Source: Aeromicrobium piscarium (lineage in GTDB: Bacteria > Actinomycetota > Actinomycetes > Propionibacteriales > Nocardioidaceae). Taken from it: a stretch of 64,000 nt of DNA. How positions within the stretch are numbered: the first letter of the stretch is position 1; each line of letters begins with the position of its first letter. Location: positions 1 to 64,000 of the forward strand of contig NZ_VLNT01000015.1 of assembly GCF_007421815.1 (NCBI RefSeq), read 5' to 3'. This document shows positions 1 to 64,000 of the stretch, piece by piece. The position numbers and the translations under genes are program-made. Below the pieces are notes generated by a model. The model did no database searches and was not told the origin of the DNA. It worked only from the letters and a program-made list of their open reading frames with translations.

Positions 1-93
1 TACCACCGGCAACGCCCCCAGGACTCACTCGGCGGGTTGACCCCCATCGAGTACGAGGACAAGATCACCACCAACGCAGCAGCCGCTGCCTAA
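1..93 (+). pseudogene. IS3-family transposase, C-terminal end (cut by window)
   Basis: The frame open from base 1 ends in TAA at 91-93. It encodes about 30 residues with the SLGGLTPIEYE signature that closes the DDE integrase core of IS3-type OrfB transposases, followed by an alanine-rich tail. The start lies outside the window, so I cannot tell whether the transposase is intact. No terminal inverted repeat was identified just downstream. Confidence 0.75.
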
Positions 94-267
94 ACAACAA
101 CTGTCACCCGCGGCTGCATCACGCCCAAGGTCGCCGCCGAATACGGCACCACCTGGCAGCACTACGCCGCTCTCGACCACCAACCACGCCGCCGCATCTC
201 ACCGGCTGAGAAGCTCGCCGCTCAAGTCGGCGGGACGTCAGGTCATCTCGCTGGACTCGACCTCTGA
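94..267 (+). pseudogene. unrecognised coding remnant without start codon
   Basis: After the transposase stop the same frame stays open to TGA at 265-267. It reads like protein (ITPKVAAEYGTTWQHYAAL, then an arginine-rich stretch and SPAEKLAAQVGG) but has no ATG, GTG or TTG start. It probably is the 3' remnant of a gene interrupted or trimmed by the insertion element. I do not recognise the family. Confidence 0.3.
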
Positions 268-273
268 GGCCAC

Positions 274-1527
274 GTGCTGCTCACCGATGTGTTCGAGTGG
301 CTTCACCCCTCGATTCGTTTCGGCCTGTTCTGGGCCTGTCAGAATCTGAGGATGGATGAGTTGCCCGGCTCTGCCGACGTGGCAGCGCGCCTACGGATGA
401 CGGCGTTGCGAGGGTTCGGGCCCGACCTTGACTCCACGCATGGTGTTCCCTGGGGGCGAGACAACGCCCGGATCACGATTCCTTGGAGCGACTGTCCCAT
501 CCCGGCGGTGCTCAAGCTCGCACTATCGCTGATCGATCTGGAGGTCTGCGGTCCTGGCGAAAAGGTCGCGTGGTGGGTACCGTTCGTGTTTGATGGGCAC
601 CGCTTTGAGCTTGCCCACCAGAAGTTCGGCCTCCGGCTCCGCCTCATGAACGACGGCCTCGAACCTGAGCGAGTGGAGTCGCTACTGCAGGCCGTCCGGA
701 AAAAACTGCTCGCATCAATGCGCATCGTGGAGAAGGCCGTCAACCGAGCCTCTGGAAGCATCCTAGACGCCGGGGACGTGACAGTGATCAACCAACATTC
801 CCGACTACAGAAGGCATACGAATACTTCCGCAACCGCGCTATCAACCCGACCAGGGTGGAGGACCAGAACACGACCTTTGGCGAGATCGGAAGTCCGGAG
901 GGATTCTTCTACTCCTTCGTAAGCGGGCGAGCAGTGATGGAGCTGAACGCAACGCACGACATGGTTGCCGCCGTCATCGCTTACATCAGCAGACTGGAGC
1001 ACGACTTGGTGTTGGCGCTTCCGTTCGTCGGGTTCGACGCGAGCAAAGATCACCTCGCTGACTTCATCGGGTCGCGATGGGGACTTAAGTTCGAGCGCGT
1101 GCTCGGACCGTCCGGCGAAGCGAAGACCTATCTGAATCGTCTCGGCGCGGTCGTGGAACGTTGGCGGAATCCCTACGCGCACGGTGGCTTTGAGAAGGGG
1201 CACGGTTCCACCGTGTTCGTCCACGTTCCTGGAGCTGGTGCGCTGCCGATCGGTCTCAACACGATTCGCGCTAAGCCGTTCTTCTCGTTGGCCAACGCTA
1301 GCGAGCTCGCAATCCGGGACGTATTCGCGCTCTTCGACGAGGTCGACGCATGGCTCGCGAACACGTTGCGTCATGCCAGCAAGTGGATCGACTCAGGCCT
1401 CGCCGTGCGGTTCGACGCGGAATTTTGTGCCACGATACGGTCCGTCGCAGACAAGGACGACAGGTTCGACGCCTACCTGAGCTACATGGAGTATCAGCAG
1501 GACACGATCGACAATATGGACTACTGA
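274..1527 (+). CDS. HEPN-motif protein, candidate RNase or toxin
   Basis: 417-residue soluble, mostly helical protein of unknown family. Residues 296-303 read RWRNPYAH, giving R298-N299-x3-H303. This is the Rx4-6H signature with a polar residue after Arg that marks catalytic HEPN RNases. The motif sits in the C-terminal third, as in many fused HEPN proteins; the N-terminal 200 residues match nothing I know. GTG start at 274 with TGAGG just upstream; an in-frame TGA at 265 blocks extension. ATG at 352 is an alternative start. HEPN proteins on mobile elements are often toxins or anti-phage effectors, which is inference here. No obvious antitoxin (MNT or small acidic partner) is adjacent. Confidence 0.6.
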   Translation: MLLTDVFEWLHPSIRFGLFWACQNLRMDELPGSADVAARLRMTALRGFGPDLDSTHGVPWGRDNARITIPWSDCPIPAVLKLALSLIDLEVCGPGEKVAWWVPFVFDGHRFELAHQKFGLRLRLMNDGLEPERVESLLQAVRKKLLASMRIVEKAVNRASGSILDAGDVTVINQHSRLQKAYEYFRNRAINPTRVEDQNTTFGEIGSPEGFFYSFVSGRAVMELNATHDMVAAVIAYISRLEHDLVLALPFVGFDASKDHLADFIGSRWGLKFERVLGPSGEAKTYLNRLGAVVERWRNPYAHGGFEKGHGSTVFVHVPGAGALPIGLNTIRAKPFFSLANASELAIRDVFALFDEVDAWLANTLRHASKWIDSGLAVRFDAEFCATIRSVADKDDRFDAYLSYMEYQQDTIDNMDY

Positions 1528-1717
1528 GCCACGAGGGGCATCGAAGTTGGCCCTTCGAAATCGTCAACCATGTTCACGTCAGGGCGCCAGTTAACGATGA
1601 CAAATCGCATCAGGCGCGATTCGTCATCGTTGCTGATCCACGTAGATCTGGCATCCAGAGGGCGCTTTGGAGTTGGGATAATTGAGCTGACCAGGACGCG
1701 GGATGGAGGGAATGCAC

Positions 1718-1909
1718 ATGACTGTTGCGACCGTGAGCACGAGGTGGGACATCGAGGAGCATGCAAACGAGGATGGCCGGCTGAGTACCGGTCTGCGAAA
1801 GAAGCACAGGCAGTTCCGCCAGCTCATCGTCTCGGGCGACCTTGATTTCGACGTGCCCGATAAAGCGCGATTCCTCTCTAACGACCGACCTTCATGCCTC
1901 GTCGGCTAG
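1718..1909 (+). CDS. small hypothetical protein, first gene of a pair
   Basis: 63 residues, charged, with no membrane segment and no recognised family. ATG at 1718 was chosen because GGAGGG (1705-1710) lies seven bases upstream; ATGs at 1703 and 1712 are badly placed. The stop is seven bases before the ATG of the 306-residue gene, so the two are probably co-transcribed. A small gene in front of a larger unknown one in a mobile island could be a regulator or an antitoxin; nothing in its sequence decides this. Confidence 0.5.
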   Translation: MTVATVSTRWDIEEHANEDGRLSTGLRKKHRQFRQLIVSGDLDFDVPDKARFLSNDRPSCLVG

Positions 1910-1916
1910 TCCGATC

Positions 1917-2837
1917 ATGACAATGAGTGGAGAGTCGCCCACGATGGGGCCTTACAAGCTTGCAACGGCCGGGCTGCGTGACCTCGCAACGACCTGGGAT
2001 GCTCTGGCATACCGGTGCGGAGACCCGCCGTCCGCATCGAGCCCCTGCATGTATGAGGCAACGCTGCTGCCGCCCGAAATCGCCGCCCCGGAACAGCTGA
2101 CGCGGGCCGTTGCCAATGACGCCGTCCTCTACGTGACCGCCGCAACGCAGCAGTTGCGTTCGCTTGCTGCCCTCGTTGCGCTCGGCTCAGAGATTGTGCT
2201 CACCGGCTGGTCGGTGACGAGGACCCTCGCGGAGCACTGCGGTCGCGCCGCATGGCTGCTGAGTCCCGACGTCACACCGACCGGTCGCGTCGCCCGGTTC
2301 TACATGGAGCGGATCGTCAGCATACACATGGCAAGGCTGGCCGCTGAGAAGATCGGCGAGCGGGGATACGCCAAGGAACTGAAACGAGAGCGCGAAGTGA
2401 TCCTGGCCCAAGCCCGCCAAGTGTTCCCTGACATCGATCTGTTCACAGTCGAGAAACTAAATGATTGGGAGGTCGGCGGCGAGCCGTACGCCGGCCTCAG
2501 CAAGGTCCTCAACCTCTTCGGTGAATCCCACCTTGATGCAAACGGTCTCTACGACACGCTCTCATCCTTCACGCACCCGTCTCTTCACCGCCTCCGCGCC
2601 CAAACCCAGATCAAACAACTCGATGACCGCGTACACCATGCCTTCGTCGCAGAACCCGATGTCATCCACTGGCAGCTCGCGACTGCCAGCATGTGCGTAT
2701 ATGGGGCAGCACAACACGCTGTCGGCTACCTGGACATCGACCCAGCACTACTCGAAGAATGGGCCGATCGTCATCCGCGGCTGCTCAAGTGGGCACGAGA
2801 GACTGAAGAAGCAGCCGAGCAGACAACCGAAGATTAA
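1917..2837 (+). CDS. hypothetical helical protein (DUF5677-like?)
   Basis: 306 residues, soluble and mainly helical. The frame is open from 1842, but ATG 1917 clears the upstream small gene and is the likelier start. The segment VTRTLAEHCGRAAWLL followed later by SSFTHPSLHRL resembles the R-x3-E...W and 'HPS' pattern of DUF5677-type proteins, a loosely HEPN-like helical group. I cannot confirm the family by eye. RTLAEH would also fit an Rx4H pattern. It is the second of two coupled genes between the HEPN protein and the Ntn-like protein. Confidence 0.5.
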   Translation: MTMSGESPTMGPYKLATAGLRDLATTWDALAYRCGDPPSASSPCMYEATLLPPEIAAPEQLTRAVANDAVLYVTAATQQLRSLAALVALGSEIVLTGWSVTRTLAEHCGRAAWLLSPDVTPTGRVARFYMERIVSIHMARLAAEKIGERGYAKELKREREVILAQARQVFPDIDLFTVEKLNDWEVGGEPYAGLSKVLNLFGESHLDANGLYDTLSSFTHPSLHRLRAQTQIKQLDDRVHHAFVAEPDVIHWQLATASMCVYGAAQHAVGYLDIDPALLEEWADRHPRLLKWARETEEAAEQTTED

Positions 2838-3188
2838 CCGTCCGACTCAACGGCTCAGTCACGCTTGAAGCTGTTCGCTCCACTTGGATACACACCTGTA
2901 CCGATAAGAGCCCACGATCGAACCCAGAGGCGACGCTAGGGCGGGCGCAGAACCGCCGTAGGTGAGACGACAGTCTTTGGGATCTCATGCGAGTGGGGCG
3001 CCAACCTTGACCATCGGCGCCCCACTCAAAGACCTGGGTGCGGGACGAGTCCCGCAGTGACACCTCGTACTGCCACGATGGAGGCAGTCCCAGGAGTTGC
3101 GTGCCCGTCTTCCATTCGACCGGAGAGAAGGGCTAGCCCGACAAGACGGGCAACACTAGAATCGCACATATCTGATGGAAAGGGAAAC
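2838..3188 (+). other. 351-base intergenic region with two dyads
   Basis: No gene seen. It carries a 12-bp perfect inverted repeat (GAGTGGGGCGCC at 2991-3002, GGCGCCCCACTC at 3016-3027), which could terminate the upstream pair although no T-run follows. A second compact dyad is GCGGGAC-GA-GTCCCGC at 3040-3055. The last 40 bases include an AT-richer stretch (CACATATCTGATGG) that could be the -10 region of the next gene. Confidence 0.5.
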
Positions 3189-4025
3189 ATGACGTCCCTC
3201 GTTGCATGGGTAGGCGCAGACACCCGAGGCCCTGCATCCTTGAACATCGCCACAGATAGCCGCATCAGTTGGACAAGCGGAACGTCCGTATCTCATTACT
3301 GGGATCAAGGAAAGAAGATCTTCGCCTCAAAGACGGCGCCGCTTGTTGTGGCCTATGTCGATGACGTGTTGTTTCCGACGCTTGTATTGCCAGGGTTGAT
3401 CGATCGTATCGACCGGCAGGTTTTTCGCTCCGATGGAGCCGCGGTCGACGGCGTTCTTTCGGTGTTGAGACATGGATGGCGTAGCTATCCAGCAGCCGAG
3501 CGACGACCGGTGACGTTCTACGTCGGGTACCGGACGGGCGAGGGTATGACCGCAGTCTTTCGGCTCGTCCAACTATCAGTCGACGAGTCCGGTGACTGGG
3601 AAGTGTCAGACCAGCCCATTCCAAACCAATCAGCTTGCCTTAAGGTCGACGGTTCGGGGAGGAGCGCTATTACGATCGCCTTGGATAGCTGGCAGTTGAG
3701 CAGCGCAGCGAATACAAGCCGAGCCGTCTTTAGCGGATTCGTCGATGCAGTTGTCTCGGGCGTGGACCCTAAATCTGGAGGTGCCCCGCAACTTGGCAGC
3801 CTCTATCGGGTTGGACCTGGGCGTCTTCTCGGAATTGTCCATAACGAAGAGCGCTACTTCGCCGGAGCTCGACTCATCGGTGACGAGGAGGTCGAGCATG
3901 TCGAGTGGCGTAACTCCTTGTTTGAACGCACCGATGGCCGCAGAAAGTCGAGACTTCCTCACGCACAGGCGCAACCACGGCCAGAAGAGATGAAGAAAGC
4001 ACCGCCCCAAGAGACCGTCTCCTGA
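3189..4025 (+). CDS. Ntn-hydrolase-like protein (proteasome beta / HslV-like fold)
   Basis: 278 residues starting MTSLVAWVGADTRGPASL. ATG 3189 has AAAGGGA upstream; the frame is open from 3057 but that extension lacks a good ribosome site. Thr2 directly after Met, Asp23 in IATDSRISW and Lys43 in WDQGKKIF reproduce the Thr1 / Asp17 / Lys33 layout of HslV and proteasome beta subunits with slightly wider spacing, followed by a GxxxD-like second strand (AYVDDVLFPTLVL). This suggests an N-terminal nucleophile hydrolase activated by Met removal. No HslU-like ATPase is nearby. The C-terminal 30 residues are basic, proline-rich and probably disordered. Substrate unknown; role in defence or in the mobile element is inference. 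Confidence 0.55.
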   Translation: MTSLVAWVGADTRGPASLNIATDSRISWTSGTSVSHYWDQGKKIFASKTAPLVVAYVDDVLFPTLVLPGLIDRIDRQVFRSDGAAVDGVLSVLRHGWRSYPAAERRPVTFYVGYRTGEGMTAVFRLVQLSVDESGDWEVSDQPIPNQSACLKVDGSGRSAITIALDSWQLSSAANTSRAVFSGFVDAVVSGVDPKSGGAPQLGSLYRVGPGRLLGIVHNEERYFAGARLIGDEEVEHVEWRNSLFERTDGRRKSRLPHAQAQPRPEEMKKAPPQETVS

Positions 4026-4079
4026 TAGCGAATCGCTCTCGCATCCATCGGCTTCGCCAACTCTGCACACCTGAAAGGT

Positions 4080-7000
4080 GTGACGGTCTCGATGCGGGTC
4101 ATGTCGGCGGGCAGTGGCTACAAGTACCTGTTGAAGTCGGTCGTTGCCGGTGACGGCGACCGGTCACTCTCGACGCCGCTGACGCGCTACTACGCCGAGG
4201 CGGGCAACCCGCCCGGCTTCTGGATGGGCTCGGGCTTAGCCGCATTCGGTGACGGCCAGCTGACCATAGGAGCGCAGGTGTCCGAATCGCAGCTCCAGCT
4301 GCTGATCGGGATGGGCTGTGATCCGATCACCGGAGATCCGTTGGGGCGGGCGTATCAGCGGTTCGCGTCGGTCGCCGAACGGGTCGAGCGTCGCATCGCG
4401 GACCTCGACCCCGCGCTTAGCGCGGGCGAACGATCCGAGCAGGTCGCTCAGATCGAGACGGAGGAGACCAAACGCGGCACCCGACGAGCCGTAGCGGGCT
4501 TCGACTACACGTTCAGCGTTCCCAAGAGCGTGTCGGTGCTATGGGCTGTTGCCGACGTGGGCACCCAGGCATTGATCGCAGACGCGCATCATTCCGCGAC
4601 TGCTGAGGTGATCGAGTTCTTGGAGCGCGAGGTTGCCACGACCAGGGTCGGTGCCACAGGGCCGGATGGAGCGGTGGCGCATGTTGACGTCGCCGGCGTC
4701 GCGGCCACCGCGTTCGACCACTACGACAGCAGGTCCGCTGACCCTCAACTGCACACGCACGTCGTCATCAGCAACAAAGTGATGACCGTGCAAGACGGGT
4801 GCTGGAGAACGCTGGCTGGTCGTCCGATGCACCAAGCGGTGGTTGCGCTATCCGAGTTGTACAACGCGGTTCTGGCCGATCACCTCACCCGCAACCTCGG
4901 CGTAGCTTGGGAGCAACGCGACCGCGGCCGAGACCGCAACCGAGCCTGGGAAATCGTCGGCGTCAGCGAGGAGCTGGTCGACGAGTTCTCCACTCGTTCG
5001 CGGCATATCGAGGTCGAGAAGGACCGACTCATCGCCGACTACGCGCATCAGCACGGGCGCCAGCCATCGGCGAGAATGGTGCTGAAACTGCGCGCCCAGG
5101 CCACCCTCGCCACCCGCCCAGACAAACAGGTGCGGTCGTTGGCTGACCTCACTGCCGAGTGGCGCCAGCGTGCCACCAGGGTGCTCGGGCAGGACGCCAC
5201 TGGCTGGGCGCGCACCGTCATTACCGGCAATGATCCCGTTGTGGTGTTGCGGACCGATGACGTGCCACTCGACGTGGTCGGCGATGTCGGTCAGGCCGTG
5301 GTCGAGGCTGTAGGGGAGAGGCGCTCGACCTGGCAGCGTTGGAACTTGATGGCCGAAGCGAGCCGTCAGGTCATGGGATGGCGGTTCGCCAGTACAGCCG
5401 ATCGGGAGGCGATCACCGGCATGATCGCCGACGCCGCCGAACAGGCTTCGCTGCGGCTCACCCCTCCCGAACTCGCATCGAGCCCGATCCGATTTCAACG
5501 CGCCGACGGCACGACCAGGTTCCGGCCCCAGCACTCGACCGTATTCTCCGCCGAACACTTGTTGAAGGCCGAGGACCGGCTACTCGACCGTGCCAACAAC
5601 ACCGCTGGTCCAACAGTGGACCTGAAGACGGTGGAACAGTTCAGCTCCCGCCCCGATCGTGAAGGACGAAGGCTCGGGAACGACCAGGCCGCCGCGCTTA
5701 GCGCGATCGCCCTGTCCGGGCGGGCGATCGACGTGCTAGTCGGCCCAGCTGGTGCGGGCAAGACCACCGCCATGTCGGCATTGCGCAGAGCGTGGGAGAA
5801 ACAGCACGGCCCCGGCTCGGTGGTCGGACTGGCGCCCTCTGCGGTCGCCGCCGACGTCCTCGGCGATGAGTTGGGGATCGAGACCGAGAACACTGCCAAA
5901 TGGTGGCAGAGCCACATCATGTATGGCACGACATTTCAGGCCGGGCAACTTGTCATCATCGACGAAGCCAGCCTGGCCGGCACCATGTCCCTCGACCGGA
6001 TCAGCGGCCTGGCAGCCGACGCTGGGGCGAAGGTGTTACTGGTCGGCGACTACGGCCAGCTCCAATCGGTCGATGCGGGTGGGGCGTTCGCGATGCTCGT
6101 CCACGACCGCTCCGACGCCCCCGAGCTGACCGACGTCCACCGTTTCACCCACGGCTGGGAGAAGATCACCTCGCTCCAACTACGTCACGGGCGACCCGAG
6201 GCGATCGACGCCCTCATCAAACGTGGCCGGGTCACCGGCGGCGAGGAAGAGGACATGATCGACGCCGCTTACACCGCCTGGCGGCACGATATCCAGGCTG
6301 GGCGGGCGTCGATCCTCGTCGCCGAAACCCACCAGATCGTGACCGCGCTCAACCAGCGCGCCCGTGTCGATCTGATTCTTGGCGGCACAATTGACCCAGC
6401 CCGAGAACTGGCTCTGCGCGACGGCACCGGAGTGTCCGAGGGCGACACGATCATCACCCGCCACAACGACCGCCGGCTACGCAACCGTCGGACCTGGGTC
6501 CGCAACGGCGACCGCTGGACCGTCACCCGCATTCGCGAAGACGGCTCGATGATGATTCGCCCAGTCGGACGAAGATTTGGCGGCGGAATCGTGCTCCCGG
6601 CGGACTATGTCGCCGAGCACGTCGACCTCGGCTACGCAGTCACCGCCCATCGGGCCCAAGGCATCACCACCGACACCGCCCACACCGTTGTCACGCGCAC
6701 CACGACACGAGAGAACTTCTACGTCGCCATGACCCGGGGTGCCGACCGCAATCACGCCTACGTCGGAGTCGACAGAGAGGATCATGAACACCTCGAACCA
6801 CCCATCGGCGACGGCCCCGAACAGATGGCCCGCGCCGCGCTCTACGGCGTGCTCGACCACATCGGCGCCGAACTATCCGCGCACGAGACCATCACCGCCG
6901 AACACGAACGATGGGGCTCCATCGCCGAACTCGCCGCTGAGTACGAGACCATCGCCCAAGCCGCCCAACACGACCGCTGGGCATCCCTGCTGGCAGAGTC

Positions 7001-7640
7001 CAATCTCACCGACGACCAAGTCGCCGACGTCCTGGCCTCCGACGCCTACGGCGCCCTGTCCGCGGAACTGCGCCGAGCCGAAGCCAACAGCTATCACCTC
7101 GACCGACTGTTCCCGCGTCTCGTTGCTGCTCGCGGCTTCGCTGACGCCGCCGACGTCGCGTCAGTTCTGCACGCCCGCCTCGCCAAAGCCACCGCCCTTC
7201 CAGCAGGCTCTGGCCGCAACCGCAAGACACCGCGTCTCATCGCCGGCCTCATGCCCTATGCGGACGGCCCCATGACCACCGACATGCGCCGAGCTCTCGA
7301 CGAACGCCACGAGCTGATCGAACAACGCGCCGACGCCGTACTCGACGCTGCCTTAGCCGACAAGGAACCCTGGACCACCCGGCTGGGGGAACAGCTCACC
7401 GACAAGAGAGAGGCCAAGCGATGGCGGCGCAACGCCCGCATCATCGCCGCCTATCGCGATCGCTACCAGATCACCACCGCCACGCCCCTCGGCCCCGACC
7501 CAGAAACCACGGCCCAAAAGATCGACCACGCCCGCGCCGAGGCAGCTCTGTGGCGTACGCGAGCGATTGCCACGAGAAAGGGCCCGGATAGCCGTGAACG
7601 GCCTCCGGTGGAACACGATCAGGTTGGACCACGACTGTGA
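4080..7640 (+). CDS. MobF conjugative relaxase-helicase (TrwC/TraA family)
   Basis: 1186 residues. The N-terminal HUH relaxase nicks and covalently holds the transferred strand at oriT, and the C-terminal RecD-like helicase unwinds it. Visible are tandem tyrosines Y37/Y38 (RYYAEAG), the metal triad H214, H225, H227 (spacing as in TrwC), Walker A VGPAGAGKTT near residue 557, Walker B IIDEAS, and the helicase motif TAHRAQGIT near 855. GTG 4080 gives the usual MTVSMRVMSAG start although GAAAGG is very close; ATG 4092 is possible. The gene is intact. No coupling protein, T4SS or integrase is in view, so the element is either mobilisable or extends left. oriT was not located. Confidence 0.95.
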   Translation: MTVSMRVMSAGSGYKYLLKSVVAGDGDRSLSTPLTRYYAEAGNPPGFWMGSGLAAFGDGQLTIGAQVSESQLQLLIGMGCDPITGDPLGRAYQRFASVAERVERRIADLDPALSAGERSEQVAQIETEETKRGTRRAVAGFDYTFSVPKSVSVLWAVADVGTQALIADAHHSATAEVIEFLEREVATTRVGATGPDGAVAHVDVAGVAATAFDHYDSRSADPQLHTHVVISNKVMTVQDGCWRTLAGRPMHQAVVALSELYNAVLADHLTRNLGVAWEQRDRGRDRNRAWEIVGVSEELVDEFSTRSRHIEVEKDRLIADYAHQHGRQPSARMVLKLRAQATLATRPDKQVRSLADLTAEWRQRATRVLGQDATGWARTVITGNDPVVVLRTDDVPLDVVGDVGQAVVEAVGERRSTWQRWNLMAEASRQVMGWRFASTADREAITGMIADAAEQASLRLTPPELASSPIRFQRADGTTRFRPQHSTVFSAEHLLKAEDRLLDRANNTAGPTVDLKTVEQFSSRPDREGRRLGNDQAAALSAIALSGRAIDVLVGPAGAGKTTAMSALRRAWEKQHGPGSVVGLAPSAVAADVLGDELGIETENTAKWWQSHIMYGTTFQAGQLVIIDEASLAGTMSLDRISGLAADAGAKVLLVGDYGQLQSVDAGGAFAMLVHDRSDAPELTDVHRFTHGWEKITSLQLRHGRPEAIDALIKRGRVTGGEEEDMIDAAYTAWRHDIQAGRASILVAETHQIVTALNQRARVDLILGGTIDPARELALRDGTGVSEGDTIITRHNDRRLRNRRTWVRNGDRWTVTRIREDGSMMIRPVGRRFGGGIVLPADYVAEHVDLGYAVTAHRAQGITTDTAHTVVTRTTTRENFYVAMTRGADRNHAYVGVDREDHEHLEPPIGDGPEQMARAALYGVLDHIGAELSAHETITAEHERWGSIAELAAEYETIAQAAQHDRWASLLAESNLTDDQVADVLASDAYGALSAELRRAEANSYHLDRLFPRLVAARGFADAADVASVLHARLAKATALPAGSGRNRKTPRLIAGLMPYADGPMTTDMRRALDERHELIEQRADAVLDAALADKEPWTTRLGEQLTDKREAKRWRRNARIIAAYRDRYQITTATPLGPDPETTAQKIDHARAEAALWRTRAIATRKGPDSRERPPVEHDQVGPRL

Positions 7641-7768
7641 AGCAGCAGCGATCGTCATGGCTCAGCTGACGAAGGAGACCCCAGCGGGAGGGTCGAGCGG
7701 TCCGAACTCTTGGCGAAGCTAGGTAACTGTCGAACCCTGTTATGCCCGCTACCTCAGGTGGACTGGAG

Positions 7769-8152
7769 TCAGGCGCTTCGGAACGTGTCAGTACCGTGCA
7801 CTGGGCACAACTTGACCGCCTCGCCGGTCAACGCCAGCATCCTTTCTGCCGCCGAGAGCAGGTCGATGAGGGCTTCAGGATGCTGGAGCGAGTAAACCGA
7901 GGCCCGTCCCACCGGCCGTGACGTCACCAGGCCAGCGTCCTTCAGGCACGCCAAGTGCTTCGACACGGTGCTCTGCGACAGACCCAGATGCTCCGTCAAG
8001 TCAACGACACGGTGTTCGCCGAGTTGCAGATGCTGAAGAATCACCAACCGCGACGGGTCGCTGAAGCCGTGAAACAGGCATGCCGCGGCCTTCATGGCCT
8101 CGGCTTCACCAAACTGCTGCTCCGCCTCAGGGCTAGTGATTCCCATCGTCAT
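7769..8152 (-). CDS. ArsR/SmtB-family metalloregulator
   Basis: 127-residue winged-helix repressor. The DNA-recognition helix is LGLSQSTVSKHLACLKDAGLV. Candidate metal ligands are C25/H28 (ACLFHGF), C69 in the recognition helix (HLACL) and C116/H119 (KLCPVHG). This is a Cd/Zn/Pb-type layout rather than the As(III) CxC pair, but it is not the exact CmtR set (CmtR has LSCLRGC). The start is ATG at 8150-8152; upstream frame extension is unlikely because it crosses the putative operator. It probably controls itself and, through a shared CGATGATA motif, the CDF exporter 7.8 kb away. Convergent with the relaxase. Confidence 0.88.
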   Translation of the reverse strand: MTMGITSPEAEQQFGEAEAMKAAACLFHGFSDPSRLVILQHLQLGEHRVVDLTEHLGLSQSTVSKHLACLKDAGLVTSRPVGRASVYSLQHPEALIDLLSAAERMLALTGEAVKLCPVHGTDTFRSA

Positions 8153-8170
8153 ATCTCGATGATATTCGAT
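8151..8170. promoter_or_regulatory. putative ArsR operator at the arsR start
   Basis: ATATC (8151-8155) and GATAT (8161-8165) form a dyad around TCGAT, overlapping the arsR start codon and continuing to TTCGAT. It includes CGATGATA (8157-8164), also present in the perfect dyad before the CDF gene at 15,898. The position fits autorepression by steric block. Confidence 0.45.
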
Positions 8171-8272
8171 GCAAGCGCTTGATTCCAGGGGTGCATGCGT
8201 TACTCTCGACCAAGTCCATTGCGATCGCGGAGTCTTGACGCCGCGTTTGTTCTTGACCGATACGGAGACTGG

Positions 8273-9082
8273 GTGAAGCCGACAGCGCAACGTCGTGGTG
8301 CGGGTCGAGCGACCTCTGATCCCGCCGGCGGTAAGCGAGTCGCACCGAAGAAAGAATCCCGATATGGCGTGCGCGTCGCGCCTGCAATCGCTGGCTTGGT
8401 CGCGATGTCGGCAGCAGGCTTCGGCACAGTGACGGTCGGCGACAGCCAAGACGACACAGTAATGTCAAGCGGCCCGCGCCAGACCACCGACCGATCCTAT
8501 GCCGGTGTGGACGCCGGCAGCACCGACGGCACCGACATCAGCCGAAGCTTCAACCGGCAAGTCTACGAGGAGCAGCGCACGACTCAGGAAGAGCAGCTGG
8601 CGATCGTAGCTGCACAACGCCAGCAAATCGAGCAGGATGTGGAATCCTACGCCGAACAAGTCGCCGACCAATGGGTCATCCCGGTCACTGGCTACCGTCT
8701 AACGGCCCGATTCGGCCAATCCAGTGGCCTGTGGTCTAGCGGGCAACACACAGGCTTGGATCTTGCCGGACCATCCGGCACCACTATTGTCGCTGCGGCG
8801 AGCGGCACGGTGAAGACCGCAGGGTATGACGGTGCCTATGGCAACAAGACGTCGATCGTGCTGGACGACATCGACCCCGGCAACCAGACCGAGATGTGGT
8901 ACGCGCACCAGAGTCGAATCGTGGTCGAGCCAGGGCAGAAGGTCAACGCCGGTGACGTGATCGGCTATACCGGGGCGACGGGGAATGTCACCGGCCCACA
9001 TCTACACCTTGAGGTACGCCCAGAGGGCGGGGAGCCCGTCAATCCGGAAGAGGCGCTTCAAGAGCATGGGGTTCGTCCCTGA
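8273..9082 (+). CDS. M23-family metallopeptidase, membrane-anchored
   Basis: 269 residues. A basic N-terminus is followed by one membrane segment (about residues 30-50, APAIAGLVAMSAAGFG), a coiled-coil-like region rich in Gln/Glu (near 100-140) and a C-terminal lysostaphin-type M23 domain. Zn ligands are visible as HTGLD (HxxxD) and HLHLEV. Such enzymes cut peptidoglycan cross-links outside the membrane. GTG 8273 was chosen for the GGAG six bases upstream; the open frame runs back to 8195. On conjugative elements M23 enzymes often open the wall for transfer, but here the neighbours are cytochrome genes. Divergent from arsR. Confidence 0.85.
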   Translation: MKPTAQRRGAGRATSDPAGGKRVAPKKESRYGVRVAPAIAGLVAMSAAGFGTVTVGDSQDDTVMSSGPRQTTDRSYAGVDAGSTDGTDISRSFNRQVYEEQRTTQEEQLAIVAAQRQQIEQDVESYAEQVADQWVIPVTGYRLTARFGQSSGLWSSGQHTGLDLAGPSGTTIVAAASGTVKTAGYDGAYGNKTSIVLDDIDPGNQTEMWYAHQSRIVVEPGQKVNAGDVIGYTGATGNVTGPHLHLEVRPEGGEPVNPEEALQEHGVRP

Positions 9083-9178
9083 CGGCCAGTTCTTGTCTAC
9101 ACCGGGCACCCTTACAGATTCGTCTGAGTCACGGACCCTGATATTGATGTATCGAGCGGTTTCTGTGGGTTTTGGGTC

Positions 9179-10108
9179 TTACTTGGCGTAGGAGTGCAGG
9201 CCGGAGCCGAACAGGTTCACGCCGTAGTAGCTGAACAGGAACGTCACGAAGCCGATCAGGCAGAAGATCGCCGCCCGGCGACCCTTCCAGCCGGCGGTGG
9301 CACGCGCGTGCAGGTAGCCGGCGTAGACGACCCACGTGATGAAGGCCCAGACCTCCTTCGGATCCCAGCCCCAGTACCGGCCCCAGGCGTAGTGCGCCCA
9401 GATGGGCCCGGCGATGAGCGCGCCGAACGTCCACAGCGGGAACGCCATCGCGTTCACCCGGTACGCCAGCTTGTCCATGACCGCGGCCGCGGGGAGCCGG
9501 CGGAGCACCGCTCCGACGTTGCCCTTCGCCTCGGCCCGGGCGCGGATCAGGTACAGCACTGATGCGGCTGCGCCGACCAGGAAGAACGCCCCGGCGAGCA
9601 TGACGGCGCTGACGTGGATCTCGAACCAGTAGGAGTCCAAGGCGGGCACTAGCGGGCCGGCTGGAACATAGGTGGATAGCGACATGCCGAGCATCACCAG
9701 GCCGAAGGCGGCGACGACTCCGCCGGCCCACTGCACCTGGTACTTCCAGACCAATGCCAGATAGGTGAGGAGTGCGACGGCCACGCCGACGAGCCCGAAC
9801 TCGTACATGTTGCCCAAGGGCACCCGTTCGGCGGCCAGGCCCCGGGTAATGACGCTGGCGACCAGGAGCGTCGCGGCGAGGATCGTGAGGGTCACGCCGA
9901 CACGTGAGAATCGTTCTGTGACTGGTGCCTCGTCCTCAACTGGGGGAGCAGGTGGTGTCGGTCCGCTCGTCACGAGCTCTTTTTCATCGCTGACGACCTT
10001 GCGGGCGAATGCCCACTCGGCGACGTGCGCGACGAACGCGAGTGCGAGGACGCAGGTTGCGGCCACCATCGCATAGTTCGAGATCTGTGCGTACTGTTCG
10101 AGCCTCAT
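9179..10108 (-). CDS. ccsB: cytochrome c biogenesis protein CcsB (ResC)
   Basis: 309-residue integral membrane protein with about eight membrane helices. It has the tryptophan-rich heme-binding WWD motif (WGRYWGWDPKEVWAF), which presents heme to apocytochrome c outside the membrane. Together with ResB it forms the system II heme transporter and ligase. Its ATG overlaps the resB stop (ATGA at 10,105-10,108), showing translational coupling. The usual partners ccdA and a ResA-type thioredoxin are absent from this locus. Confidence 0.95.
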   Translation of the reverse strand: MRLEQYAQISNYAMVAATCVLALAFVAHVAEWAFARKVVSDEKELVTSGPTPPAPPVEDEAPVTERFSRVGVTLTILAATLLVASVITRGLAAERVPLGNMYEFGLVGVAVALLTYLALVWKYQVQWAGGVVAAFGLVMLGMSLSTYVPAGPLVPALDSYWFEIHVSAVMLAGAFFLVGAAASVLYLIRARAEAKGNVGAVLRRLPAAAVMDKLAYRVNAMAFPLWTFGALIAGPIWAHYAWGRYWGWDPKEVWAFITWVVYAGYLHARATAGWKGRRAAIFCLIGFVTFLFSYYGVNLFGSGLHSYAK

Positions 10109-11691
10109 GTCTGTGTCTCCTTGAGGTTGTTGGATGTGGGCAAGGCTTGTTGCAGGTCGCGCAGGAACGCATCGAGATCGATCGGAGTCTCGTCACGGGG
10201 CACGCGATCGAGCACGCCGACGTTGACCGAGGTGAGCGTCCTGCCAGCCTCATCGGTACTGGTGGTCGCTGTGATCCAGGTGCGTCGTGGGCGGACCATC
10301 AATGAGGCCATGAGTCCGATCAGTCCGACGCTCACGCCGACGAGGGGCAGCGATTTCGCTGGAACATCGGCGATCTGGAATCGGGCAAACCGCTGCAGAT
10401 CAACGAACTCGATGCTGCCGCCGCCAGGCAGGTCCTGCACCTGGCCGGGGCTCAAGCTGATGTTGAACGGCTCTCCGTCATCGCCGAGCACCTCGGTCAT
10501 CTGCTCTTTCTGAAGTGTGTACACCGACTGCGGGGTGCCATCGTCAAGCCCGAGATCGCCGCTCCACATCCGCAGCCCGACCACCGGATTCACGGCACCG
10601 GGATACACGGTCCTGGTGGGCGCGTCGTCACCAGTCGAAACAGCGGTTGGCATGAAGAATCCCTGGAAGCCCAACTGCTCGGGTGCAGCGTCGGGCACCT
10701 TGACGACGCCTTCGGACAGGTAGGTGCCATCCTGCGGCAAGAAGATCACGGCATCGTCGAACACGACCTCACCGTTGGCGTCGGTGACACGAATAACCGG
10801 GGCATAGCCCTGGCCGATAAGGAAGACATCGCCGCCGTCCAGTGATAACGGGTTGTTGACAACGATCTCGTAGTTCTGTGGCTCGTCGCCGGGCCGCTCC
10901 GTGTAGGTGACGTCGGCCTGGAACAGCCGTGGTGCTCCCATCTGAGGACCACTGGAGTGGAACTCCGCGATCATGCGATCGACGGTCAACCCAAACGGTG
11001 GAAGGTTGTCGGGATCATAGAGTGGGCCAGAGTTGAACTCGTCGTACTGGCTGAGCGTGTTGGAGAAACCATCGCCTTCGGTGACCATGACAGCCCCGCG
11101 GTAACTCCACAACGCACCGATGGCTACGCCGACCAGGACGACCAGGATGCTGCAGTGGAAGACCAAGTTGCCCAGCTCACGCAGGTAGCCCTTCTCGGCT
11201 CGCAGCTCGGTGCCGTTCCCGGTCTGGACGACATCGATGCGTGCGCGTCCGAGCATCTGTCGTCCGGCAGACACGACCTCATCGACCGAGGCCGTGGTCG
11301 TGAAAGAGCCCGATCCGGGCAGACGGGCGAAGTTGCGCGGCGCTCGCGGGGGACGAGCACGTAGGGCTTTGGCGTAGACGCCGATGCGCGGCACGATACA
11401 GCCGACAAGCGAGAGCATGAGCAACAGGTAGATGGCACTGAACCACGGCGAGGAGTACACCGAGAACATGCCGATGGCGTCGAGGACTGGCGCGAGAGTC
11501 GGATGATCTTGAAAGAAAGCCTGGACGGCCCGTGCGTCGACTCCGCGTTGCGGAACCAATGAGCCGGGCACCGCCGCCACGGCGAGCAGAAGCAGCAAGA
11601 ACAACGCCGTGCGCATGGAGGTCAGCTGCCGCCACATCCACCGAACGAACTGCCGCGGTGTCAGCTCCGAGGCCTGCGTCGAGGGATTCAT
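10105..11691 (-). CDS. resB: cytochrome c biogenesis protein ResB
   Basis: 528 residues. Three membrane helices lie near the N-terminus (about 27-50, 80-105, 180-200), then a large extracytoplasmic domain of about 230 residues, then a last helix near 450. This is the standard ResB layout; full length, no frameshift. It is the partner of CcsB in heme delivery and attachment to c-type cytochromes. ATG at 11,691. It sits 191 bases downstream of the DUF5134-like gene on the same strand, so the three may form one transcript. Confidence 0.93.
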   Translation of the reverse strand: MNPSTQASELTPRQFVRWMWRQLTSMRTALFLLLLLAVAAVPGSLVPQRGVDARAVQAFFQDHPTLAPVLDAIGMFSVYSSPWFSAIYLLLMLSLVGCIVPRIGVYAKALRARPPRAPRNFARLPGSGSFTTTASVDEVVSAGRQMLGRARIDVVQTGNGTELRAEKGYLRELGNLVFHCSILVVLVGVAIGALWSYRGAVMVTEGDGFSNTLSQYDEFNSGPLYDPDNLPPFGLTVDRMIAEFHSSGPQMGAPRLFQADVTYTERPGDEPQNYEIVVNNPLSLDGGDVFLIGQGYAPVIRVTDANGEVVFDDAVIFLPQDGTYLSEGVVKVPDAAPEQLGFQGFFMPTAVSTGDDAPTRTVYPGAVNPVVGLRMWSGDLGLDDGTPQSVYTLQKEQMTEVLGDDGEPFNISLSPGQVQDLPGGGSIEFVDLQRFARFQIADVPAKSLPLVGVSVGLIGLMASLMVRPRRTWITATTSTDEAGRTLTSVNVGVLDRVPRDETPIDLDAFLRDLQQALPTSNNLKETQT

Positions 11692-11882
11692 GGCGAGTCT
11701 TTCGATCGAGATATGCCGTGGTGACCACGTGCGGCCGGCCGGTGCGTGGTGAGGGGATAGTTCCGGTGTGGCATGGGAGCTCCGTAGTGGTTGAAGAAAG
11801 GTAGAGGGGAACCTGCGGTCCGTGACTCAACAGTGAGTCGTCGGGGAACCCGAGGATCGCCTGCCAAGTACCGGCCCCAGCC

Positions 11883-12476
11883 TCACATCGCGAGTAACAT
11901 CGCGATCATGCCGCCGGCCATGATTGCGTGACACAGCGAATGCAGCCGATGCCCGCGGGCCACCAGCGTCCGGTAGAGCCACCAAAGTGCTCCCGCCGCG
12001 CACAATGCGACGACCACCCCGTTCATGGCATCGACCCATGCGGTCGCCGCGGTCTGAAGAGTGTCATGGTCCTGACCGCCTGCCATGTTTGAGGAGTGTT
12101 CCCCGGTGCCGTTAGTCATCAGTAGCGGCATCGCCGCGAGCATCCAGATCATCGCGATGTTGAGGACGACGTGCCCGGCGGTATCAATCCAGCTGGTCGT
12201 TACGCGAGAGTCGAGAAAAGCCCACACCAGGGCGAAAGCGAAGACCATGAATACGAGGATCTGTAGCCAGCTACCGGCGCTTGGGATGGTCGACCAGATC
12301 ATCAGAACCATCGCCACACTCATCACCGCGTGGTTGATGTCCACTAGTTCTTCACTCGTGCGAGTGTTCCCGGCTGCAGCGGTCTGCCTCCGAATGGCGA
12401 CATAGTTGCCTACGCACACTGATGCGGTGAAAAGGAACGCGACGGTCAAGATGATGTTCCACGGCGGGGAGAGCAT
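11883..12476 (-). CDS. DUF5134-like integral membrane protein
   Basis: 197 residues, six predicted membrane helices, short loops, and conserved-looking His residues in or near helices (DINHAVMSVAMVLMIW, AGHVVLNIAMIWM, LHSLCHAIMAGGM). A Met/His-rich pattern and a His/Asn/Asp loop (GTGEHSSNMAGGQDHD) suggest metal or heme contact. The family occurs in actinobacterial copper and respiratory gene clusters; its function is not established to my knowledge. ATG 12,476 sits just inside a dyad shared with the divergent ctaD promoter region. Confidence 0.7.
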   Translation of the reverse strand: MLSPPWNIILTVAFLFTASVCVGNYVAIRRQTAAAGNTRTSEELVDINHAVMSVAMVLMIWSTIPSAGSWLQILVFMVFAFALVWAFLDSRVTTSWIDTAGHVVLNIAMIWMLAAMPLLMTNGTGEHSSNMAGGQDHDTLQTAATAWVDAMNGVVVALCAAGALWWLYRTLVARGHRLHSLCHAIMAGGMIAMLLAM

Positions 12477-12485
12477 CCGCTCATG

Positions 12486-12508
12486 TTACTCTACGGATTG
12501 TAGAATAA
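12486..12508. promoter_or_regulatory. dyad operator between DUF5134-like gene and ctaD
   Basis: TTACTCTAC (12,486-12,494) and GTAGAATAA (12,500-12,508) form 9-bp arms with one mismatch around GGATT. The CTAC...GTAG core resembles dyads used by BlaI/CopY/MecI-type repressors. It lies 10 bases before the DUF5134-like start and 88 bases before ctaD, so one repressor could control both directions. No BlaI/CopY-type gene is in the window. Confidence 0.5.
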
Positions 12509-12595
12509 GATCGTCTGGGCAGGGCACCGATCGTCGCCTTTTGATCTGGCTGCGGTGTTGCTTCATGTCAGTAGGTTCCACGAAGGAGAGGGCTG

Positions 12596-14362
12596 ATGGC
12601 CACCACAGCGGCGTTCGAGGAGGCTAAGCAGTCCGAGCTCCCGGCGTCGGTGCGGCGTGAGCGCAACATGGGTCAGAAGGTCGTGACGCTTCTGACGACG
12701 ACCGATCACAAGTTGATCGGCAAGATGTATCTCGCGACGACGTTCGTCTTTTTCATCATCGGCGGCGTGATGGCGTTGATCATGCGCGCCGAGCTTGCCC
12801 GCCCGGGTACCCAGGTGGTCGGCGACGAGACGTTCAACCAGCTGTTCACGATGCACGGCACCGTGATGCTGTTGATGTTCGCGACGCCGCTGTTCTTCGG
12901 TTTCGCGAACCTGGTGGTGCCGATCATGATCGGCGCGCCGGACGTCGCCTTCCCGCGGTTGAACATGTTCAGTTTCTGGATGTTCCTGTTCGGCAGCCTG
13001 ATCGCGTTGTCCGGGTTCATCGTGCCCGGTGGCGCCGCGAGCTTCGGCTGGTTCGCCTATATGCCGTTGAGCGATTCGATCAACTCTCCGGGCATGGGCG
13101 GCGACCTGTGGGTGATGGGCCTGTATATGTCGGGTCTGGGCACGATCCTCGGTGGCGTCAACTTCATCACCACCATCTTCACGATGCGGGCACCGGGCAT
13201 GACTATGTTCCGGATGCCGATCATGGTGTGGAACACCCTGGTCACCAGCCTGCTGGTGATCATCGTCTTCCCCGTGCTGGGGGCGGCCCTGTTGGCGATT
13301 GCCGCGGATCGCATGCTCGGTGCGCATGTTTTCGATGCCGCGACGGGTGGACCGATTCTGTACCAGCATCTGTTCTGGTTCTTCGGCCATCCCGAGGTGT
13401 ACATCATCGCGCTGCCGTTCTTCGGCATCATCACCGAGGTGCTGTCGGTGTTCAGCCGCAAGCCGGTGTTCGGTTACGTCGGCCTGGTGTTCGCCACGTT
13501 GGCGATCGCGGCGCTGTCGGTGGCGGTCTGGGCGCACCACATGTTCGTCACCGGCGCGGTCAACTTGACTTTCTTCTCGTTCATGACCTTGTTGATCGGT
13601 GTTCCGACAGGTGTGAAGTTCTTCAACTGGATCGGCACGATGTGGGGCGGTTCCATCTCCCTGCACACGCCGATGATGTTCGCCCTGGGCTTCCTGACGA
13701 CCTTCTTGTTCGGCGGCCTGACCGGCATCGTGCTGGCGTCTCCGCCCCTGGATTTCCAGCTGTCAGATAGCTATTTCGTGGTGGCGCACTTCCATTATGT
13801 GGTGTTCGGCACCGTGGTGTTCGCGATGTTCGCCGGTTACTACTACTGGTGGCCGAAGATCACCGGCAAGATGCTCGACGAGAAGCTGGGCAAGATCCAC
13901 TTCTGGCTGCTGTTCATCGGTTTCCATCTAACGTTCCTGGTGCAGCACTGGCTCGGTGCCGCCGGTATGCCGCGTCGTTACGCCGATTATGGACCGAATG
14001 ACGGTTTCACCACGCTCAACGGAATCTCCACGATCGGGGCGTTTCTGTTGGGGGCGTCGATGATCCCGTTCATGTACAACGTGTGGAAGTCCCGTAAGGC
14101 GCCGATGGTCGGCCTCGATGATCCGTGGGGTTGGGGTCGCACGCTGGAGTGGGCGACGTCCTCCCCGCCGCCGCGGCACAACTTCGTCCGGCTGCCGCGG
14201 ATCCGTTCCGAGAGCCCGGCCTTCGACCTGCATCACCCAGAGGTGGCGTCGGTGGAGCTGCTGGACAACCCCGGAGAACAGGAAGGAGTCGCCGATGCTC
14301 CCGACGTGGATAGACGTGAGGAGGCATTGGGTGACGCGCACGGTGAAAGACCTGATGAGTAG
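12596..14362 (+). CDS. ctaD: aa3-type cytochrome c oxidase subunit I
   Basis: 588 residues, twelve membrane helices. All cofactor ligands are present: H87 (TMHGT) and H400 for heme a, H398 for heme a3 (HFHYV), H265 with Y269 (HPEVY), and H314/H315 for CuB. The gene therefore looks functional. The start has GAAGGAG upstream. The C-terminal 50 residues are hydrophilic and acidic. Subunits II, III and IV and bc1 genes are not adjacent, so this is probably a second, mobile copy that joins the host's other subunits. Neighbouring ccsB-resB supports a role in building or rescuing the respiratory chain under metal stress. Confidence 0.93.
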
Positions 14363-14494
14363 CCAAGGAGAAGGGAATCTCGAAGATCCTGTCTGATCGA
14401 CCTTGAACGGCCCGGTGCGACGTGAGATCGCATCTGTGGTGCAGGTTCGATTGTGTTCCGCTTGCCGGAATCTTCCCCAGATCGAGGTAACCAG

Positions 14495-15796
14495 ATGATG
14501 CATGCAACCGTTCGTAAGACAATGTTCGCGGCAGTATTGACAGTCGGCTTGATGGCCGGGCTCGCTGCACCGCCCGCAATAGCTGACTCTAAGGACGACA
14601 TCCGGCGTCAGCAGGGCGAGAACGAGCAGCGCCGGTCACGGGCGCAACAGGACCTCCAGCACTCCACCGCACGGTTTCAGGAAGCGTCCTCCGCTCTGAG
14701 TGCGGCGACTAGTCAGCTAGAAAAAGCTCAAGATGTTCTTGGACAGACTCGCGGCGAACTCGCCGTGGCGCAGTCCCGTGATGCTGAGTTGCGTGAGGAG
14801 CTGACTCGTGCCGAGGCCGATCTAAAGTCCGCTGAAAAACGGGTCGATCTCGCTGCGAGAGAGCTCGACGACTCCGAGTCCGTCGTCGAGCAGTTCGCGG
14901 TCGATAGCGTGATGGAGGGCGATCGGGGCCTGCGAGCTTTCAGCGGATTGCTTCAAGGTGAGGCTCCGACGACGTTCTCTGAACGGGTCCAGATGAACGA
15001 ATCCATTGGCGATGCGCAGATCGCGACCATGCAGGAACTCGATGCGGCTCGGGTGATGGTTGAACTGGAACGTCAACGAGTCGAGGAACTGCGTGATCAG
15101 GTCGCGTCACAGAAGCGCGAGGCCGAAGCGAACGTGGTGCGAATGCAAGAACTTACGACCCAGGCTGAAACCCAAGCCGCAGAGGTCAGCCAGTTGGTAG
15201 AGACGCGGGAGGTCGCACAGACGGAGGCGAATGCCGCCAAAGCACAGGACGAACAGGCGTTGGCCGAACTCGATGCGGAGCGAGCCGCCTTGGAGCAGCG
15301 GATGCGGGCCATAGTTGATGAGGAGTTGCGCAAGGAGCGTGAGCGGCGGGCTCGTGAGGGCGGCGGTGGTGGCCCCGCCCCCGGCGGCGGGGGAGGTGGT
15401 GGCAGCGTGCTGGGTTACCCGGTCAACGGTCCGATCACCTCGCCGTACGGAATGCGCCGGCATCCCGTCACTGGCGTGTACAAGCTCCACGACGGCACTG
15501 ACTTTGGCGCTGGCTGCGGCGTTCCGGTCCGTGCCTCCGCTTCGGGCACCATCGTCGAGCAGTATTACAACTCTGCCTACGGCAACAGAGTCATCATCAA
15601 CCACGGCGTCATCGGTGGTTCCAACCTCATGACCACTTACAACCACATGTCCGGCTTCGCCGCCAGCCCGGGTCAATACGTCAACCGTGGTGACGTGATC
15701 GGCTACGTCGGCACTACGGGGCTCTCCACCGGCTGCCATATGCACTTGATGGTTCTACAGAACGGTGCGACAACGAACCCGATGTCCTGGCTCTGA
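14495..15796 (+). CDS. secreted M23 peptidase with N-terminal coiled coil (EnvC/NlpD-like)
   Basis: 433 residues: signal peptide (about 1-30, ending PPAIA-DS), a long coiled coil (about 33-290, repeated Gln/Glu/Ala/Arg heptads), a glycine-rich linker (about 300-318), and a C-terminal M23 domain with HDGTD and HMHLMV Zn ligands and a disulfide-like GCGVP / TGCHM cysteine pair. ATG 14,495 has GAGGT seven bases upstream; the frame is open from 14,453. A wall hydrolase or hydrolase activator acting outside the membrane. It is the second M23 gene bracketing the cytochrome genes. Confidence 0.88.
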   Translation: MMHATVRKTMFAAVLTVGLMAGLAAPPAIADSKDDIRRQQGENEQRRSRAQQDLQHSTARFQEASSALSAATSQLEKAQDVLGQTRGELAVAQSRDAELREELTRAEADLKSAEKRVDLAARELDDSESVVEQFAVDSVMEGDRGLRAFSGLLQGEAPTTFSERVQMNESIGDAQIATMQELDAARVMVELERQRVEELRDQVASQKREAEANVVRMQELTTQAETQAAEVSQLVETREVAQTEANAAKAQDEQALAELDAERAALEQRMRAIVDEELRKERERRAREGGGGGPAPGGGGGGGSVLGYPVNGPITSPYGMRRHPVTGVYKLHDGTDFGAGCGVPVRASASGTIVEQYYNSAYGNRVIINHGVIGGSNLMTTYNHMSGFAASPGQYVNRGDVIGYVGTTGLSTGCHMHLMVLQNGATTNPMSWL

Positions 15797-15877
15797 GAAA
15801 CGCTGTCTGCTGGCGCGTGCGCTTGACGCAAGTCGCGCAAGTTCCTAGCTGCTGGGTTTGCTTAGTGTGACCTATGA

Positions 15878-15909
15878 GCGCTATCATCGTAAAATAGCGA
15901 TGATAGCGC
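15878..15909. promoter_or_regulatory. 12-bp perfect inverted repeat before the CDF exporter
   Basis: GCGCTATCATCG (15,878-15,889) and CGATGATAGCGC (15,898-15,909) are separated by TAAAATAG, 61 bases before the exporter start. The arrangement is typical of ArsR/SmtB operators, and the arm shares CGATGATA with the arsR promoter dyad. No T-run follows, so a terminator is less likely. Confidence 0.65.
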
Positions 15910-15969
15910 CAGTAGTTCGCTCTTGGAGCTGGCTAGTGAAGAATGTTCGGAGAGAACGGAGCTCCCCTG

Positions 15970-16914
15970 ATGGGTGCAGGACACGACCACGGCCCGGCGG
16001 TTGATGATACCGCCGGGGTTCCCGGTGACTATCGCAAAAAGCTGTGGATCGCCTTTGGCATCACGGCCACGATCGTTGTCGCCCAAGCTGTCGGCTCGGT
16101 GATCACGGGAAGCCTCGCGCTGCTGACCGACACCGCGCACGCGATCACCGACGCTTCAGGGCTGCTCGTGGCCCTGATCGCCGCGACTCTGATGCTGAAG
16201 CCAACTAGTTCCAGGCGTACCTGGGGCTTCCGGCGTATCGAAGTCATCGCTGCCCTCGGCCAGGCGACCCTGCTGCTCGTCGTCGGGTTCTACACTGCGA
16301 TCGAAGGCATCCGGCGGCTGTTCGAACCACCGGACGTTCCCTCCACCGAGTTGCTCATTTTCGGGATCGTCGGTCTCACCGCCAATGTCATTGCGATCGC
16401 CATCCTGTCCTCCAGCAGGGGCGCGAACTTCAATATGCGTGCCGCATTCCTGGAGGTTCTCAACGACGCACTAGGTTCCCTCGGCGTCATCGTCGCCGCG
16501 ATCATGATCGCCACAACTGGGTTCCAGCGAGCAGACGCCATCGCCGGCCTGTTCATCGCCGCGCTCATCGTGCCGCGTGCGTTCAAGCTGATGCGGGAGA
16601 CCACCAGCGTGCTGATGGAGTTCACACCCAAGGGTCTCGATCTGGACGAGGTTCGTGCTCACATCCTGGAGCTCGATCACGTCAAGGACGTCCACGACCT
16701 GCACGCCTCCACTGTGGCGACCGGCCTGCCCACCATCACTGCTCACGTGGTCGTCGAGGACGAGTGCTTCACCGACGGACACGCCGCCGAGGTTCTCCAT
16801 GCCGTGAAGCAGTGCGTCGCCGAGCACTTCGAAGTGTCCGTAAGCCACTCGACCTTCCAGGTCGAGACCGAGCACATCAGCGACGACGAACCCGACTCCG
16901 TCAAGCATCCCTGA
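15970..16914 (+). CDS. cation diffusion facilitator (CzcD-like metal exporter)
   Basis: 314 residues, six membrane helices plus a cytoplasmic C-terminal domain. Helix II carries the HAITD (HxxxD) half of the transport site. Helix V reads EVLND where Zn/Cd CzcD/ZitB proteins have HxxxD, so one His ligand is replaced by Glu. An N-terminal HDHG motif may bind metal. ATG 15,970 has CGGAG eight bases upstream; ATG 15,943 is less well placed. Probably proton-coupled efflux of Zn(II) or another divalent ion. Regulation by the ArsR-type protein is inferred from the shared operator motif. Confidence 0.9.
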   Translation: MGAGHDHGPAVDDTAGVPGDYRKKLWIAFGITATIVVAQAVGSVITGSLALLTDTAHAITDASGLLVALIAATLMLKPTSSRRTWGFRRIEVIAALGQATLLLVVGFYTAIEGIRRLFEPPDVPSTELLIFGIVGLTANVIAIAILSSSRGANFNMRAAFLEVLNDALGSLGVIVAAIMIATTGFQRADAIAGLFIAALIVPRAFKLMRETTSVLMEFTPKGLDLDEVRAHILELDHVKDVHDLHASTVATGLPTITAHVVVEDECFTDGHAAEVLHAVKQCVAEHFEVSVSHSTFQVETEHISDDEPDSVKHP

Positions 16915-17092
16915 CCATTCAGGAACACCGAGACCGGTACGGACTATGAGCCGGTCGTGATGAACAGGGCGACGTGCTCAGGTCCTCGCCGCCTGTGGAA
17001 TTGGACGCGGCGGCGGGCGAACCGATGTCGCTCCCGCCACGTTTGTCGAGCGGGTCTCAGTAGACCTTGTTGCGACGATTGTCGAAATCGCC

Positions 17093-18091
17093 TCATAGGT
17101 CGCGGTGTTCGATTGGACGATGGGCTTTGAGAGTGCGGCGCTCGGGGGTGCCATATCCGCAGGGACGTGGTGGTTGTCGGTTGGCTGTTGGGGTCGCGCC
17201 TAGTTCGGTGATGTCGTTCGCGTTGGTCACCGCCCTTGCTGTTCCGTCGCATAGCAGTGCGTTGGTGCCGCTGCTCATGATCCCGAGCACGGAGCCTGGC
17301 ACGGCGCCGACGCCTCGCCCTAGCTCGTGGGCTCTGGCGGCAACGGCCAGTGCGCTTGAACGTGGTCCTGATTCCACGACCGTCGTCGCCGCCGACAGCG
17401 CGGCCTCGATCCGAGCACGAGCGAGGACTCGTGTCCTGGTGGGTGGCGAACCGGGTGGCGTCTCGCTGACCACTAGCCCTACATCGGCGATGCGCTCCAG
17501 CAAACCGGCGTGCGGTCGATCGCCGGTTGAGGCTATCACCGCGATTGTGTGTCCCGCCTCCATCAGTGCCGCACGATGTGCCGCGGCATCGATGCCGAAC
17601 CCTCCTCCGGACACAACGATTTTCTCATCACGTGCCAGATCTGCTGCGATACCGCCCGCCACTTCTACCCCGTAAGCGGTCCCATCGCGGGAGCCGGTGA
17701 TGGTGAACCGGTTGTCTAACGAACCTGACAGTAGTGATGCGTGGCCTTTGACCCACAGCAAGTACGGTCTCTCGACACCGAGGTCGTCTAACGAGGTCGG
17801 AAAGTCGCGATCGCCGGGAATCAGCGTGCCGAATCCTTCTCGCTCGGCGCGTGCCGTCGTCTCCGCGACCTGTTGAGTGTCGACCTGTCGTGGTAGGTGC
17901 GATCGCCAGAGTCGCGCCTCGACCTCGCCCATCCCTGGGACCGTGCCTTCTTCGGTTAGCGCACGGACCGTCTCCACCGCGCCGGCATGCGCGAGCACGC
18001 GACCCGTCAAGATGTCACCCGGTTCGACGATGTTCGCCAGGACCATGCGTGCGGACCGTTCATCTGTCGCCAGCGCGCTCAACTCGTTCAT
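17093..18091 (-). CDS. DprA/Smf-like DNA-processing protein
   Basis: 332 residues. A Rossmann-like DprA domain is visible: ITGSRDGTAYG and VVSGGGFGIDAAAHRAAL match the GSR and SGxAxGID.AH motifs, ending with PGSVLGIMSSGTNALLCDGTA. DprA loads RecA on incoming single-stranded DNA. Chromosomal dprA normally follows comM/yifB; this copy stands alone at the island edge, which suits a role in handling transferred or phage DNA. ATG 18,091 has AAGGGGG upstream, and that ribosome site overlaps a perfect 20-bp palindrome. No C-terminal winged helix is obvious. Confidence 0.88.
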   Translation of the reverse strand: MNELSALATDERSARMVLANIVEPGDILTGRVLAHAGAVETVRALTEEGTVPGMGEVEARLWRSHLPRQVDTQQVAETTARAEREGFGTLIPGDRDFPTSLDDLGVERPYLLWVKGHASLLSGSLDNRFTITGSRDGTAYGVEVAGGIAADLARDEKIVVSGGGFGIDAAAHRAALMEAGHTIAVIASTGDRPHAGLLERIADVGLVVSETPPGSPPTRTRVLARARIEAALSAATTVVESGPRSSALAVAARAHELGRGVGAVPGSVLGIMSSGTNALLCDGTARAVTNANDITELGATPTANRQPPRPCGYGTPERRTLKAHRPIEHRDL

Positions 18092-18100
18092 CACGGACCC

Positions 18101-18120
18101 CCTTGTCGGTACCGACAAGG
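18101..18120. promoter_or_regulatory. perfect 20-bp palindrome upstream of dprA-like gene
   Basis: CCTTGTCGGTACCGACAAGG is fully self-complementary. It lies ten bases from the start codon, and its last bases form part of the AAGGGGG ribosome site. It is either a dimeric repressor operator or a hairpin hiding the ribosome site. Confidence 0.65.
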
Positions 18121-18343
18121 TGAACGAGGCGGTCCTCTGTTAGCGGGGGTGGTGCCGAAGCCGTACCGCCCGCATGCGTTTGCCGGCTGCTCGGCGGTCC
18201 CTTTTTCGGTCCCGTTTTGCGGGGAGAGTCCCGAGAATAACCACGTAGCTACACGTAGCTGTTGTATAGTAGTCGTGTCTCAAATTCCCGCAATGACGCA
18301 GGATTTTAGACCTCAGCACGGGGTAAACCGTGAACTCGAAGCC
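18121..18343. other. AT-richer gap between dprA-like gene and att scar
   Basis: No gene seen. It contains a tandem direct repeat of CACGTAGCT (18,242-18,250 and 18,252-18,260) followed by TGTATAGTAG, a -10-like sequence at 18,265-18,270. Tandem repeats near an attachment site can be arm-type recombinase sites. Otherwise nothing recognised. Confidence 0.35.
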
Positions 18344-18382
18344 ATTCAGTTGTTCTAGGTTCGAGTCCTAGTACCCCAGCCA
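18344..18382 (+). other. tRNA-Gln 3' fragment, probable attR scar
   Basis: The sequence reads as the 3' end of an actinobacterial tRNA-Gln: variable region, T-arm stem CTAGG / CCTAG around TTCGAGT (18,355-18,371), acceptor 3' strand TACCCCA, discriminator G and encoded CCA (18,380-18,382). The preceding bases cannot fold into the D-arm and anticodon arm of the same tRNA, so the gene is not complete here. Such 3' fragments mark the far end of elements that integrate into tRNA genes and leave the intact tRNA at the other end, here presumably left of the window. Confidence 0.72.
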
Positions 18383-18490
18383 CAAGCCTTGGTATTGCGT
18401 GGTTGGTCACCGACTTCTGTTCGAAGCATGCATCCTGCCCGACGCCGCGGCGATATCTGGGTGCCCGTGCAGCAGGGTTAGTGTGAACGC

Positions 18491-18841
18491 ATGACCGTGC
18501 GGCGCATCGTTCCTGATATCGAGAGCGCCGATGTGCCGGCGTCCGTCGAGTTCTACTCCGGCCTGCTGGGTATGGAGCCCGTCATGGACCATGGCTGGAT
18601 CGTGACCTTGGCCGATCCTGCCGATCCGGCTCGGCAGCTGAGCGTCGCATCGCACGATGCCTCCGCTCCGGTCGTGCCCGATGTGTCGATCGAGGTCGAC
18701 GATGTCGACGACGCCTATGCCACGGCCCGGCGACTGGGAGCCGAGATCGTGCATCCGCTCACCGAGGAGCCGTGGGGAGTGCGCCGGTTCTTCGTGCGCG
18801 ATCCCGATGGGTACGTGGTGAACGTCCTCGGTCACGGCTAG
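18491..18841 (+). CDS. VOC-superfamily protein (glyoxalase/bleomycin-resistance fold)
   Basis: 116 residues, a single VOC module pair with the typical opening VRRIVPDIESADVPASVEFY and closing RRFFVRDPDGYVVNVLGH (FxDPxGy motif). Substrate unknown; VOC proteins include lyases, dioxygenases and drug-binding proteins. It is the first gene right of the tRNA-Gln scar, ends directly at the convergent molybdenum hydroxylase gene, and is transcribed alone. Confidence 0.85.
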   Translation: MTVRRIVPDIESADVPASVEFYSGLLGMEPVMDHGWIVTLADPADPARQLSVASHDASAPVVPDVSIEVDDVDDAYATARRLGAEIVHPLTEEPWGVRRFFVRDPDGYVVNVLGHG

Positions 18842-20902
18842 CTAGTCGCCCAGGAGGACCGCTGGTGTGAGGGGAAGGTGGCGCAGCCGGAGGCCCGTCG
18901 CGTGGTAGACGGCATTCGCGATGGCGGCCGCCGATCCCACGATGCCGATCTCCCCGGCGCCGCGTGAGCCCATCGGGGTGGCGAGTTCGTCGCTGTCATC
19001 GAGCCAGCTCGCGTCCATGTCCTCGATATCGGCATGCACCGGGACGTGATAGCTCGCCAGATCCTGTGTCACCACATGACCGAACCTCGGATCCCGCACA
19101 CTCCTCTCGTGCAGGGCCATGGACACCCCCATCACCATCCCGCCGAGGAGCTGCGAGCGGACCGTGCGGGGGTTGATGACCCGGCCGATCGAGAACACCC
19201 CGCGCATCCGCGGCACCCGCACCTCGCCGGTGCCCGGGTGCACGCGCACCTCGACGAAATGAGCCCCGAAGGAGGCGGCGGTGTATCCCTCGGCCAGTGG
19301 GTCCTCCGAGACACCGCCGGTCGTCTGGGCCCCGGCGTCGGGATCCTCGCCGTGCTGTCGGCGGAACATCTCGGCGGCCGCGACGATCGCCGAACCCCAC
19401 GAGCTTGTCCCGGACGACCCGCCCGCGACCGTCGCCGTCGGCAGCGACGAGTCGCCGATCTCCATCGTCACCCGATCCGGTGAGATCCCGAGCGCATCGG
19501 CGGAGATCAACGTCAACGTGGTCCAGGCTCCCGTGCCGATATCGGCCGCGCCGGTGCGCACGGTGTAGCGGCCGGCGCCGTTGTGGCGGATCGTCGCCTT
19601 GGTCCCCGGCATCATCACGTGCGGGTAGGTCGCGCTGGCCATGCCGGTGCCCACCAGCCATTCACCGTCACGCCGTACCCCGGGGCGAGGATCCCGGTCC
19701 TGCCAGCCGAACTGGCGCGCGCCCTCGTGCAGGCAGTCGACCAGCCGCCTGGAGGTCCACCGATTGCCGGTTGCGGGGTCGCGGGGCGGGTCGTTGCGGA
19801 GGCGCAGCTCGACGGGATCGACGCCGGCGGCCACCGCCAGCTCGTCCATCGCCACCTCCAGCGCGAACATCCCCGGGGCCTCACCTGGTGCGCGCATCCA
19901 GTGCGGCGGCGGTACATCGAGCGGAACCAGGTGATGGACGAGGCGACGGGAGTCCGCGGCGTACATGCTCGCCGAGATCGACGACGCGTTCTCCGAGAAG
20001 CTCCCGACCGGCGACACCTGTGAGAAGGACTCGTGATCGATCGCCGTCAGCGTACCGTCGGCACGGGCGCCGAGGCGTAGATGCTGCTGAGTGGGGGAGC
20101 GGTAGCCCACGAACACGAAGCCCTGCTGACGGGTGATCGCATATTTCACGGACCGGCCGGGCACGGCCATGGCACCCAGCGCGGCCAGCACATCGTGGGC
20201 GTGAGGTGCCGCCTTGGAGCCGAAACCGCCGCCGACATGTGGCGAGACCACCCGTAACTGCTGCGGCTCCAGGCCGAGCAGTGGCGCGAGCGTGTCGACG
20301 ACGCTGTGCGGGCCCTGGGTGGCGGTCGTGAGCGTCAGGTGCTGCTCCTCGGCGTGCCAGCGGGCGACCGAGGTATGCGGCTCCATCGGCGTATTGTGCT
20401 CCTCCGGTGTGGAGTACTGCTGGTCGATCACGATCTCCGCGTCCGACAGTGCCTGATCGACATCATCGCCGATGGTCTGCGGATCGTCCTCGGGATAACG
20501 GTCCGGATGGTCGGTGCGAAGGACGGTGTCGTGCTCCTCCTCGGCATACCCGACCTCGACGAGCGACTGGGCGTATCGCGCGATCTCGGGAGTGGTCGCG
20601 ATGACGGCACCGATGATCTGGCCGCGGAACTTCACCTCGGGACCTTGCAGGAGTGTCAGCTCGGGGTCCGAGATGTCCGCGAGGCGGGGAGCATTCCAGG
20701 GGGACAGGACGGCCAGCACACCGTCCACCTCCTCGGCGGCTGAGGCGTGGAAGGTGTCGATCTTCCCCCGGGTGATCGTGGCCTGCACGGGATAGAGGTA
20801 CACGGGGTCGGTGAACGGATGCTCGTAGGCGTACCGCGCCGTCCCGGTGACCTTCGCGATGCCATCGACCCGCGCGGTCGAGGTGCCGATCGCGCCGGTC
20901 AT
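18842..20902 (-). CDS. molybdenum hydroxylase large subunit (PaoC/XdhA-like)
   Basis: 686 residues, the Mo-cofactor subunit of a xanthine-oxidase-family enzyme. It starts with the a/b hammerhead domain (ARVDGIAKVTGTARYAYE) and then Mo-binding domains (GGGFGSKAAPHAHD; TPEEHNTPMEPHTSVA). E651 in RGAGEIGIVG is the expected catalytic glutamate. It resembles the E. coli periplasmic aldehyde oxidoreductase PaoC rather than CO dehydrogenase (no active-site VAYRCSFR-type loop seen). Start overlaps the FAD-subunit stop (ATGA). Likely oxidises an aldehyde or N-heterocycle; substrate unknown. Confidence 0.9.
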   Translation of the reverse strand: MTGAIGTSTARVDGIAKVTGTARYAYEHPFTDPVYLYPVQATITRGKIDTFHASAAEEVDGVLAVLSPWNAPRLADISDPELTLLQGPEVKFRGQIIGAVIATTPEIARYAQSLVEVGYAEEEHDTVLRTDHPDRYPEDDPQTIGDDVDQALSDAEIVIDQQYSTPEEHNTPMEPHTSVARWHAEEQHLTLTTATQGPHSVVDTLAPLLGLEPQQLRVVSPHVGGGFGSKAAPHAHDVLAALGAMAVPGRSVKYAITRQQGFVFVGYRSPTQQHLRLGARADGTLTAIDHESFSQVSPVGSFSENASSISASMYAADSRRLVHHLVPLDVPPPHWMRAPGEAPGMFALEVAMDELAVAAGVDPVELRLRNDPPRDPATGNRWTSRRLVDCLHEGARQFGWQDRDPRPGVRRDGEWLVGTGMASATYPHVMMPGTKATIRHNGAGRYTVRTGAADIGTGAWTTLTLISADALGISPDRVTMEIGDSSLPTATVAGGSSGTSSWGSAIVAAAEMFRRQHGEDPDAGAQTTGGVSEDPLAEGYTAASFGAHFVEVRVHPGTGEVRVPRMRGVFSIGRVINPRTVRSQLLGGMVMGVSMALHERSVRDPRFGHVVTQDLASYHVPVHADIEDMDASWLDDSDELATPMGSRGAGEIGIVGSAAAIANAVYHATGLRLRHLPLTPAVLLGD

Positions 20903-21888
20903 GCGTCCTCCCCGGTGAGCTCCTCGAGAGCCGCGATCATCATGGTGCGCGCCATCGGCACTTTGAAGGCATTGCCCTCCAAGGGACGGGCGTGGTCGAG
21001 TTCGGCCTCAGCGGCCGCCGTGAAGGTCTCGGTGGTGGCGGGCGCGCCACGCAACACCTCTTCGGCGCGATGGGCGCGCCAGGGCTTGTGTGCGACGCCA
21101 CCGAGCGCCAGTCGCGCGCGGGCGATGACACCGTCCTCGACCACCGTCTCCGCCGCCAGCGAGACGAGAGCGAAGGCGAAGGACGAGCGCTCGCGCGCCT
21201 TGCGATAGGTCGACCGGGCGCCCGGCGCCGGCGCGGGGATGCGGATGGCGGTGATGAGGTGACCCGGATCGAGGACCGTGTCCTGCTCGGGGGCATCGCC
21301 GGGCAGGCGGTGCAGTTCCTCGACTGTAACGCTTCCCGGACCGTCCGGGCCGAGGAACAGGACTTCGGCGTCGAGGGCCGCGAGCGCCACGGCCATATCG
21401 GACGGGTGGACGGCGACGCAATGCTCCGAGGCGCCGAGGATGGCGTGCTGCTCGGTGTGGCCGCCGATGGCGGAGCAACCGCTGCCGGGGACCCGCTTGT
21501 TGCACGGGGTGGTCACGTCCTGGAAGTACACACAGCGCGTGCGTTGGAGGAGATTGCCGCCCGTCGTGGCCAGGTTGCGCAGCTGCCCCGATGCTCCCGA
21601 CAACAAGGCCCGGGAGAGGACCGGATGACGGCTCCGCACGAGCGGATGGGCGGCGAGGTCGGCATTGCGGACATTCGCGCCGATGACGAGGGCGCCGTCG
21701 GCCTCCTCCTCGATCGTCGTGAGGGGGAGGTGGGAGATGTCGACCAGGAGCTCTGGCGAGGTGATCCCGAGCTTGAGGTGGTCGACGAGATTGGTCCCAC
21801 CGGCGAGGAAGGTCGCGCCAGGGCGTGCCGCGACGCTCGTGACCGCCCCGGCCGCGTCGGTGGCTCGTTCGTAGTCGAAGGGATTCAC
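20899..21888 (-). CDS. molybdenum hydroxylase FAD subunit (PaoB-like, extra Fe-S)
   Basis: 329 residues. FAD-binding motifs are GGTNLVDHLK and TTGGNLLQR. The segment RTRCVYFQD...CNKRVPGSGCSA adds clustered cysteines at the position where PaoB carries a [4Fe-4S] cluster, placing the enzyme in the PaoABC subgroup. GTG at 21,888 overlaps the stop of the [2Fe-2S] subunit; the open frame continues upstream to 22,104 but in non-protein-like sequence. Middle gene of the three-gene operon, with the same order as paoABC. Confidence 0.9.
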   Translation of the reverse strand: MNPFDYERATDAAGAVTSVAARPGATFLAGGTNLVDHLKLGITSPELLVDISHLPLTTIEEEADGALVIGANVRNADLAAHPLVRSRHPVLSRALLSGASGQLRNLATTGGNLLQRTRCVYFQDVTTPCNKRVPGSGCSAIGGHTEQHAILGASEHCVAVHPSDMAVALAALDAEVLFLGPDGPGSVTVEELHRLPGDAPEQDTVLDPGHLITAIRIPAPAPGARSTYRKARERSSFAFALVSLAAETVVEDGVIARARLALGGVAHKPWRAHRAEEVLRGAPATTETFTAAAEAELDHARPLEGNAFKVPMARTMMIAALEELTGEDA

Positions 21889-22400
21889 GCGGTACCCTCC
21901 TCGGCCGCCTGCTTGACCGCGGCGACGATATTGACGTAGGCCCCGCAACGGCACAGATTGCCGCTCAGCCGTTCCCGGATCTCCGCGTCGGTCAGCGACG
22001 GTGCCTCCGCGAGATCGTCGGTGACGAAGCTGGGAGAGCCGTCCGCGGCCTCGGCGAGCATGCCGATGGCGGAGCAGATCTGCCCGGGAGTGCAGTAGCC
22101 GCATTGGAAGGCGTCCTGGTCGATGAAGGCCTGCTGCATCGGGTGAAGGCCGTCGTCACCGCTCAGACCGCTCGCGGTCACGATGCTCGCGCCGTCGTGG
22201 GCCACGGCGAGCGAGAGGCACGTAGTCACGCGGCGATCGTCCTCCAGCACGGTGCAGGACCCGCATTGCCCGTGATCACAGCCCTTCTTGGGTGCTGTGG
22301 ACCCGAGGTGATCGCGCAAGGCATCGAGGAGCGTGGTGCGGTTGTCCACGACGATCGCGTGCTCCTCACCATCGACGGTCAAGGCGAGTTTGGACTCCAT
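21885..22400 (-). CDS. molybdenum hydroxylase [2Fe-2S] subunit (PaoA-like)
   Basis: 171 residues with two [2Fe-2S] sites: the plant-type ferredoxin motif CDHGQCGSC with a distal Cys, and the C-terminal CGYCTPGQ...CRCGAY helical-domain motif. It passes electrons from Mo to FAD. ATG 22,400 was chosen with GAAGG upstream. Unlike E. coli PaoA there is no twin-arginine signal, so the complex is probably cytoplasmic. No PaoD/XdhC-type maturation gene is adjacent. Its promoter faces the yhfZ-like gene across 134 bases, so the two operons may be co-regulated. Confidence 0.92.
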   Translation of the reverse strand: MESKLALTVDGEEHAIVVDNRTTLLDALRDHLGSTAPKKGCDHGQCGSCTVLEDDRRVTTCLSLAVAHDGASIVTASGLSGDDGLHPMQQAFIDQDAFQCGYCTPGQICSAIGMLAEAADGSPSFVTDDLAEAPSLTDAEIRERLSGNLCRCGAYVNIVAAVKQAAEEGTA

Positions 22401-22506
22401 GGGACACCTTCGGGGCTCGTCGGATCGCTGTCGGGGGTACCTGGCCATTGAATCAACGGAGCCGCGGTGATGCCTCCCGAGAGACCGGCCGTCGGGCTAT
22501 AGCTAA

Positions 22507-22524
22507 TATCCAGAATATTGGATA
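22507..22524. promoter_or_regulatory. dyad at the yhfZ-like promoter
   Basis: TATCCA (22,507-22,512) and TGGATA (22,519-22,524) flank GAATAT, embedded in an AT-rich island (CTATAGCTAATATCC) that looks like a -10 region. It ends ten bases before the regulator start. It suits autoregulation by the GntR-type YhfZ-like protein, possibly also acting on the divergent hydroxylase operon. Confidence 0.5.
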
Positions 22525-22534
22525 GATTGTCGCC

Positions 22535-23449
22535 ATGACCCGGATGCACGTGCTCATGTCGAAGGCCGGTGCCGTGGCGCATCGCCTCGCGCTCGAGCTG
22601 TCGGCCGCCTCGGCGGGGGATCGGATGCCGACGGTGCAGGACCTCAGCGAACGCCATCAGGTCGGCAAGGGCACGGTGCAGGCCGCCCTGGCATTGCTGG
22701 AGGAAGCGGGCGCCGTCGAGATCCGGCCACGCGGCAAGCTCGGCACCTTCGTCACGAGCATCGACCATCGGCTGCTGTGGGAGCTGGCCGGCGGGTCCAG
22801 CGTGTCCGTTGCGATGCCGTTGCCGTACTCGCGCCGCTACGAGGGTCTGGCCACCGGCCTGCACGCCGCCTTCATCGAGGTCGGGGTGCCCCTCACGCTG
22901 ATGTTCGTCCGAGGAGCCGCCGACCGTGCCGCCGCGCTGCATCGCGAGCGCGCCGACTTCGCCGTCATGTCGAGGCTCGCCGCCGAGGGCGACCCCGAGC
23001 TGGAGATCATCCGCGACTTCGGACCCCATACCTATGTCGGCGCCCACGGTCTCGTGCTCGCGGAGGGTCGCGATCCCGAGGATCCCGACCTGCGTGTCGC
23101 CGTCGACCCGTCTTCCACCGACCAGACGGCGCTCACCATGGCGCGCTTCCCCCAGCTGCCCGATGACCGGCTCGTCGAGGTCTCCTACAACCAGCTCGGC
23201 CGCTACTTCGCCGACGGGTTGGTCGACGCGACCGTATGGAATCTCGACGAGATCGACGCCCACATCACCGTCCCCGTCACCACGCATCCGCTGGACGGCG
23301 TCGACACCGCCGCGACCACCTCGGCCGTGATCGCGGCACGCCGCGACGCCGGCTCCACCCCCACGCCCGTCACCCGAGCCCTCGGTGCCGACCTCATCAT
23401 GCGGTCCGCCGAGGAGGTTGTGGCCGGCCGGCGCATCCCGACCTACTGA
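22535..23449 (+). CDS. yhfZ: YhfZ-like GntR-type transcriptional regulator
   Basis: 304 residues. An N-terminal winged helix (MPTVQDLSERHQVGKGTVQAALALLEEAGAVEI) is fused to a periplasmic-binding-protein-like effector domain (LPYSRRYEGLATGLHAAFIEVGVPLTLMFVRG), the layout of E. coli YhfZ. The effector domain suggests sensing of a small metabolite. First gene of a nine-gene run with overlaps or gaps of at most about 15 bases to 31,061. A dyad just upstream suggests autoregulation. Confidence 0.85.
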   Translation: MTRMHVLMSKAGAVAHRLALELSAASAGDRMPTVQDLSERHQVGKGTVQAALALLEEAGAVEIRPRGKLGTFVTSIDHRLLWELAGGSSVSVAMPLPYSRRYEGLATGLHAAFIEVGVPLTLMFVRGAADRAAALHRERADFAVMSRLAAEGDPELEIIRDFGPHTYVGAHGLVLAEGRDPEDPDLRVAVDPSSTDQTALTMARFPQLPDDRLVEVSYNQLGRYFADGLVDATVWNLDEIDAHITVPVTTHPLDGVDTAATTSAVIAARRDAGSTPTPVTRALGADLIMRSAEEVVAGRRIPTY

Positions 23450-23464
23450 GACCAGGAGACCCTG

Positions 23465-23845
23465 ATGGACGACACGCTGCGTCAGCGGCTGGCCCTCTAC
23501 GAGGCGATGGACGACACCCCCGACGGCGTCGTCGACTTCGTCCGCGAGGAGCTGGAACGACTCGAACCGCAGTTCGACGTCACCGAAGAGTCGGCAGGGG
23601 CGCTCACCGCACATCTCATCGCCGCGCTCGGCCGGATGATCCGCCGCGATCCGGACATCGACCCACCGGGTGACACCGTCTACCGCGAGGTCGTCACGCA
23701 CTTCCCCTCCGCCGTCGCCGATGCCGCCGCGGTCTCGACCCGCGCGGAAGAACGACTGGGCGTCCCCTTGTCGTCGATCGAACAGCAGTACCTCAGTCTC
23801 CACCTGGGCACCCTCGCCCTGACCTCTACCAAGGAGCAGTCATGA
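23465..23845 (+). CDS. yhfY: YhfY-like PRD-domain protein
   Basis: 126 residues, all-helical, resembling a single PTS-regulation domain. Histidines (TAHLIAALGRM, SLHLGTLAL) are placed as in PRDs, where phosphorylation by PTS proteins tunes regulators. It lacks a DNA-binding part and may act with the YhfZ-like protein or the transporter. Good ribosome site (AGGAG). The stop overlaps the next ATG by four bases. Assignment rests on context plus fold-like pattern. Confidence 0.7.
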   Translation: MDDTLRQRLALYEAMDDTPDGVVDFVREELERLEPQFDVTEESAGALTAHLIAALGRMIRRDPDIDPPGDTVYREVVTHFPSAVADAAAVSTRAEERLGVPLSSIEQQYLSLHLGTLALTSTKEQS

Positions 23846-24201
23846 AGATCATCGCCGGAGGAGTCGCCAAGTCGGAGGTCGCGGACGCGCTGCGACCACT
23901 GCTGGGCGACGGCGACACCGTCACGATCGGCACCGATATGGATGCGGCCGTCCAGCTGCAGTCCGGTGCGGTCGACTTCTACCTCGGCACGTGCCACACC
24001 GGCGCCGGGGCGAGTCTGGGCGTACTGATCGGCTTCCTCGGATCGCAGCGCACCCACACCTTCGGGCGCTCGCTCCCTTCGCAGGAGCAGATCGACGCCG
24101 CCGTCGAGGCGGGCAATGTCGCCTTCGGTTTCTCGATCGACCAGGTGCAGGACATCGTGCCGATGCTGTGGAGGGCCCTCGAGGCCCGTCAGGGGGCCTG
24201 A
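23842..24201 (+). CDS. yhfU: YhfU-like DUF2620 protein
   Basis: 119 residues, alpha/beta, starting MKIIAGGVAKSEVADALR with a glycine-rich loop GTCHTGAGASLGV that could bind a small ligand or cofactor. It matches the DUF2620 family, which is found only in yhf-like clusters next to YhfT. Size and fold recall PTS IIB-like domains, so it may be the soluble partner of the YhfT permease; that is inference. Three bases separate it from yhfT. Confidence 0.78.
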   Translation: MKIIAGGVAKSEVADALRPLLGDGDTVTIGTDMDAAVQLQSGAVDFYLGTCHTGAGASLGVLIGFLGSQRTHTFGRSLPSQEQIDAAVEAGNVAFGFSIDQVQDIVPMLWRALEARQGA

Positions 24202-24204
24202 GCC

Positions 24205-25593
24205 ATGCTGCTCGCCGCCGAGACGTCGACCGTCTCCTTCGAGCCCTGGCAGGGCGTCCTCGTCATCGTGCTGTCGGCCTTCGCGGCCCTCATCGCCAAT
24301 GCCGCGCTGGCCGTCTTCAACGACGGCGCCCGGCCGTTCCTGCTCGACTACATCCGCGGCACCTCCACACGCCTGGCGACCGCGACGATCGTGTTCGGAC
24401 TGTCGGCCGGATTCATCTTCGGCCTGGGCGCGCCGATGGCGCTCTCGACCGGCGTGCTCAACCCGTGGCTGGTCTTCCTGCCCGTCGAGATCCTGGGCCT
24501 CCTGGCCCCGTGGCGCTGGCTCGCCGCGGTCGCCGGTGGCGCGTGGGGAGCCGTGTGCGTCTTCGGACTGAACGCCGCGAACTCGGCCGCCACCGCTTTG
24601 CCGATCGACTTCATCACCTCGCTGCAACAGATCTCGACGCCGATCCTGTGGCTCTTCACGATCTTCCCGGTGCTGGCCATCACGCGGCAGTTCGGCCGTC
24701 TCAAGGGCGTTCTCACGCTCGTCGTCGAGATCGCCGCCATCCTGCTCTCCATGAACCTGTGGCCCGATCTGTTCGCCGGTTCCATCGCCATGGCGGTCGG
24801 CGTCATCATGCTGCTCGTGTTCGCGGTGACCCGGGACCGCACCACTCGGCGCCGGGAGCTGGCCGAGCTCGCCGGCAAGAGCGCCGAGGAGCAGGAGGCG
24901 TACGAGACACAGCGCGCCGCGACCGCCGAGGTCTCGAACCAGCTCTTCGGCCCCAACGCGACCCGTCTGCGCAAGAACATCGTGTGGTTCGCGATCCTCG
25001 GTGGCCTGGTGTGCATGCTGGCGGCGAGCGGGATCTTCGGCGGGGGCGAGGCCACCAGCTTCCTCGTCGCGGAGGGATCGTACGCCGAGGCGGCCCAGGT
25101 CGACTTCCTGCGCGCCTTCGGCTTCGTGCCGCTCATCGCCACGACGGCCCTCGCCTCGGGTGCCTACGCGATGGCGGGCTTCACCTTCGTGTACCCGGTG
25201 GGCTATCTCACGCACATGTTCGTCGACTCGTGGCCGCTGGCGCTCGCGGTGGCCTTCGTGCTCGGCGCGCTCATCATGACCGTCGAGGTCTTCCTCCTCA
25301 GCGCACTGGGCCGCTGGCTGCAGCACTGGCCGAGCGTGCGCGATGCCGCTGATCACATCCGCAACGCGATCACCGAGTCTCTCTCGCTCGCGATCCTCGT
25401 CGGCTCGCTCATGGCGGGCCTGGCGATGGGCGGAGGCCTGGGCATCGCCCTCGTCGGCGGTCTCTACCTGCTCAACGAGTCGATGGGACGCCCCGTGGTG
25501 CGGATGGCCGCCGGACCGTCCGCCGTGATCGTCAGCGGTATCGCACTGAATCTGCTGTACCTGGTCGGACTCGTGGCGCCGGTGGCCTCCTGA
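24205..25593 (+). CDS. yhfT: YhfT-like inner-membrane transporter
   Basis: 462 residues with about ten to twelve membrane helices, starting with a hydrophobic N-terminus (VLVIVLSAFAALIANAALAVF). A hydrophilic cytoplasmic loop near residues 210-250 (RRRELAELAGKSAEEQEAYE) splits it into two halves, as in E. coli YhfT. Presumed uptake system of the operon; substrate unknown. The stop shares bases with the next start (TGATG), so translation is coupled. Confidence 0.85.
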   Translation: MLLAAETSTVSFEPWQGVLVIVLSAFAALIANAALAVFNDGARPFLLDYIRGTSTRLATATIVFGLSAGFIFGLGAPMALSTGVLNPWLVFLPVEILGLLAPWRWLAAVAGGAWGAVCVFGLNAANSAATALPIDFITSLQQISTPILWLFTIFPVLAITRQFGRLKGVLTLVVEIAAILLSMNLWPDLFAGSIAMAVGVIMLLVFAVTRDRTTRRRELAELAGKSAEEQEAYETQRAATAEVSNQLFGPNATRLRKNIVWFAILGGLVCMLAASGIFGGGEATSFLVAEGSYAEAAQVDFLRAFGFVPLIATTALASGAYAMAGFTFVYPVGYLTHMFVDSWPLALAVAFVLGALIMTVEVFLLSALGRWLQHWPSVRDAADHIRNAITESLSLAILVGSLMAGLAMGGGLGIALVGGLYLLNESMGRPVVRMAAGPSAVIVSGIALNLLYLVGLVAPVAS

Positions 25594-26516
25594 TGCCGAT
25601 CCGCACTGCCACCGGGCGGAGACTCGAGGCCGGGGATGTCTCCGGCTCGGTGCTGGCCCACGAGCACCTGCACCTCGATCTGCGTACAGAGAGCGACGCC
25701 GAGGCGACGCTGCACGATACCGGCGCGGTGACCGCCGAACTCGCCGATGCCCGGCGCGACCACGATCTCGGGTTGGTCATCGACCTGACCTGCCGGGGTA
25801 TGGGCGGCGACGCTCGCGTGGTCCGGCGGATCAGCGAGGACTCCGGCGTCGAGGTCGTCGTGGCGACGGGCTGGTACTACGAGCGATTCCACCCTCGTGG
25901 CGAGCCGGGCACGTCCGTCGAGGAAGCGACCGAGCTGCTGCTCGCGGACATCCTCGGCGGTCTCGATGGCGGCATCCTGCCCGGGGTTCTCGGTGAGATC
26001 GGCAGTCATGGGGAGCGGGCGAGCGACGCGGAGCGCACCGGGTTGCGCGCCTCGGCGCGAGCCGCGGTGGAGAGCGGACTCTCGCTGGGCACCCACGCGC
26101 ACCTGGGACAAGGGGCGCGCGAGCAGCTCGACCTGCTGACCGCTGAAGGACTCTCGCCGCACCGCGTGTCGCTGGGACATCAGGACCTGTGCGACGACGG
26201 CCGCCAGCACGTCGACCTCGCGCGGGCGGGGGCTTACATCGCCTTCGACACCGTCGGCAAGACCGGCTATCAGAGCGACGATCGGCGCGCCGAGCTGCTC
26301 TTGGATCTGCTGGAGGCCGGTTTCGAGCGTCACCTCCTGCTCAGCAACGACATCTCCCGTGACACCTATCTGCGCGATCGCCAGGGCCAGGGCTACGGAC
26401 ACGTCCTCGGCCCGTTCCGCCGGATGCTCGCGGACAGGGGAGTGGGCGCCGACGTACTCGACCTGCTCTACCGCGCCAACGCACTGCGGTGGCTGACCGG
26501 AAGCGAGGAACCATGA
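25593..26516 (+). CDS. php: phosphotriesterase-homology protein (Php/YhfV-like hydrolase)
   Basis: 307-residue TIM-barrel amidohydrolase. Binuclear metal ligands are visible: H23 and H25 (AHEHLHLDL), E135 (GEIG, the Glu used by E. coli PHP in place of the carbamylated Lys of phosphotriesterase), H168 (GTHAH), H196 (SLGHQD) and D253 (LSNDISRD). The likely substrate is a lactone or phosphorylated lactone rather than an organophosphate; within this operon it could open a cyclic intermediate. ATG overlaps the yhfT stop. Confidence 0.87.
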   Translation: MPIRTATGRRLEAGDVSGSVLAHEHLHLDLRTESDAEATLHDTGAVTAELADARRDHDLGLVIDLTCRGMGGDARVVRRISEDSGVEVVVATGWYYERFHPRGEPGTSVEEATELLLADILGGLDGGILPGVLGEIGSHGERASDAERTGLRASARAAVESGLSLGTHAHLGQGAREQLDLLTAEGLSPHRVSLGHQDLCDDGRQHVDLARAGAYIAFDTVGKTGYQSDDRRAELLLDLLEAGFERHLLLSNDISRDTYLRDRQGQGYGHVLGPFRRMLADRGVGADVLDLLYRANALRWLTGSEEP

Positions 26517-27625
26517 ATCGTCCCCTCCTGCCCACCACGACCCCGCTGCCGATCATCAGCTCCGCGCAGGCCTGGGAAGCCCAACAGCGGCTCGTGGCAG
26601 CCGTCGCCGAGCATCTGCCCGAGGGCGCTGTGTTCCGCAGCGATGCCGGGGTGGTGCCGGGCCTCGGGCAGCCCGACACCACGCGTCGGGTGGAGCGTTC
26701 GCTCGCGCAGACCTTCGGTGCTGACGACGCCTGTCTCGTGCAAGGCGCCGGCACCGGTGCCATCCGTGCCGCACTGTCCGCCGGTCCGTGGGCCGAGGGC
26801 TCGCGCCGGCTCATCGTCCACGACGCCCCGGACTACTCGACGACGGCGACCACCTTCCGCGACGGCCTCGTCGAGCCGGTCCGCGTCGACTTCGAGGACA
26901 TCGAGGCCGTCCGTCGGACGTTCGAGGAGGAGCCGGCCGCATGGGTGTACGTGCAGCACACTCGACAACGACTCGGCGACGCCCACCAGCCCGCCGAGGT
27001 GATCGCCCTGGCCGCCGAGGCCGGACGGCGCGTCATCGTCGACGACAACTACGCGGTGTTCCGCGCGCCGCGCATCGGCACCGAGCTCGGCGCCGATGTC
27101 TCCGCGTTCTCGCTCTTCAAACTGCACGGCCCCGAGGGTGTCGGCGTCGTCGTCGGCGCCGGCGACGTCGTCGAGCGGGTGCGCCATGCCAACTACTCGG
27201 GGGGCGGACAGGTCCAGGGCCATCAGGCGCTCGCCGCGCTCCAGGCCCTCGTCATGGTGCCGCTCAACTGGGCGGCCCAGGCCCAGGCCTCCGTCGAGCT
27301 CGTCGCCTCGCTGTCCGAGGGTGGCGTCCCGGGCATCGTCGACGCCCGTCTCGCCAATGTCCAGGACCTGTGCGTCATCGCCCTCCTGGACGAGCCCGTC
27401 GCCGAGCACGTGCCCCAGTGGGCCGCGGAGCACGGTGCCGCTCGTTTCCCGGTCGGTTCCAACTCCCGCTACGAGATCACCCCGCTCGTCTACCGGCTCT
27501 CGTCCTCGACCCTCGAGGCGCAGCCGGAGCTGCGGGAGTGGGCCGTGCGCGTCAATCCGATGCGTGCCGGGGCCGGGCTGACCGCCGACATCCTGCGCCG
27601 AGCCCTGGCCGAGAGAGGAGCCTGA
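26513..27625 (+). CDS. yhfS: YhfS-like PLP-dependent aminotransferase-fold enzyme
   Basis: 370 residues, fold type I PLP enzyme. K203 in SAFSLFKLHGPEGVG is the likely Schiff-base lysine; VDDNYAVF supplies the aspartate contacting the pyridine nitrogen. It resembles cystathionine-lyase/selenocysteine-synthase relatives, as E. coli YhfS does. ATG 26,513 overlaps the php stop. Together with the second PLP enzyme next door it suggests the pathway handles an amino compound. Confidence 0.83.
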   Translation: MNRPLLPTTTPLPIISSAQAWEAQQRLVAAVAEHLPEGAVFRSDAGVVPGLGQPDTTRRVERSLAQTFGADDACLVQGAGTGAIRAALSAGPWAEGSRRLIVHDAPDYSTTATTFRDGLVEPVRVDFEDIEAVRRTFEEEPAAWVYVQHTRQRLGDAHQPAEVIALAAEAGRRVIVDDNYAVFRAPRIGTELGADVSAFSLFKLHGPEGVGVVVGAGDVVERVRHANYSGGGQVQGHQALAALQALVMVPLNWAAQAQASVELVASLSEGGVPGIVDARLANVQDLCVIALLDEPVAEHVPQWAAEHGAARFPVGSNSRYEITPLVYRLSSSTLEAQPELREWAVRVNPMRAGAGLTADILRRALAERGA

Positions 27626-28789
27626 GTGTTCCTGCCCACCACCCAACGCCGCAATCCCGAGTTGATCGACGCGGCCGTCGCGCTCCACCGCGACGGTGTC
27701 ATCGAGCCCGACACCTACGTCATCGACCGTGATGCCGTCGCTCGCAACGCCGCCGCCCTCGCGACCGCGGGGCGTGAGCACGACGTCGACCTGTGGTTCG
27801 TCGCCAAGCAGTACGGTCGCAACCCCCTCGTGAGCGCGACCATCGCCGAGCACATCGGCTCCGCGACCGCGATCGACCATCGGGAAGCACAGACCCTCCT
27901 CGACGTCGGTGTGCGGCTCGCTAACCTCGGCCACCTCGTGCAGATCCCTGTCCGCCGGCTGCCGGCACTGCTGGCCGCCGATCCCGGCTACGTGACGGTG
28001 ACCGATAACGAGAACCTGCGCGCCGTCGCGGCCGCCTCCTCGGCACTGGGCCGCACGCAGCGAGTGTTCCTCAAGGTCCGCGGTGCCCAGAACGTCACGT
28101 TCCCGGGGCAGGACGGCGGCTTCGAGCTCGACGACATCGAGGGAGCACTCGCCCTGGCCCGCGGGATCGACGGCGCCGAGATCGCCGGAGTGACCGGGTT
28201 CCCCTGCATCAGCTTCGACGAGTCCGCGCAGCGTCCGGAGCCTACCGAGACCTACCCGAGGGTGGTTGAGGCGGCTCGCCTCCTGAGCAGCCATGGCATC
28301 GATCCACTGCTGTCGCTGCCCAGTCATACGAGCGTCAGCACGATCGGGCAGATCGCCGACCTCGGCGGACACATCGGTGAACCGGGTCACGCGCTCACCG
28401 GGACGACTCCGGAGCACGCGGTCCGTGACGATCTCGTCGAGCAGCCGGCGCTCGTGTACGTCTCCGAGATCGCCCAGCTCGGCTCGGCGCCCAGCGTCTT
28501 CGGCGGCGGCTTCTACTCACGGGGTCACGCGCGGCGGATGGTCGTGCACACCGATCACGGACCCAGGGCCGCGACCCTGCACAAGGCCCCCGCCGCGAGC
28601 ATCGACTACTACCGCAGGTTCGACTGGGACGAGGAGGGTCCGCAGGCGCGGATCGGCGACACCGCCGTCATGGCCTTCCGCACGCAGATCTTCGTGACCC
28701 GCTCGCAGGTCGCCGTCGTCTCGGGCCTCGGAGCCGGTGCTCCCCGTCTGGACGGTGTGTTCGACCCACAGGGGAGGAGGCTGCGATGA
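27626..28789 (+). CDS. yhfX: YhfX-like PLP enzyme (alanine-racemase fold)
   Basis: 387 residues, fold type III. K61 in WFVAKQYGRNP is the expected PLP lysine at the first strand of the barrel. The C-terminal beta domain carries FGGGFYSRGH. Relatives are amino-acid racemases and D-amino-acid-processing enzymes. GTG start directly abutting the previous stop. With YhfS it makes two different PLP chemistries in one operon. Confidence 0.83.
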   Translation: MFLPTTQRRNPELIDAAVALHRDGVIEPDTYVIDRDAVARNAAALATAGREHDVDLWFVAKQYGRNPLVSATIAEHIGSATAIDHREAQTLLDVGVRLANLGHLVQIPVRRLPALLAADPGYVTVTDNENLRAVAAASSALGRTQRVFLKVRGAQNVTFPGQDGGFELDDIEGALALARGIDGAEIAGVTGFPCISFDESAQRPEPTETYPRVVEAARLLSSHGIDPLLSLPSHTSVSTIGQIADLGGHIGEPGHALTGTTPEHAVRDDLVEQPALVYVSEIAQLGSAPSVFGGGFYSRGHARRMVVHTDHGPRAATLHKAPAASIDYYRRFDWDEEGPQARIGDTAVMAFRTQIFVTRSQVAVVSGLGAGAPRLDGVFDPQGRRLR

Positions 28790-30039
28790 CGAATCGCTCG
28801 GCCACGATCGTGGTCATCGACGGCTTCGGGATCGGGGCTACGGCCGATGCCGGGACGCTGCGCGCATCGGACGTCAGTGCCGACACGCTCGGCTCGCTCA
28901 CCGCCTGGTCGCGTCGTGAACGGGGCCGGGCCCTCCGCGTCCCGTGGCTGGCCCGGCTCGGTCTCGGCACGCTGCGACCCGATCTCGGCGACGATCTCGC
29001 GGACCCCCTGGCCGGGCCGCCGCTCGACGCCGTCGCGCGGCGCAGCGCTCTGGGTTACCCGGGGGCCGACTCCTTCGCGGGGCACCAGACGCTCATGGGC
29101 GCCGACATGTCCCATGTGACCCTGTGCCTACTGGCCGAAAGGCTCGATATCGTCACCGATGCGCTGCGCGCGGCGGGCCACGAGGTCGATCGCCTCAACG
29201 GGCTCCCGCTCCTGGTGGTCGACGGAGTCGCTCTCGTGCACGACAACCTGGAAGCCGATCCGGGGCTGAACTGGAACGTCTCCTGCCGGCTGACCGATCT
29301 GCCTTTCGACGAGATCGTCGCCATCGCGAGGATCGTCCGATCGGTGGCTCCCGTCGCCCGGGTGATCGCTGTCGGCGGTCACACCGACCGGCCGCTCACC
29401 GAGGCCGTCAGGGAGGGGGCAGACGGTGCGATCGGCATGGACACCCCGGCGAGCGGGCTCTATCGGCACGACGGGCTCGAGGTCCTCCATCTGGGGGCCG
29501 AGGTCGACCATGAGCGTCAGCTGCACGAGGTCGCAGCCCGTCACGGCATCGATGTCGCGCTCGTCGGCAAGGCTGCCGACCTGCTCGTCGGCGCCGCGGA
29601 TCTCCGTCGTGAGCCGGCGGTCGAGACCGACCGGATCATGGACACCGTGGTCGAGGGCGCCGGCCATGGGTTGGTGGTGGCCAATGTGCAGCAGACCGAT
29701 CTCGCCGGTCATTCCCAGGAGCCGGAGGCGTATGCCGATCTGCTCGAATACGTGGACGAGCGGATCGGCGAGATCGCCTGTGCCGGTGGTCCCGACGACC
29801 TACTGGTGATCACCGCCGACCACGGCAACGACCCTTCCATCGGCCATCCCTTCCACACCCGCGAATGGGTGCCCGTGCTCGCCTGCCGAGGTGCGACCGA
29901 GACCCACCTGTCCAAGGGGCACGACCTGACGTCCCTGGCCGATGTCGGTGCCGGCGTCGCGCGCTGGCTCGGCCTGCCCGCCGAACTGGCGGTCGGCACC
30001 CCCACTGAACTGCTGCGACCCGAGGAGAACCCCCGATGA
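28786..30039 (+). CDS. yhfW: YhfW-like phosphopentomutase-family enzyme
   Basis: 417 residues, alkaline-phosphatase superfamily. The metal site is visible at both ends: VVIDGFGIGATADAG at the N-terminus and ITADHGNDPSIGHPFHTREW at the C-terminus. GADSFAGHQTLMG contains the candidate Thr nucleophile, and a cap domain lies between. E. coli YhfW is annotated as phosphopentomutase-like, so a phosphate-transfer step on a phosphosugar or phosphoamino sugar is likely. The start overlaps the upstream stop (ATGA). Confidence 0.85.
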   Translation: MTNRSATIVVIDGFGIGATADAGTLRASDVSADTLGSLTAWSRRERGRALRVPWLARLGLGTLRPDLGDDLADPLAGPPLDAVARRSALGYPGADSFAGHQTLMGADMSHVTLCLLAERLDIVTDALRAAGHEVDRLNGLPLLVVDGVALVHDNLEADPGLNWNVSCRLTDLPFDEIVAIARIVRSVAPVARVIAVGGHTDRPLTEAVREGADGAIGMDTPASGLYRHDGLEVLHLGAEVDHERQLHEVAARHGIDVALVGKAADLLVGAADLRREPAVETDRIMDTVVEGAGHGLVVANVQQTDLAGHSQEPEAYADLLEYVDERIGEIACAGGPDDLLVITADHGNDPSIGHPFHTREWVPVLACRGATETHLSKGHDLTSLADVGAGVARWLGLPAELAVGTPTELLRPEENPR

Positions 30040-31061
30040 CCGAGCTTGGCCGTCAGATGAGCCAGGAGATGGACGAACAGCCAGCTGCGCTCGCACGGAT
30101 CGCGGACCGCTTCGAGGCGATCGTCGAGGAGCTGCGGCGCCATGGCGCCGAGTCCCGGCGGGGGCTGGCCGTGCTGGCGCGAGGCTCGAGCGACAACGCC
30201 GCACGGGTGGCCTCCTACGCGGCCCAGGCGCGCAGCGGCACGCCGGTCAGCCTGCTGACGCCGAGTGTGTACACGGCCTACGGGCAGTCGCCGGCTGCCT
30301 ACGCGTCGTGGCTCGTCCTGGCGCTGTCGCAGTCCGGGCGCACACCCGAGATCGTCGACCTGGCCGCCTCGTGCCGTGAGGCGGGGGCGCTGGTCGTCGG
30401 CGTGACCAATGACGGCGACTCGCCCTTGGCGGCGGTCAGCGACGTGCCGGTCGTGCTCGGCGTAGGGGAGGAGAAGGCGGTGCCGGCCACCAAGACGGTG
30501 ACCGCGCAGATGCTCGCCGGACTCGCTGTCGTCACTGCGCTCGGCGGCCCACGGATCAGCGGCGGCAAGCTCGCCGCCTTGGGGGATCAGGCTCGCGAGG
30601 TGCTCGACGACGGGGAGTCGATGCAGGCTCTCGGCGGCGAGCTCGCCGCCTTCGGGGCGATGGCACTGGTGGGGCGCGGCTTCTGTGATGCCGCCGCGTT
30701 CGAGTCCGCGCTCAAGCTCCAGGAGACCGCGGGTGTCGCCGCGCACGGATTCTCGACCGCGGACTTCCGGCACGGCCCGGTCCACCTCGCCCATGCGGGC
30801 GTCCCCGTCATCGGATTCGCCGGTGACGGTCCGGCCGATGACGATACACGCGATCTGATCGGCGCTCTGCGAGCTGATGGCCGGTTGGCCCGGCTCATCG
30901 GGTCCGGAGACGCCGACGCCGGCCTTCCGGCCACCAACCCCGAGCTCACGACGATCCTCGCGACCATCCGCGGGCAGCAGTTGGCACTCGCGATATCGCG
31001 AGCCCGGGGTATCGATCCCGACCAGCCGGAGGGTCTCTCGAAGGTCACACCGACGGTGTGA
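30036..31061 (+). CDS. SIS-domain sugar isomerase/deglycase (GlmS/AgaS/FrlB-like)
   Basis: 341 residues with two SIS domains. It has the opening GRQMSQEMDEQPAAL, ARGSSDNAARVASY, the phosphosugar-binding LSQSGRTPEIVDL and EEKAVPATKTVTAQ, matching the isomerase half of GlmS without the glutaminase. Such enzymes deaminate or deglycate 6-phosphorylated amino sugars or fructosamines. It is not part of the E. coli yhf cluster, and its coupling here (ATGA overlap) is a clue that the substrate is a phosphorylated sugar-amine adduct. It ends three bases before the convergent malic enzyme. Confidence 0.88.
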   Translation: MTELGRQMSQEMDEQPAALARIADRFEAIVEELRRHGAESRRGLAVLARGSSDNAARVASYAAQARSGTPVSLLTPSVYTAYGQSPAAYASWLVLALSQSGRTPEIVDLAASCREAGALVVGVTNDGDSPLAAVSDVPVVLGVGEEKAVPATKTVTAQMLAGLAVVTALGGPRISGGKLAALGDQAREVLDDGESMQALGGELAAFGAMALVGRGFCDAAAFESALKLQETAGVAAHGFSTADFRHGPVHLAHAGVPVIGFAGDGPADDDTRDLIGALRADGRLARLIGSGDADAGLPATNPELTTILATIRGQQLALAISRARGIDPDQPEGLSKVTPTV

Positions 31062-31064
31062 GCC

Positions 31065-32504
31065 TCAGCTCGACGACTCGCGCAGCTGCTCGCGGGCGAC
31101 CCGCTCCACCGATTCGGCGACCCGATGGTGGACCTCGGGATGGAACACGCTGGGCACGATGTAGTCGGCGTTGAGTTCCTCGTCCTCGACGCAGGCCGCG
31201 ATAGCCTCGGCAGCCGCGATGAGGACCGGCACGTCGATATCGTGCGCGTGAGCGTCCAGGAGACCGCGGAAGATGCCCGGGAATGCGAGGACGTTGTTGA
31301 TCTGGTTCGGGTAGTCCGAACGGCCGGTGGCCACGACCGTGGCGTGCTCGCGGGCGAGCGAGGGGTCGATCTCCGGGTCGGGATTGGCCAGCGCGAAGAC
31401 CACCGCGCCGTCGGCCATCTTGGCGACATCGGCAGCACCGATCAGGCCGGGAGCGGAGACGCCGATGAACACATCGGCTCCCGGGAGCGCGTCGCGCAGG
31501 GTGCCGGACAGGCCCTCGGGATTGGTGTTCTCGCCGATCCACTTCAGCGTCGGGTCGGTATCGCCGCGGGCGGTCGAGACGACACCGTCGATGTCGCAGA
31601 CGACCACATTGCGCAGACCGGCGCCGAGCAGCAGCCGCAGGATCGCGGTTCCGGCGGCGCCCGCGCCGACGAGCACGACGCGCACCTCGTCGAGGGACTT
31701 CTCCACGACGCGCAGCGCGTTGCGCAGCGCCGCGAGCACGACGATCGCGGTGCCGTGCTGGTCGTCGTGGAAGACGGGGATGTCGAGCCGCTCGCGGAGA
31801 CGCTTCTCGATCTCGAAGCAGCGAGGCGCGGAGATGTCCTCCAGATTGATGCCGGCGAATCCGGGGGCGACGGCCGCGACGGTCTCCACGATCGCGTCGA
31901 CATCCTGCGTGTCGAGGCACAGCGGCCACGCGTCGATGGCACCGAAGGTCTTGAACAGCGCCGCCTTGCCCTCCATCACCGGCAGTGCCGCATGAGGACC
32001 GATGTTGCCGAGACCCAGGACCGCCGAGCCGTCGCTGACGACCGCGACGCTGTTGCGCTTCACGGTCAGGCGGCGCGCGTCCTCGCGGTCGGCGGCGATC
32101 GCCTGGCAGATGCGCGCGACGCCGGGCGTGTAGACCATCGAGAGGTCGTCGCGGTTGCGCAGCGGGTGCTTCGAGGCGGTCTCGATGACGCCACCGAGGT
32201 GCATGAGGAAGGTACGGTCCGAGACCTTCTTGACGTCGACATCCGGGATGTCGCGCAACGCGTCGACGATGCGGTCGGCGTGCGCGGTGTCGCCCGCGGC
32301 GATCGTGAGGTCGATGCGCAGTGCATCGGAGCGCGACGCGGCGACGTCGAGCGCGGTGACGATGCCGCCTGCCGATTCCACCGTCGTGGTGAGGTGACCG
32401 ACGGCTGTTCCGCCGGGTGGCACCTCAAGGCGCACAGTGATCGAGTGGGAGATATTGGGGGACGGGTTCATGCCGATCGCGCTGTCCGTCGTCGAGTGAC
32501 TCAC
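31065..32504 (-). CDS. NAD(P)-dependent malic enzyme with N-terminal ACT domain
   Basis: 479 residues. An ACT-like regulatory domain occupies about 20-95 (SITVRLEVPPGGTAVGHL). The malic-enzyme N domain has YTPGVARICQAIA and the metal-site segment VFHDDQHGTAIV, followed by a Rossmann NAD domain (VGAGAAGTAILRLLL). It decarboxylates malate to pyruvate; the ACT domain suggests control by an amino acid or other small ligand. GTG start; an internal ATG (MNPSPN) 11 codons in is possible. No strong terminator separates it from the convergent SIS gene. Confidence 0.92.
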   Translation of the reverse strand: MSHSTTDSAIGMNPSPNISHSITVRLEVPPGGTAVGHLTTTVESAGGIVTALDVAASRSDALRIDLTIAAGDTAHADRIVDALRDIPDVDVKKVSDRTFLMHLGGVIETASKHPLRNRDDLSMVYTPGVARICQAIAADREDARRLTVKRNSVAVVSDGSAVLGLGNIGPHAALPVMEGKAALFKTFGAIDAWPLCLDTQDVDAIVETVAAVAPGFAGINLEDISAPRCFEIEKRLRERLDIPVFHDDQHGTAIVVLAALRNALRVVEKSLDEVRVVLVGAGAAGTAILRLLLGAGLRNVVVCDIDGVVSTARGDTDPTLKWIGENTNPEGLSGTLRDALPGADVFIGVSAPGLIGAADVAKMADGAVVFALANPDPEIDPSLAREHATVVATGRSDYPNQINNVLAFPGIFRGLLDAHAHDIDVPVLIAAAEAIAACVEDEELNADYIVPSVFHPEVHHRVAESVERVAREQLRESSS

Positions 32505-32532
32505 CCGCCTTTTTTACGCGATGGAGACGGTT

Positions 32533-32555
32533 ACCCGCGAGTCGGACACGCGGGT
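32533..32555. terminator. GC hairpin between monooxygenase and malic enzyme
   Basis: ACCCGCG (32,533-32,539) pairs with CGCGGGT (32,549-32,555). Located downstream of the minus-strand monooxygenase gene; reading leftward no clear U-run follows, so function as terminator is tentative. Confidence 0.3.
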
Positions 32556-32648
32556 CCGTCATCGGTCGCCCGGCCGACGAAGGGCCGGGTCCGGGTCGTC
32601 GTCCCTCAGAGGACCACGGGCCAGAGACTGAGAGATCGGGTCGACGGT

Positions 32649-32951
32649 TCAGCCGACCTCGGCGACGACGGAGTAGACGCCGGGGCTCGGTGTTCCGAGG
32701 GCCGCCGTGCGCTCGGCGTATCTCGCTGCCGCCGGATCGGCCTGTGTCGCCTGGGCGGACTCGGCGTTCTCCCAGCGGGCGATGCTGACCACGCGGCTCC
32801 GATCGGCGCTCGCCAGGATCGTGAGGGAGACGAAACCCGGGCGGTGGGAGACGACCTTCTCGGCACCCTCGGTCAGCAGGTCGACCACCTCCTGCTGTTT
32901 CGACGGATCGACGTCGATGATGTTGATGAACGTGATGGGGTCGTCGGACAT
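32649..32951 (-). CDS. antibiotic-biosynthesis-type monooxygenase (ABM domain)
   Basis: 100 residues, ferredoxin-like ABM fold: FINIIDVDPSKQQEVVDLL, PGFVSLTILASADRSRVVSIARWENAE. Members are cofactor-free quinone or polyketide monooxygenases or heme-degrading enzymes. ATG 32,951 has AGGAAGG upstream. It is divergent from the ECF41-like sigma factor with only 150 bases between, and ECF41 factors usually drive a neighbouring small oxidoreductase-type gene, so this is the probable target gene. Confidence 0.85.
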   Translation of the reverse strand: MSDDPITFINIIDVDPSKQQEVVDLLTEGAEKVVSHRPGFVSLTILASADRSRVVSIARWENAESAQATQADPAAARYAERTAALGTPSPGVYSVVAEVG

Positions 32952-32978
32952 GAGGTGCCTTCCTCTCGGTGCGGTGGA

Positions 32979-32992
32979 CGGACGATCGTCCG
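32979..32992. promoter_or_regulatory. 14-bp perfect palindrome upstream of the ABM gene
   Basis: CGGACGATCGTCCG is self-complementary and lies 28 bases before the ABM start codon, beside the larger 27-bp-arm palindrome. It could be an operator or part of the same regulatory array. Confidence 0.4.
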
Positions 32993-33003
32993 CCTACGAC
33001 CTG

Positions 33004-33069
33004 GACGACGCAGCCCGACGGATCGTGAGGCGGGACGCCGGACCTCACGATCGGTCGGGCTGCGTCGTC
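33004..33069. promoter_or_regulatory. large palindrome, possible mirrored ECF promoters
   Basis: Two 27-bp arms (33,004-33,030 and 33,043-33,069) match except one base, around a 12-base centre. Read outward, each arm contains CCTCACGAT followed by CGTCGTC, resembling an ECF41-type -35 (TGTCACA-like) and -10 (CGTC). The palindrome therefore places the same promoter-like sequence toward the sigma gene and toward the ABM gene. It could instead belong to the class of large intergenic hairpins seen elsewhere in the window. Confidence 0.5.
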
Positions 33070-33101
33070 TTGAATAGGACAGGACGTCACGAGGAGGGGC
33101 C

Positions 33102-34025
33102 ATGACGCACCAGAGCCGGACCGGCCGGGGCGGGCAGTCTGAGCCGGTCGAACGCGAGGCGCTGTTCGGCCTCGCCTACCGGCTGCTCGGTTCGGTCGCC
33201 GATGCCGAGGACGCGGTGCAGGAGGCCTACGTCCGCTGGTACCGCCTCGACGACCGAGATCATCGGCAGGTCGCGTCACCGCGCGCATGGCTCCTCACGA
33301 CGGTCGGCCGCATCGGACTCGACATGCTCCGCAGCGCCCGCGTCCGTCGGGAACGGTATGTGGGGGAGTGGCTCCCCGAGCCCGTGCCGATGCCGGGACG
33401 GTGGACCAGCCACGCCGAGGGCGATCCCCTCGATCCCGCCGACCGGATGACGATGGACGAGTCGGTGTCGATGGCGCTCCTGATCGTGCTGGAGTCGATG
33501 ACCCCGGCCGAACGTATGGCCTTCGTCCTTCATGACGTGTTCAGATGCACCTTCCCGGAGGTCGCGGCAGTCGTCGGTCGCAGTCCGGAGGCGTGCCGGC
33601 AGCTCGCTGCGTCCGCCCGTCGCCGGTTGCGGCAGACGCGTGCTCGACCGGTGAGCCGCTCCGAGCACACCGCGGCCGTCCGCTCCTTCGCTCGTGCCTG
33701 GCGGGCGGGCGACCTCGCCGGCCTCGTCAGTGCGCTCGATCCGTCGGCGACGGCGGTCACCGACGGAGGCGGCATCGTCTCCGCCTCCGTTGCTCCGCTT
33801 CGGGGTGCCGAGGAGGTCGCGTGGTTCTTCCTCGGCGTCGCCGGGAGACAGCCGGACCTCACGATCGTCGAGGACATGGTCAATGGCGAGGCGGGGCTCG
33901 TGGCGACCGGAGTGGGCCGCGTCCTCGCCGTGATCACCTTCACCGTGGGCGATGGAAGGATCCAACGGGTCCACGCGGTCCGCAATCCCGACAAGCTCAC
34001 GGCCTGGAACGAGATCGTGACTTAG
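33102..34025 (+). CDS. ECF41-type sigma factor with SnoaL-like C-terminal domain
   Basis: 307 residues. Sigma region 2 (LFGLAYRLLGSVADAEDAVQ) and region 4 (FVLHDVFRCTFPEVAAVVG) are followed by a C-terminal extension of about 110 residues. The extension carries the ECF41 hallmarks DGGG (TDGGGIVSA) and NPDKL (VRNPDKLTAW). In this group the extension replaces an anti-sigma factor. ATG with GAGGAGGGG upstream. Probably transcribes the divergent monooxygenase and itself. Confidence 0.9.
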   Translation: MTHQSRTGRGGQSEPVEREALFGLAYRLLGSVADAEDAVQEAYVRWYRLDDRDHRQVASPRAWLLTTVGRIGLDMLRSARVRRERYVGEWLPEPVPMPGRWTSHAEGDPLDPADRMTMDESVSMALLIVLESMTPAERMAFVLHDVFRCTFPEVAAVVGRSPEACRQLAASARRRLRQTRARPVSRSEHTAAVRSFARAWRAGDLAGLVSALDPSATAVTDGGGIVSASVAPLRGAEEVAWFFLGVAGRQPDLTIVEDMVNGEAGLVATGVGRVLAVITFTVGDGRIQRVHAVRNPDKLTAWNEIVT

Positions 34026-34068
34026 GTGAACGATGCATTGTGGTCGCCATGGCCGCCGTAACGCATCA

Positions 34069-34188
34069 TCATGAGTCCATCAACACGGCACGGGCGGCCT
34101 CGAGGCGCGCGACCGGGATCCGATAGGGCGAGCAGCAGACGTAATCGAGTCCGATCTGGACGCCGAGGTGGAGGGCGGAGTTGGCAGA
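34069..34188 (-). pseudogene. pyruvate phosphate dikinase, C-terminal remnant
   Basis: About 39 residues, HLGVQIGLDYVCCSPYRIP followed by VARLEAARAV, match the end of PpdK (usual form [23 protein letters not shown]). The rest of the 870-residue enzyme is missing; upstream sequence in this frame is not protein-like. A decayed tail, part of a cluster of three gene fragments. Confidence 0.65.
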
Positions 34189-34263
34189 TCGTCCTCGCTC
34201 GAGCCCGGTGATCCTCGTCGCCCTGTGACCTGGGTGTGGGGCGCGAGTACCTGGTGCCAGACC

Positions 34264-34476
34264 CCGCCACAGCAGCACCGCCTGATGGCCGCGGCATCCG
34301 AGGACGCCTCGTTGGAGGTCGCCTTGAACTCCTCGGGGATCTATGTCGGCATCGGCCTCGGCACTCTCATCGGCGGCCTCGGAGGCGGTGCGTCCTGGAT
34401 GTTCCTCTCCGGCGCCGCGCTCGCCATCCTCACCGCGGTCTTCCTGACCACGATCCGCCCGGTCTCTCGGCGATGA
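34264..34476 (+). pseudogene. MFS transporter, C-terminal remnant
   Basis: About 70 residues with VALNSSGIYVGIGLGTLIGG and a last hydrophobic helix (WMFLSGAALAILTAVFL), typical of the final two helices of DHA1-type drug exporters; PQQHRLMAAASEDASLEV precedes them as in those proteins. No start or upstream helices are present. The frame opens only at 34,168. Confidence 0.65.
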
Positions 34477-34527
34477 CCGGCGTGCCGACCGACCCGGTCC
34501 AGGACGGACGATGTGCTTCCGCGGTTG

Positions 34528-34866
34528 TCATGGCAACCGCCGAGCCACGGCGGAGCAGGTGGTGCCGGTGTCGACGATCACGCTGGAGCCATCGGGGATC
34601 AGCTCCACGGTGGCGGCGGCGATCGACTGCTTCTGCTCCAGATGTCCGCCGAGGCGGACCGCGAACGGCAGGCGGCTGCCGCGCGTGGGCAGGCTCACCG
34701 CTCCGCCGTGGGTACGGCGCAGCACACCCTGGCGTTCCAGCTCGGCGAGGTCGCGCCGGATGGTCATCGGCGACGTGCCGGTGGCCCGCGCCAGGTCGCC
34801 GACGCGGGCACCGCCGGGGACGCGGACCGCGTTGGCGATCGTTTTGAGCCGATTCGCACGTTGCAC
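34528..34866 (-). pseudogene. DeoR-family repressor, truncated after about 110 residues
   Basis: The N-terminal DeoR helix-turn-helix is intact (QRANRLKTIANAVRVPGG, TGTSPMTIRRDLAELERQG), and the sensor domain starts (SVIVDTGTTCSAVARRL) but ends at a stop where the family continues for about 140 more residues. GTG 34,866 fits the family start; an ATG at 34,905 is also in frame. It may still bind DNA but cannot sense a sugar phosphate. Divergent from an intact MFS gene, its likely former target. Confidence 0.7.
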
Positions 34867-34902
34867 ATGTTCGATTCCACGGCAAGAGTGCTCGATGTGC
34901 AA
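34861..34902. promoter_or_regulatory. inverted repeat between truncated deoR and MFS gene
   Basis: TTGCACAT (34,861-34,868) and ATGTGCAA (34,895-34,902) are perfect 8-bp arms 26 bases apart, overlapping the start regions of both divergent genes. A plausible operator for the DeoR-type protein. Confidence 0.45.
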
Positions 34903-36060
34903 CATTCCGCCACTCCTCGTCGTGCCCGTGCCGCGGCGATGGTCGCCTTCGCCACGAACGGAGCCCTCCCGGCGACCCTGCTGGCGCGATACGCCGAGGT
35001 GAAGGACGACCTCGGACTCAGCGCCGCGGTCTTCGGGATCGTGGTCGTGGGGTTCACGATCGGTGCGGCAGGGGCATTCCACCTCCCCGGCGTGGTGCTG
35101 CGTCGCCTGGGGATGAGGTGGACGACCGCGATCGGCACCGCGTGGATCGCGCTGGCGCTCGTGGTGGCCGGCTCCGGAGTGGTGGTCGGGAGCGCAGGGA
35201 TCTTCGCGGCCGGGCTGATCCTCGCCGGGTTCGGTGATGCCGTGGTCGATGTTGCACAGAACGCACAGGGCCTGCGCGTGCAGGAGGTCTACGGACGTTC
35301 GGTGTTGACGTCCATGCACGCAGGGTGGAGCATCGGCGCGGCCATCGGTGGAGTCGTGGGTACCGCCGCGGCATCGGCCGGCGTGCCGTTGACGCTCCAC
35401 CTCACGGCGTGGGGTGTGCTCTGCGTGATCGCGATGGCAGCGGCTGCACGCCTCTTCCTTCCCGAGGCGCGCCGAGCGTCCACGGAGGAGGCGGAGCCCG
35501 GTCCGCTGGGGCGGCACGCCATGGTGTTGCTGGCACCGCTGGCCTTGGTGGCGCTGGCGGGGATATCGGTCGAGGACGTCGGCAACAACTGGTCGGCGGT
35601 TCTGTTGTCCACCGAGCGCGATGTGCCGGCATCGTCCGCGGGCATCGGCCTGAGCGCGCTGCTCATCGCTCAGTTCATCGGGCGGCTGCTCGGTGATCGT
35701 TTCATCGATCGCGTCGGCCACCGCGCCGCCCTGATCACCAGCCTCGCCGCGGTGGCCGGGGGGCTGACGTCGGCCGCATGGTCACCGGGAGCCTGGTTGA
35801 CGCTGGTCGGCCTGGCGCTAGCGGGGCTCGGGTGTGCGATCACCGTTCCTCTGGCTTTCGCTCGCGCCGACGCTCTGCCGGGTCTGCGGCCACACGCGGG
35901 TGTCACCTGGATCGGTTGGACGATGCGGATCGCGACGATCGCTCTGAGCCCGGCCATCGGCGGCGTTGCCACGGTCGCGTCGTTGCCGATCGCCATCTCG
36001 GCGGTCGCGCTCGTGGCGGTGCTGGCCCTCGGGCTCCAGCTCCGTCCTGGAGTCAGGTGA
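34867..36060 (+). CDS. MFS transporter (YbjJ/FucP-like)
   Basis: About 397 residues, twelve membrane helices, in the sugar/uncharacterised-solute branch of MFS: GFTIGAAGAFHLPGVVLRRLG, GFGDAVVDVAQNAQGLRVQ, ISVEDVGNNWSAVLL, LIAQFIGRLLGDRF. Start uncertain: ATG 34,867 or GTG 34,888/34,897, all near the dyad. The frame is open back to 34,513, but that part is antisense to the deoR gene. Substrate unknown. Confidence 0.82.
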   Translation: MFDSTARVLDVQHSATPRRARAAAMVAFATNGALPATLLARYAEVKDDLGLSAAVFGIVVVGFTIGAAGAFHLPGVVLRRLGMRWTTAIGTAWIALALVVAGSGVVVGSAGIFAAGLILAGFGDAVVDVAQNAQGLRVQEVYGRSVLTSMHAGWSIGAAIGGVVGTAAASAGVPLTLHLTAWGVLCVIAMAAAARLFLPEARRASTEEAEPGPLGRHAMVLLAPLALVALAGISVEDVGNNWSAVLLSTERDVPASSAGIGLSALLIAQFIGRLLGDRFIDRVGHRAALITSLAAVAGGLTSAAWSPGAWLTLVGLALAGLGCAITVPLAFARADALPGLRPHAGVTWIGWTMRIATIALSPAIGGVATVASLPIAISAVALVAVLALGLQLRPGVR

Positions 36061-36646
36061 GGAGATCTGCGGCGATCGCACGGGCTCGAAGGACGGGGGT
36101 GGTGTCGTCGGTGAGCCCACGCTGGACGATGGCGCCCTCGAGGAGGAGGAAGAGATGGTCGGCCGTGGTGTCGACGGACTCGCGATCGGCGTCGCTCGAT
36201 GCCTCGGCGCGCAGCAGCTCGGCCAGCAGATGACGGACGGCGTGCTTGTGCGCCCTGACGACGCGATGAGCGGGGTGGTCGACAGACAGCTCGCCGGCGG
36301 CGTTGAGGAAGGCGCAGCCGCGGTGAGAGGAGAGCTCGTCGGCTACGTAGGCATCGAAGACGGCGAGCGCCCGGGGGCGGTCGGCGTGGTCAACGCGTTG
36401 CACGAGCAGTTCCCACCAGTGTGCGTGTCGGGCTTGCAGATAGGCGACGACCAGGCCGTCCTTGGAGCCGAACCGGTCATACAGAGTGCGCTTGGTGATG
36501 CCGGACTCCTCGGCGATCGTGTCGACGCCGATGGCGTGGATGCCGCGTTCGTAGAACAGGCCCGAGGCGACATCGAGGAGGCGAGTGGCGCCGGCCGTCA
36601 GGGCAGGCGGGCGTAGGGGATCGGGTGCACTCTGCGTCGCGGACAT
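36053..36646 (-). CDS. TetR-family transcriptional regulator
   Basis: 197 residues. N-terminal HTH: TRLLDVASGLFYERGIHAIGVDTIAEESGITKRTLYDRFGSKDGLV. C-terminal ligand domain with CAFLNAAGELS and several His/Asp. Divergent from an MFS exporter-like gene, with a palindrome in the shared gap, so local repression of that transporter is likely. It overlaps the end of the preceding MFS gene by eight bases. Confidence 0.88.
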   Translation of the reverse strand: MSATQSAPDPLRPPALTAGATRLLDVASGLFYERGIHAIGVDTIAEESGITKRTLYDRFGSKDGLVVAYLQARHAHWWELLVQRVDHADRPRALAVFDAYVADELSSHRGCAFLNAAGELSVDHPAHRVVRAHKHAVRHLLAELLRAEASSDADRESVDTTADHLFLLLEGAIVQRGLTDDTTPVLRARAIAADLLT

Positions 36647-36685
36647 GATCGCCCCTCTCGGTTGACTTCACCGATCAGTGTACCT

Positions 36686-36698
36686 ACAGTGACACTGT
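36686..36698. promoter_or_regulatory. TetR-type operator candidate
   Basis: ACAGTGACACTGT is a perfect palindrome around a central A, 30 bases before the MFS start and 40 before tetR. A third half-site (CAGTGT) lies at 36,677-36,682. Confidence 0.55.
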
Positions 36699-36728
36699 GG
36701 TTCACAGATCTGTAAAGTTCACGTCGAG

Positions 36729-37901
36729 GTGACGACGCTCGACGAAGGGGCGCCTTCCGCCAGGGTCCAGACCCTGCGCCTGGCCGGGGCGGGGGTGTCG
36801 CTGATCGCCGTCTGCTACGGACTGGCGCGCTTCGCCTACGGCCTCTTCGTGCCCGCGTTCCGGGACGAATTCGCTCTCACCGCCACGGTCATCGGCGTGA
36901 TCGCCGCGGGCTCCTATGTCTCCTACTGCGTGGCGATCGTCGTCACCACCGTGCTGATCCCACGCTGGGGGTCGCGGCCGCTGGTGGTGGTCGCCGGCGG
37001 CCTGGCCACGGTGGGAACCGCATTGGTCGCGGTGGCGCCCCATGGCGTGATGCTCGCCGTCGGCGTGATCGTTGCGGGGGCGAGCACCGGCGTCGCCTCA
37101 CCTCCTTTGGCGCATGCCGTCGCCCACGCCGTGCCGGCGAAGGATCGTGACCGGATCCAAGCCGTCGTCAACGCCGGCACAGGAGCCGGAGTCGCTGTCG
37201 CGGGCCCCGTCGCCTTGCTGGTCCGGGACCAATGGCGGATCGGATGGCTCGCCTTCGCGGTGATGTGCGCTGTCGCCACCATCTGGGCCGCCGTCGTCGT
37301 CCGCACTCCGGCCCCGCGCGAACCGATGCCGCGGGAGATGCTTCCGCGGCCCCTGCTGCCGTCTGGTGGCGCGCACCTGCTCGTGGCGACCGCGACCATG
37401 GGGCTGTCCAGCTCGGCGATCTGGACCTTCGGGCGGGAGATGCTCGTGACCGAAGGCGGGCAGAGCGAACGTTTCTCGCTCGTCGCGTGGATTCTCCTCG
37501 GAGCCTGTGGCCTTGCGGGAGCTGCAGCGGGCGATGCCATCGGACGGCTGGGTCTGCGCCGGGCGTGGCAGTTCGTCGCCGTGCTGCTGGCCGCCACGAC
37601 CGGTCTGCTCGCCGCCTGGCCCGAGATCGCTGGCGCGTGGGCGATGTTGGCGGTGTTCGGCGCGGCCTACATCGCTCTCACGGGGATCGTGCTGATCTGG
37701 GGCAGTCGGATCTACGGGCGGACGCCCGCCGCCGGGGTCGGGCTGTCCTTTCTCGTTTTCGCTCTCGGGCAGGCCCTCGGTGCCCCGCTGATCGGTCTCG
37801 TCGCCCAGCTCGCCGGCCTGCCGACGGCATTCGGGGTAGCGGCGGCGGTCGCCGTCATCGGAGCGGCGCTGGCGCCGCGCAGGTCGCTCGAGGGTGGGTG
37901 A
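36729..37901 (+). CDS. MFS transporter (CynX/YbfB-like)
   Basis: 390 residues, twelve membrane helices, starting VTTLDEGAPSARVQTLRL; first helix GVSLIAVCYGLARFAYGLFVP resembles YbfB/CynX-type MFS proteins. GTG 36,729. Probably exports a compound sensed by the divergent TetR protein. Ends shortly before the tRNA-Glu pair. Confidence 0.85.
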   Translation: MTTLDEGAPSARVQTLRLAGAGVSLIAVCYGLARFAYGLFVPAFRDEFALTATVIGVIAAGSYVSYCVAIVVTTVLIPRWGSRPLVVVAGGLATVGTALVAVAPHGVMLAVGVIVAGASTGVASPPLAHAVAHAVPAKDRDRIQAVVNAGTGAGVAVAGPVALLVRDQWRIGWLAFAVMCAVATIWAAVVVRTPAPREPMPREMLPRPLLPSGGAHLLVATATMGLSSSAIWTFGREMLVTEGGQSERFSLVAWILLGACGLAGAAAGDAIGRLGLRRAWQFVAVLLAATTGLLAAWPEIAGAWAMLAVFGAAYIALTGIVLIWGSRIYGRTPAAGVGLSFLVFALGQALGAPLIGLVAQLAGLPTAFGVAAAVAVIGAALAPRRSLEGG

Positions 37902-37940
37902 CAAGGGTGCGGCAGCGGGCTGGTAGAGTCTTCTCCTGCT

Positions 37941-38016
37941 GGCCCCGTTGTGTAGCGGCCTAGCACGCCGCCCTCTCAAGGCGGTAGCGCGGGTTCGAAT
38001 CCCGTCGGGGCTACCA
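37941..38016 (+). tRNA. tRNA-Glu (CTC), first copy
   Basis: 76 bases with encoded CCA. Acceptor GGCCCCG / CGGGGCT, anticodon loop CTCTCAA (anticodon CTC) in a CCGCC/GGCGG stem, T-loop GTTCGAATC. In many actinobacteria a tRNA-Gln gene lies next to tRNA-Glu near leuCD. Confidence 0.96.
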
Positions 38017-38040
38017 GTGCGATGTCTCCAGACATCGAAG

Positions 38041-38071
38041 ACTCCCGGACCTGCATCGCAGGTTCGGGAGT
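38041..38071 (+). terminator. hairpin terminator after first tRNA-Glu
   Basis: ACTCCCGGACCTGC pairs with GCAGGTTCGGGAGT (one G-T) around ATC, followed by TTCTCGTTTC. Confidence 0.75.
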
Positions 38072-38094
38072 TTCTCGTTTCAGTGCCGGTGCTG

Positions 38095-38161
38095 GACCGC
38101 GAGTGGTGCAGATTCGCCCTCCGAACGCTCATCGAGGGGCGAATATGCACCACTCGCGGTC
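38095..38161. repeat. large imperfect palindrome between tRNA-Glu genes
   Basis: Arms 38,095-38,121 and 38,134-38,161 pair over about 27 bases with one mismatch and one bulge, around a 12-base loop. A third copy of the CACCACTCG end follows at 38,170-38,178. Too long for a normal terminator; resembles a palindromic repeat element. Confidence 0.7.
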
Positions 38162-38231
38162 GCGATCGCACCACTCGTCAGGAGGTCCCGTGTCTGTCTG
38201 CTCGGCCCGCCTGGTAGAGTCTTCCCTCGCT

Positions 38232-38307
38232 GGCCCCGTTGTGTAGCGGCCTAGCACGCCGCCCTCTCAAGGCGGTAGCGCGGGTTCGAATCCCGTCGGG
38301 GCTACCA
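38232..38307 (+). tRNA. tRNA-Glu (CTC), second identical copy
   Basis: Same 76 bases as the first copy, 291 bases downstream, with the preceding leader (CTGGTAGAGTCTTC) also repeated. A recent local duplication. Confidence 0.96.
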
Positions 38308-38424
38308 GCGATCGACCCCCGGTCCTCATCGGCCGGGGGTCGAGTCGTTCGTGGACCGCAGCTCGCTGACGGTGATGTCCGATTTCCGCCAGAAATCCTC
38401 CGTGCGGGGGCGCATGATGGGATC

Positions 38425-39858
38425 ATGACCGATGACGACCGCTACCGCGCCGTGCAGGCCCGCGATGCGCGATTCGACGGCGTCTTCTTCACCGCGGTGC
38501 GCACCACGGGCATCTTCTGTCGTCCTTCGTGTCCCGCCGTCACTCCCAAACGGGAGAATGTCACCTTCTACCGCGATCCGGCCTCGGCTCAGGCCGCTGG
38601 CTATCGCGCGTGCCGCAGGTGCCGGCCGGATGTGACGCCCGGTTCCCCGGAATGGAATCTGCGCGGCGATCTGGCTGCGAGGACGATGCGCCTGATCGCC
38701 GACGGAGTCGTCGAGCGTGAGGGCGTGACGGGGTTGGCGCGACGACTCGGCTACAGCGAGCGGCAGGTGCATCGCACCCTCGTCGATGAGCTCGGCGTCG
38801 GACCGCTCTCGGTTGCTCGTAGCAACCGCGCTCATCTCGCTCGCACCCTCATCGAGTCCACCGACCTGCCCCTGGCCGATATCGCGTTCGCCGCCGGTTT
38901 CGGGTCGGTTCGGCAGTTCAACGACACGATGCGAACGGCGTATGCGCTCGCTCCCCGGGATCTGAGGCGAGGTGCTTCTCGCGGGGGCGGACGCCTCGAG
39001 ATCCGGCTCGCGGTGCGACGGCCCTTCGCGGCCGGGGCTCTCACCGCTTTCCTCGGCGCCCGGGCGATCGCCGGCGTCGAGCGAGTGGAGGAACGTCGCT
39101 ATGCGCGGATCGTGAGCCTTCCGCACGGGCCGGCTGTCGTCGACCTGACTCTCGACGACGATGCCGTGCAGGCTCGGTTGGAGCTGACCGACCTCGCCGA
39201 CACCCAGACGGCCGTGCACCGCTGCCGCCGTCTGCTCGACCTCGATGCCGATCCCACGACCATCGACGACGCGCTCACCTCCGACCCGGTGCTGGCACCG
39301 CTGGTCGATCGCCACCCCGGGCTGCGGCTGCCCGGCCAGGTCGACGGTTTCGAGGTCGCGGTCCGGGCGATCGTCGGCCAGCAGGTCTCCGTCGCGGGCG
39401 CGCGGACGGTGCTGGGCGAGATGGCCCGGAAACACGGATCCGCCGTCGATCTGCCGATGGCAGCCGAGCTCGGCCTGAGTCACGCGTTCCCGTCGCCTCA
39501 GAGTGTCGTGGACGCGCCGGAGACCGGTTTCTCGATGCCGCGGTCGCGCGCCCGTGCGCTGGTGGCGGTCGCGCGATCCTTCGTGGCAGGCGAGCTCGTG
39601 CTGGACACCGGCGTCGATCGTGCCGATGCGAGGCGCAGGCTGCTGGAGGTGCCGGGTGTCGGCCCGTGGACCGCGGATTACATCGTCATGCGCGCCCTCA
39701 GCGATCCCGACATCCTGCCCATCACCGACCTGGTGTTGCGCCGCGCCCTGGCGGCGCACGGGCTGACCGAGGAGAGAACCGACCAGTGGCGGCCCTGGCG
39801 TTCCTATGCCGCCCTGCACCTGTGGCAGAGCATCACCGACGAGAGGATGGACTCATGA
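38425..39858 (+). CDS. alkA: AlkA-Ada bifunctional alkylation-repair protein
   Basis: 477 residues. The N-terminal Ada zinc domain has C32, C36, C63 and C66 (FCRPSC...CRRC). An AraC-type HTH covers about 85-180 (GLARRLGYSERQVHRTL, DIAFAAGFGSVRQFND). An AlkA 3-methyladenine glycosylase domain follows from about 190, with helix-hairpin-helix VPGVGPWTADYI and catalytic D435 (PITDLVLRR). Combines methyl sensing, activation and base excision. ATG 38,425; earlier in-frame sequence overlaps the tRNA. Its stop overlaps the ogt start (ATGA). Confidence 0.93.
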   Translation: MTDDDRYRAVQARDARFDGVFFTAVRTTGIFCRPSCPAVTPKRENVTFYRDPASAQAAGYRACRRCRPDVTPGSPEWNLRGDLAARTMRLIADGVVEREGVTGLARRLGYSERQVHRTLVDELGVGPLSVARSNRAHLARTLIESTDLPLADIAFAAGFGSVRQFNDTMRTAYALAPRDLRRGASRGGGRLEIRLAVRRPFAAGALTAFLGARAIAGVERVEERRYARIVSLPHGPAVVDLTLDDDAVQARLELTDLADTQTAVHRCRRLLDLDADPTTIDDALTSDPVLAPLVDRHPGLRLPGQVDGFEVAVRAIVGQQVSVAGARTVLGEMARKHGSAVDLPMAAELGLSHAFPSPQSVVDAPETGFSMPRSRARALVAVARSFVAGELVLDTGVDRADARRRLLEVPGVGPWTADYIVMRALSDPDILPITDLVLRRALAAHGLTEERTDQWRPWRSYAALHLWQSITDERMDS

Positions 39859-40316
39859 GCACCCGATGGATGGACTCGCCGATCGGCGGGCTGCGGTTGC
39901 ACACATCGGCCGGGTTGTTGACGCGCATCGAGTTCGACGCGACTCCGCGCGGCCGGCGCATCGACGACGATCTCCTCGATCGCGCCGAGGAGCAGCTGAA
40001 CGAGTACTTCGCGGGTGATCGACGCGACTTCGATCTGCCGCTCGCGAATGATGGCACGGAGTTCCAGCAGAAGGTCTGGAACGAGCTGCGCAAGATCCCT
40101 TATGGTGAGACCGCGAGCTACGGTGAGGTCGCCGCCCGGCTCGGCTATCTGCCGGTGGTGTCGCGGGCCGTCGGCGCTGCCAACGGCTCGAACCCGATCC
40201 CGATCGTCGTGCCGTGCCATCGCGTCATCGGCGCGAGCGGGAAGCTGACCGGGTACGCGGGTGGCATCGAGCGCAAGCGGACACTGCTGGAGCTGGAGCG
40301 TCCGGCGCTGTTCTGA
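39855..40316 (+). CDS. ogt: methylated-DNA-protein cysteine methyltransferase
   Basis: 153 residues with the active-site PCHRVI motif and GxVAxRxGYxPVVSRAVGAANGSNP DNA-binding helix. It removes O6-methylguanine by suicidal transfer to Cys. Second gene of the alkylation-repair operon, translationally coupled to alkA. Confidence 0.95.
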   Translation: MSTRWMDSPIGGLRLHTSAGLLTRIEFDATPRGRRIDDDLLDRAEEQLNEYFAGDRRDFDLPLANDGTEFQQKVWNELRKIPYGETASYGEVAARLGYLPVVSRAVGAANGSNPIPIVVPCHRVIGASGKLTGYAGGIERKRTLLELERPALF

Positions 40317-40441
40317 GGCTCGCGGCGAATCAGCGGCGCGGCGGCACCGGCCACGCGATGCCGCGCGGAGGCGGTGGCGGCCACCCGGACCCTGTGGACG
40401 GCGGTCTCGACGGATCCGCGCCTCCGGGCGAGGGTGTGGCC

Positions 40442-40843
40442 ATGAGACTGTTGCAGACCGAGGCCGATATCACTCGTTACTGGCGCGCCGTGCGTAAGAC
40501 CCTCGAGGTTCCCTCCGCCCAGCTGAGCTTCCTCGCGATCGACGAGCGGGGAGTGGCGCAGCCTCAGCTGACCACGATCGACGGACTAGCCCCGATGCCG
40601 CAGCAGCACGTCATCGATGAGATCGTCGACGTGCTGGCCGCAGTGAACCACCGGCTCGTGCCGCGGGGCAGCATCGCGGTGCTGTGGACCCGGCCGGGAC
40701 GAGGACCGATGCGGCCCGAGGAGAGCGCATGGCTGCGTCTCCTCGACGACGAGCTGCGTCGGCGGGGCGTCGCAGCCTGGCCTCCGCACTACGCGAACGA
40801 TGCCTACCTCAGGGTGGTGCTGGCCGACGACCTCGCGGCCTGA
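40442..40843 (+). CDS. conserved hypothetical protein
   Basis: 133 residues, soluble alpha/beta, no recognised family. Contains a hydrophobic strand SIAVLWTRPGRGPMRPEE and two histidines (QQHVIDE, VNHRLV). ATG 40,442 with GGGCGAGGG upstream; GTG six bases earlier is possible. The RPGRGPMRPEE region recalls host proteins that judge damaged or foreign DNA in other phyla, but this is too weak to name. It may be transcribed with alkA-ogt, 125 bases away. Confidence 0.55.
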   Translation: MRLLQTEADITRYWRAVRKTLEVPSAQLSFLAIDERGVAQPQLTTIDGLAPMPQQHVIDEIVDVLAAVNHRLVPRGSIAVLWTRPGRGPMRPEESAWLRLLDDELRRRGVAAWPPHYANDAYLRVVLADDLAA

Positions 40844-40853
40844 GGCTCACTGC

Positions 40854-41564
40854 TCAGCGCCGGAGGTTCTGCGACAGTCGCTCGGCGGCGGCGACCACGG
40901 CCGGGGCGTGCATGCGGCCCGGTTGGCGGGTCAGGCGTTCGAGGGGGCCGGAGACCGACACCGCCGCGACGACCTTGCCGGAGGGGGAGCGGACCGGCGC
41001 AGAGACCGAGCCGACGCCCGGCTCGCGCTCACCGACGCTCTGGGCCCAGCCGCGCCGGCGGACGGCTGACAGCTCCGAGGCCGCGAAGGTGGCCTTGAGG
41101 AGGCCCTTGTTCATGCGCTCGGGATCCTCCCAGGCGAGGAGGATCTGCGCCGCCGATCCGGCCGCCATCGTCAGCTGCCCACCCACCGGTATCGAGTCGC
41201 GCAGACCGGTGGGGCGATCGGCAGCGGCGACGCAGACGCGGAAGTCGCCCTGGCGGCGGAACAGCTGGGCGGACTCGCCGGTGATGTCACGGAGACGGGC
41301 GAGGACGGGCCCGGCGGCGGCGAGCAGGCGGTCCTCGCCGGCAGCCGCCGCCAGCTCGCCGAGTCGGGGTCCGAGGATGAACCGTCCCTGCATGTCGCGG
41401 GCGACGAGGCGATGGTGCTCGAGCGCTACCGCGAGGCGATGGGCGGTCGGGCGAGCCAGTCCCGTGGCGGCGACGAGGCCGGCGAGGGTGGCGGGCCCGG
41501 GTTCCAGGGCGGCCAGCACGAGTGCCGCTTTATCCAGAACGCCGACTCCGCTAGAGTTGTCCAT
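40854..41564 (-). CDS. ndgR: IclR-family regulator (NdgR/LtbR-like)
   Basis: 236 residues: winged helix at the N-terminus (TLAGLVAATGLARPTAHRLAVALEHHRLV), IclR effector domain with RDSIPVGGQLTMAAGSAAQILLAW and PSGKVVAAVSVSGPLERL. Divergent from leuC across 58 bases, the conserved actinobacterial position of NdgR/LtbR, which regulates leucine and other amino-acid biosynthesis. Full length. Confidence 0.92.
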   Translation of the reverse strand: MDNSSGVGVLDKAALVLAALEPGPATLAGLVAATGLARPTAHRLAVALEHHRLVARDMQGRFILGPRLGELAAAAGEDRLLAAAGPVLARLRDITGESAQLFRRQGDFRVCVAAADRPTGLRDSIPVGGQLTMAAGSAAQILLAWEDPERMNKGLLKATFAASELSAVRRRGWAQSVGEREPGVGSVSAPVRSPSGKVVAAVSVSGPLERLTRQPGRMHAPAVVAAAERLSQNLRR

Positions 41565-41569
41565 GACTT

Positions 41570-41583
41570 GATACTGCCGTATC
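41570..41583. promoter_or_regulatory. dyad in the ndgR-leuC intergenic region
   Basis: GATAC-TGCC-GTATC, flanked by ACTTG and CAAGT at 41,566 and 41,597. Position between divergent genes fits an NdgR-type operator, but I cannot verify the consensus. Confidence 0.4.
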
Positions 41584-41622
41584 GCATGTTGAGACGCAAG
41601 TCAGTAATCCGGAAGGCACCAC

Positions 41623-43035
41623 ATGTCGAAGACACTCGCTGAGAAGATCTGGGACGACCACGTCGTCCGCCAGGCGACGGGAGAGCCCGACCTGCTCTTC
41701 ATCGACCTTCACCTCCTGCACGAGGTGACCAGCCCTCAGGCGTTCGACGGGCTCCGCCTCTCCGGGCGCGTGGTTCGTCACCCCGAGCTCACCCTCGCCA
41801 CCGAGGACCACAATATCCCCACGACCGACCTCGACAAGCCGATCGCGGACCCGGTCTCGCGGACCCAGGTCGAGACCCTGCGGCGCAACGCCTCGGAGTT
41901 CGGCGTGCGGCTGCACCCGATGGGCGATATCGAGCAGGGCATCGTCCACGTGGTCGGTCCGCAGCTCGGGTTGACGCAGCCGGGCATGACGATCGTCTGC
42001 GGCGACTCGCACACCTCCACGCACGGCGCCTTCGGATCGATCGCCTTCGGCATCGGCACGAGTGAGGTCGAGCATGTGCTGGCGACGCAGACCCTCCCGC
42101 AGGCCAAGCCGAAGATGATGGCCGTCGAGGTGACCGGACAGCTGCCCGAGGGATCCACCGCCAAGGATCTGATCCTCGCGCTCATCGCGCAGGAGACCAC
42201 CGGCGGCGGGCAGGGCTATATCGTCGAGTACCGCGGAGAGGCCATCCGCGCGCTGACGATGGAAGAGCGCATGACGGTCTGCAATATGTCGATCGAGTGG
42301 GGCGCCAAGGCCGGGCTCATCGCCCCCGATGAGACGACCTTCGAGTACATCAAAGGCCGCCCGCACGCTCCCGAGGGCGAGCAGTGGGACGCGGCGGTCG
42401 AGTACTGGCGCAGTCTCGTCACCGATGACGATGCCCACTTCGACAAGGTCGTGACGCTCGACGCTGCGCAGGTGACCCCGTTCGTGACATGGGGAACGAA
42501 TCCGGGCCAGGGCGTGCCGCTGTCGGATGCGGTGCCCAGCCCGGCCGACTTCGACGATCCGACCCAGCGCGAGGCCGCCGAGAGCGCGTTGCGCTACATG
42601 GGGCTCGAGGCGGGAACGCCGATGCGCGACATCAAGGTCGACACCGTCTTCATCGGCTCGTGCACCAATGGCCGGATCTCGGATCTGCGTCGCGCCGCCG
42701 AGCTCATCAAGGGCCATAAGGTCGCCGACGACACTCGCGTGCTCGTGGTGCCCGGCTCGGTGCGAGTGCGTCTGCAGGCCGAGGAGGAGGGCCTGGACGT
42801 CGTCTTCAAGGATGCCGGAGCCGAATGGCGTGGTGCCGGCTGCTCGATGTGTCTGGGCATGAATCCCGATCAGCTGACACCGGGTGAGCGCAGTGCATCG
42901 ACGTCCAACCGCAACTTCGAAGGCCGTCAGGGCAAGGGCGGGCGTACTCACCTGGTCTCGCCGGATGTCGCCGTCGCCACCGGGGTCCTCGGCCACCTGG
43001 CCAGCCCCGCCGATCTGGAGAAGGCAGGAGCCTGA
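41623..43035 (+). CDS. leuC: 3-isopropylmalate dehydratase large subunit
   Basis: 470 residues. [4Fe-4S] ligands are [11 protein letters not shown] and [10 protein letters not shown]; substrate motifs include [14 protein letters not shown]. With LeuD isomerises 2- to 3-isopropylmalate in leucine synthesis. GGAAGG ribosome site; leuD begins two bases after its stop. Confidence 0.97.
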
Positions 43036-43037
43036 GC

Positions 43038-43637
43038 ATGGAGAAGTTCACCCAGCACACCGGTGTCGGCGCCCCGCTGCGGCGCTCGAATGTCGACACC
43101 GACCAGATCATCCCCGCGGTCTATCTCAAGCGCGTCACGCGCACAGGCTTCGAGGACGGGCTCTTCGCCGCCTGGCGCAGCGACCCGGAGTTCGTGCTCA
43201 ACCAGGATGCCTATCGTGACGCGACGGTGCTCGTGGCCGGCCCTGACTTCGGCACTGGATCGTCGCGTGAGCACGCCGTCTGGGCGCTGCAGAACTACGG
43301 CTTCAAGGTCGTCATCAGCCCCAGGTTCGGTGACATCTTCCGTGGCAACTCCGGCAAGGCCGGTCTGCTCGCCGCGCAGGTCGACGACAAGGTCGTCGCG
43401 GCGCTGTGGGAGTACCTCGAGGCCAACCCGGGCGCTTCGGTGAGCGTCGATCTCGAGGCGCGCACGGTGAGCGCGGGGGAGGGGCCGGACCGGATCGAGG
43501 ACTCCTTCACGATCGACGACTACACGCGGTGGCGTCTGCTCGAGGGCCTCGACGATATCGCGATCACGTTGTCCCATGAAGACGACATCGTCACCTACGA
43601 GGGCCGTCGGCTGAGCTTCAAACCCGCGACACTCTAG
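43038..43637 (+). CDS. leuD: 3-isopropylmalate dehydratase small subunit
   Basis: 199 residues with [29 protein letters not shown] and [15 protein letters not shown], the swivelling domain of the aconitase family. Forms the heterodimer with LeuC. Followed by a strong hairpin terminator. Confidence 0.97.
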
Positions 43638-43652
43638 GCGTTTTCGCAGATG

Positions 43653-43685
43653 AGGGGCCGTCCAGCAGTGTGCTGGGCGGCCCCT
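43653..43685 (+). terminator. terminator of leuCD
   Basis: AGGGGCCGTCCAGCA pairs with TGCTGGGCGGCCCCT around GTG (15-bp stem, one G-T pair). Followed by CCTGCG, so a GC-type hairpin without a strong T-run. Confidence 0.7.
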
Positions 43686-43710
43686 CCTGCGTCTGCGTCA
43701 TCGCGAGGCT

Positions 43711-43744
43711 GTACCTTGTATAGAAGACAATGTATAAGAGGTAC
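43711..43744. promoter_or_regulatory. AT-rich dyad upstream of small gene
   Basis: GTACCT...TATA and TATA...AGGTAC are symmetric about 43,727.5 in an otherwise GC-rich gap, 97 bases before the 106-residue gene. Looks like a repressor operator over a promoter (TTGTATA, TATAAG). Confidence 0.45.
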
Positions 43745-43840
43745 CTGCTCGGGTGTGGACAACCACGCGATGATGACGCGATCTGTCTGTCCACCGTCCT
43801 ATGGTCAACCACACCCAGCCCGCAGACGGAGGAAGCAGCC

Positions 43841-44161
43841 ATGTCGTCCCTACCCCCATCCCAGCATTTCCCGCTCTGGTGCGAGAAGGCGCACGCACCC
43901 GATGACCCGCCGGAAGCCCGGTACCACGAGCAGATCCTCGCCGATTTCCCGGCGATCATCGGCACGCAGGCCGATATGGAGCAACCGCCGGTGCCCGATG
44001 CCGACGGTCTGATCGTGCGCCGGATCCGCCACTTCGACTCCCCATCCACCTGGGTCGCCATCGAGCCGGCAGAGACCGGCGAGAACGGCCTCTTGGTTCA
44101 CGAGGATGCCGCGATCCTGCTGCACGACGCTCTATCGGCGGTAACGCGCGAGCTGGGGTGA
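43841..44161 (+). CDS. hypothetical protein, 106 residues
   Basis: Acidic soluble protein, MSSLPPSQHFPLWCEKAH, with no known motif apart from a C-terminal helix HEDAAILLHDALSAVTREL. GGAGG upstream of ATG 43,841 supports translation. Preceded by an AT-rich palindrome, so regulated expression is likely. I do not recognise the family. Confidence 0.55.
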   Translation: MSSLPPSQHFPLWCEKAHAPDDPPEARYHEQILADFPAIIGTQADMEQPPVPDADGLIVRRIRHFDSPSTWVAIEPAETGENGLLVHEDAAILLHDALSAVTRELG

Positions 44162-44196
44162 TCCCGGCTCCGGTTCGCGACCGGTAGTCTCGGGGC

Positions 44197-44934
44197 ATGG
44201 CCGCTCGTTCCATGCCGCGTACACTGCGCGTCGTCGTGTGGATCCTGAGGCCCTTGCTGATGGTCCTCACCAAACGAGACTGGCGTGGAGCCGAGCGCCT
44301 CCCAGAGCCCGGCTATGTGATCGCTGCCAACCACCTCTCGTGGACCGACCCGGTGCTGCTCGGGCACTGGATGGTCGATCACGGGATCGTGCCGCGCTAT
44401 CTGGCCAAAGATCCGCTCTTCCGTGTCCCGGTGCTCCGGAGGATTCTGCTCAATACCCAGCAGATCCCGGTGTACCGGGGCACCGAAGGGGCCGCGGAGT
44501 CGATGCGCGCCGCCGTTGACGCAGTGGCGGCCGGCGGCATCGTCACGATCTATCCCGAGGGCACGATGACCCGTGATCCCGAGGTGTGGCCGATGAGTGG
44601 GCGAACGGGCGCGGTCCGCGTGGCGCTCGCCACGGGACGACCCCTCGTACCCATCGTGCAATGGGGGCCTCAGGACATCCTGTTTCCCTACGACAAGCGC
44701 CTACGACTCTTCCCGCGACGGACCTATCGTGTGCTGGTCGGAGAGCCGGTCGACCTCGACGATCTGGGCGCTGACCCGAACGAGGCACAGATCGTCGCAG
44801 CAACAGGGCGTCTGATGGATGCGCTCACCGACCTGTTGGCCGAGGTTCGCGGCGAACGCCCCACCGGCCCGCGCATCGACATTCACACACTCGGTGCGCC
44901 GCGCACCGGATACCGCCCCGAGGAGGAGCGCTGA
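44197..44934 (+). CDS. plsC: 1-acylglycerol-3-phosphate acyltransferase
   Basis: 245 residues with the acyltransferase motifs NHLSWTDP (HX4D) and YPEGTMTRDP, plus an N-terminal membrane-associated helix. Makes phosphatidic acid. The stop overlaps the gpsA start by one base; the plsC-gpsA-ddl order is common in actinobacteria. Confidence 0.92.
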   Translation: MAARSMPRTLRVVVWILRPLLMVLTKRDWRGAERLPEPGYVIAANHLSWTDPVLLGHWMVDHGIVPRYLAKDPLFRVPVLRRILLNTQQIPVYRGTEGAAESMRAAVDAVAAGGIVTIYPEGTMTRDPEVWPMSGRTGAVRVALATGRPLVPIVQWGPQDILFPYDKRLRLFPRRTYRVLVGEPVDLDDLGADPNEAQIVAATGRLMDALTDLLAEVRGERPTGPRIDIHTLGAPRTGYRPEEER

Positions 44935-45935
44935 TGGTGACGACCGCTGTGATGGGTGCCGGTTCCTGGGGCACCGCCTTCTCGATCGTCGTCGCCGACG
45001 CCGGAAACGAGGTGCGCCTCTGGGGCCGTCGCGAGGAGCTCTGCGAGGTGATCAACCGCACGCACGAGAACCCGGACTACCTCCCGGGCATCCAGTTACC
45101 GGAGACCGTCGTCGCCTCGCACGACGAGGCTGAGATTCTCCGCGACGCACAGGTGGTGGTTCTCGCCGTGCCCTCGCAGCAGTTGCGCGAGAACCTGACG
45201 CGATGGGCGCCGATGCTGCGTGACGACGCCGTGCTGGTGAGTCTCATGAAAGGCGTCGAGCTCGGCACGCACAAGCGCATGACCGAGGTGATCGCCGAGA
45301 TCACCGGCGCCGGTCCTGAACGGATCGCAGTCGTCACCGGGCCGAACCTGGCCAAGGAGATCGCTCGCCGCGAGCCCGCGGCCAGTGTCGTCGCCTGCGA
45401 GGACGCCGGGGTGGCCGGATTCCTGCAGAAGTGGTGCCACACCGAGTCCTTCCGTCCCTATACCAATACCGATGTGATCGGCTCCGAACTCTCCGGCGCC
45501 ACCAAGAACGTCATCGCGCTCGCGGTCGGCGTCTGCGATGGTCTCGGTTACGGAGACAACTCCAAGGCATCGGTCATCACCCGCGGTCTCGCCGAGACCA
45601 CCCGGCTCGGCGTGCGGATGGGCGCGGATCCGATGACCTTCGCGGGCCTGGCCGGTCTCGGCGACCTCGTCGCCACCTGCTCGTCGCCGTTGTCCCGCAA
45701 TCGCACCTTCGGGCAGAAGCTCGGCGAGGGCATGAGTGCTGCTCAGGTCGCCGAGCAGACCCGGCAGGTCGCCGAGGGCGCCAAGTCGTGCACCTCGATC
45801 GCGGAGCTGGCGAGCCTGCACGGCGTCGACATGCCGATCGTCGAGCACGTGCGAACACTGGTCAACGACGAGATGACCCCCGACGAGCTCGTCGCCGCGC
45901 TCATCAGCCGTGAGGCGAAACCCGAGATCCGGTGA
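44934..45935 (+). CDS. gpsA: glycerol-3-phosphate dehydrogenase [NAD(P)+]
   Basis: 333 residues: GAGSWGTAFS dinucleotide-binding loop, SGATKNVIALAVGV with the catalytic Lys, and GDLVATCSS. Supplies glycerol-3-phosphate for PlsC-type acylation. Coupled to plsC upstream and to a tiny membrane gene downstream (GTGA overlap). Confidence 0.96.
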   Translation: MVTTAVMGAGSWGTAFSIVVADAGNEVRLWGRREELCEVINRTHENPDYLPGIQLPETVVASHDEAEILRDAQVVVLAVPSQQLRENLTRWAPMLRDDAVLVSLMKGVELGTHKRMTEVIAEITGAGPERIAVVTGPNLAKEIARREPAASVVACEDAGVAGFLQKWCHTESFRPYTNTDVIGSELSGATKNVIALAVGVCDGLGYGDNSKASVITRGLAETTRLGVRMGADPMTFAGLAGLGDLVATCSSPLSRNRTFGQKLGEGMSAAQVAEQTRQVAEGAKSCTSIAELASLHGVDMPIVEHVRTLVNDEMTPDELVAALISREAKPEIR

Positions 45936-46096
45936 CGCCGCTGCGGCTCGGGCGCGCGGTGCTGGGGCTCGCCGTCATCGCGATGGGCGGCCTGCTGCTC
46001 ATCACCGGATCCGTCCACCGGTTGCTCGCGGCTCTGCTGACGGTCGCGGGCCTGCTCCTCGTCGTCGCGGCGATCACGCTGTCACGACGTTCCTGA
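45932..46096 (+). CDS. 54-residue two-helix membrane protein
   Basis: GTG 45,932 overlaps the gpsA stop. The product VTPLRLGRAVLGLAVIAMGG... has two hydrophobic helices (about 8-24 and 30-47) joined by TGSVHR and ends in SRRS. It is clearly protein-like and translationally coupled to gpsA. Unknown function; small membrane proteins of this type are easily missed by gene callers. Confidence 0.6.
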   Translation: MTPLRLGRAVLGLAVIAMGGLLLITGSVHRLLAALLTVAGLLLVVAAITLSRRS

Positions 46097-46102
46097 CCAC
46101 GA

Positions 46103-47146
46103 TCAGGCCAGGGCGGCCTCGATATCGGACCAGAGATCCTCGACATCCTCGATGCCGACCGACAGACGGATGAGACCGGCCGGGATCGTGGGAGCCTCGT
46201 TCGCATGACGCCGTCTGCGTTCCCACGTGGATTCGACACCGCCGAGGCTCGTGGCATAGCGCACCAGCCGGCTCGACTCGGTCGCTCGCTGAGCGCGCTG
46301 ATCGTCGTCGAGCACCAGGCCGATGATCGTGCCGAACCCGGGATAGCGGACCTCGTCGACGAGGGGGCTCGCCGTCAGCCGTTCGGCCAACTCGCGGGCG
46401 TTGCTCTCGGCACGATCCAGGCGCACCGCCAGCGTGCGCAGGCCCCGCGTCGTCAACCAGGCCTCGAGGGCTCCCGGGATGGCCCCATGATCGTGACGAT
46501 GCGCGCGCAGCGCGGCGTACAACTCGGGGTCACGGCTGATGGTGAGGCCCAAGATCACGTCGCTGTGCCCCGCGAGCAGTTTCGATGCCGAGTGGGTCAC
46601 GATATCGGCGCCGAGCTCCAAGGGGCGTTCGCGTAGCGGGGTCCGGAAGGTGTTGTCGATCGCGACGAGTGCCCCGGCATCGTGGGCCGCGGCGATCAAT
46701 GTCGGCAGATCGGCGACCTCCATCGCCGGGTTGGTCGGCGATTCCAGCCACACGTGAGTGGCGCCGCGCATCGCATCGACGGTGGAGGGTGTGTCCGACA
46801 CGTCGACGAGCCTGACCTCCACGTCACCGCGCTGGCGGAGCTGGTGCGTCGTTCCGTAGTAGCCATGTGTCGGGGCGACGACCACACCGCCGGCGGGAAC
46901 GAGGGAGAAGACCGCGGCAGAGGCCGCGATGCCGGAGGCGAAGGCCAGCGCGTCCCCGCCCTCGAGCTCGCCGACGATGGTCTCGAGCGGCGCCCAGACC
47001 GGGTTCCCGGCGCGCGCGTACTCCGCGTCGCCGCCGGGCACCAGCGCGCTCGCGAGCGTGATGGGGGCGCTGAGCGGGTCCCCTGGGGCGTGGGGCCGTC
47101 CGGCGGACACGGCGATGGAGGCGGGGGAGAGGTCGCGTGGCGTCAT
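46103..47146 (-). CDS. cystathionine gamma-synthase/lyase-type PLP enzyme
   Basis: 347 residues of the Cys/Met metabolism family: YARAGNPVWAPLE, FASGIAASAAVFSLV, DNTFRTPL, and PLP lysine in THSASKLLAGHSD. Either a gamma-synthase or lyase in transsulfuration. Slightly short (family usually 370-400); C-terminus intact. Convergent with gpsA, divergent from ddl. Confidence 0.88.
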   Translation of the reverse strand: MTPRDLSPASIAVSAGRPHAPGDPLSAPITLASALVPGGDAEYARAGNPVWAPLETIVGELEGGDALAFASGIAASAAVFSLVPAGGVVVAPTHGYYGTTHQLRQRGDVEVRLVDVSDTPSTVDAMRGATHVWLESPTNPAMEVADLPTLIAAAHDAGALVAIDNTFRTPLRERPLELGADIVTHSASKLLAGHSDVILGLTISRDPELYAALRAHRHDHGAIPGALEAWLTTRGLRTLAVRLDRAESNARELAERLTASPLVDEVRYPGFGTIIGLVLDDDQRAQRATESSRLVRYATSLGGVESTWERRRRHANEAPTIPAGLIRLSVGIEDVEDLWSDIEAALA

Positions 47147-47182
47147 GGGTCCATTCTCCTCGCACCGGTAGTGTGCTGTTCG

Positions 47183-48250
47183 ATGACCGGTACAGAGCGT
47201 GTGCGCGTGGCAGTGGTGTTCGGTGGGCGTTCCAGTGAGCACGGGGTTTCGTGCTCGACCGCCCGTGAGGTGATGGCGGTGATCGACTCGTCCCGCTACG
47301 AGGTGCTTCCCGTGGGGATCACGCCTACGGGGCACTGGGTCGAGGAGACCGGGGTCTGGGATGATCTCCCCTCCGGCACGCTGCCCTATGTCCGCGATGA
47401 TCGGCCCGATTTCTCGTGGGATCGGTTGCAGCACGAGGTGGACGTCGTCTTCCCGCTGCTGCACGGACCCTGGGGCGAGGACGGCACCATCCAGGGCATG
47501 CTGGAGATGGCGGGCGTGCCCTATGTCGGCGCTGGCGTTCTCGCGAGCGCCGTGGCGATGGACAAGCCCTTCACCAAGACGGTGTTCTCCGCGGCCGGAC
47601 TCCCGCAGTTGCCCTATGTCACGATCCAGCCGTGGGAGTGGGATGCCAAGCGTGAGCGCACCGTCGCTCGGGTCCACGCCCTCGGGCTGCCCGTGTTCGT
47701 GAAGCCGGCGCGGGCAGGGTCGAGCTCGGGCGTGACCATGGTGAGCGATTGGGGCCATCTGGAGGATGCCGTCGAGGGGGCGCGCAAGCTCGATCCCAAG
47801 GTGATCGTGGAGGCCGCCGCCCGCCACAAGCGCGAGGTCGAGTGCGCGGTGATCCAGGATCTCGGCGGTATGCCGATCGCGAGCGAGGTCGGCGAGATCG
47901 TCGTCGACGACAGCATCGGCCACACCTACTACGACTTCGAGGCCAAGTACCTCGACGGCACCAGCCAGAACGTCATCCCCGCGGAGATCAGCACCACGCA
48001 GCGCGATCGGATCCGGGCGTACGCCCTGCAGGCCTTCGACGCGATCGGCGGGGAAGGGCTGGCGCGGGTGGACTTCTTCCTGACCGACTCCGTCGACGGA
48101 GGCCTGGTCATCAACGAGATCAATACGATGCCCGGGTTCACGCCCTACTCGATGTTCCCGAAGGCCTGGGAAGCCAGCGGGATCGCGTACCCGGAGCTGG
48201 TGGAGCGACTCCTCGCGCTCGCGCTCGGCCGGAGCACCGGCCTGCGCTGA
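47183..48250 (+). CDS. ddl: D-alanine--D-alanine ligase
   Basis: 355 residues, ATP-grasp: GGRSSEHGVSC, HGPWGEDGTIQGMLE, VKPARAGSSSGV, NEINTMPGFT. Makes D-Ala-D-Ala for peptidoglycan. ATG 47,183; upstream in-frame sequence is antisense to the PLP-enzyme gene. Confidence 0.96.
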   Translation: MTGTERVRVAVVFGGRSSEHGVSCSTAREVMAVIDSSRYEVLPVGITPTGHWVEETGVWDDLPSGTLPYVRDDRPDFSWDRLQHEVDVVFPLLHGPWGEDGTIQGMLEMAGVPYVGAGVLASAVAMDKPFTKTVFSAAGLPQLPYVTIQPWEWDAKRERTVARVHALGLPVFVKPARAGSSSGVTMVSDWGHLEDAVEGARKLDPKVIVEAAARHKREVECAVIQDLGGMPIASEVGEIVVDDSIGHTYYDFEAKYLDGTSQNVIPAEISTTQRDRIRAYALQAFDAIGGEGLARVDFFLTDSVDGGLVINEINTMPGFTPYSMFPKAWEASGIAYPELVERLLALALGRSTGLR

Positions 48251-48257
48251 GGTCGAC

Positions 48258-48494
48258 CTAGATCCGCACGACCGGGCAGGTGAGCGTCCGGGTGATGCCG
48301 GGGACCTTCTGGATGTGCGAGATCACCAGCGCGCCGAGCTCGTCCACGCTGGGTCCTTCGATCCGAGCGATGACGTCGTAGGGACCGGTGACATCGTCTG
48401 CCACGACGACGCCGTCGACATCGGCGATCGCGCGGGCGACCTCCGCCGCCCTGCCGACCTCAGTCTGAACGAGGATGTACGCCTGAACAGCCAT
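48258..48494 (-). CDS. Lrp/AsnC ligand-binding (RAM) domain protein
   Basis: 78 residues, RAM domain only: QAYILVQTEVGRAAEVARAI, GPYDVIARIEG. No DNA-binding domain. Stand-alone RAM proteins can form decamers and sense amino acids. Position between ddl and thiL is typical of actinobacteria. Confidence 0.9.
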   Translation of the reverse strand: MAVQAYILVQTEVGRAAEVARAIADVDGVVVADDVTGPYDVIARIEGPSVDELGALVISHIQKVPGITRTLTCPVVRI

Positions 48495-48576
48495 CGGTAT
48501 TCCCTCCTATGAGACCGCCACGACACGCTATCGCAAACGGCTCAGTCGCGCCCCTCTCGGCTGGGACAATCAAGGC

Positions 48577-49527
48577 GTGAGCAACGACGATCAGACCATC
48601 GCCGCCATCGGGGAGTTCGGACTCATCGACCGAGTGACGAGGTCGATCGGGTCGAGTGAGTACGTCTTGCTCGGCCCCGGTGACGACGCCGCGCACGTGG
48701 CGACCGCCGACGGGACCTTCGTCGTGAGCACCGACATCCTCATCGAGGGCCGTCATTTCCGTCGTGACTGGTCGTCGGCCCTGGACATCGGCCACAAGGC
48801 GGCGGCCGCCAATCTCTCGGACATCAACGCCATGGGTGGCGTGGCCACGGCGCTGACCCTGGCCTTCGCGGCTCCGGCGGATCTTCCCGCCCAGTGGGCC
48901 GACGACATGGTGGTGGGTTTCGAGACCGAGTGCGCCACGGTCGGCGCCCATCTGGTCGGTGGAGATGTGTCGGCCGCCGATCAGGTGGTCATCTCGGTCA
49001 CGGCATTCGGTGATGCTGAGCGTCCGGTCACGCGAGGGGGAGCGCGCGCCGGGGACGTGGTGGCGTACGCGGGCACCCTCGGACTGTCGGCGGCCGGCTA
49101 TGCCGCGCTCAGCCGCGGTTTCCGGTCGCCCAAGGTGGCCGTCGACGGGCATCGGCGGCCCTCCCCGCCGTATGCCGCCGGTCCGGCGGCGGCTGCTGCC
49201 GGAGCCACGTCGATGATCGACGTGAGTGACGGTCTCTTGGCCGATCTCGAGCACATCTCACGGTCCAGCGGCGTGGCGATCGATATCCAGGCCGAGCGTC
49301 TCGACGTCCCGGAGGCCGTGGCGACGCTGGCGAGCGCGCTGGGTGGTCTCGATCCGCTCGGCTTCGTCCTGGGCGGGGGCGAGGACTTCGCGCTGGTTGC
49401 CACCTTCCCCGGCGATGCGGAGGTTCCGGCCGGCTGGACCGTCATCGGCGCCGCTTTCGCGGGCGAGGGTGTCACCGTCGACGGGGAGCCCTACACCGGC
49501 TCGACGGGGCATCGCCACTTCGCCTGA
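48577..49527 (+). CDS. thiL: thiamine-monophosphate kinase
   Basis: 316 residues with the AIR-synthase-like fold: GPGDDAAHV, HKAAAANLSDINAMGG, MIDVSDGLLADL, LGGGEDFALVAT. Phosphorylates ThMP to thiamine diphosphate. GTG start. No THI-box riboswitch upstream. Confidence 0.94.
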   Translation: MSNDDQTIAAIGEFGLIDRVTRSIGSSEYVLLGPGDDAAHVATADGTFVVSTDILIEGRHFRRDWSSALDIGHKAAAANLSDINAMGGVATALTLAFAAPADLPAQWADDMVVGFETECATVGAHLVGGDVSAADQVVISVTAFGDAERPVTRGGARAGDVVAYAGTLGLSAAGYAALSRGFRSPKVAVDGHRRPSPPYAAGPAAAAAGATSMIDVSDGLLADLEHISRSSGVAIDIQAERLDVPEAVATLASALGGLDPLGFVLGGGEDFALVATFPGDAEVPAGWTVIGAAFAGEGVTVDGEPYTGSTGHRHFA

Positions 49528-49620
49528 GCGCAGGCGCCGGACATGATGGTGGCGTGCCACGCGGAGGGGGTCGCGTGACACGCCACGAAGATCGTCCGGC
49601 CCGCCTGCGGCCCGGACGGG

Positions 49621-50106
49621 TCAGAGCCGAGCGGTGCCGAGCTCCACGTCGGTCTCCAAGGCCTTGACGATCGCCTTGCCGACGACCGGTTCGATCTTCT
49701 TGCCGACGAGCGGGATGGACACCTTGACATCGCCATCGACGACGAACTCGGTGGCGTCCCCGCTGCCGTTGAGGGTCGCGGTGCCCTTCATCTGGGCGGG
49801 TTGACCGAGGATCTCGACCTTCACATCGGCCGAGCGCCCACCGGCGGAATCCGCCGGGCCCCAGGCCTCGGTCTGGACGACCTTGACGGAGTTGCCGGTC
49901 AGCTTCTTGACGAACTCGGGCATGTCATCGGCCGGCATGGTGCGCTTGATCGTGACGGTGTGCCCGCCGCCGTCGGCTACGACGTTGACGTCGTAGTCCG
50001 TCGATCCCTGGGCCTCACAGCCGGATTCGCGGAACGAGGGGTCGACGATCAGCGCATAGACCTCCTCGATGGCAGCGGGATAGGTGTAGCTCTCGCTGAG
50101 CTTCAT
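49621..50106 (-). CDS. DUF2505 protein (START/polyketide-cyclase-like)
   Basis: 161 residues starting MKLSESYTYPAAIEEVYALI, helix-grip fold typical of DUF2505; binds a hydrophobic ligand in related folds. Four-base overlap with pspA suggests cotranslation. Confidence 0.82.
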   Translation of the reverse strand: MKLSESYTYPAAIEEVYALIVDPSFRESGCEAQGSTDYDVNVVADGGGHTVTIKRTMPADDMPEFVKKLTGNSVKVVQTEAWGPADSAGGRSADVKVEILGQPAQMKGTATLNGSGDATEFVVDGDVKVSIPLVGKKIEPVVGKAIVKALETDVELGTARL

Positions 50107-50882
50107 GCGGGGTTCTCCGTTTCGTCCGGTTGACTGGTGAGGGAGCTCTGCGGGGTGCCCGATCCGGCGCCGAGCTGCTTGAGTTCGGCCAGTCGTGCCT
50201 CGACCTCGAGCTGGGTGGTGTCCAGCTCGAGTTCCTCGAACTGTGCGTCGATGCTCGAGGACGCGAGCTCGGCCTGTCCGGCGACCTGGGCCTCCACCCG
50301 GCGCACCTTGTCCTCGAATCGCGACAGTTCGCTCGTGGGATCCAAGATATCGATCGACTGAACTGCCGACTGCACCTGCGCCTGAGCTTGCGCGGTCTTC
50401 TGGCGAGCGACGAGCTGATCGCGCTTGACCTGCAATTCGCCGAGCTTGCCGCGCATCTGCACCAGACCGGTCTTGAGCTTCTCGACGACCTCGTTCTGCG
50501 ACTCGATCATCGGGGCCGCCTGCTTGGCCTCGGTCTCGTGCTGGATCTGCTTGCCGAGTGCGACCTTGGCGAGGTTGTCGAAGCGGGAGGCCTCGCCGTC
50601 CTGCCCGCTGGAACGCAGCGCGTCGGCCTTCTGCGAGGCGGCGAGGGCCTTGGCACCCCAGTCTTTGGCGTCCCGCACGTCCTCGGCGTGGTCGGACTCG
50701 GCGAGACGCAGGTTGCCGATGGTCTCCGCGACGGCCTTCTCGGCCTCCGCGATTGAGTTCGTGTAGTCGCGGATCATCTGATCCAGCATCTTCTCGGGGT
50801 CTTCGGCCCGGTCGATCAGCGCGTTGATGTTGGCGCGGGTCAGTTGGGCGACGCGGCCGAGGATGGACTGCTTCTGAGCCAT
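50103..50882 (-). CDS. pspA: PspA/IM30 family protein
   Basis: 259 residues, long alpha-helical coiled coil: LGRVAQLTRANINALIDRAEDPEKMLDQMIRDY. Phage-shock/membrane-repair ESCRT-III-like protein. C-terminal short disordered tail. The upstream gap holds a large palindrome. Confidence 0.92.
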   Translation of the reverse strand: MAQKQSILGRVAQLTRANINALIDRAEDPEKMLDQMIRDYTNSIAEAEKAVAETIGNLRLAESDHAEDVRDAKDWGAKALAASQKADALRSSGQDGEASRFDNLAKVALGKQIQHETEAKQAAPMIESQNEVVEKLKTGLVQMRGKLGELQVKRDQLVARQKTAQAQAQVQSAVQSIDILDPTSELSRFEDKVRRVEAQVAGQAELASSSIDAQFEELELDTTQLEVEARLAELKQLGAGSGTPQSSLTSQPDETENPA

Positions 50883-50979
50883 CGGTCACTCCTTCGTCTG
50901 GACGATGATTCGAACCTACCGGGTCGCGACGACTCGCGTCAGGACATCCTCCCGACCGCCGAATCACGCCCCAGCCCTG

Positions 50980-51030
50980 GCGGTGAGCTATCCCGCACTT
51001 TGAGCGGTGAAGTGCGGGATAGCTCACCGC
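50980..51030. repeat. 21-bp-arm perfect palindrome
   Basis: Arms 50,980-51,000 and 51,010-51,030 are perfectly complementary around a 9-base loop (TGAGCGGTG). In the gap between pspA and the MatC-type transporter, both on the minus strand. It could terminate the matC transcript or be an extruding repeat element. Confidence 0.75.
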
Positions 51031-51067
51031 TCACGGTCGGGCGAAAGGTCCATCGCTCGGTCAAGAC

Positions 51068-52423
51068 CTAGGCCGTGGGCAGCACGAGAACGGCCCAGGC
51101 GACCGCAGGTGCGACGACGACGATCGACATGCCCCACTGCATGAGGCGCTTGAACACCATGTCGCGATCGCGCGGCTCGGCATTGGCGACCACGAGTGCG
51201 CCATTGGTGGAGAAAGGGCTGCAGTCGACGACCGAGCTCGCGATGCCGAGCGCGGCGATCAGAGCGATCGCGTTGACCTGATCGGTGAGCAGGAAGGGCA
51301 CGGCCAAGGGGATGAGAGCACCGATGATGCCGGTGGTCGAGGCGAAGGCCGAGACGACGGCACCGATGAGGCAGATGAGCAGTGCGGCGACCAGCGGGCT
51401 GCCGACATCGGCCACACGGTCGCCGAGCCAGTCGACGACGCCCTGGTTCTGCAGCAGCGTGACATAGGTGACGATGCCGCCGATCAGCAACACGGTGCCC
51501 CAGCTGATCTTCTCGACGGCGCCCTTGGCGGACTTCGGATAGACCAGGGTCAGGACGACCGCGATGGTCAGCGCGGTGAAGCCGACATCGAGGTCGAAGC
51601 CGAGGGCGCCCACCATGAGTGCGACGAGGCCGAGGAGCGTGACGATCCGCTGCGGGTTGAGCCGGAAGTCGACCTCGACCGACTCGTCGGAGGAGACGCT
51701 GCGGCCGGCTTCGACCGCCGAGTGCGGTGTGCCCGACGGGCCGGGACGCGTCGCCTCATGACTCGCGGCCTCCGCCTCGGCGCCCATCGCGTTGACCCTG
51801 GCCTGTTCACGGCCCCGGGAGATGAGTTCGCGCCCGCCGAAGGCCAGATAGGTGACCACGGCGATCAGCGTCGCGGCGAGGAAGGTCGCGACGAACAGGA
51901 AGGCGGGGCTGCCGGGGAGTCCGTTGGAGTCGACCACGCCGTTGGTGATGGAGCCGAAGATGCCGATGGGGGAGAAGCTGCCGGCGGTAGCGCCCTGGAC
52001 GACCATCATGCCCATCATGACCGGATGGATCTCGTAGCGGAGCGCGAAGCCCATCGCCACGGGGGCCACGATGGCGACTGCTGCGGGGCTCACGGCGCCG
52101 ATCGCGGTGACGAGTGCGCAGACGGCGAACATGGCCCAGGGGACGAGGGCCACCCTCCCTCCGACCGCGCGTACGGCACCGTGCACGAGCCAGTCCACGG
52201 TGCCGTTGTTCTTGGCCAGCGCGAACAGATAAGTGACGCCGACGAGGATCACGAAGAGGTCAGCGGGGAAACCGGCCAATACGTCATCGGTCGTGGAGCC
52301 GTAGACGCTGAGGCCGACGACGAAAGAGGCAACGAGCGCCAAGGCGCCCATGTTGACGCCGCGGATCGTCGCGACCAGGAAGACGATGGCGAGAACCGTC
52401 AACGCGATGAGTGCGTGAGACAT
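51068..52423 (-). CDS. dicarboxylate carrier MatC-type (DASS/ArsB superfamily)
   Basis: 451 residues, about twelve membrane helices in two repeats separated by a charged loop (about 205-250). The N-terminus matches the MatC_N domain; family members move malonate or other dicarboxylates. Divergent from a GntR gene with an operator-like palindrome between. Confidence 0.85.
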   Translation of the reverse strand: MSHALIALTVLAIVFLVATIRGVNMGALALVASFVVGLSVYGSTTDDVLAGFPADLFVILVGVTYLFALAKNNGTVDWLVHGAVRAVGGRVALVPWAMFAVCALVTAIGAVSPAAVAIVAPVAMGFALRYEIHPVMMGMMVVQGATAGSFSPIGIFGSITNGVVDSNGLPGSPAFLFVATFLAATLIAVVTYLAFGGRELISRGREQARVNAMGAEAEAASHEATRPGPSGTPHSAVEAGRSVSSDESVEVDFRLNPQRIVTLLGLVALMVGALGFDLDVGFTALTIAVVLTLVYPKSAKGAVEKISWGTVLLIGGIVTYVTLLQNQGVVDWLGDRVADVGSPLVAALLICLIGAVVSAFASTTGIIGALIPLAVPFLLTDQVNAIALIAALGIASSVVDCSPFSTNGALVVANAEPRDRDMVFKRLMQWGMSIVVVAPAVAWAVLVLPTA

Positions 52424-52499
52424 GGGACTTCTCTCAGAGGGTTGGGATCAGATTGGGTTCGTGTGACCGGTGTCATACGGCGAATGGCGTCTACTATGA

Positions 52500-52518
52500 C
52501 AAGTGGCTAGGCCACTTG
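52500..52518. promoter_or_regulatory. GntR-type operator upstream of matC-like gene
   Basis: CAAGTGGC-TAG-GCCACTTG is a perfect dyad; a further GGCCACT half-site follows at 52,526-52,532. Confidence 0.65.
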
Positions 52519-52552
52519 GCAACTCGGCCACTGAAGTATCTATGATGGAGCC

Positions 52553-53170
52553 GTGGCAAAGAACCCCGTCAACCGTCTCTCGCCGGTCCGTCGCGAGCGC
52601 CTGTACGAGAGCCTGGCGGCCCATATCTCGGACTTCATCGAGGCTCAGGGGCTGGTCGGCGGCGACCGTCTTCCTCCGGAGCGTCAGTTGGCTCAGGAGC
52701 TCGGCGTCAGCCGTGCGACGGTCTCGCAGGCGCTCGCGGCGCTGGAGACCCGAGGTCGCGTCGAGGTCCGCCACGGGGTGGGTGCGATGGTGCGCGACCC
52801 TGCCCCGGCCAGCCCCGACGCGGGGAGCGGGGTGCGGCTCGAGGGCCGTCCGGTCCGTGAAGTCGTGGTCGCGCGGGAGGCGATTCTAGCTGGAATGGCA
52901 AGATCAGCTGCCGTGAACCCGCAGTCCTCTCTACGGTTGGCGATGCTGGCCGATGACGGGCGGCCGCGGTCCTTCGAGCACACCTTGCGGAGTATCCGCA
53001 AGCTCGCCGATGCGCCGCTGTTGGCCGATCTGGACGACATGATGAGCGAGCAGGCGCCCGCGCCGCAGGCGTCTCCGGACTTGCTGCGTGCCCTCGATGC
53101 CGTCGCCGAGGCGATCATCGCCGGTGACCCCACTGCCGCAGCCGTGGCATGCCAGGGCATGCTCGACTGA
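52553..53170 (+). CDS. GntR/FadR-type regulator
   Basis: 205 residues. Winged helix: RLPPERQLAQELGVSRATVSQALAALE. A short C-terminal helical domain resembles a truncated FCD effector domain (family 225-240 residues). Likely represses the divergent MatC transporter through the palindrome. Confidence 0.87.
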   Translation: MAKNPVNRLSPVRRERLYESLAAHISDFIEAQGLVGGDRLPPERQLAQELGVSRATVSQALAALETRGRVEVRHGVGAMVRDPAPASPDAGSGVRLEGRPVREVVVAREAILAGMARSAAVNPQSSLRLAMLADDGRPRSFEHTLRSIRKLADAPLLADLDDMMSEQAPAPQASPDLLRALDAVAEAIIAGDPTAAAVACQGMLD

Positions 53171-53275
53171 GCTCTCGATGCCGAGTGTCCGACTCGTCGT
53201 GCCGGTGCGGGGGTTGTCGAGAACAGCCTGAGGGTGGTTCAGTGGCCTATCCAATACGATGTGTGGGGAGGGGCG

Positions 53276-54043
53276 ATGGGTGCCGCCGAGATCGCGCTCG
53301 TTCTCGCGGCCGGGTTCGGTGCCGGCATCCTCAGCTCATCGGTCGGGGTCGCGTCGCTGCTGAGCTTCCCGATCCTGCTCGCGGTCGGACTTCCCCCGGT
53401 GGTCGCCAATACGACCAACACGGTGGGCCTGATCCCGGCTGGCGCCGGCGGGGTCGTCGGATACCGCGAGGAACTGCGCCAGGTGCGTGGCCTGGCGGTG
53501 CGGGTGGTCGTCCTGACCGGGCTCGCGGGGAGTATCGGGGCCGCGCTGCTGCTCGGTCTGCCGTCCAGCGTCTTCGAGTGGGTGGCGCCATGGCTAATCC
53601 TCGGCACCTGTCTATTGGTGGGAGTGCAGCCGCGGATCTCGCGCTGGCTCGCGGCACGCCATCCCGAGGGAGAGAACCGGCCCGCTCGAGTCCGGCTCTC
53701 TCCGCTGACCACCGTGTTCGTCGTGCTCACGGGTGTTTACGGCGGCTACTTCGGCGCCGGGGCCGGCGTCATGATGATCGCCGTCCTCGCGATCGGGCTG
53801 GATATCGACTTGCGGATCATCGGTGCTCTGCGGACGACATCGGTCATGGCCTCGAATGTGGTCGCGGGAGCGGTCTTCGTGGTGGTGGCCGATATCGACT
53901 GGGCTGTGGTGGCACTGCTGGCCGTCGGCTCGATCTTCGGCGGGTACGTCGGCGCGCGGATCGCCCGGCGCATGCCGGCGCCGCTGCTGCGAGCCGGGGT
54001 GGTGGCGGCGGGCATCGTCGCCGCCATCACGCTCTGGACCTGA
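53276..54043 (+). CDS. TSUP (TauE/SafE) family permease
   Basis: 255 residues, eight helices: GAGILSSSVGVASLLSFP, NTTNTVGLIPAG, GGYFGAGAGVMMIAVL, and the second-repeat GGYVGARIARRMPAPLL. Exports or imports organosulfonates or sulfite. ATG 53,276 has GGGAGGGG; the frame is open from 53,234. Confidence 0.85.
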   Translation: MGAAEIALVLAAGFGAGILSSSVGVASLLSFPILLAVGLPPVVANTTNTVGLIPAGAGGVVGYREELRQVRGLAVRVVVLTGLAGSIGAALLLGLPSSVFEWVAPWLILGTCLLVGVQPRISRWLAARHPEGENRPARVRLSPLTTVFVVLTGVYGGYFGAGAGVMMIAVLAIGLDIDLRIIGALRTTSVMASNVVAGAVFVVVADIDWAVVALLAVGSIFGGYVGARIARRMPAPLLRAGVVAAGIVAAITLWT

Positions 54044-54181
54044 GCTCCTCCGGTCTCCCCGCCGCCGCGAAGCGGTGAGCGTCGAGGTTGTCCACATTCT
54101 GGCGGTGGGGTCTTCCCGAAGCGGACCATCTCGTGCAAGATCGGCCAGGAGGGTCCGTTTCTCATCGGGGGTGAAGGGGCC

Positions 54182-55345
54182 GTGGATCAGGCTTTGGCGC
54201 AACAGGTGCGTCGTCTCGTGCGCGAGCGGCGTATCGATCCGGCCGATGACATCGAGGCGGTGCGTGCGGCGGCTGCCGATGTGGTGGCGGAGCACGAGGC
54301 CCGGAGTCTCACCGGTGCCGTTCGTTCGCTGGACGACCCCGACGTGGTGGTCGGGCAGCTGGTGGCCGATGCGGCCGGTTTCGGCCCGCTGCAGCGGTTC
54401 TTCGATGACGACGACGTCGAGGAGATCTGGATCAACGAACCGGATCGCGTCTTCATCGCCCGCGACGGCCGACACGAGTTGACATCGGTCCGGCTCACCG
54501 CCGAGCGTGTGCGGGAGCTGGTCGAGCGGATGCTCTCGAGCACTGGGCGCCGGCTCGATCTGAGTCAGCCTTTCGTCGACGCGATGTTGCCCGGCGGGCA
54601 TCGTCTGCACGTCGCCTTGAGTGGCATCGCGCGCGACTTCACCGCCGTCAACATCCGCAAGTTCGTCACCAAGGCATCCTCACTCGACGACCTCATCTCG
54701 CTCGGCACGATCGACACCGAGCTCGCCGCGCTGCTGCGCGAGGCGGTCCTGGACGGCAACAACATCGTCGTCTCCGGTGGCACCCAGGCCGGCAAGACCA
54801 CCCTCGTGAACTGTCTGGCCGGCGCGATCCCGGGAAGCCAGCGACTGATCTCGGTGGAAGAGGTCTTCGAACTGCGCTGCGCTCACCCGGACTGGGTGGC
54901 GCTGCAGACGCGCCAGGCCGGCCTCGAGGGCACCGGAGAGATCACGCTGCGCACCCTGGTCAAAGAGGCTCTGCGGATGCGGCCGAGCCGGATCATCGTG
55001 GGCGAGGTGCGCGCCGCGGAGGCCCTCGACCTGCTGCTGGCGCTCAACGCCGGCCTGCCGGGCATGGCCACCGTCCACGCCAGCTCCGCGCTGCAGGCGC
55101 TGACCAAGCTGTGCACGCTGCCGTTGCTCGCCGGTGAGAACATCTCCGCGCGGTTCGTGGTGCCCACCGTCGCCTCGTGCGTGGATCTCGTGGTCCACAC
55201 CGCCATCGCCGCGGACGGTCGCCGAGCCGTGCGCGAGGTCATCCGTGTCACCGGCCGGATCGAGGGAGACGTGATCGAGACCGAGACGGTGTACGACGCG
55301 ATGGCGGGCCGACGAACACGCGAGGAGCCGGCATGGGTGCACTGA
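54182..55345 (+). CDS. tadA: TadA/CpaF-type secretion ATPase
   Basis: 387 residues: Walker A SGGTQAGKTTLVN near residue 203, TLRTLVKEALRMRPSRIIVGEVR. Powers assembly of Flp/Tad pili. GTG 54,182. No TadZ/CpaE-type gene precedes it. Confidence 0.9.
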   Translation: MDQALAQQVRRLVRERRIDPADDIEAVRAAAADVVAEHEARSLTGAVRSLDDPDVVVGQLVADAAGFGPLQRFFDDDDVEEIWINEPDRVFIARDGRHELTSVRLTAERVRELVERMLSSTGRRLDLSQPFVDAMLPGGHRLHVALSGIARDFTAVNIRKFVTKASSLDDLISLGTIDTELAALLREAVLDGNNIVVSGGTQAGKTTLVNCLAGAIPGSQRLISVEEVFELRCAHPDWVALQTRQAGLEGTGEITLRTLVKEALRMRPSRIIVGEVRAAEALDLLLALNAGLPGMATVHASSALQALTKLCTLPLLAGENISARFVVPTVASCVDLVVHTAIAADGRRAVREVIRVTGRIEGDVIETETVYDAMAGRRTREEPAWVH

Positions 55346-56145
55346 TCGGCTTCACCGCTGGGATCGGGCTGTTGCTCATCCTCACGGCGAACGACCCCGG
55401 GGCGGCTACCCGGCGGCGATCGCGTTCCCGACGAGTGCCCTGGACCTGGCTCGGCGTGGGGACGTTGCTCGGGCTGATCAGCGGGCTGCTGGTCACGGCG
55501 ATCACCGGTGTCCTGGTGATCGGTGCGATAGCCGGCCTCGCCGCCGCGGTGTTGCCGTTGACGATCGTCCACGGCGTGGAGCGGCGCCGGCGCCGCGAGC
55601 AGGCTCAGGCCTGGCCGGACGCGGTGGACCAGCTGGCATCAGCGGTGCGCGCGGGCATGTCGCTTCCTGAGTCGGTCATCAGCCTGGCCGAGCACGGTCC
55701 CGAACCGCTGCGCGAACCGTTCGCGGCCTTCGCCCGCGACTATCAGTCCTCCGGCCGCTTCGTGGAGAGCCTCGAGCTGCTCAAGGGCCGTTTGGCGGAC
55801 CCGACGGGTGATCGTGTCGTCGAGGCGCTCCGACTCGCCCGCGAGGTCGGTGGGGGAGACCTCGGACGAATGCTCCGCTCGCTCGCGGGATATATCCGCG
55901 ATGATCAGCGCACTCGGGGAGAGCTGGAGGCGCGTCAGTCGTGGACCGTCTCCGGTGCCAGGCTGGCCGTCGCTGCTCCATGGCTGGTCCTCGTTTTCAT
56001 GAGCGGCCAACGCGAGGTCATCGGGCGGTTCGGGGAGCCGATGGGCATCGCCGTGCTCGTCGGTGGTGCGTTCAGCTGTCTGGTGGCTTACCGATTGATG
56101 CTGCGCGCCGGCCGGCTCCCCTTGGAAGGCCGGGTGCTCGCATGA
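55333..56145 (+). CDS. tadB: TadB-type pilus inner-membrane protein
   Basis: 270 residues with two N-terminal helices and a T2SSF domain (QAWPDAVDQLASAVRAGMSLPE). Start overlaps tadA by 13 bases with GAGGAG; stop overlaps tadC. Confidence 0.88.
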   Translation: MGALIGFTAGIGLLLILTANDPGAATRRRSRSRRVPWTWLGVGTLLGLISGLLVTAITGVLVIGAIAGLAAAVLPLTIVHGVERRRRREQAQAWPDAVDQLASAVRAGMSLPESVISLAEHGPEPLREPFAAFARDYQSSGRFVESLELLKGRLADPTGDRVVEALRLAREVGGGDLGRMLRSLAGYIRDDQRTRGELEARQSWTVSGARLAVAAPWLVLVFMSGQREVIGRFGEPMGIAVLVGGAFSCLVAYRLMLRAGRLPLEGRVLA

Positions 56146-57041
56146 TCGGCGCGGTCATCGGACTGCTGGGCAGCACGGGGCTCGTCCTGGTGGTCGTGGC
56201 GTGGCGCGAGAATCGTCGTCCGGCGCTGATGGCACGTGTCGGGCCCTATGTGCGCGATCTACGGGTGCACGATCCTGCGGTGGAGTCCCTCGGTCCTCGA
56301 CTGACGTCGATCTGGCGCGCGAGCACGACCGCGGTGGGCGAGATCGTCGGCAGCGGGGCGAGCGTCTCCAGGAGGCTCGTGCGTGCGGGGGATCGGGGTG
56401 ATCTCGAGGGCTTCCGTATGCGGCAGGCCCAGTGGGGGTTGGCCGGCTTCGGTGTGGCCTTCGCTGTCGCGCTGGCGGCGTCCGCGCGCGGGGCGGCCCT
56501 GGCGCCGCTGCTCGTGCTCTGCCTCGCTGGCGGCCTGGCTGGAGTCTTCGGCTGCGATCAACGACTGACCGCCCAGGTCCGGGACCGAGAGCAACGGCTC
56601 GTGCGGGAGTTCCCCGTCGCGGCTGATCTGCTCGCCCTGGCCGTCGCGGCGGGGGAGAGCCCACGGGCCGCGGTCGAACGGGTCGGCGCGCGGCTGCGCG
56701 GTCCCCTCGGGGACGAGTTCGCGCGACTCCTCGCCGACATACGTTCGGGCACGCCGGTACCGGAGGCCTTCACCGCGCTCGGACGCCGGACGGGGGTTCC
56801 GAGCACCGCGCGATTCGCCGAGGCGATGGCCGTCGCGGTAGAACGCGGCACACCGCTGGTGGACGTGCTGCATGCGCAGTCCGCCGATGTCCGCGATGCC
56901 GGGCGACGCGCGCTCGTGGAGTCCGCGGGCCGGCGGGAGATCACGATGATGATCCCGGTCGTCTTCCTCGTCCTGCCCGTCACCGTGATCTTCGCCTTTT
57001 ATCCCGGGTGGGTCAGCCTCACCCTGACATCCGGTTTCTGA
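56142..57041 (+). CDS. tadC: TadC-type pilus inner-membrane protein
   Basis: 299 residues with T2SSF domain (VREFPVAADLLALAVAAGES) and terminal helices; C-terminal FYPGWVSLTLTSGF. ATGA overlap with tadB. Confidence 0.88.
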   Translation: MIGAVIGLLGSTGLVLVVVAWRENRRPALMARVGPYVRDLRVHDPAVESLGPRLTSIWRASTTAVGEIVGSGASVSRRLVRAGDRGDLEGFRMRQAQWGLAGFGVAFAVALAASARGAALAPLLVLCLAGGLAGVFGCDQRLTAQVRDREQRLVREFPVAADLLALAVAAGESPRAAVERVGARLRGPLGDEFARLLADIRSGTPVPEAFTALGRRTGVPSTARFAEAMAVAVERGTPLVDVLHAQSADVRDAGRRALVESAGRREITMMIPVVFLVLPVTVIFAFYPGWVSLTLTSGF

Positions 57042-57058
57042 CCCCGAAGAGAGGAAGA

Positions 57059-57226
57059 ATGATGCTGCGACGATGGATCGACCGGCCCCGCGATGAGCAG
57101 GGGGACGTGCCCGGCTGGGTCATGGTCACGATCATGACCGCGGGCTTGGTGGCGGCGCTGACGGCGATCGCCGGGCCGCGGCTCAGTGCGATGCTCGACA
57201 GCGCGCTGAGCGCCGTCGGGGGATGA
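57059..57226 (+). CDS. small pilin-like protein (Flp/DUF4244-like)
   Basis: 55 residues, basic N-terminus, one hydrophobic helix after a DEQGDVPGW processing-like site. In the usual position of the Flp pilin. Overlaps the TadE gene by ATGA. Confidence 0.75.
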   Translation: MMLRRWIDRPRDEQGDVPGWVMVTIMTAGLVAALTAIAGPRLSAMLDSALSAVGG

Positions 57227-57600
57227 CGCGTGAGCGCGGTGCCGCGGTGCCGGAGTTCGTCCTGGCGCTCGCATTGGTACTGCCGATCGCGATCGGCATC
57301 GTCCAGCTCGCCTTGGTCGCGCATGTGCGCTCGACGTTGACCGCGGCAGCCGCCGAAGGAGCTCGCGCCGGGGCGCCGCTCGGAGCCAGTGTCGCCGATG
57401 CCGAGCAGAGTGCGCGACGTCTCGCCGACACGACGCTGGCGGCGCGCTTCGCCGAGGACATCGCCGCGACTCGCACCACGCTCGACGGGCTCCCCGTCGT
57501 CGAGGTCACGATGCGCGCGGAGGTCCCGCCGCTCGGCGTGGCCGGCCCGGGTGTCCCGGTCACGGTGACCGGTCACGCCGTCATCCAGGGAGAGCCGTGA
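57223..57600 (+). CDS. tadE: TadE-like pseudopilin
   Basis: 125 residues with GAAVPEFVLALALVLPIAIG: Glu in the TadE prepilin-peptidase context. Minor pilin. Confidence 0.85.
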   Translation: MTRERGAAVPEFVLALALVLPIAIGIVQLALVAHVRSTLTAAAAEGARAGAPLGASVADAEQSARRLADTTLAARFAEDIAATRTTLDGLPVVEVTMRAEVPPLGVAGPGVPVTVTGHAVIQGEP

Positions 57601-58013
57601 CGGAGAGGGGGAGCGCGACCATCGAGCTGACCTGGCTCGTGGTGCTGTTGTTGGTCCCCTTCGTCTATGCCGTCGTGGCGGTCTTCGACACCCAGCGGAC
57701 GGCGTATGCCGCCTCCACCGCGAGTGCTGCGGCGACGCGAGCGTTCGTCCAGGCGCCTGACGAGTCGACCGCCCACCAGCTGGCTCATCGCGCGGCGGAT
57801 CTGACCTGGCGAGACTTCGGGGTCGACGTGCGGCCGGAGATCGAACTGCGCTGTGTTCCGGCGTGCTTCGAACCGGGTGGGCGCGTCGAGGTGGTCGTGA
57901 CGACGCGGCAGCCGCTGCCCTTGGTTCCCGATGCCTGGGGGAGCTCGCTCGCCGGTATCGACATCAGCTCGACCCACACCGAACCGTTCGGCACCTATCG
58001 CGGGGCACCATGA
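57597..58013 (+). CDS. TadE/TadF-like minor pilin
   Basis: 138 residues, one N-terminal helix after GSATIELTW; central Cys pair (LRCVPACF). GTG overlaps the tadE stop. Confidence 0.82.
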   Translation: MTERGSATIELTWLVVLLLVPFVYAVVAVFDTQRTAYAASTASAAATRAFVQAPDESTAHQLAHRAADLTWRDFGVDVRPEIELRCVPACFEPGGRVEVVVTTRQPLPLVPDAWGSSLAGIDISSTHTEPFGTYRGAP

Positions 58014-58417
58014 GGCGCGATGAGGGCAACACCACGGTCCTGGCCATCGGCCTGCTGCTGGTGCTCGGTCTGCTGACCGTCGTGGTCGTCAACGCCTCGG
58101 CCGCGTTCCTGGAACGGCGCGACCTGATGAACCTCGCCGAAAGGGCGGCGCTCACCGCCGCCGATGGGCTGGCGCGTGATCAGCTGTATCTCGGTGGGGA
58201 TGCCGGCTCCACGATCGTTCTCGATCTGCGCGAGGCCACGGCATTGACGCGATCGGTGGTCCCCTCCGACACCGGAGTGGACGTGGTGGTGCAGGGCGAC
58301 ATGGTGACCGTCCGTCTCGATCGCCGCTATGTGCTCCCTCTCCGTCCACCGGGATGGAATGGAGAGGTGGGCATCACCGCCGAATCGACGGCGCAGTTGC
58401 GCTACGCCGGTCCGTGA
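58010..58417 (+). CDS. Rv3660c-type/TadG-like pilus-locus protein
   Basis: 135 residues: N-terminal helix after RRDEGNTTVLAIGLLLVLGL, then helical region LERRDLMNLAERAALTAADG, as in TadG N-terminal domains but without the vWA part. Last gene of the coupled Tad operon. The name is a context-based guess. Confidence 0.7.
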   Translation: MRRDEGNTTVLAIGLLLVLGLLTVVVVNASAAFLERRDLMNLAERAALTAADGLARDQLYLGGDAGSTIVLDLREATALTRSVVPSDTGVDVVVQGDMVTVRLDRRYVLPLRPPGWNGEVGITAESTAQLRYAGP

Positions 58418-58472
58418 CCTTCCGAAGCCACGTGAGTGGCTGTCGGTTCGCGCCAGGCGATAACCTGCCAGG

Positions 58473-59585
58473 GTGGCTCTTCCTGATCTGTCCGAACGTC
58501 TGAAGCACCTCGACGCCACCATGGCGTCGATCGAGAAGGTGCTCGATCTCGACGCGATCCGCGCCGAGATCGCCGAGCTGCAGGAGCAGGTCGGCGCCCC
58601 AGACCTGTGGGACGACCAGGCCAATGCGCAGCGGGTCACCGGGCGGCTCTCGGTTCTGCAGGCCGAGCTCGAGCGCACCACGTCGTTGCGCCAGCGGCTC
58701 GAGGACGTCGAGGTCCTCCTCGAGCTCGCGGCAGAGGAGGGAGATGCCGACTCACGCTCGGAAGCCGAGGCGGAGGTCAATCGACTCGCCAGCGCGATCG
58801 AGAGCCTCGAGGTGCGCACCCTGCTCTCCGGTGAGTTCGACGAGCGTGAGGCGCTGGTGACGATCCGATCGGGCGCGGGTGGCGTCGATGCGGCCGATTT
58901 CGCCGAGATGTTGCAACGCATGTACGTGCGGTGGGCCGAGCGTCATGGTTATCCGGTCGAGGTCTACGACACGTCCTACGCCGAGGAGGCGGGGCTCAAG
59001 TCCACGACCTTCGCCGTGAAGGCACCGTACGCCTACGGCACACTGTCGGTCGAAGCCGGCACGCACCGCCTCGTACGCATCTCGCCGTTCGACAACCAGG
59101 GTCGCCGCCAGACCTCGTTCGCCGCGGTCGAGGTCGTGCCGGTGCTGGAGGCGACTGATGACATCGACATCCCCGACGAGGAGATCCGCGTCGACGTCTA
59201 TCGTTCCAGTGGTCCGGGTGGGCAGAGCGTCAACACGACCGACTCCGCGGTTCGCCTCACCCATATCCCCACCGGCGTGGTGGTGAGCTGCCAGAACGAG
59301 AAGTCGCAGCTGCAGAACAAGGCCAGCGCGATGGTCATCTTGAAGGCCAAGCTGCTCGCGCTCAAGAAGGCCGAGGAGCGTGCCCAGCTCGATGAGCTGC
59401 GAGGCGACGTCGCCGCCTCGTGGGGCGACCAGATGCGCAACTACGTGCTCAACCCGTATCAGATGGTCAAGGACCTGCGTACCGAGCACGAGACCGGCAA
59501 CACCCAGGCCGTGCTCGACGGTGAGATCGACGACTTCATCGAGTCCGGCATCCGCTGGCGTCGCGGCCAGCAGGCCAACGCCTGA
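58473..59585 (+). CDS. prfB: peptide chain release factor 2
   Basis: 370 residues. GGQ in [18 protein letters not shown], recognition SPF in [18 protein letters not shown] start. No programmed frameshift, as usual in actinobacteria. Confidence 0.97.
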
Positions 59586-59609
59586 CCCTCCGAGTCCAGC
59601 TTTTGCCGG

Positions 59610-59788
59610 GTTGTGGCCCGTTTCGCCTCGGCGAGACGGGCCACAACCGGCCACATCCAGCGGGTCTCATGCCAGGAGTCCGGATGTCGAGATCGTCTCG
59701 GTATCCGGGCGGCTGGGGATCTGCCCTCGACATGTGGCCGCCTATGGCCCGTCCGGGGGCCGCAGACCGGGCCACAAGCGGCCACATC
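59610..59788. repeat. nested GGCCACA repeats between prfB and PCMT-like gene
   Basis: An 18-bp hairpin (59,610-59,627 with 59,630-59,647, one G-T) is followed by GGCCACAT / ATGTGGCC (59,650-59,657; 59,732-59,739), ATGTCGAG / CTCGACAT, and a 20-base direct repeat (59,638-59,657 and 59,769-59,788, one mismatch). No gene seen in this 230-base gap. Confidence 0.65.
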
Positions 59789-59815
59789 TGATCCGCGGGC
59801 GCGTAGGCTCGCGAC

Positions 59816-60379
59816 ATGGAGGACTCGGCTATCGACCGGGTGTTCGCCGAGGTCGATCGGGCGGACTTCCTGCCACCTGACCGGCGCGATGACGCCGGCC
59901 GTGACGAACCCATCGCCATCGGTCAGGGGCAGACCAACTCCCAGCCCTACACCGTGCGGGTGATGCTGGAGCTTTTGGATGTCCGCCCCGGTCACCGCGT
60001 GCTCGATGTCGGCAGCGGATCGGGATGGACCACCGCGCTGCTCGGATGTCTCGTCGGGCCCGATGGGCTCGTCGTCGGTGTCGAGCTCGAACCGGAACTG
60101 GTCCGCTTCGGCTCGGAGAACCTCGCCCGATACGCCATGGAGTGGACGAGCATCCGCCAGCCCGAGGCCGGGGTGCTCGGCGCACCCGACCTGGCCCCCT
60201 ACGACCGCATCCTCGTCTCCGCCACCGCGCGCGAGCTGCCGTCCACCCTCGTGGGCCAACTGGCCGAGGACGGCGTGATGGTGGTACCCGTCGGCGCGGA
60301 CATGCTCCGGGTGAGGCGTCGTGAGGGCGACGTCGACGTCACCCGCCACGGCACGTTCAGCTTCGTGCCGCTGCGCTGA
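59816..60379 (+). CDS. protein-L-isoaspartate O-methyltransferase-like
   Basis: 187 residues, SAM-dependent Rossmann fold: VLDVGSGSGWTTALLG and QTNSQPYTVRVMLELL as in PCMT. Shorter than typical PCMT (~210). Confidence 0.82.
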   Translation: MEDSAIDRVFAEVDRADFLPPDRRDDAGRDEPIAIGQGQTNSQPYTVRVMLELLDVRPGHRVLDVGSGSGWTTALLGCLVGPDGLVVGVELEPELVRFGSENLARYAMEWTSIRQPEAGVLGAPDLAPYDRILVSATARELPSTLVGQLAEDGVMVVPVGADMLRVRRREGDVDVTRHGTFSFVPLR

Positions 60380-60382
60380 CGC

Positions 60383-61042
60383 TCAGCCCCCGGCGAGCCC
60401 GTGCTCGTAGGCCGCGATCACCAGCTGCGCGCGGTCCCGTGCGCCGAGCTTGGACAACAGGCTGCCGATATGGGTCTTGACCGTCTTGATCGAGATCGTC
60501 AGCCCGGCGGCGATCTCGTCATTGGACAGGCCGCGTGCCACGAGGGTGAGCACCTCGGTCTCGCGCGTGGTCACGGCCGGCAGGTCTCGCTGGATGCTCG
60601 CTGCCGGCCGGTCGAGGTAGTGGCCGACGATCCGCGCGAGGATCGCCGGCGCGAACAGCGACTCCCCGTCGTGGGTCCGGCGGATCGCATCGACGAGCTG
60701 AGCCGGTCCGGAGTCCTTCAGCACGAAGCCGCTCGCACCGGCGCGCAATGCTCCGCTGACGTACTCGTCCAGCTCGAACATGCTCAGCACCAGCACCCGA
60801 GTCCCGTCCAGATCGGGGTCGGCCCGGATTCTCCGTGTCGCCTCGATCCCGTCGACACCGGGCATTCGCAGGTCCATCAGGACGACATCGGGCCGCGACG
60901 TCCTCGCCTCGACCACGGCTTCCTCGCCCGTCGCCGCCTCGCCGACCACGGAGAGGTCGTCCGCGCCGTCGACGATCAGGCGCAGGCTGTGCCGCAGCAG
61001 GGCCTGATCGTCGACGACGAGCACCCGTACCGGCGCGGTCAC
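60383..61042 (-). CDS. NarL/LuxR-type response regulator
   Basis: 219 residues: receiver with DDQ, phospho-Asp in DVVLMDLRMPGVDG and conserved Lys in VLKDSG; LuxR HTH LVARGLSNDEIAAGLTISIK. ATGA overlap with its kinase. Confidence 0.93.
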   Translation of the reverse strand: MTAPVRVLVVDDQALLRHSLRLIVDGADDLSVVGEAATGEEAVVEARTSRPDVVLMDLRMPGVDGIEATRRIRADPDLDGTRVLVLSMFELDEYVSGALRAGASGFVLKDSGPAQLVDAIRRTHDGESLFAPAILARIVGHYLDRPAASIQRDLPAVTTRETEVLTLVARGLSNDEIAAGLTISIKTVKTHIGSLLSKLGARDRAQLVIAAYEHGLAGG

Positions 61043-61905
61043 GATGTCCGCCCGGGACTATCGGGGATCCGCGCCGTGACGAGAAAGCCCCCGCCGTCCT
61101 CCCGTGCGATCAGCAGCCCGCCGAGAGCCGCGACCCGTTCGCGCAGTCCGGTGAGCCCGTGCCCGGCCCCTCGGTGCGGCACCCATCCCGCGGCGGGCCC
61201 CTCGTCGCACACGGTCGCGACGATGTCGGCACCCTCGCGGCGCACTTCGACGGTCGCGGTCGTCGGCCCCGCGTGCCGGGCACTGTTGGCGAGAGCCTCA
61301 CGCACCACGGCGCACAGCGCTATCTGGACGCCGGCCGATACGCGGCCCACATCCGTCGGTTCCAGCTGCGCCCGGACACCCGATGCCCGTGCCCCCTCGA
61401 TCAGCTCGGGCAAGTCGGCCAGGGTGGCGGCGGGGCGCAACGGCGCCACATCGCCGGGGGAGCGGAGCACCGCCAGCATCCGCCGGAGCTCGGTCGTCGC
61501 TTCGTGTCCCGCCTGCTCGATATCGGCCAATGCCCGCGCCCGTTCGTGTTCGCCCTCCGGCCCCTCGAGTCCGCGCGCGGAGGCCGCACGCACGGTCATC
61601 AGGCCGAGGCCGTGGGACGCGAGATCGTGCAGGTCGCGGGCGATGCGCAGCCGCTCGGCCGCGGCCGCCCGCTCGTGTGCCCACGCGGTCAGCCGGTCCT
61701 CATAGGCCCGGCGCTGGCGACGGGTCGCGATGAGGGCCCATGCCAGGACGACCGCGGAGGCGGCGAATGCCACCAGTGCCACCGTCACGGCACCCGCCAT
61801 GCTGTCCACACCGACCAGGAGCAGGCCGGCGGTCAGCAAGCCCAAGGTGCCGAGGGCGGCCGGCCAGGCCCGCGAGCGCCAGGTCGGCCGGTCGGCGGAG
61901 TCCAC
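61039..61905 (-). CDS. HisKA_3-type sensor histidine kinase
   Basis: 288 residues, two N-terminal membrane helices, phospho-His motif RIARDLHDLASHGLG, ATPase GHGLTGLRERVAALGG. GTG 61,905 or ATG 61,941. No extracellular sensor domain. Probably senses membrane stress and controls the divergent ABC exporter. Confidence 0.88.
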   Translation of the reverse strand: MDSADRPTWRSRAWPAALGTLGLLTAGLLLVGVDSMAGAVTVALVAFAASAVVLAWALIATRRQRRAYEDRLTAWAHERAAAAERLRIARDLHDLASHGLGLMTVRAASARGLEGPEGEHERARALADIEQAGHEATTELRRMLAVLRSPGDVAPLRPAATLADLPELIEGARASGVRAQLEPTDVGRVSAGVQIALCAVVREALANSARHAGPTTATVEVRREGADIVATVCDEGPAAGWVPHRGAGHGLTGLRERVAALGGLLIAREDGGGFLVTARIPDSPGRTS

Positions 61906-61940
61906 GCGCCTGATTCTAGGTCGCGCACCGACCCCTGACA

Positions 61941-62001
61941 TCGGACCTGGGTCCGAGAGACCGTGGTCCGACGCCCCGCCACCAGGTCCGGTCGTCGGAC
62001 C
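61941..62001. promoter_or_regulatory. cluster of GGTCCG motifs
   Basis: Five copies of GGTCCG/CGGACC lie between the kinase and the ABC genes, including the dyad TCGGACC-TG-GGTCCGA (61,941-61,956). Likely response-regulator sites. Confidence 0.5.
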
Positions 62002-62038
62002 GATGACGGTACGGGTCCCGACGCGCTGGGATGGAGAG

Positions 62039-62749
62039 ATGCTGCAGATCGAGCACCTCGTCAAACGCCACGGAGCGCGCACTGTCCTGGATCGCGTTGA
62101 CCTCGAAGCCCGTCCGGGGCGGGTGACCGCGTTCCTCGGCCCCAATGGCGCCGGCAAGTCGTCCACCCTGCGTGTCCTTCTGGGCCTCGATCGTCCCGAC
62201 GGCGGCCGGGCGCTCGTCGCGGGCCGGCCCTATCGGGAGCTGGCCGATCCGGCCCGCGTGATAGGGGCGATGCTCGACGGCTCCGGCGCCCATCGCTCGC
62301 GTCGGGCACGCCACCACCTCGCGTGGATCGCGCGTGCCGGAGGCATCGACCCGCGCCGCGTCGACGAGGTGCTCGAGCAGGTCGGGCTCGCCGACGCCGC
62401 ACGGACGCGTGTGGGCCGTTTCTCGCTCGGCATGGGTCAACGCCTCGGTCTGGCGGCAGCGCTGCTCGGTGAGCCCGAGGCGCTCGTGCTCGACGAGCCC
62501 GTGAACGGTCTGGACCCGGAGGGAATCCGCTGGATCCGCGGCCTGTTGCGCGGACACGCCGACGACGGTGGGACGGTGCTGCTGTCCAGCCACCTGATGA
62601 GCGAGGTCGCGGGCATCGCCGACGATCTGGTGGTGATCGCCGGTGGCCGGGTCGTCGCCTCGGGCCCCATCGCCGACGTGACGCGAGGCTACGAGAACCT
62701 GGAGGACGCCTTCTTCGCGCTCACCGGTGGATCGGAGGGAATGAGATGA
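62039..62749 (+). CDS. ABC transporter ATP-binding protein
   Basis: 236 residues: Walker A GPNGAGKSST, signature FSLGMGQRL, Walker B ALVLDEP. Type common in lantibiotic/antibiotic immunity exporters. ATG 62,039 with GGAG upstream; stop overlaps the permease start. Confidence 0.93.
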   Translation: MLQIEHLVKRHGARTVLDRVDLEARPGRVTAFLGPNGAGKSSTLRVLLGLDRPDGGRALVAGRPYRELADPARVIGAMLDGSGAHRSRRARHHLAWIARAGGIDPRRVDEVLEQVGLADAARTRVGRFSLGMGQRLGLAAALLGEPEALVLDEPVNGLDPEGIRWIRGLLRGHADDGGTVLLSSHLMSEVAGIADDLVVIAGGRVVASGPIADVTRGYENLEDAFFALTGGSEGMR

Positions 62750-63513
62750 TCCGCGCGCTCCGGGCCGAGCTCCACAAGGCAGTGACACTGCCCGCGACCT
62801 TGGTGGGCTGCGGCGTCATGGTGCTGAGCATGGTGGCCCTCACCGTGCTGAACGCGCTCTCGGCGCGCGGTGACGACGCCGCCGACTCTGCCTTCGATGT
62901 CGCGTTCTACGGTGCACCGCTCGGCGTGGTCGGGTCGGTGGTCGTCGCGGTCGTCCTGGTCGGCAGCGAGTACACGGCCAACAGCCCTGACGCGGGCGGC
63001 GGCCGGCAGATCCCGACGACGCTCATCGCGATCGGCTCGCGAACGCGACTGCTCGTCGCCAAGGCAGTCGCGATGGTGGTCGTCGTCGTGCCATCGGCCG
63101 CGATCGCGATCGGGGTCTGCCTCGGTGTCGCCACCGCGCTGTTGGGCGATTCCGCCGGCCCGCCTGTCGCCTTCGACGAGGGGCTGCGCCGCGCGGGCGC
63201 CGTGGTCGTCTACTGGCTCCTCATCTCGATCATGGCTCTCGCGGTCACCGTCCTGACGCGCAACGGCGTCATTCCGCTGGTCTTCTTCATCGTCAACAGC
63301 GCTGTACTGCCGCCGTCCTTCTTGCTGAGCCGGGTCACCGATCTCGCCTTCTGGCTGCCCGACACGTCCGGCTTCCGCCTCCTGAGCTACGGCATCGGAC
63401 AGTCGATCGACGATGCCCAGCTGGCGATGGTGCCGGGAACGTTAGTGATGACGGCCTGGGCGCTCGGCTTGCTCGCCGTCGCTGGCATCGTGATGAACCG
63501 GCGGGACGCATGA
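62746..63513 (+). CDS. ABC transporter permease
   Basis: 255 residues, six helices, ABC-2-like: VGSEYTANSPDAGGGRQIPT in the first large loop. Partner of the upstream ATPase. Confidence 0.88.
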   Translation: MIRALRAELHKAVTLPATLVGCGVMVLSMVALTVLNALSARGDDAADSAFDVAFYGAPLGVVGSVVVAVVLVGSEYTANSPDAGGGRQIPTTLIAIGSRTRLLVAKAVAMVVVVVPSAAIAIGVCLGVATALLGDSAGPPVAFDEGLRRAGAVVVYWLLISIMALAVTVLTRNGVIPLVFFIVNSAVLPPSFLLSRVTDLAFWLPDTSGFRLLSYGIGQSIDDAQLAMVPGTLVMTAWALGLLAVAGIVMNRRDA

Positions 63514-63544
63514 GCGAGCGCAGTGAGCGACCGATGAATGGTCT

Positions 63545-63597
63545 CTCATGCCGCCTTCGGCCTAGTGTGTTTTTCTTTCAGGCGGTGGCGGCATGAG
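63545..63597 (+). promoter_or_regulatory. inverted repeat enclosing the last permease start
   Basis: CTCATGCCGCC (63,545-63,555) and GGCGGCATGAG (63,587-63,597) pair perfectly; the right arm contains the ATG at 63,593. The loop has a T-run (GTGTGTTTTTCTTTC). Could hide the start or act as an attenuator. Confidence 0.45.
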
Positions 63598-64000
63598 GGC
63601 GGTCGGTGCGGAAGTGGTCAAGCTGCGGACTCTGCCGGCCGCGGTCTGGACACTCCTCATCACCCTCGGCGCCGTCGCCTTGCTCGCGGCGGCGTTCGCG
63701 GCGACGCCCGATGCGAGCTCCTCGGCGGTGGACATCACCACGCAGACGGTGCGCTTCGCGCAGGTCGGCGTGCTGGTGATGGGGATCTGGCCGGTGGCGC
63801 AGGAGTACGCCGGCCGTCAGCGGTGCACGACACTGCTCGCCGTCCCGCGGCGCGGGACCCTGGTTCTGGCCAAGGTCGCCGTCGCGGCCGGCGCGTCGCT
63901 GATCGCCGCTGCGACGAGTCTGGCCGCCGGGCTGGTCGCCGGCGTCGCGGCGGGCGCGGAGCTGCGGATCGGGACCGGCGAGGCACAGTCATTGGGTGGC
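63593..64000 (+). CDS. second ABC permease (cut by window end)
   Basis: 136 residues visible: MRAVGAEVVKLRTLPAAVWT, then several helices with QEYAGRQRCTTLLAVPRRG, matching the conserved loop of the first permease. Probably the second half of a heterodimeric exporter. C-terminus outside the window. Confidence 0.8.
   Translation, partial: MRAVGAEVVKLRTLPAAVWTLLITLGAVALLAAAFAATPDASSSAVDITTQTVRFAQVGVLVMGIWPVAQEYAGRQRCTTLLAVPRRGTLVLAKVAVAAGASLIAAATSLAAGLVAGVAAGAELRIGTGEAQSLGG

Follow-up and report, generated by a model that had tools for sequence, protein, structure and literature searches.

A dprA gene at the edge of a MobF-type integrative conjugative element probably carries an RNA hairpin that hides its ribosome-binding site

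The dprA gene at the edge of an integrated element probably carries, as read from its sequence and from those of its relatives, an RNA hairpin that hides the ribosome-binding site. The gene itself is best read as encoding an accessory DprA, one carried by a family of integrative conjugative elements of the MobF type in Actinomycetota. Special control of dprA production, which the original prediction had cast as a tight switch, is supported by the comparison of leaders and would most likely be exerted at translation through the RNA hairpin; the putative link of this control to DNA entry is plausible. The explanation that we favour, with somewhat more confidence than doubt, is that an accessory DprA of MobF elements stands under a translational latch, formed by a leader hairpin between a CACCT block and the Shine-Dalgarno sequence (SD), and would act on the ssDNA of transfer.

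The window, which is the whole stretch of DNA analysed, comprises the first 64 kb of contig C7 (71.7 kb) in a genome of 3.76 Mb and 46 contigs (Table 1). Contig C7 carries a MobF relaxase gene, respiratory and metal cargo, dprA and then a 42-bp scar (18345-18386), whose match to the 3' portion of an intact tRNA-Gln(CTG) on contig C46 (C46:144418-144459) is 98%. Past this intact tRNA, contig C46 encodes a tyrosine integrase (PF00589), a T4SS coupling protein (PF12696, PF02534) and a primase-polymerase, together with a weak ParB_N match under its cut-off. The two contigs between them supply the MobF relaxase, coupling protein, integrase and tRNA scar expected of a MobF-type integrative conjugative element and probably belong to one element, although we infer the join. 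The expectation of a stand-alone DprA beside an att scar was borne out, with dprA (17093-18091) being the last gene ahead of the tRNA-Gln scar. The same placement was seen in Aeromicrobium sp. PE09-221 (locus L007), where the scar is present, the flanking gene is similar, the dprA is 81% identical to that of the window and the adjoining efflux protein is 97% identical. It is not general, and in genome G039 dprA lies directly against MobF.

Table 1. Features of the window that bear on the dprA gene and its leader
Feature	Position	Strand	Basis or remark
MobF relaxase gene, convergent with dprA, same element	4080..7640	+	Profile matches
Hairpin CACACCT-GAA-AGGTGTG; contains GTG, the probable start codon of mobF	4066..4082	+	Fold; also compatible with the shared CACCT block
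Cation diffusion facilitator gene (cargo), its 3' end facing that of dprA	15943..16914	+	Profile matches
dprA-family gene, 332 codons and stop, ATG start	17093..18091	-	PF02481; starts of relatives
Shine-Dalgarno AAGGGGG, part within the 3' arm	18098..18104	-	Read from sequence; fold
Perfect 20-bp palindrome CCTTGTCGGTACCGACAAGG	18101..18120	both	Overlaps the dprA Shine-Dalgarno
Conserved leader block, here GTTCACCT, opening of the 5' arm	18118..18125	-	Leader comparison
att scar, 3' part of tRNA-Gln	18345..18386	+	Sequence match
First gene past the scar, glyoxalase-like by eye	18491..18841	+	Eye only

Several further observations were made on this setting. The cargo at 9179-16914 includes cytochrome assembly proteins, a ResB-like protein, a peptidase and a cation efflux protein, and two neighbouring tRNA-Glu(CTC) genes of equal score lie at 37941-38016 and 38232-38307. 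Rfam at the gathering score returned only two tRNAs in the window and, in six loci, a single match at chance level (E 0.97). A plasmid nucleotide search with the dprA region gave no match, and no relatives were confirmed among the viral contigs searched. A small membrane-type protein lies near the integrase or dprA in several elements (L046 6004-6471, L048 18727-19116, L120, L121, L123 and L124) and has no Pfam match.

The window protein matched Pfam PF02481 with an E value of 2.8e-43 and 148 bits against a cut-off of 29.6, placing it in the DprA superfamily, and also matched the solved DprA 3maj (E 3e-23). Its score with the NCBIfam TIGR00732 dprA equivalog model was 140.4 bits, under the cut-off of 191.15, and it was therefore not filed as that equivalog; a second dprA in the same genome (C12:67500-68144) had a higher DprA score. 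The program-listed open reading frame starts at TTG 18118, inside the palindrome, and the start that agrees with the relatives is ATG 18091, with AAGGGGG (18104-18098) ahead of it. Comparison with the 81% identical PE09-221 relative gave a dN/dS of 0.19. In a midpoint-rooted tree of 66 proteins, the window DprA fell in a clade of 36 mobile entries (support 100/99), separate from 24 chromosomal entries and three plasmid entries (two Arthrobacter, one Nocardioides). Another plasmid copy, the fourth (Microbacterium), fell inside the clade, and L087-L089, which had initially been labelled mobile, were placed outside it. Like the chromosomal DprA/Smf of transformation (PF02481), the mobile proteins belong to the same fold family and keep the GSR and RNR arginines: among 33 clade entries, R135 (GSR) is kept in all 33, R225 in 31 and R227 in 32. 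Unlike the chromosomal proteins, the window DprA lies under the equivalog cut-off and in a separate clade, in which the N of RNR is changed to Ala in 21/33 and the D of GID to Glu in 24/33.

DprA-like proteins on mobile DNA also include the ShosA/PsyrA antitoxins, and the window protein could be an antitoxin of this type, or half of a DprA-phosphoribosyltransferase (PRTase) defence pair, instead of a transfer protein. It matched ShosA (E 3.1e-33, 113 bits) and PsyrA (1.2e-17) in PADLOC as well as the solved ShosA 9vzo (7e-14), and DprA with PRTase is described as an anti-phage pair (PMC9122126). However, unlike ShosA/PsyrA, it has no toxin partner among the proteins scanned, nor was a PRTase found (PADLOC on nine neighbouring or element proteins, Pfam on ten window proteins), so that the adjacent partner of a ShosTA/PsyrTA or DprA-PRTase system was not seen in this set. 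Moreover, the conserved neighbour is MobF. We give this alternative very little credence.

A survey of dprA next to MobF, proposed with the original prediction, gave a positive result. Copies of dprA at E <=1e-52 were found in 35/391 genomes of the order and 10/394 of the class, two sets that overlap. A convergent MobF lay within 12 kb on the same contig for 41/53 copies, with gaps of 140 to 11,435 bp (median 1948); among the remaining copies, one has a MobF 15 kb off in another orientation and 11 have no MobF within 20 kb. This count covers 53 of the 56 copies at E <=1e-52, leaving out G279, G502 and G514, which lie outside the clade (L087-L089) and whose genomes have no MobF match at 1e-40. 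The short MobF pieces beside L018 (G104) and L100 (G605) are not among the 41.

Other features accompany these MobF genes. Upstream of 30/48 MobF starts there is a divergent C5-cytosine methyltransferase gene, usually about 300 bp off and in some cases as an incomplete copy; the loci with this arrangement include L048, L120, L123 and L124, and no such gene was found in the genome of the window at E 1e-40. The block CTYTKGCASRKCGAGG, a candidate oriT or regulator site, occurs in 16/40 MobF upstream stretches (L125-L164) and is absent from the window, L046 and L047. On the Nocardioides plasmid pCHL (L081 18378-21008), ssb, DUF4192 and dprA stand in a row near ParB, DUF932 and MobF genes, an arrangement that resembles a leading region.

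The overlap of a perfect 20-bp palindrome (18101-18120) with the ribosome site was confirmed, part of the SD AAGGGGG lying inside the palindrome. On the minus strand the palindrome reads as a CCTTGTCG-GTAC-CGACAAGG hairpin whose 3' arm runs into the SD, and the ATG follows 6 nt past the SD. The predicted RNA fold of the window leader contains this SD hairpin. A sigma-70 scan of 17900-18450 gave no promoter, and two terminator-like sites lie on the + strand at 18180-18199. Although the palindrome is the longest perfect one in the window, its size alone says little because dinucleotide shuffles of the window gave a mean of 0.217 palindromes with arms >=10 per 64 kb. Its position over the SD, by contrast, and the presence of hairpins in relatives mark it as more than chance. 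The original prediction had proposed looking for further copies in the element and had staked its case on conservation of the palindrome among homologous elements. No other match with up to three mismatches was found in the window, and the whole genome held one exact site and one with three mismatches. As to conservation, the letters are not conserved, whereas the hairpin structure is. The palindrome is best read as the form that the hairpin arms take in this element, with its exact letters local.

Leaders of 33 related mobile dprA genes were compared. This set excludes L098 and L111, whose leaders are the same as those of other entries, L048 and L052-L055, which are larger stretches of included copies, and L044, a plasmid copy closely resembling L090. 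Also excluded were L115-L117, which do not reach the start, and L084-L089, which are either basal in the clade or outside it. A GCGCACCT-type (CACCT-type) block was present 28-42 nt ahead of the start in 33/33 leaders, the outer one being taken where a leader has several ACCT, and [CTA]ACCT occurred at 24-44 nt in 4/53 control genes from four stretches taken as outside elements, to one of which L049 lies close. By eye, the basal clade member L084 has the block, and L085 and L086 are without it, which counts against the hairpin. The ACCT arm is base-paired to a run of purines in 30/33 predicted folds; this run is the SD itself in 28 of them and lies upstream of the likely SD in L082 and L096, and three leaders show no pairing. 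Mean SD pairing was 0.74 in the 33 leaders versus 0.54 in 39 control genes taken from the window and nine large loci, element genes included (p 1e-5, a value that, like the other p values for dprA leaders, is optimistic because the leaders are related by descent). Pairing exceeded 0.6 in 27/33 leaders versus 15/39 control genes. In addition, mean pairing fell to 0.56 when the upstream part was shuffled, and 16/33 single leaders reached a fraction <=0.1 in this test.

The arms of the hairpin were further found to change together. When arms were swapped between leaders, cognate arms bound better (p 0.0003, 0.0007 and 0.0001 with 14, 19 and 26 representatives, respectively), although an earlier swap with 10 representatives reached only p 0.03. 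In the window subclade of five (window, L007, L094, L100 and L102, in this order), stem pair 5 is GC, CG, CG, TA and TA, and stem pair 6 is TA, GC, CG, CG and CG. These stems have flaws: L100 and L102 are mismatched at pair 4, L094 forms neither pair 7 nor pair 8, and the L007 stem needs one bulged base. Furthermore, the mRNA strand was more stable than its complement in 25/33 leaders (p 0.0014, in a comparison without control genes), with 23 G-U pairs. A double-stranded operator would not account for this asymmetry, which bears directly on the proposal that the palindrome binds a dimeric repressor covering the ribosome site. The perfect 20-bp dyad at the gene start favours such a repressor, but the arms and their spacing differ among the relatives. 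An operator specific to this element was considered and was not our first choice because neither the window nor the genome contains another good copy of the palindrome and because the arms change together in relatives; we regard it as improbable.

With the SD paired in predicted folds and the arms changing together, the leaders behave as expected of an SD-sequestering hairpin, but three results are contrary. RNAalifold on a plain alignment of the 33 leaders predicted zero pairs. The seven closest leaders had 92% of cells paired, yet they showed no two-sided change and shuffles did equally well. The stability of the 79-nt window leader did not exceed that of its shuffled versions (z -0.10). Together with the palindrome frequency expected from shuffling, the window stability and the missing consensus fold would suit a chance palindrome, with SD pairing as a by-product of base composition. 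That explanation appears very unlikely in view of the block in every leader against few controls, the arm swap and the SD pairing above that of control genes.

The same kind of block was found ahead of MobF genes. In a set of 40 MobF starts from relatives and that of the window, a CACCT block lay <=48 nt from the start in 38/41 leaders, a range for which there is no matched control. The block pairs with the SD in one large group (CTCACCT ... AGGTGAG), and in the window mobF it pairs with AGGTGTG, which contains the start codon; in other leaders (e.g., L130, L139, L149 and L152) it sits about 6 nt ahead of the start and has little or no SD to pair with. Complementarity between the block and the 3' region exceeded that of shuffled 3' regions (Fisher p 2.6e-5 to 8.3e-5), and the MobF arm swap was not significant (p 0.15-0.20). 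By eye, similar hairpins or blocks were also noted ahead of two further genes, that for the small membrane protein in L124 and one of the transfer region in L046 and L119.

This sharing with MobF is the best argument for another explanation, in which the block is a DNA site, either part of a promoter or a regulator site, common to dprA, mobF and other backbone genes, and the hairpin is secondary. The MobF leaders without an SD to pair, the MobF arm swap and the blocks ahead of other element genes all agree with a DNA site. However, the dprA arms coevolve and favour the mRNA strand, and the distance from block to start varies over the range given above in dprA and is far shorter in some MobF leaders. 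We consider a DNA site rather unlikely. The shared block is also the root of a broader and tentative possibility, namely that in this actinobacterial MobF family dprA, mobF, the small membrane protein gene and the transfer-region gene might all stand under one CACCT anti-Shine-Dalgarno latch, released by one common signal as transfer begins, with the result that a conjugation-dedicated DprA would appear only while ssDNA is handled.

In the favoured explanation, a translational latch on an accessory DprA, the dprA mRNA leader is predicted in silico to fold such that the conserved CACCT block pairs with the SD. In the resident element, the hairpin would keep dprA translation low, and DprA would be made once something tied to transfer opened or bypassed it. 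DprA may then bind the transfer ssDNA and, judging from the DprAs that have been studied, could protect it, load RecA or lower the restriction barrier of the recipient. In E. coli, B. subtilis DprA is reported to increase recombination following Hfr conjugation (PMC12386762), and H. pylori DprA is described as inhibiting a restriction enzyme and stimulating a methyltransferase (Dwivedi 2013, as cited in PMC4489622).

Leader hairpins that sequester the SD are known, for example in the fold-back inhibition of insertion elements. As there, a mobile-element gene has its ribosome site paired with a 5' arm; the present hairpin differs in that it lies on the dprA of MobF elements and is predicted from sequence alone. 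In the open-licence literature, no paper was found on SD hairpins of the fold-back inhibition type in insertion elements. A search of the same literature gave nothing joining dprA with the leading region of conjugative plasmids or DprA with MobF, which is weak as an absence, and the main text of a leading-region survey (PMC11541004) does not contain the words dprA, Smf or DUF4192.

For the conjugative plasmids of the pAO1 group in Arthrobacter and Paenarthrobacter, PMC10494377, citing Mihasan and Brandsch (2016), describes a shared T4SS and DNA repeats 5' of DUF4192, DprA and ParB. Therefore, DprA next to conjugation genes is not new. Like those plasmids, the present elements have a mobile DprA by transfer genes with its own special upstream DNA, the plasmid DprA being also beside partition genes. 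Unlike the pAO1-group protein, the window DprA belongs to another lineage, has short SD hairpins and is convergent with MobF; the upstream repeats of the pAO1 group are far longer. On Arthrobacter pChr15 and pAO1 (L045 7731-13137; L080 19618-29290), intergenic repeats of about 75 to 300 nt lie upstream of dprA, DUF4192 and ParB. Their ends match, which might allow long-range pairing, and they might serve as single-strand promoters. An Frpo-type single-strand promoter, as known from leading-region genes, was considered for the window dprA too, where an oriT was not located. Fold z scores of upstream DNA on the coding strand were mixed (window -2.1, L007 0.25, G039 -2.8, pAO1 dprA -3.5 and pChr15 dprA 0.12).

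With the proposed leader hairpin, the control of MobF elements would gain a translational layer. Moreover, a DprA clade that travels with MobF and has its own control element offers a direct setting in which a role of DprA outside natural transformation could be tested for conjugation, where RecA loading, protection of the entering strand and anti-restriction are the roles that can be addressed.

Follow-up and report, generated by a model that had tools for sequence, protein, structure and literature searches.

The window, a 64,000-nt stretch of DNA, is the start of contig C7 of the Aeromicrobium piscarium assembly. The following features lie along it, given by position and strand.

1..127, +, end of a multicopy IS-like repeat with ~8 near-identical copies in the genome; the contig breaks there
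1..18344, no strand, right part of the island, the left part of which is C46:144456-169862
4080..7640, +, MOBF (TrwC-type) relaxase-helicase, 1186 aa (Pfam TrwC, 5e-90; NCBIfam MobF, above cut-off)
7769..8152, -, ArsR-family regulator
8273..9082, +, M23 peptidase
9179..10108, -, cytochrome c biogenesis protein CcsB
10105..11637, -, ResB-like cytochrome c biogenesis protein
12596..14362, +, cytochrome oxidase subunit I, cargo (Pfam COX1, 4e-159)
15970..16914, +, cation diffusion facilitator (CDF), cargo (97% identity to the sister-island copy)
17093..18091, -, DprA-like protein, last gene before attR (81% identity, same position in the sister island)
18202..18214, +, candidate integrase arm site TTTTTCGGTCCCG, found in the same orientation inside attL (C46:144528-144540)
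18345..18382, +, attR core, a 38-nt exact copy of the tRNA-Gln(CTG) 3' end
18383..37900, no strand, second accessory segment of 19.5 kb between attR and the tRNA-Glu leader, with a chromosome-like G+C of 69.7%
37941..38016, +, tRNA-Glu(CTC), which stands 24-67 bp behind tRNA-Gln in element-free relatives
38232..38307, +, second tRNA-Glu(CTC)
41623..43637, +, leuC and leuD

The fragment at 18345-18382 (TTCAGTTGTTCTAGGTTCGAGTCCTAGTACCCCAGCCA) covers the 3' strand of the anticodon stem, the variable loop, the T arm, the 3' acceptor strand and CCA. It is a direct repeat of the 3' end of an intact tRNA-Gln(CTG) elsewhere in the genome (C46:144418-144455) with 38 of 38 nucleotides identical, and the match runs on to 18386 with one mismatch beyond the exact repeat. 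A genome-wide search gave E = 5.7e-14 for the intact gene and E = 0.18 for the next match. When up to three mismatches are allowed, the window has a single occurrence of the 25-nt core GGTTCGAGTCCTAGTACCCCAGCCA, and 0.00 are expected from shuffled sequence. ARAGORN and Rfam detected no complete tRNA at the fragment; only the two tRNA-Glu genes, at 37941 and 38232, were called. A sequence-only reading of the window had described an orphan tRNA-Gln 3' end made up of T arm, acceptor strand and CCA without the D and anticodon arms. The orphan end is real and the named parts are all present. The fragment also contains TCAGT, the anticodon stem's 3' strand, and thus starts at about tRNA position 38/39 and not in the variable loop. 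The G+C content at the fragment steps from 62-64% to 69%, with averages of 62.4% for 1-18344 and 69.7% for 18383-37900.

The intact tRNA-Gln(CTG) (C46:144381-144455) is located on another contig of the same genome, downstream of gltX (named by sequence and position), and constitutes attL. The genome contains only one other tRNA-Gln gene, TTG (C46:28095-28173), which was ruled out as the source of the fragment because its 3' end is different and unrelated. The region behind the intact gene encodes the following.

C46:144645-144833, small HTH/Xis-like protein, 62 aa, between tRNA-Gln and the integrase
C46:144826-146034, tyrosine integrase, 402 aa, starting 371 bp behind the intact tRNA-Gln
C46:149950-151734, VirD4-like coupling protein (T4SS-DNA_transf and TraG-D_C)
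C46:152446-153939, VirB4-like ATPase (NCBIfam VirB4-like, 1e-17, below the equivalog cut-off; PDB 4ag5, VirB4-like, 1e-9)
C46:155918-157390, SCO6880-family part, split from the VirB4-like ATPase

The integrase retains the invariant R227/H344/R347/H369/Y379 residues, and the HTH protein beside it is probably an excisionase. An intact tRNA-Gln with the same 3' end and an adjacent tyrosine integrase had been anticipated from the fragment, and this arrangement was found on C46. The candidate arm site is a 13-nt direct repeat inside both island ends, compared to a longest direct match of 11 nt in 100 shuffles.

The C46 part of the island also encodes an SCO6881-family protein, an M23 peptidase and, next to an ArsR-type regulator gene, a heavy-metal P-type ATPase; T4SS-type genes continue up to the contig end at 169862. 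The search criteria used by Ghinet et al. (2011; PMC3218068) for T4SS-based actinobacterial ICEs were int, a MOBF/TrwC relaxase, VirD4 and VirB4, and they yielded 17 putative ICEs. The predicted MOBF relaxase, VirD4-like and VirB4-like genes place the element among the T4SS-type actinobacterial ICEs under these criteria. It resembles the published elements in its tyrosine integrase, MOBF relaxase, VirD4-like coupling protein and VirB4-like ATPase, and differs from them in its target, tRNA-Gln(CTG), its host, Aeromicrobium, and its cargo, which combines a metal P-type ATPase and a CDF with ResB/CcsB and oxidase subunit I. The same study gives tRNA 3' ends as the usual att sites of related AICEs and reports tandem AICE pairs in one tRNA gene.

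The uninterrupted site is seen in all 18 sampled Aeromicrobium relatives, where gltX, tRNA-Gln, a 24-67 bp spacer and tRNA-Glu follow one another. Beyond tRNA-Glu in these genomes lie Ada/Ogt-like genes, an IclR-like gene, leuC and leuD, where the 20 kb fetched reached that far. The comparison with relatives lacking the island, also proposed in the sequence-only reading, returned an undivided tRNA-Gln/tRNA-Glu pair and no fragment; the sole relative with the fragment is Aeromicrobium sp. PE09-221, which has the island as well. CCA is encoded in both tRNA-Gln copies of A. piscarium, intact gene and fragment, and is not encoded in any of the 18 element-free relatives.

The two ends of the island are on different contigs, with gltX and tRNA-Gln on C46 and tRNA-Glu and leuCD on C7. 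C7 is tied to C46 because leuC and leuD share a stretch with gltX and tRNA-Gln in element-free relatives. C7 starts inside the multicopy IS-like repeat, which explains the assembly break. A direct overlap of the C46 end with the C7 start was sought and none was found; we infer the connection from gltX-leuCD synteny, the att repeat and the shared sister island. The island measures at least 43.8 kb, consisting of C46:144456-169862 and C7:1-18344 with an IS-bounded gap between them.

The closest relative, PE09-221 (G031), carries the same island at the same site with the same fragment, and both ends are present. Its contig NZ_MIJB01000032.1 contains attL. The same left part follows tRNA-Gln, and the cation efflux (97%) and DprA-like (81%) genes are the last two before the fragment. 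Nearly 24 bp are common to both ends of the PE09-221 island at places matching the candidate arm sites. The island part of the window matches three PE09-221 contigs (C72, C76 and C43; relaxase and cargo) at 82-86% DNA identity. Site, gene order and right-end genes are as in A. piscarium, with 74-86% DNA identity over shared blocks, whereas the integrase is 72% identical, the segments on both sides of the fragment differ and the island is spread over several contigs. The same modules are thus split in both genomes, over C46 and C7 by the IS-like repeat in A. piscarium. Many transfer proteins of the sister islands are 80-95% identical, compared to 72% for the integrase, hinting that the integration module may have been exchanged in mosaic fashion. 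The CcsB, ResB and cytochrome oxidase subunit I genes (9179-14362) ride on the island, and PE09-221 has extra sets at C39 and C49 besides its island copy.

Accessory DNA does not end at the fragment. The segment at 18383-37900 contains xanthine-dehydrogenase-like genes, a YhfT/YhfU-like cluster, and phosphotriesterase-like, SIS-domain, malic-enzyme-like and other genes. It is absent from the tRNA-Gln/tRNA-Glu site in 18 of 18 relatives and is shared at this place by PE09-221 alone, where it likewise fills the distance between fragment and tRNA-Glu and is split between two contigs. These data support the earlier suggestion that the 18.4-37.9 kb stretch is itself accessory. The claim that the fragment marks the right edge of an integrated element holds for the ICE, and accessory DNA goes on to 37.9 kb. 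Since the 18.4-37.9 kb stretch is also missing here in the 18 relatives, the fragment bounds the ICE on the right but not the accessory DNA of the tRNA-Gln site as a whole. No second tRNA-Gln 3' copy was detected before 37941 (best local score 17, inside the shuffle range), and no integrase was found among the called genes of the segment (Pfam on ten of them), nor any PF00589 match on C7. The middle of the segment (~22.5-31.1 kb) occurs at an unrelated locus in two element-free relatives, G036 and G022, at 73-74% identity, and the segment is therefore composite. The interval from gltX to leuCD is variable and accumulates accessory DNA.

Positions 23842-31061 hold a YhfT/YhfU (DUF2620)/phosphotriesterase/SIS gene set of the E. 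coli yhf type. The set is rare in the genus, with YhfT in 4 of 49 genomes, and its loci differ between species.

Homologues of the integrase were collected at nine loci of the genome collection, one of them in PE09-221 and eight in Leucobacter, Gulosibacter and Cryobacterium. The eight outside Aeromicrobium are 55-64% identical. A tRNA-Gln or its 3' fragment lies ~370-400 bp upstream of the integrase at seven of these eight: intact tRNA-Gln(CTG) at four, about 375 bp from the integrase, and the 3' fragment instead at three loci of Leucobacter and Cryobacterium (L106, L107 and L111). Neither was found upstream of the homologue at the eighth locus, L113. At L106 an intact tRNA-Gln is present 2.6 kb further upstream of the fragment, the pattern typical of stacked elements. 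The sequences at L106, L107 and L111 suggest possible stacked elements at tRNA-Gln. The fragments at the homologue loci all start within 1-2 bases of the same tRNA position, indicating that the same core is used. One integrase family across Leucobacter, Gulosibacter and Cryobacterium is thereby linked to one target, tRNA-Gln CTG.

We are highly confident that 18345-18382 is the attR of a T4SS-type ICE inserted by tyrosine-integrase recombination in the 3' half of tRNA-Gln(CTG), behind gltX. Because the element brings its own version of the tRNA 3' end, the gene on the integrase side (attL, C46) is whole, and the old 38-nt 3' end is displaced to the far side at attR. The integrase (C46:144826-146034) and the small HTH protein would integrate and excise the element, whereas transfer of the excised circle would fall to the MOBF relaxase, VirD4 and the VirB4-like ATPase. 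The ancestral right flank is missing directly after attR, which calls for a second event, and the 19.5 kb that follow attR would be accessory DNA of separate and earlier origin at this site. The simplest order places the segment first and the ICE second.

The other readings differ in how they relate the fragment to the DNA on either side of it. One takes the fragment for a tRNA relic, degenerate or arisen by chance, or for a small tRNA-like structure, in either case unconnected with the element; in its favour, GGGGTA, 24 nt before the repeat, could form pairs with TACCCC within it. The sister species PE09-221 has not conserved these pairing bases, which also rules out the fragment as a mini-tRNA, and a relic leaves the exact 38-nt match, the position of the integrase and the empty sites unexplained; we give this reading practically no credence. 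Entry of 1-37.9 kb together with the C46 part as one island, with the fragment as an internal relic, would account for the absence of the whole stretch from the tRNA-Gln/tRNA-Glu spacer in 18 relatives and for the presence of both parts in PE09-221. It is very improbable in view of the lack of an att repeat at 37.9 kb, the sharp G+C step at the fragment, and the arm sites and last gene that stand next to the fragment in both species.

A further possibility extends the preferred reading of an ICE with its attR at 18345-18382. The 18.4-37.9 kb stretch would itself be an integrative element that entered this tRNA-Gln earlier. The fragment would then have a double role, as attR for the ICE and as what was once the attL of the earlier element, the right scar of which was lost. 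The tRNA-Gln 3' end and the tRNA-Glu leader border the segment exactly, with homology to G036 resuming no more than 14 nt from the tRNA-Gln end in that genome, and three of the eight integrases outside Aeromicrobium are behind a 3' tRNA-Gln fragment, as stacked elements predict. Both tRNA-Gln copies carry the CCA that the 18 relatives lack, which adds little because only two bases are involved, and the extra CA could be chance. Against these points, there is no tRNA-Gln 3' fragment before 37941 beyond the shuffle range and no integrase among the called genes, the G+C content is chromosomal, and two element-free relatives carry the 22.5-31.1 kb part at an unrelated locus. We therefore hold this extension only tentatively, at rather less than an even chance. 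Its full form is a layered array founded by an older xanthine-dehydrogenase/Yhf-type island, which took tRNA-Gln first and gave it a 3' end with CCA encoded. That island would have lost its right scar and reached fixation before the ICE was added in front of it, leaving one 38-nt fragment to serve both. This history is conceivable, and we lean somewhat against it.

Insertion at a tRNA 3' end is an ordinary and well known mechanism, and the arrangement seen here is the textbook one. Under the Islander definition (PMC4383910), the endpoints of tDNA islands are marked by a regenerated target gene and a displaced 3' fragment. The present island is alike in being defined by a regenerated gene at one end and a displaced fragment at the other, and differs in having its ends on separate contigs. 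A single-contig search would miss the island for this reason. A literature search found no report on tRNA-Gln ICEs in actinobacteria or on Aeromicrobium ICEs. An Aeromicrobium ICE divided between two contigs in the assembly now has exact ends.

Other accessory DNA was noted in the genus and in this genome. Inserts of ~6-16 kb lie between tRNA-Glu and the Ada-like gene in G033, G008, G026, G029, G027 and G019, and a relaxase, 38% identical, is found behind tRNA-Glu in relative G023. Outside the window, C12:366657-409732 of the same genome encodes a relaxase 56% identical to that of the window and an integrase 38% identical to the C46 enzyme, ~420 bp behind tRNA-Met; this region is a possible second ICE. 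Between the two tRNA-Glu genes, at 38088-38184, is an ~80-nt palindromic repeat with a DNA fold z = -8.6. It has dozens of diverged matches in this genome and others of the genus, and looks like a REP-type dispersed palindrome.
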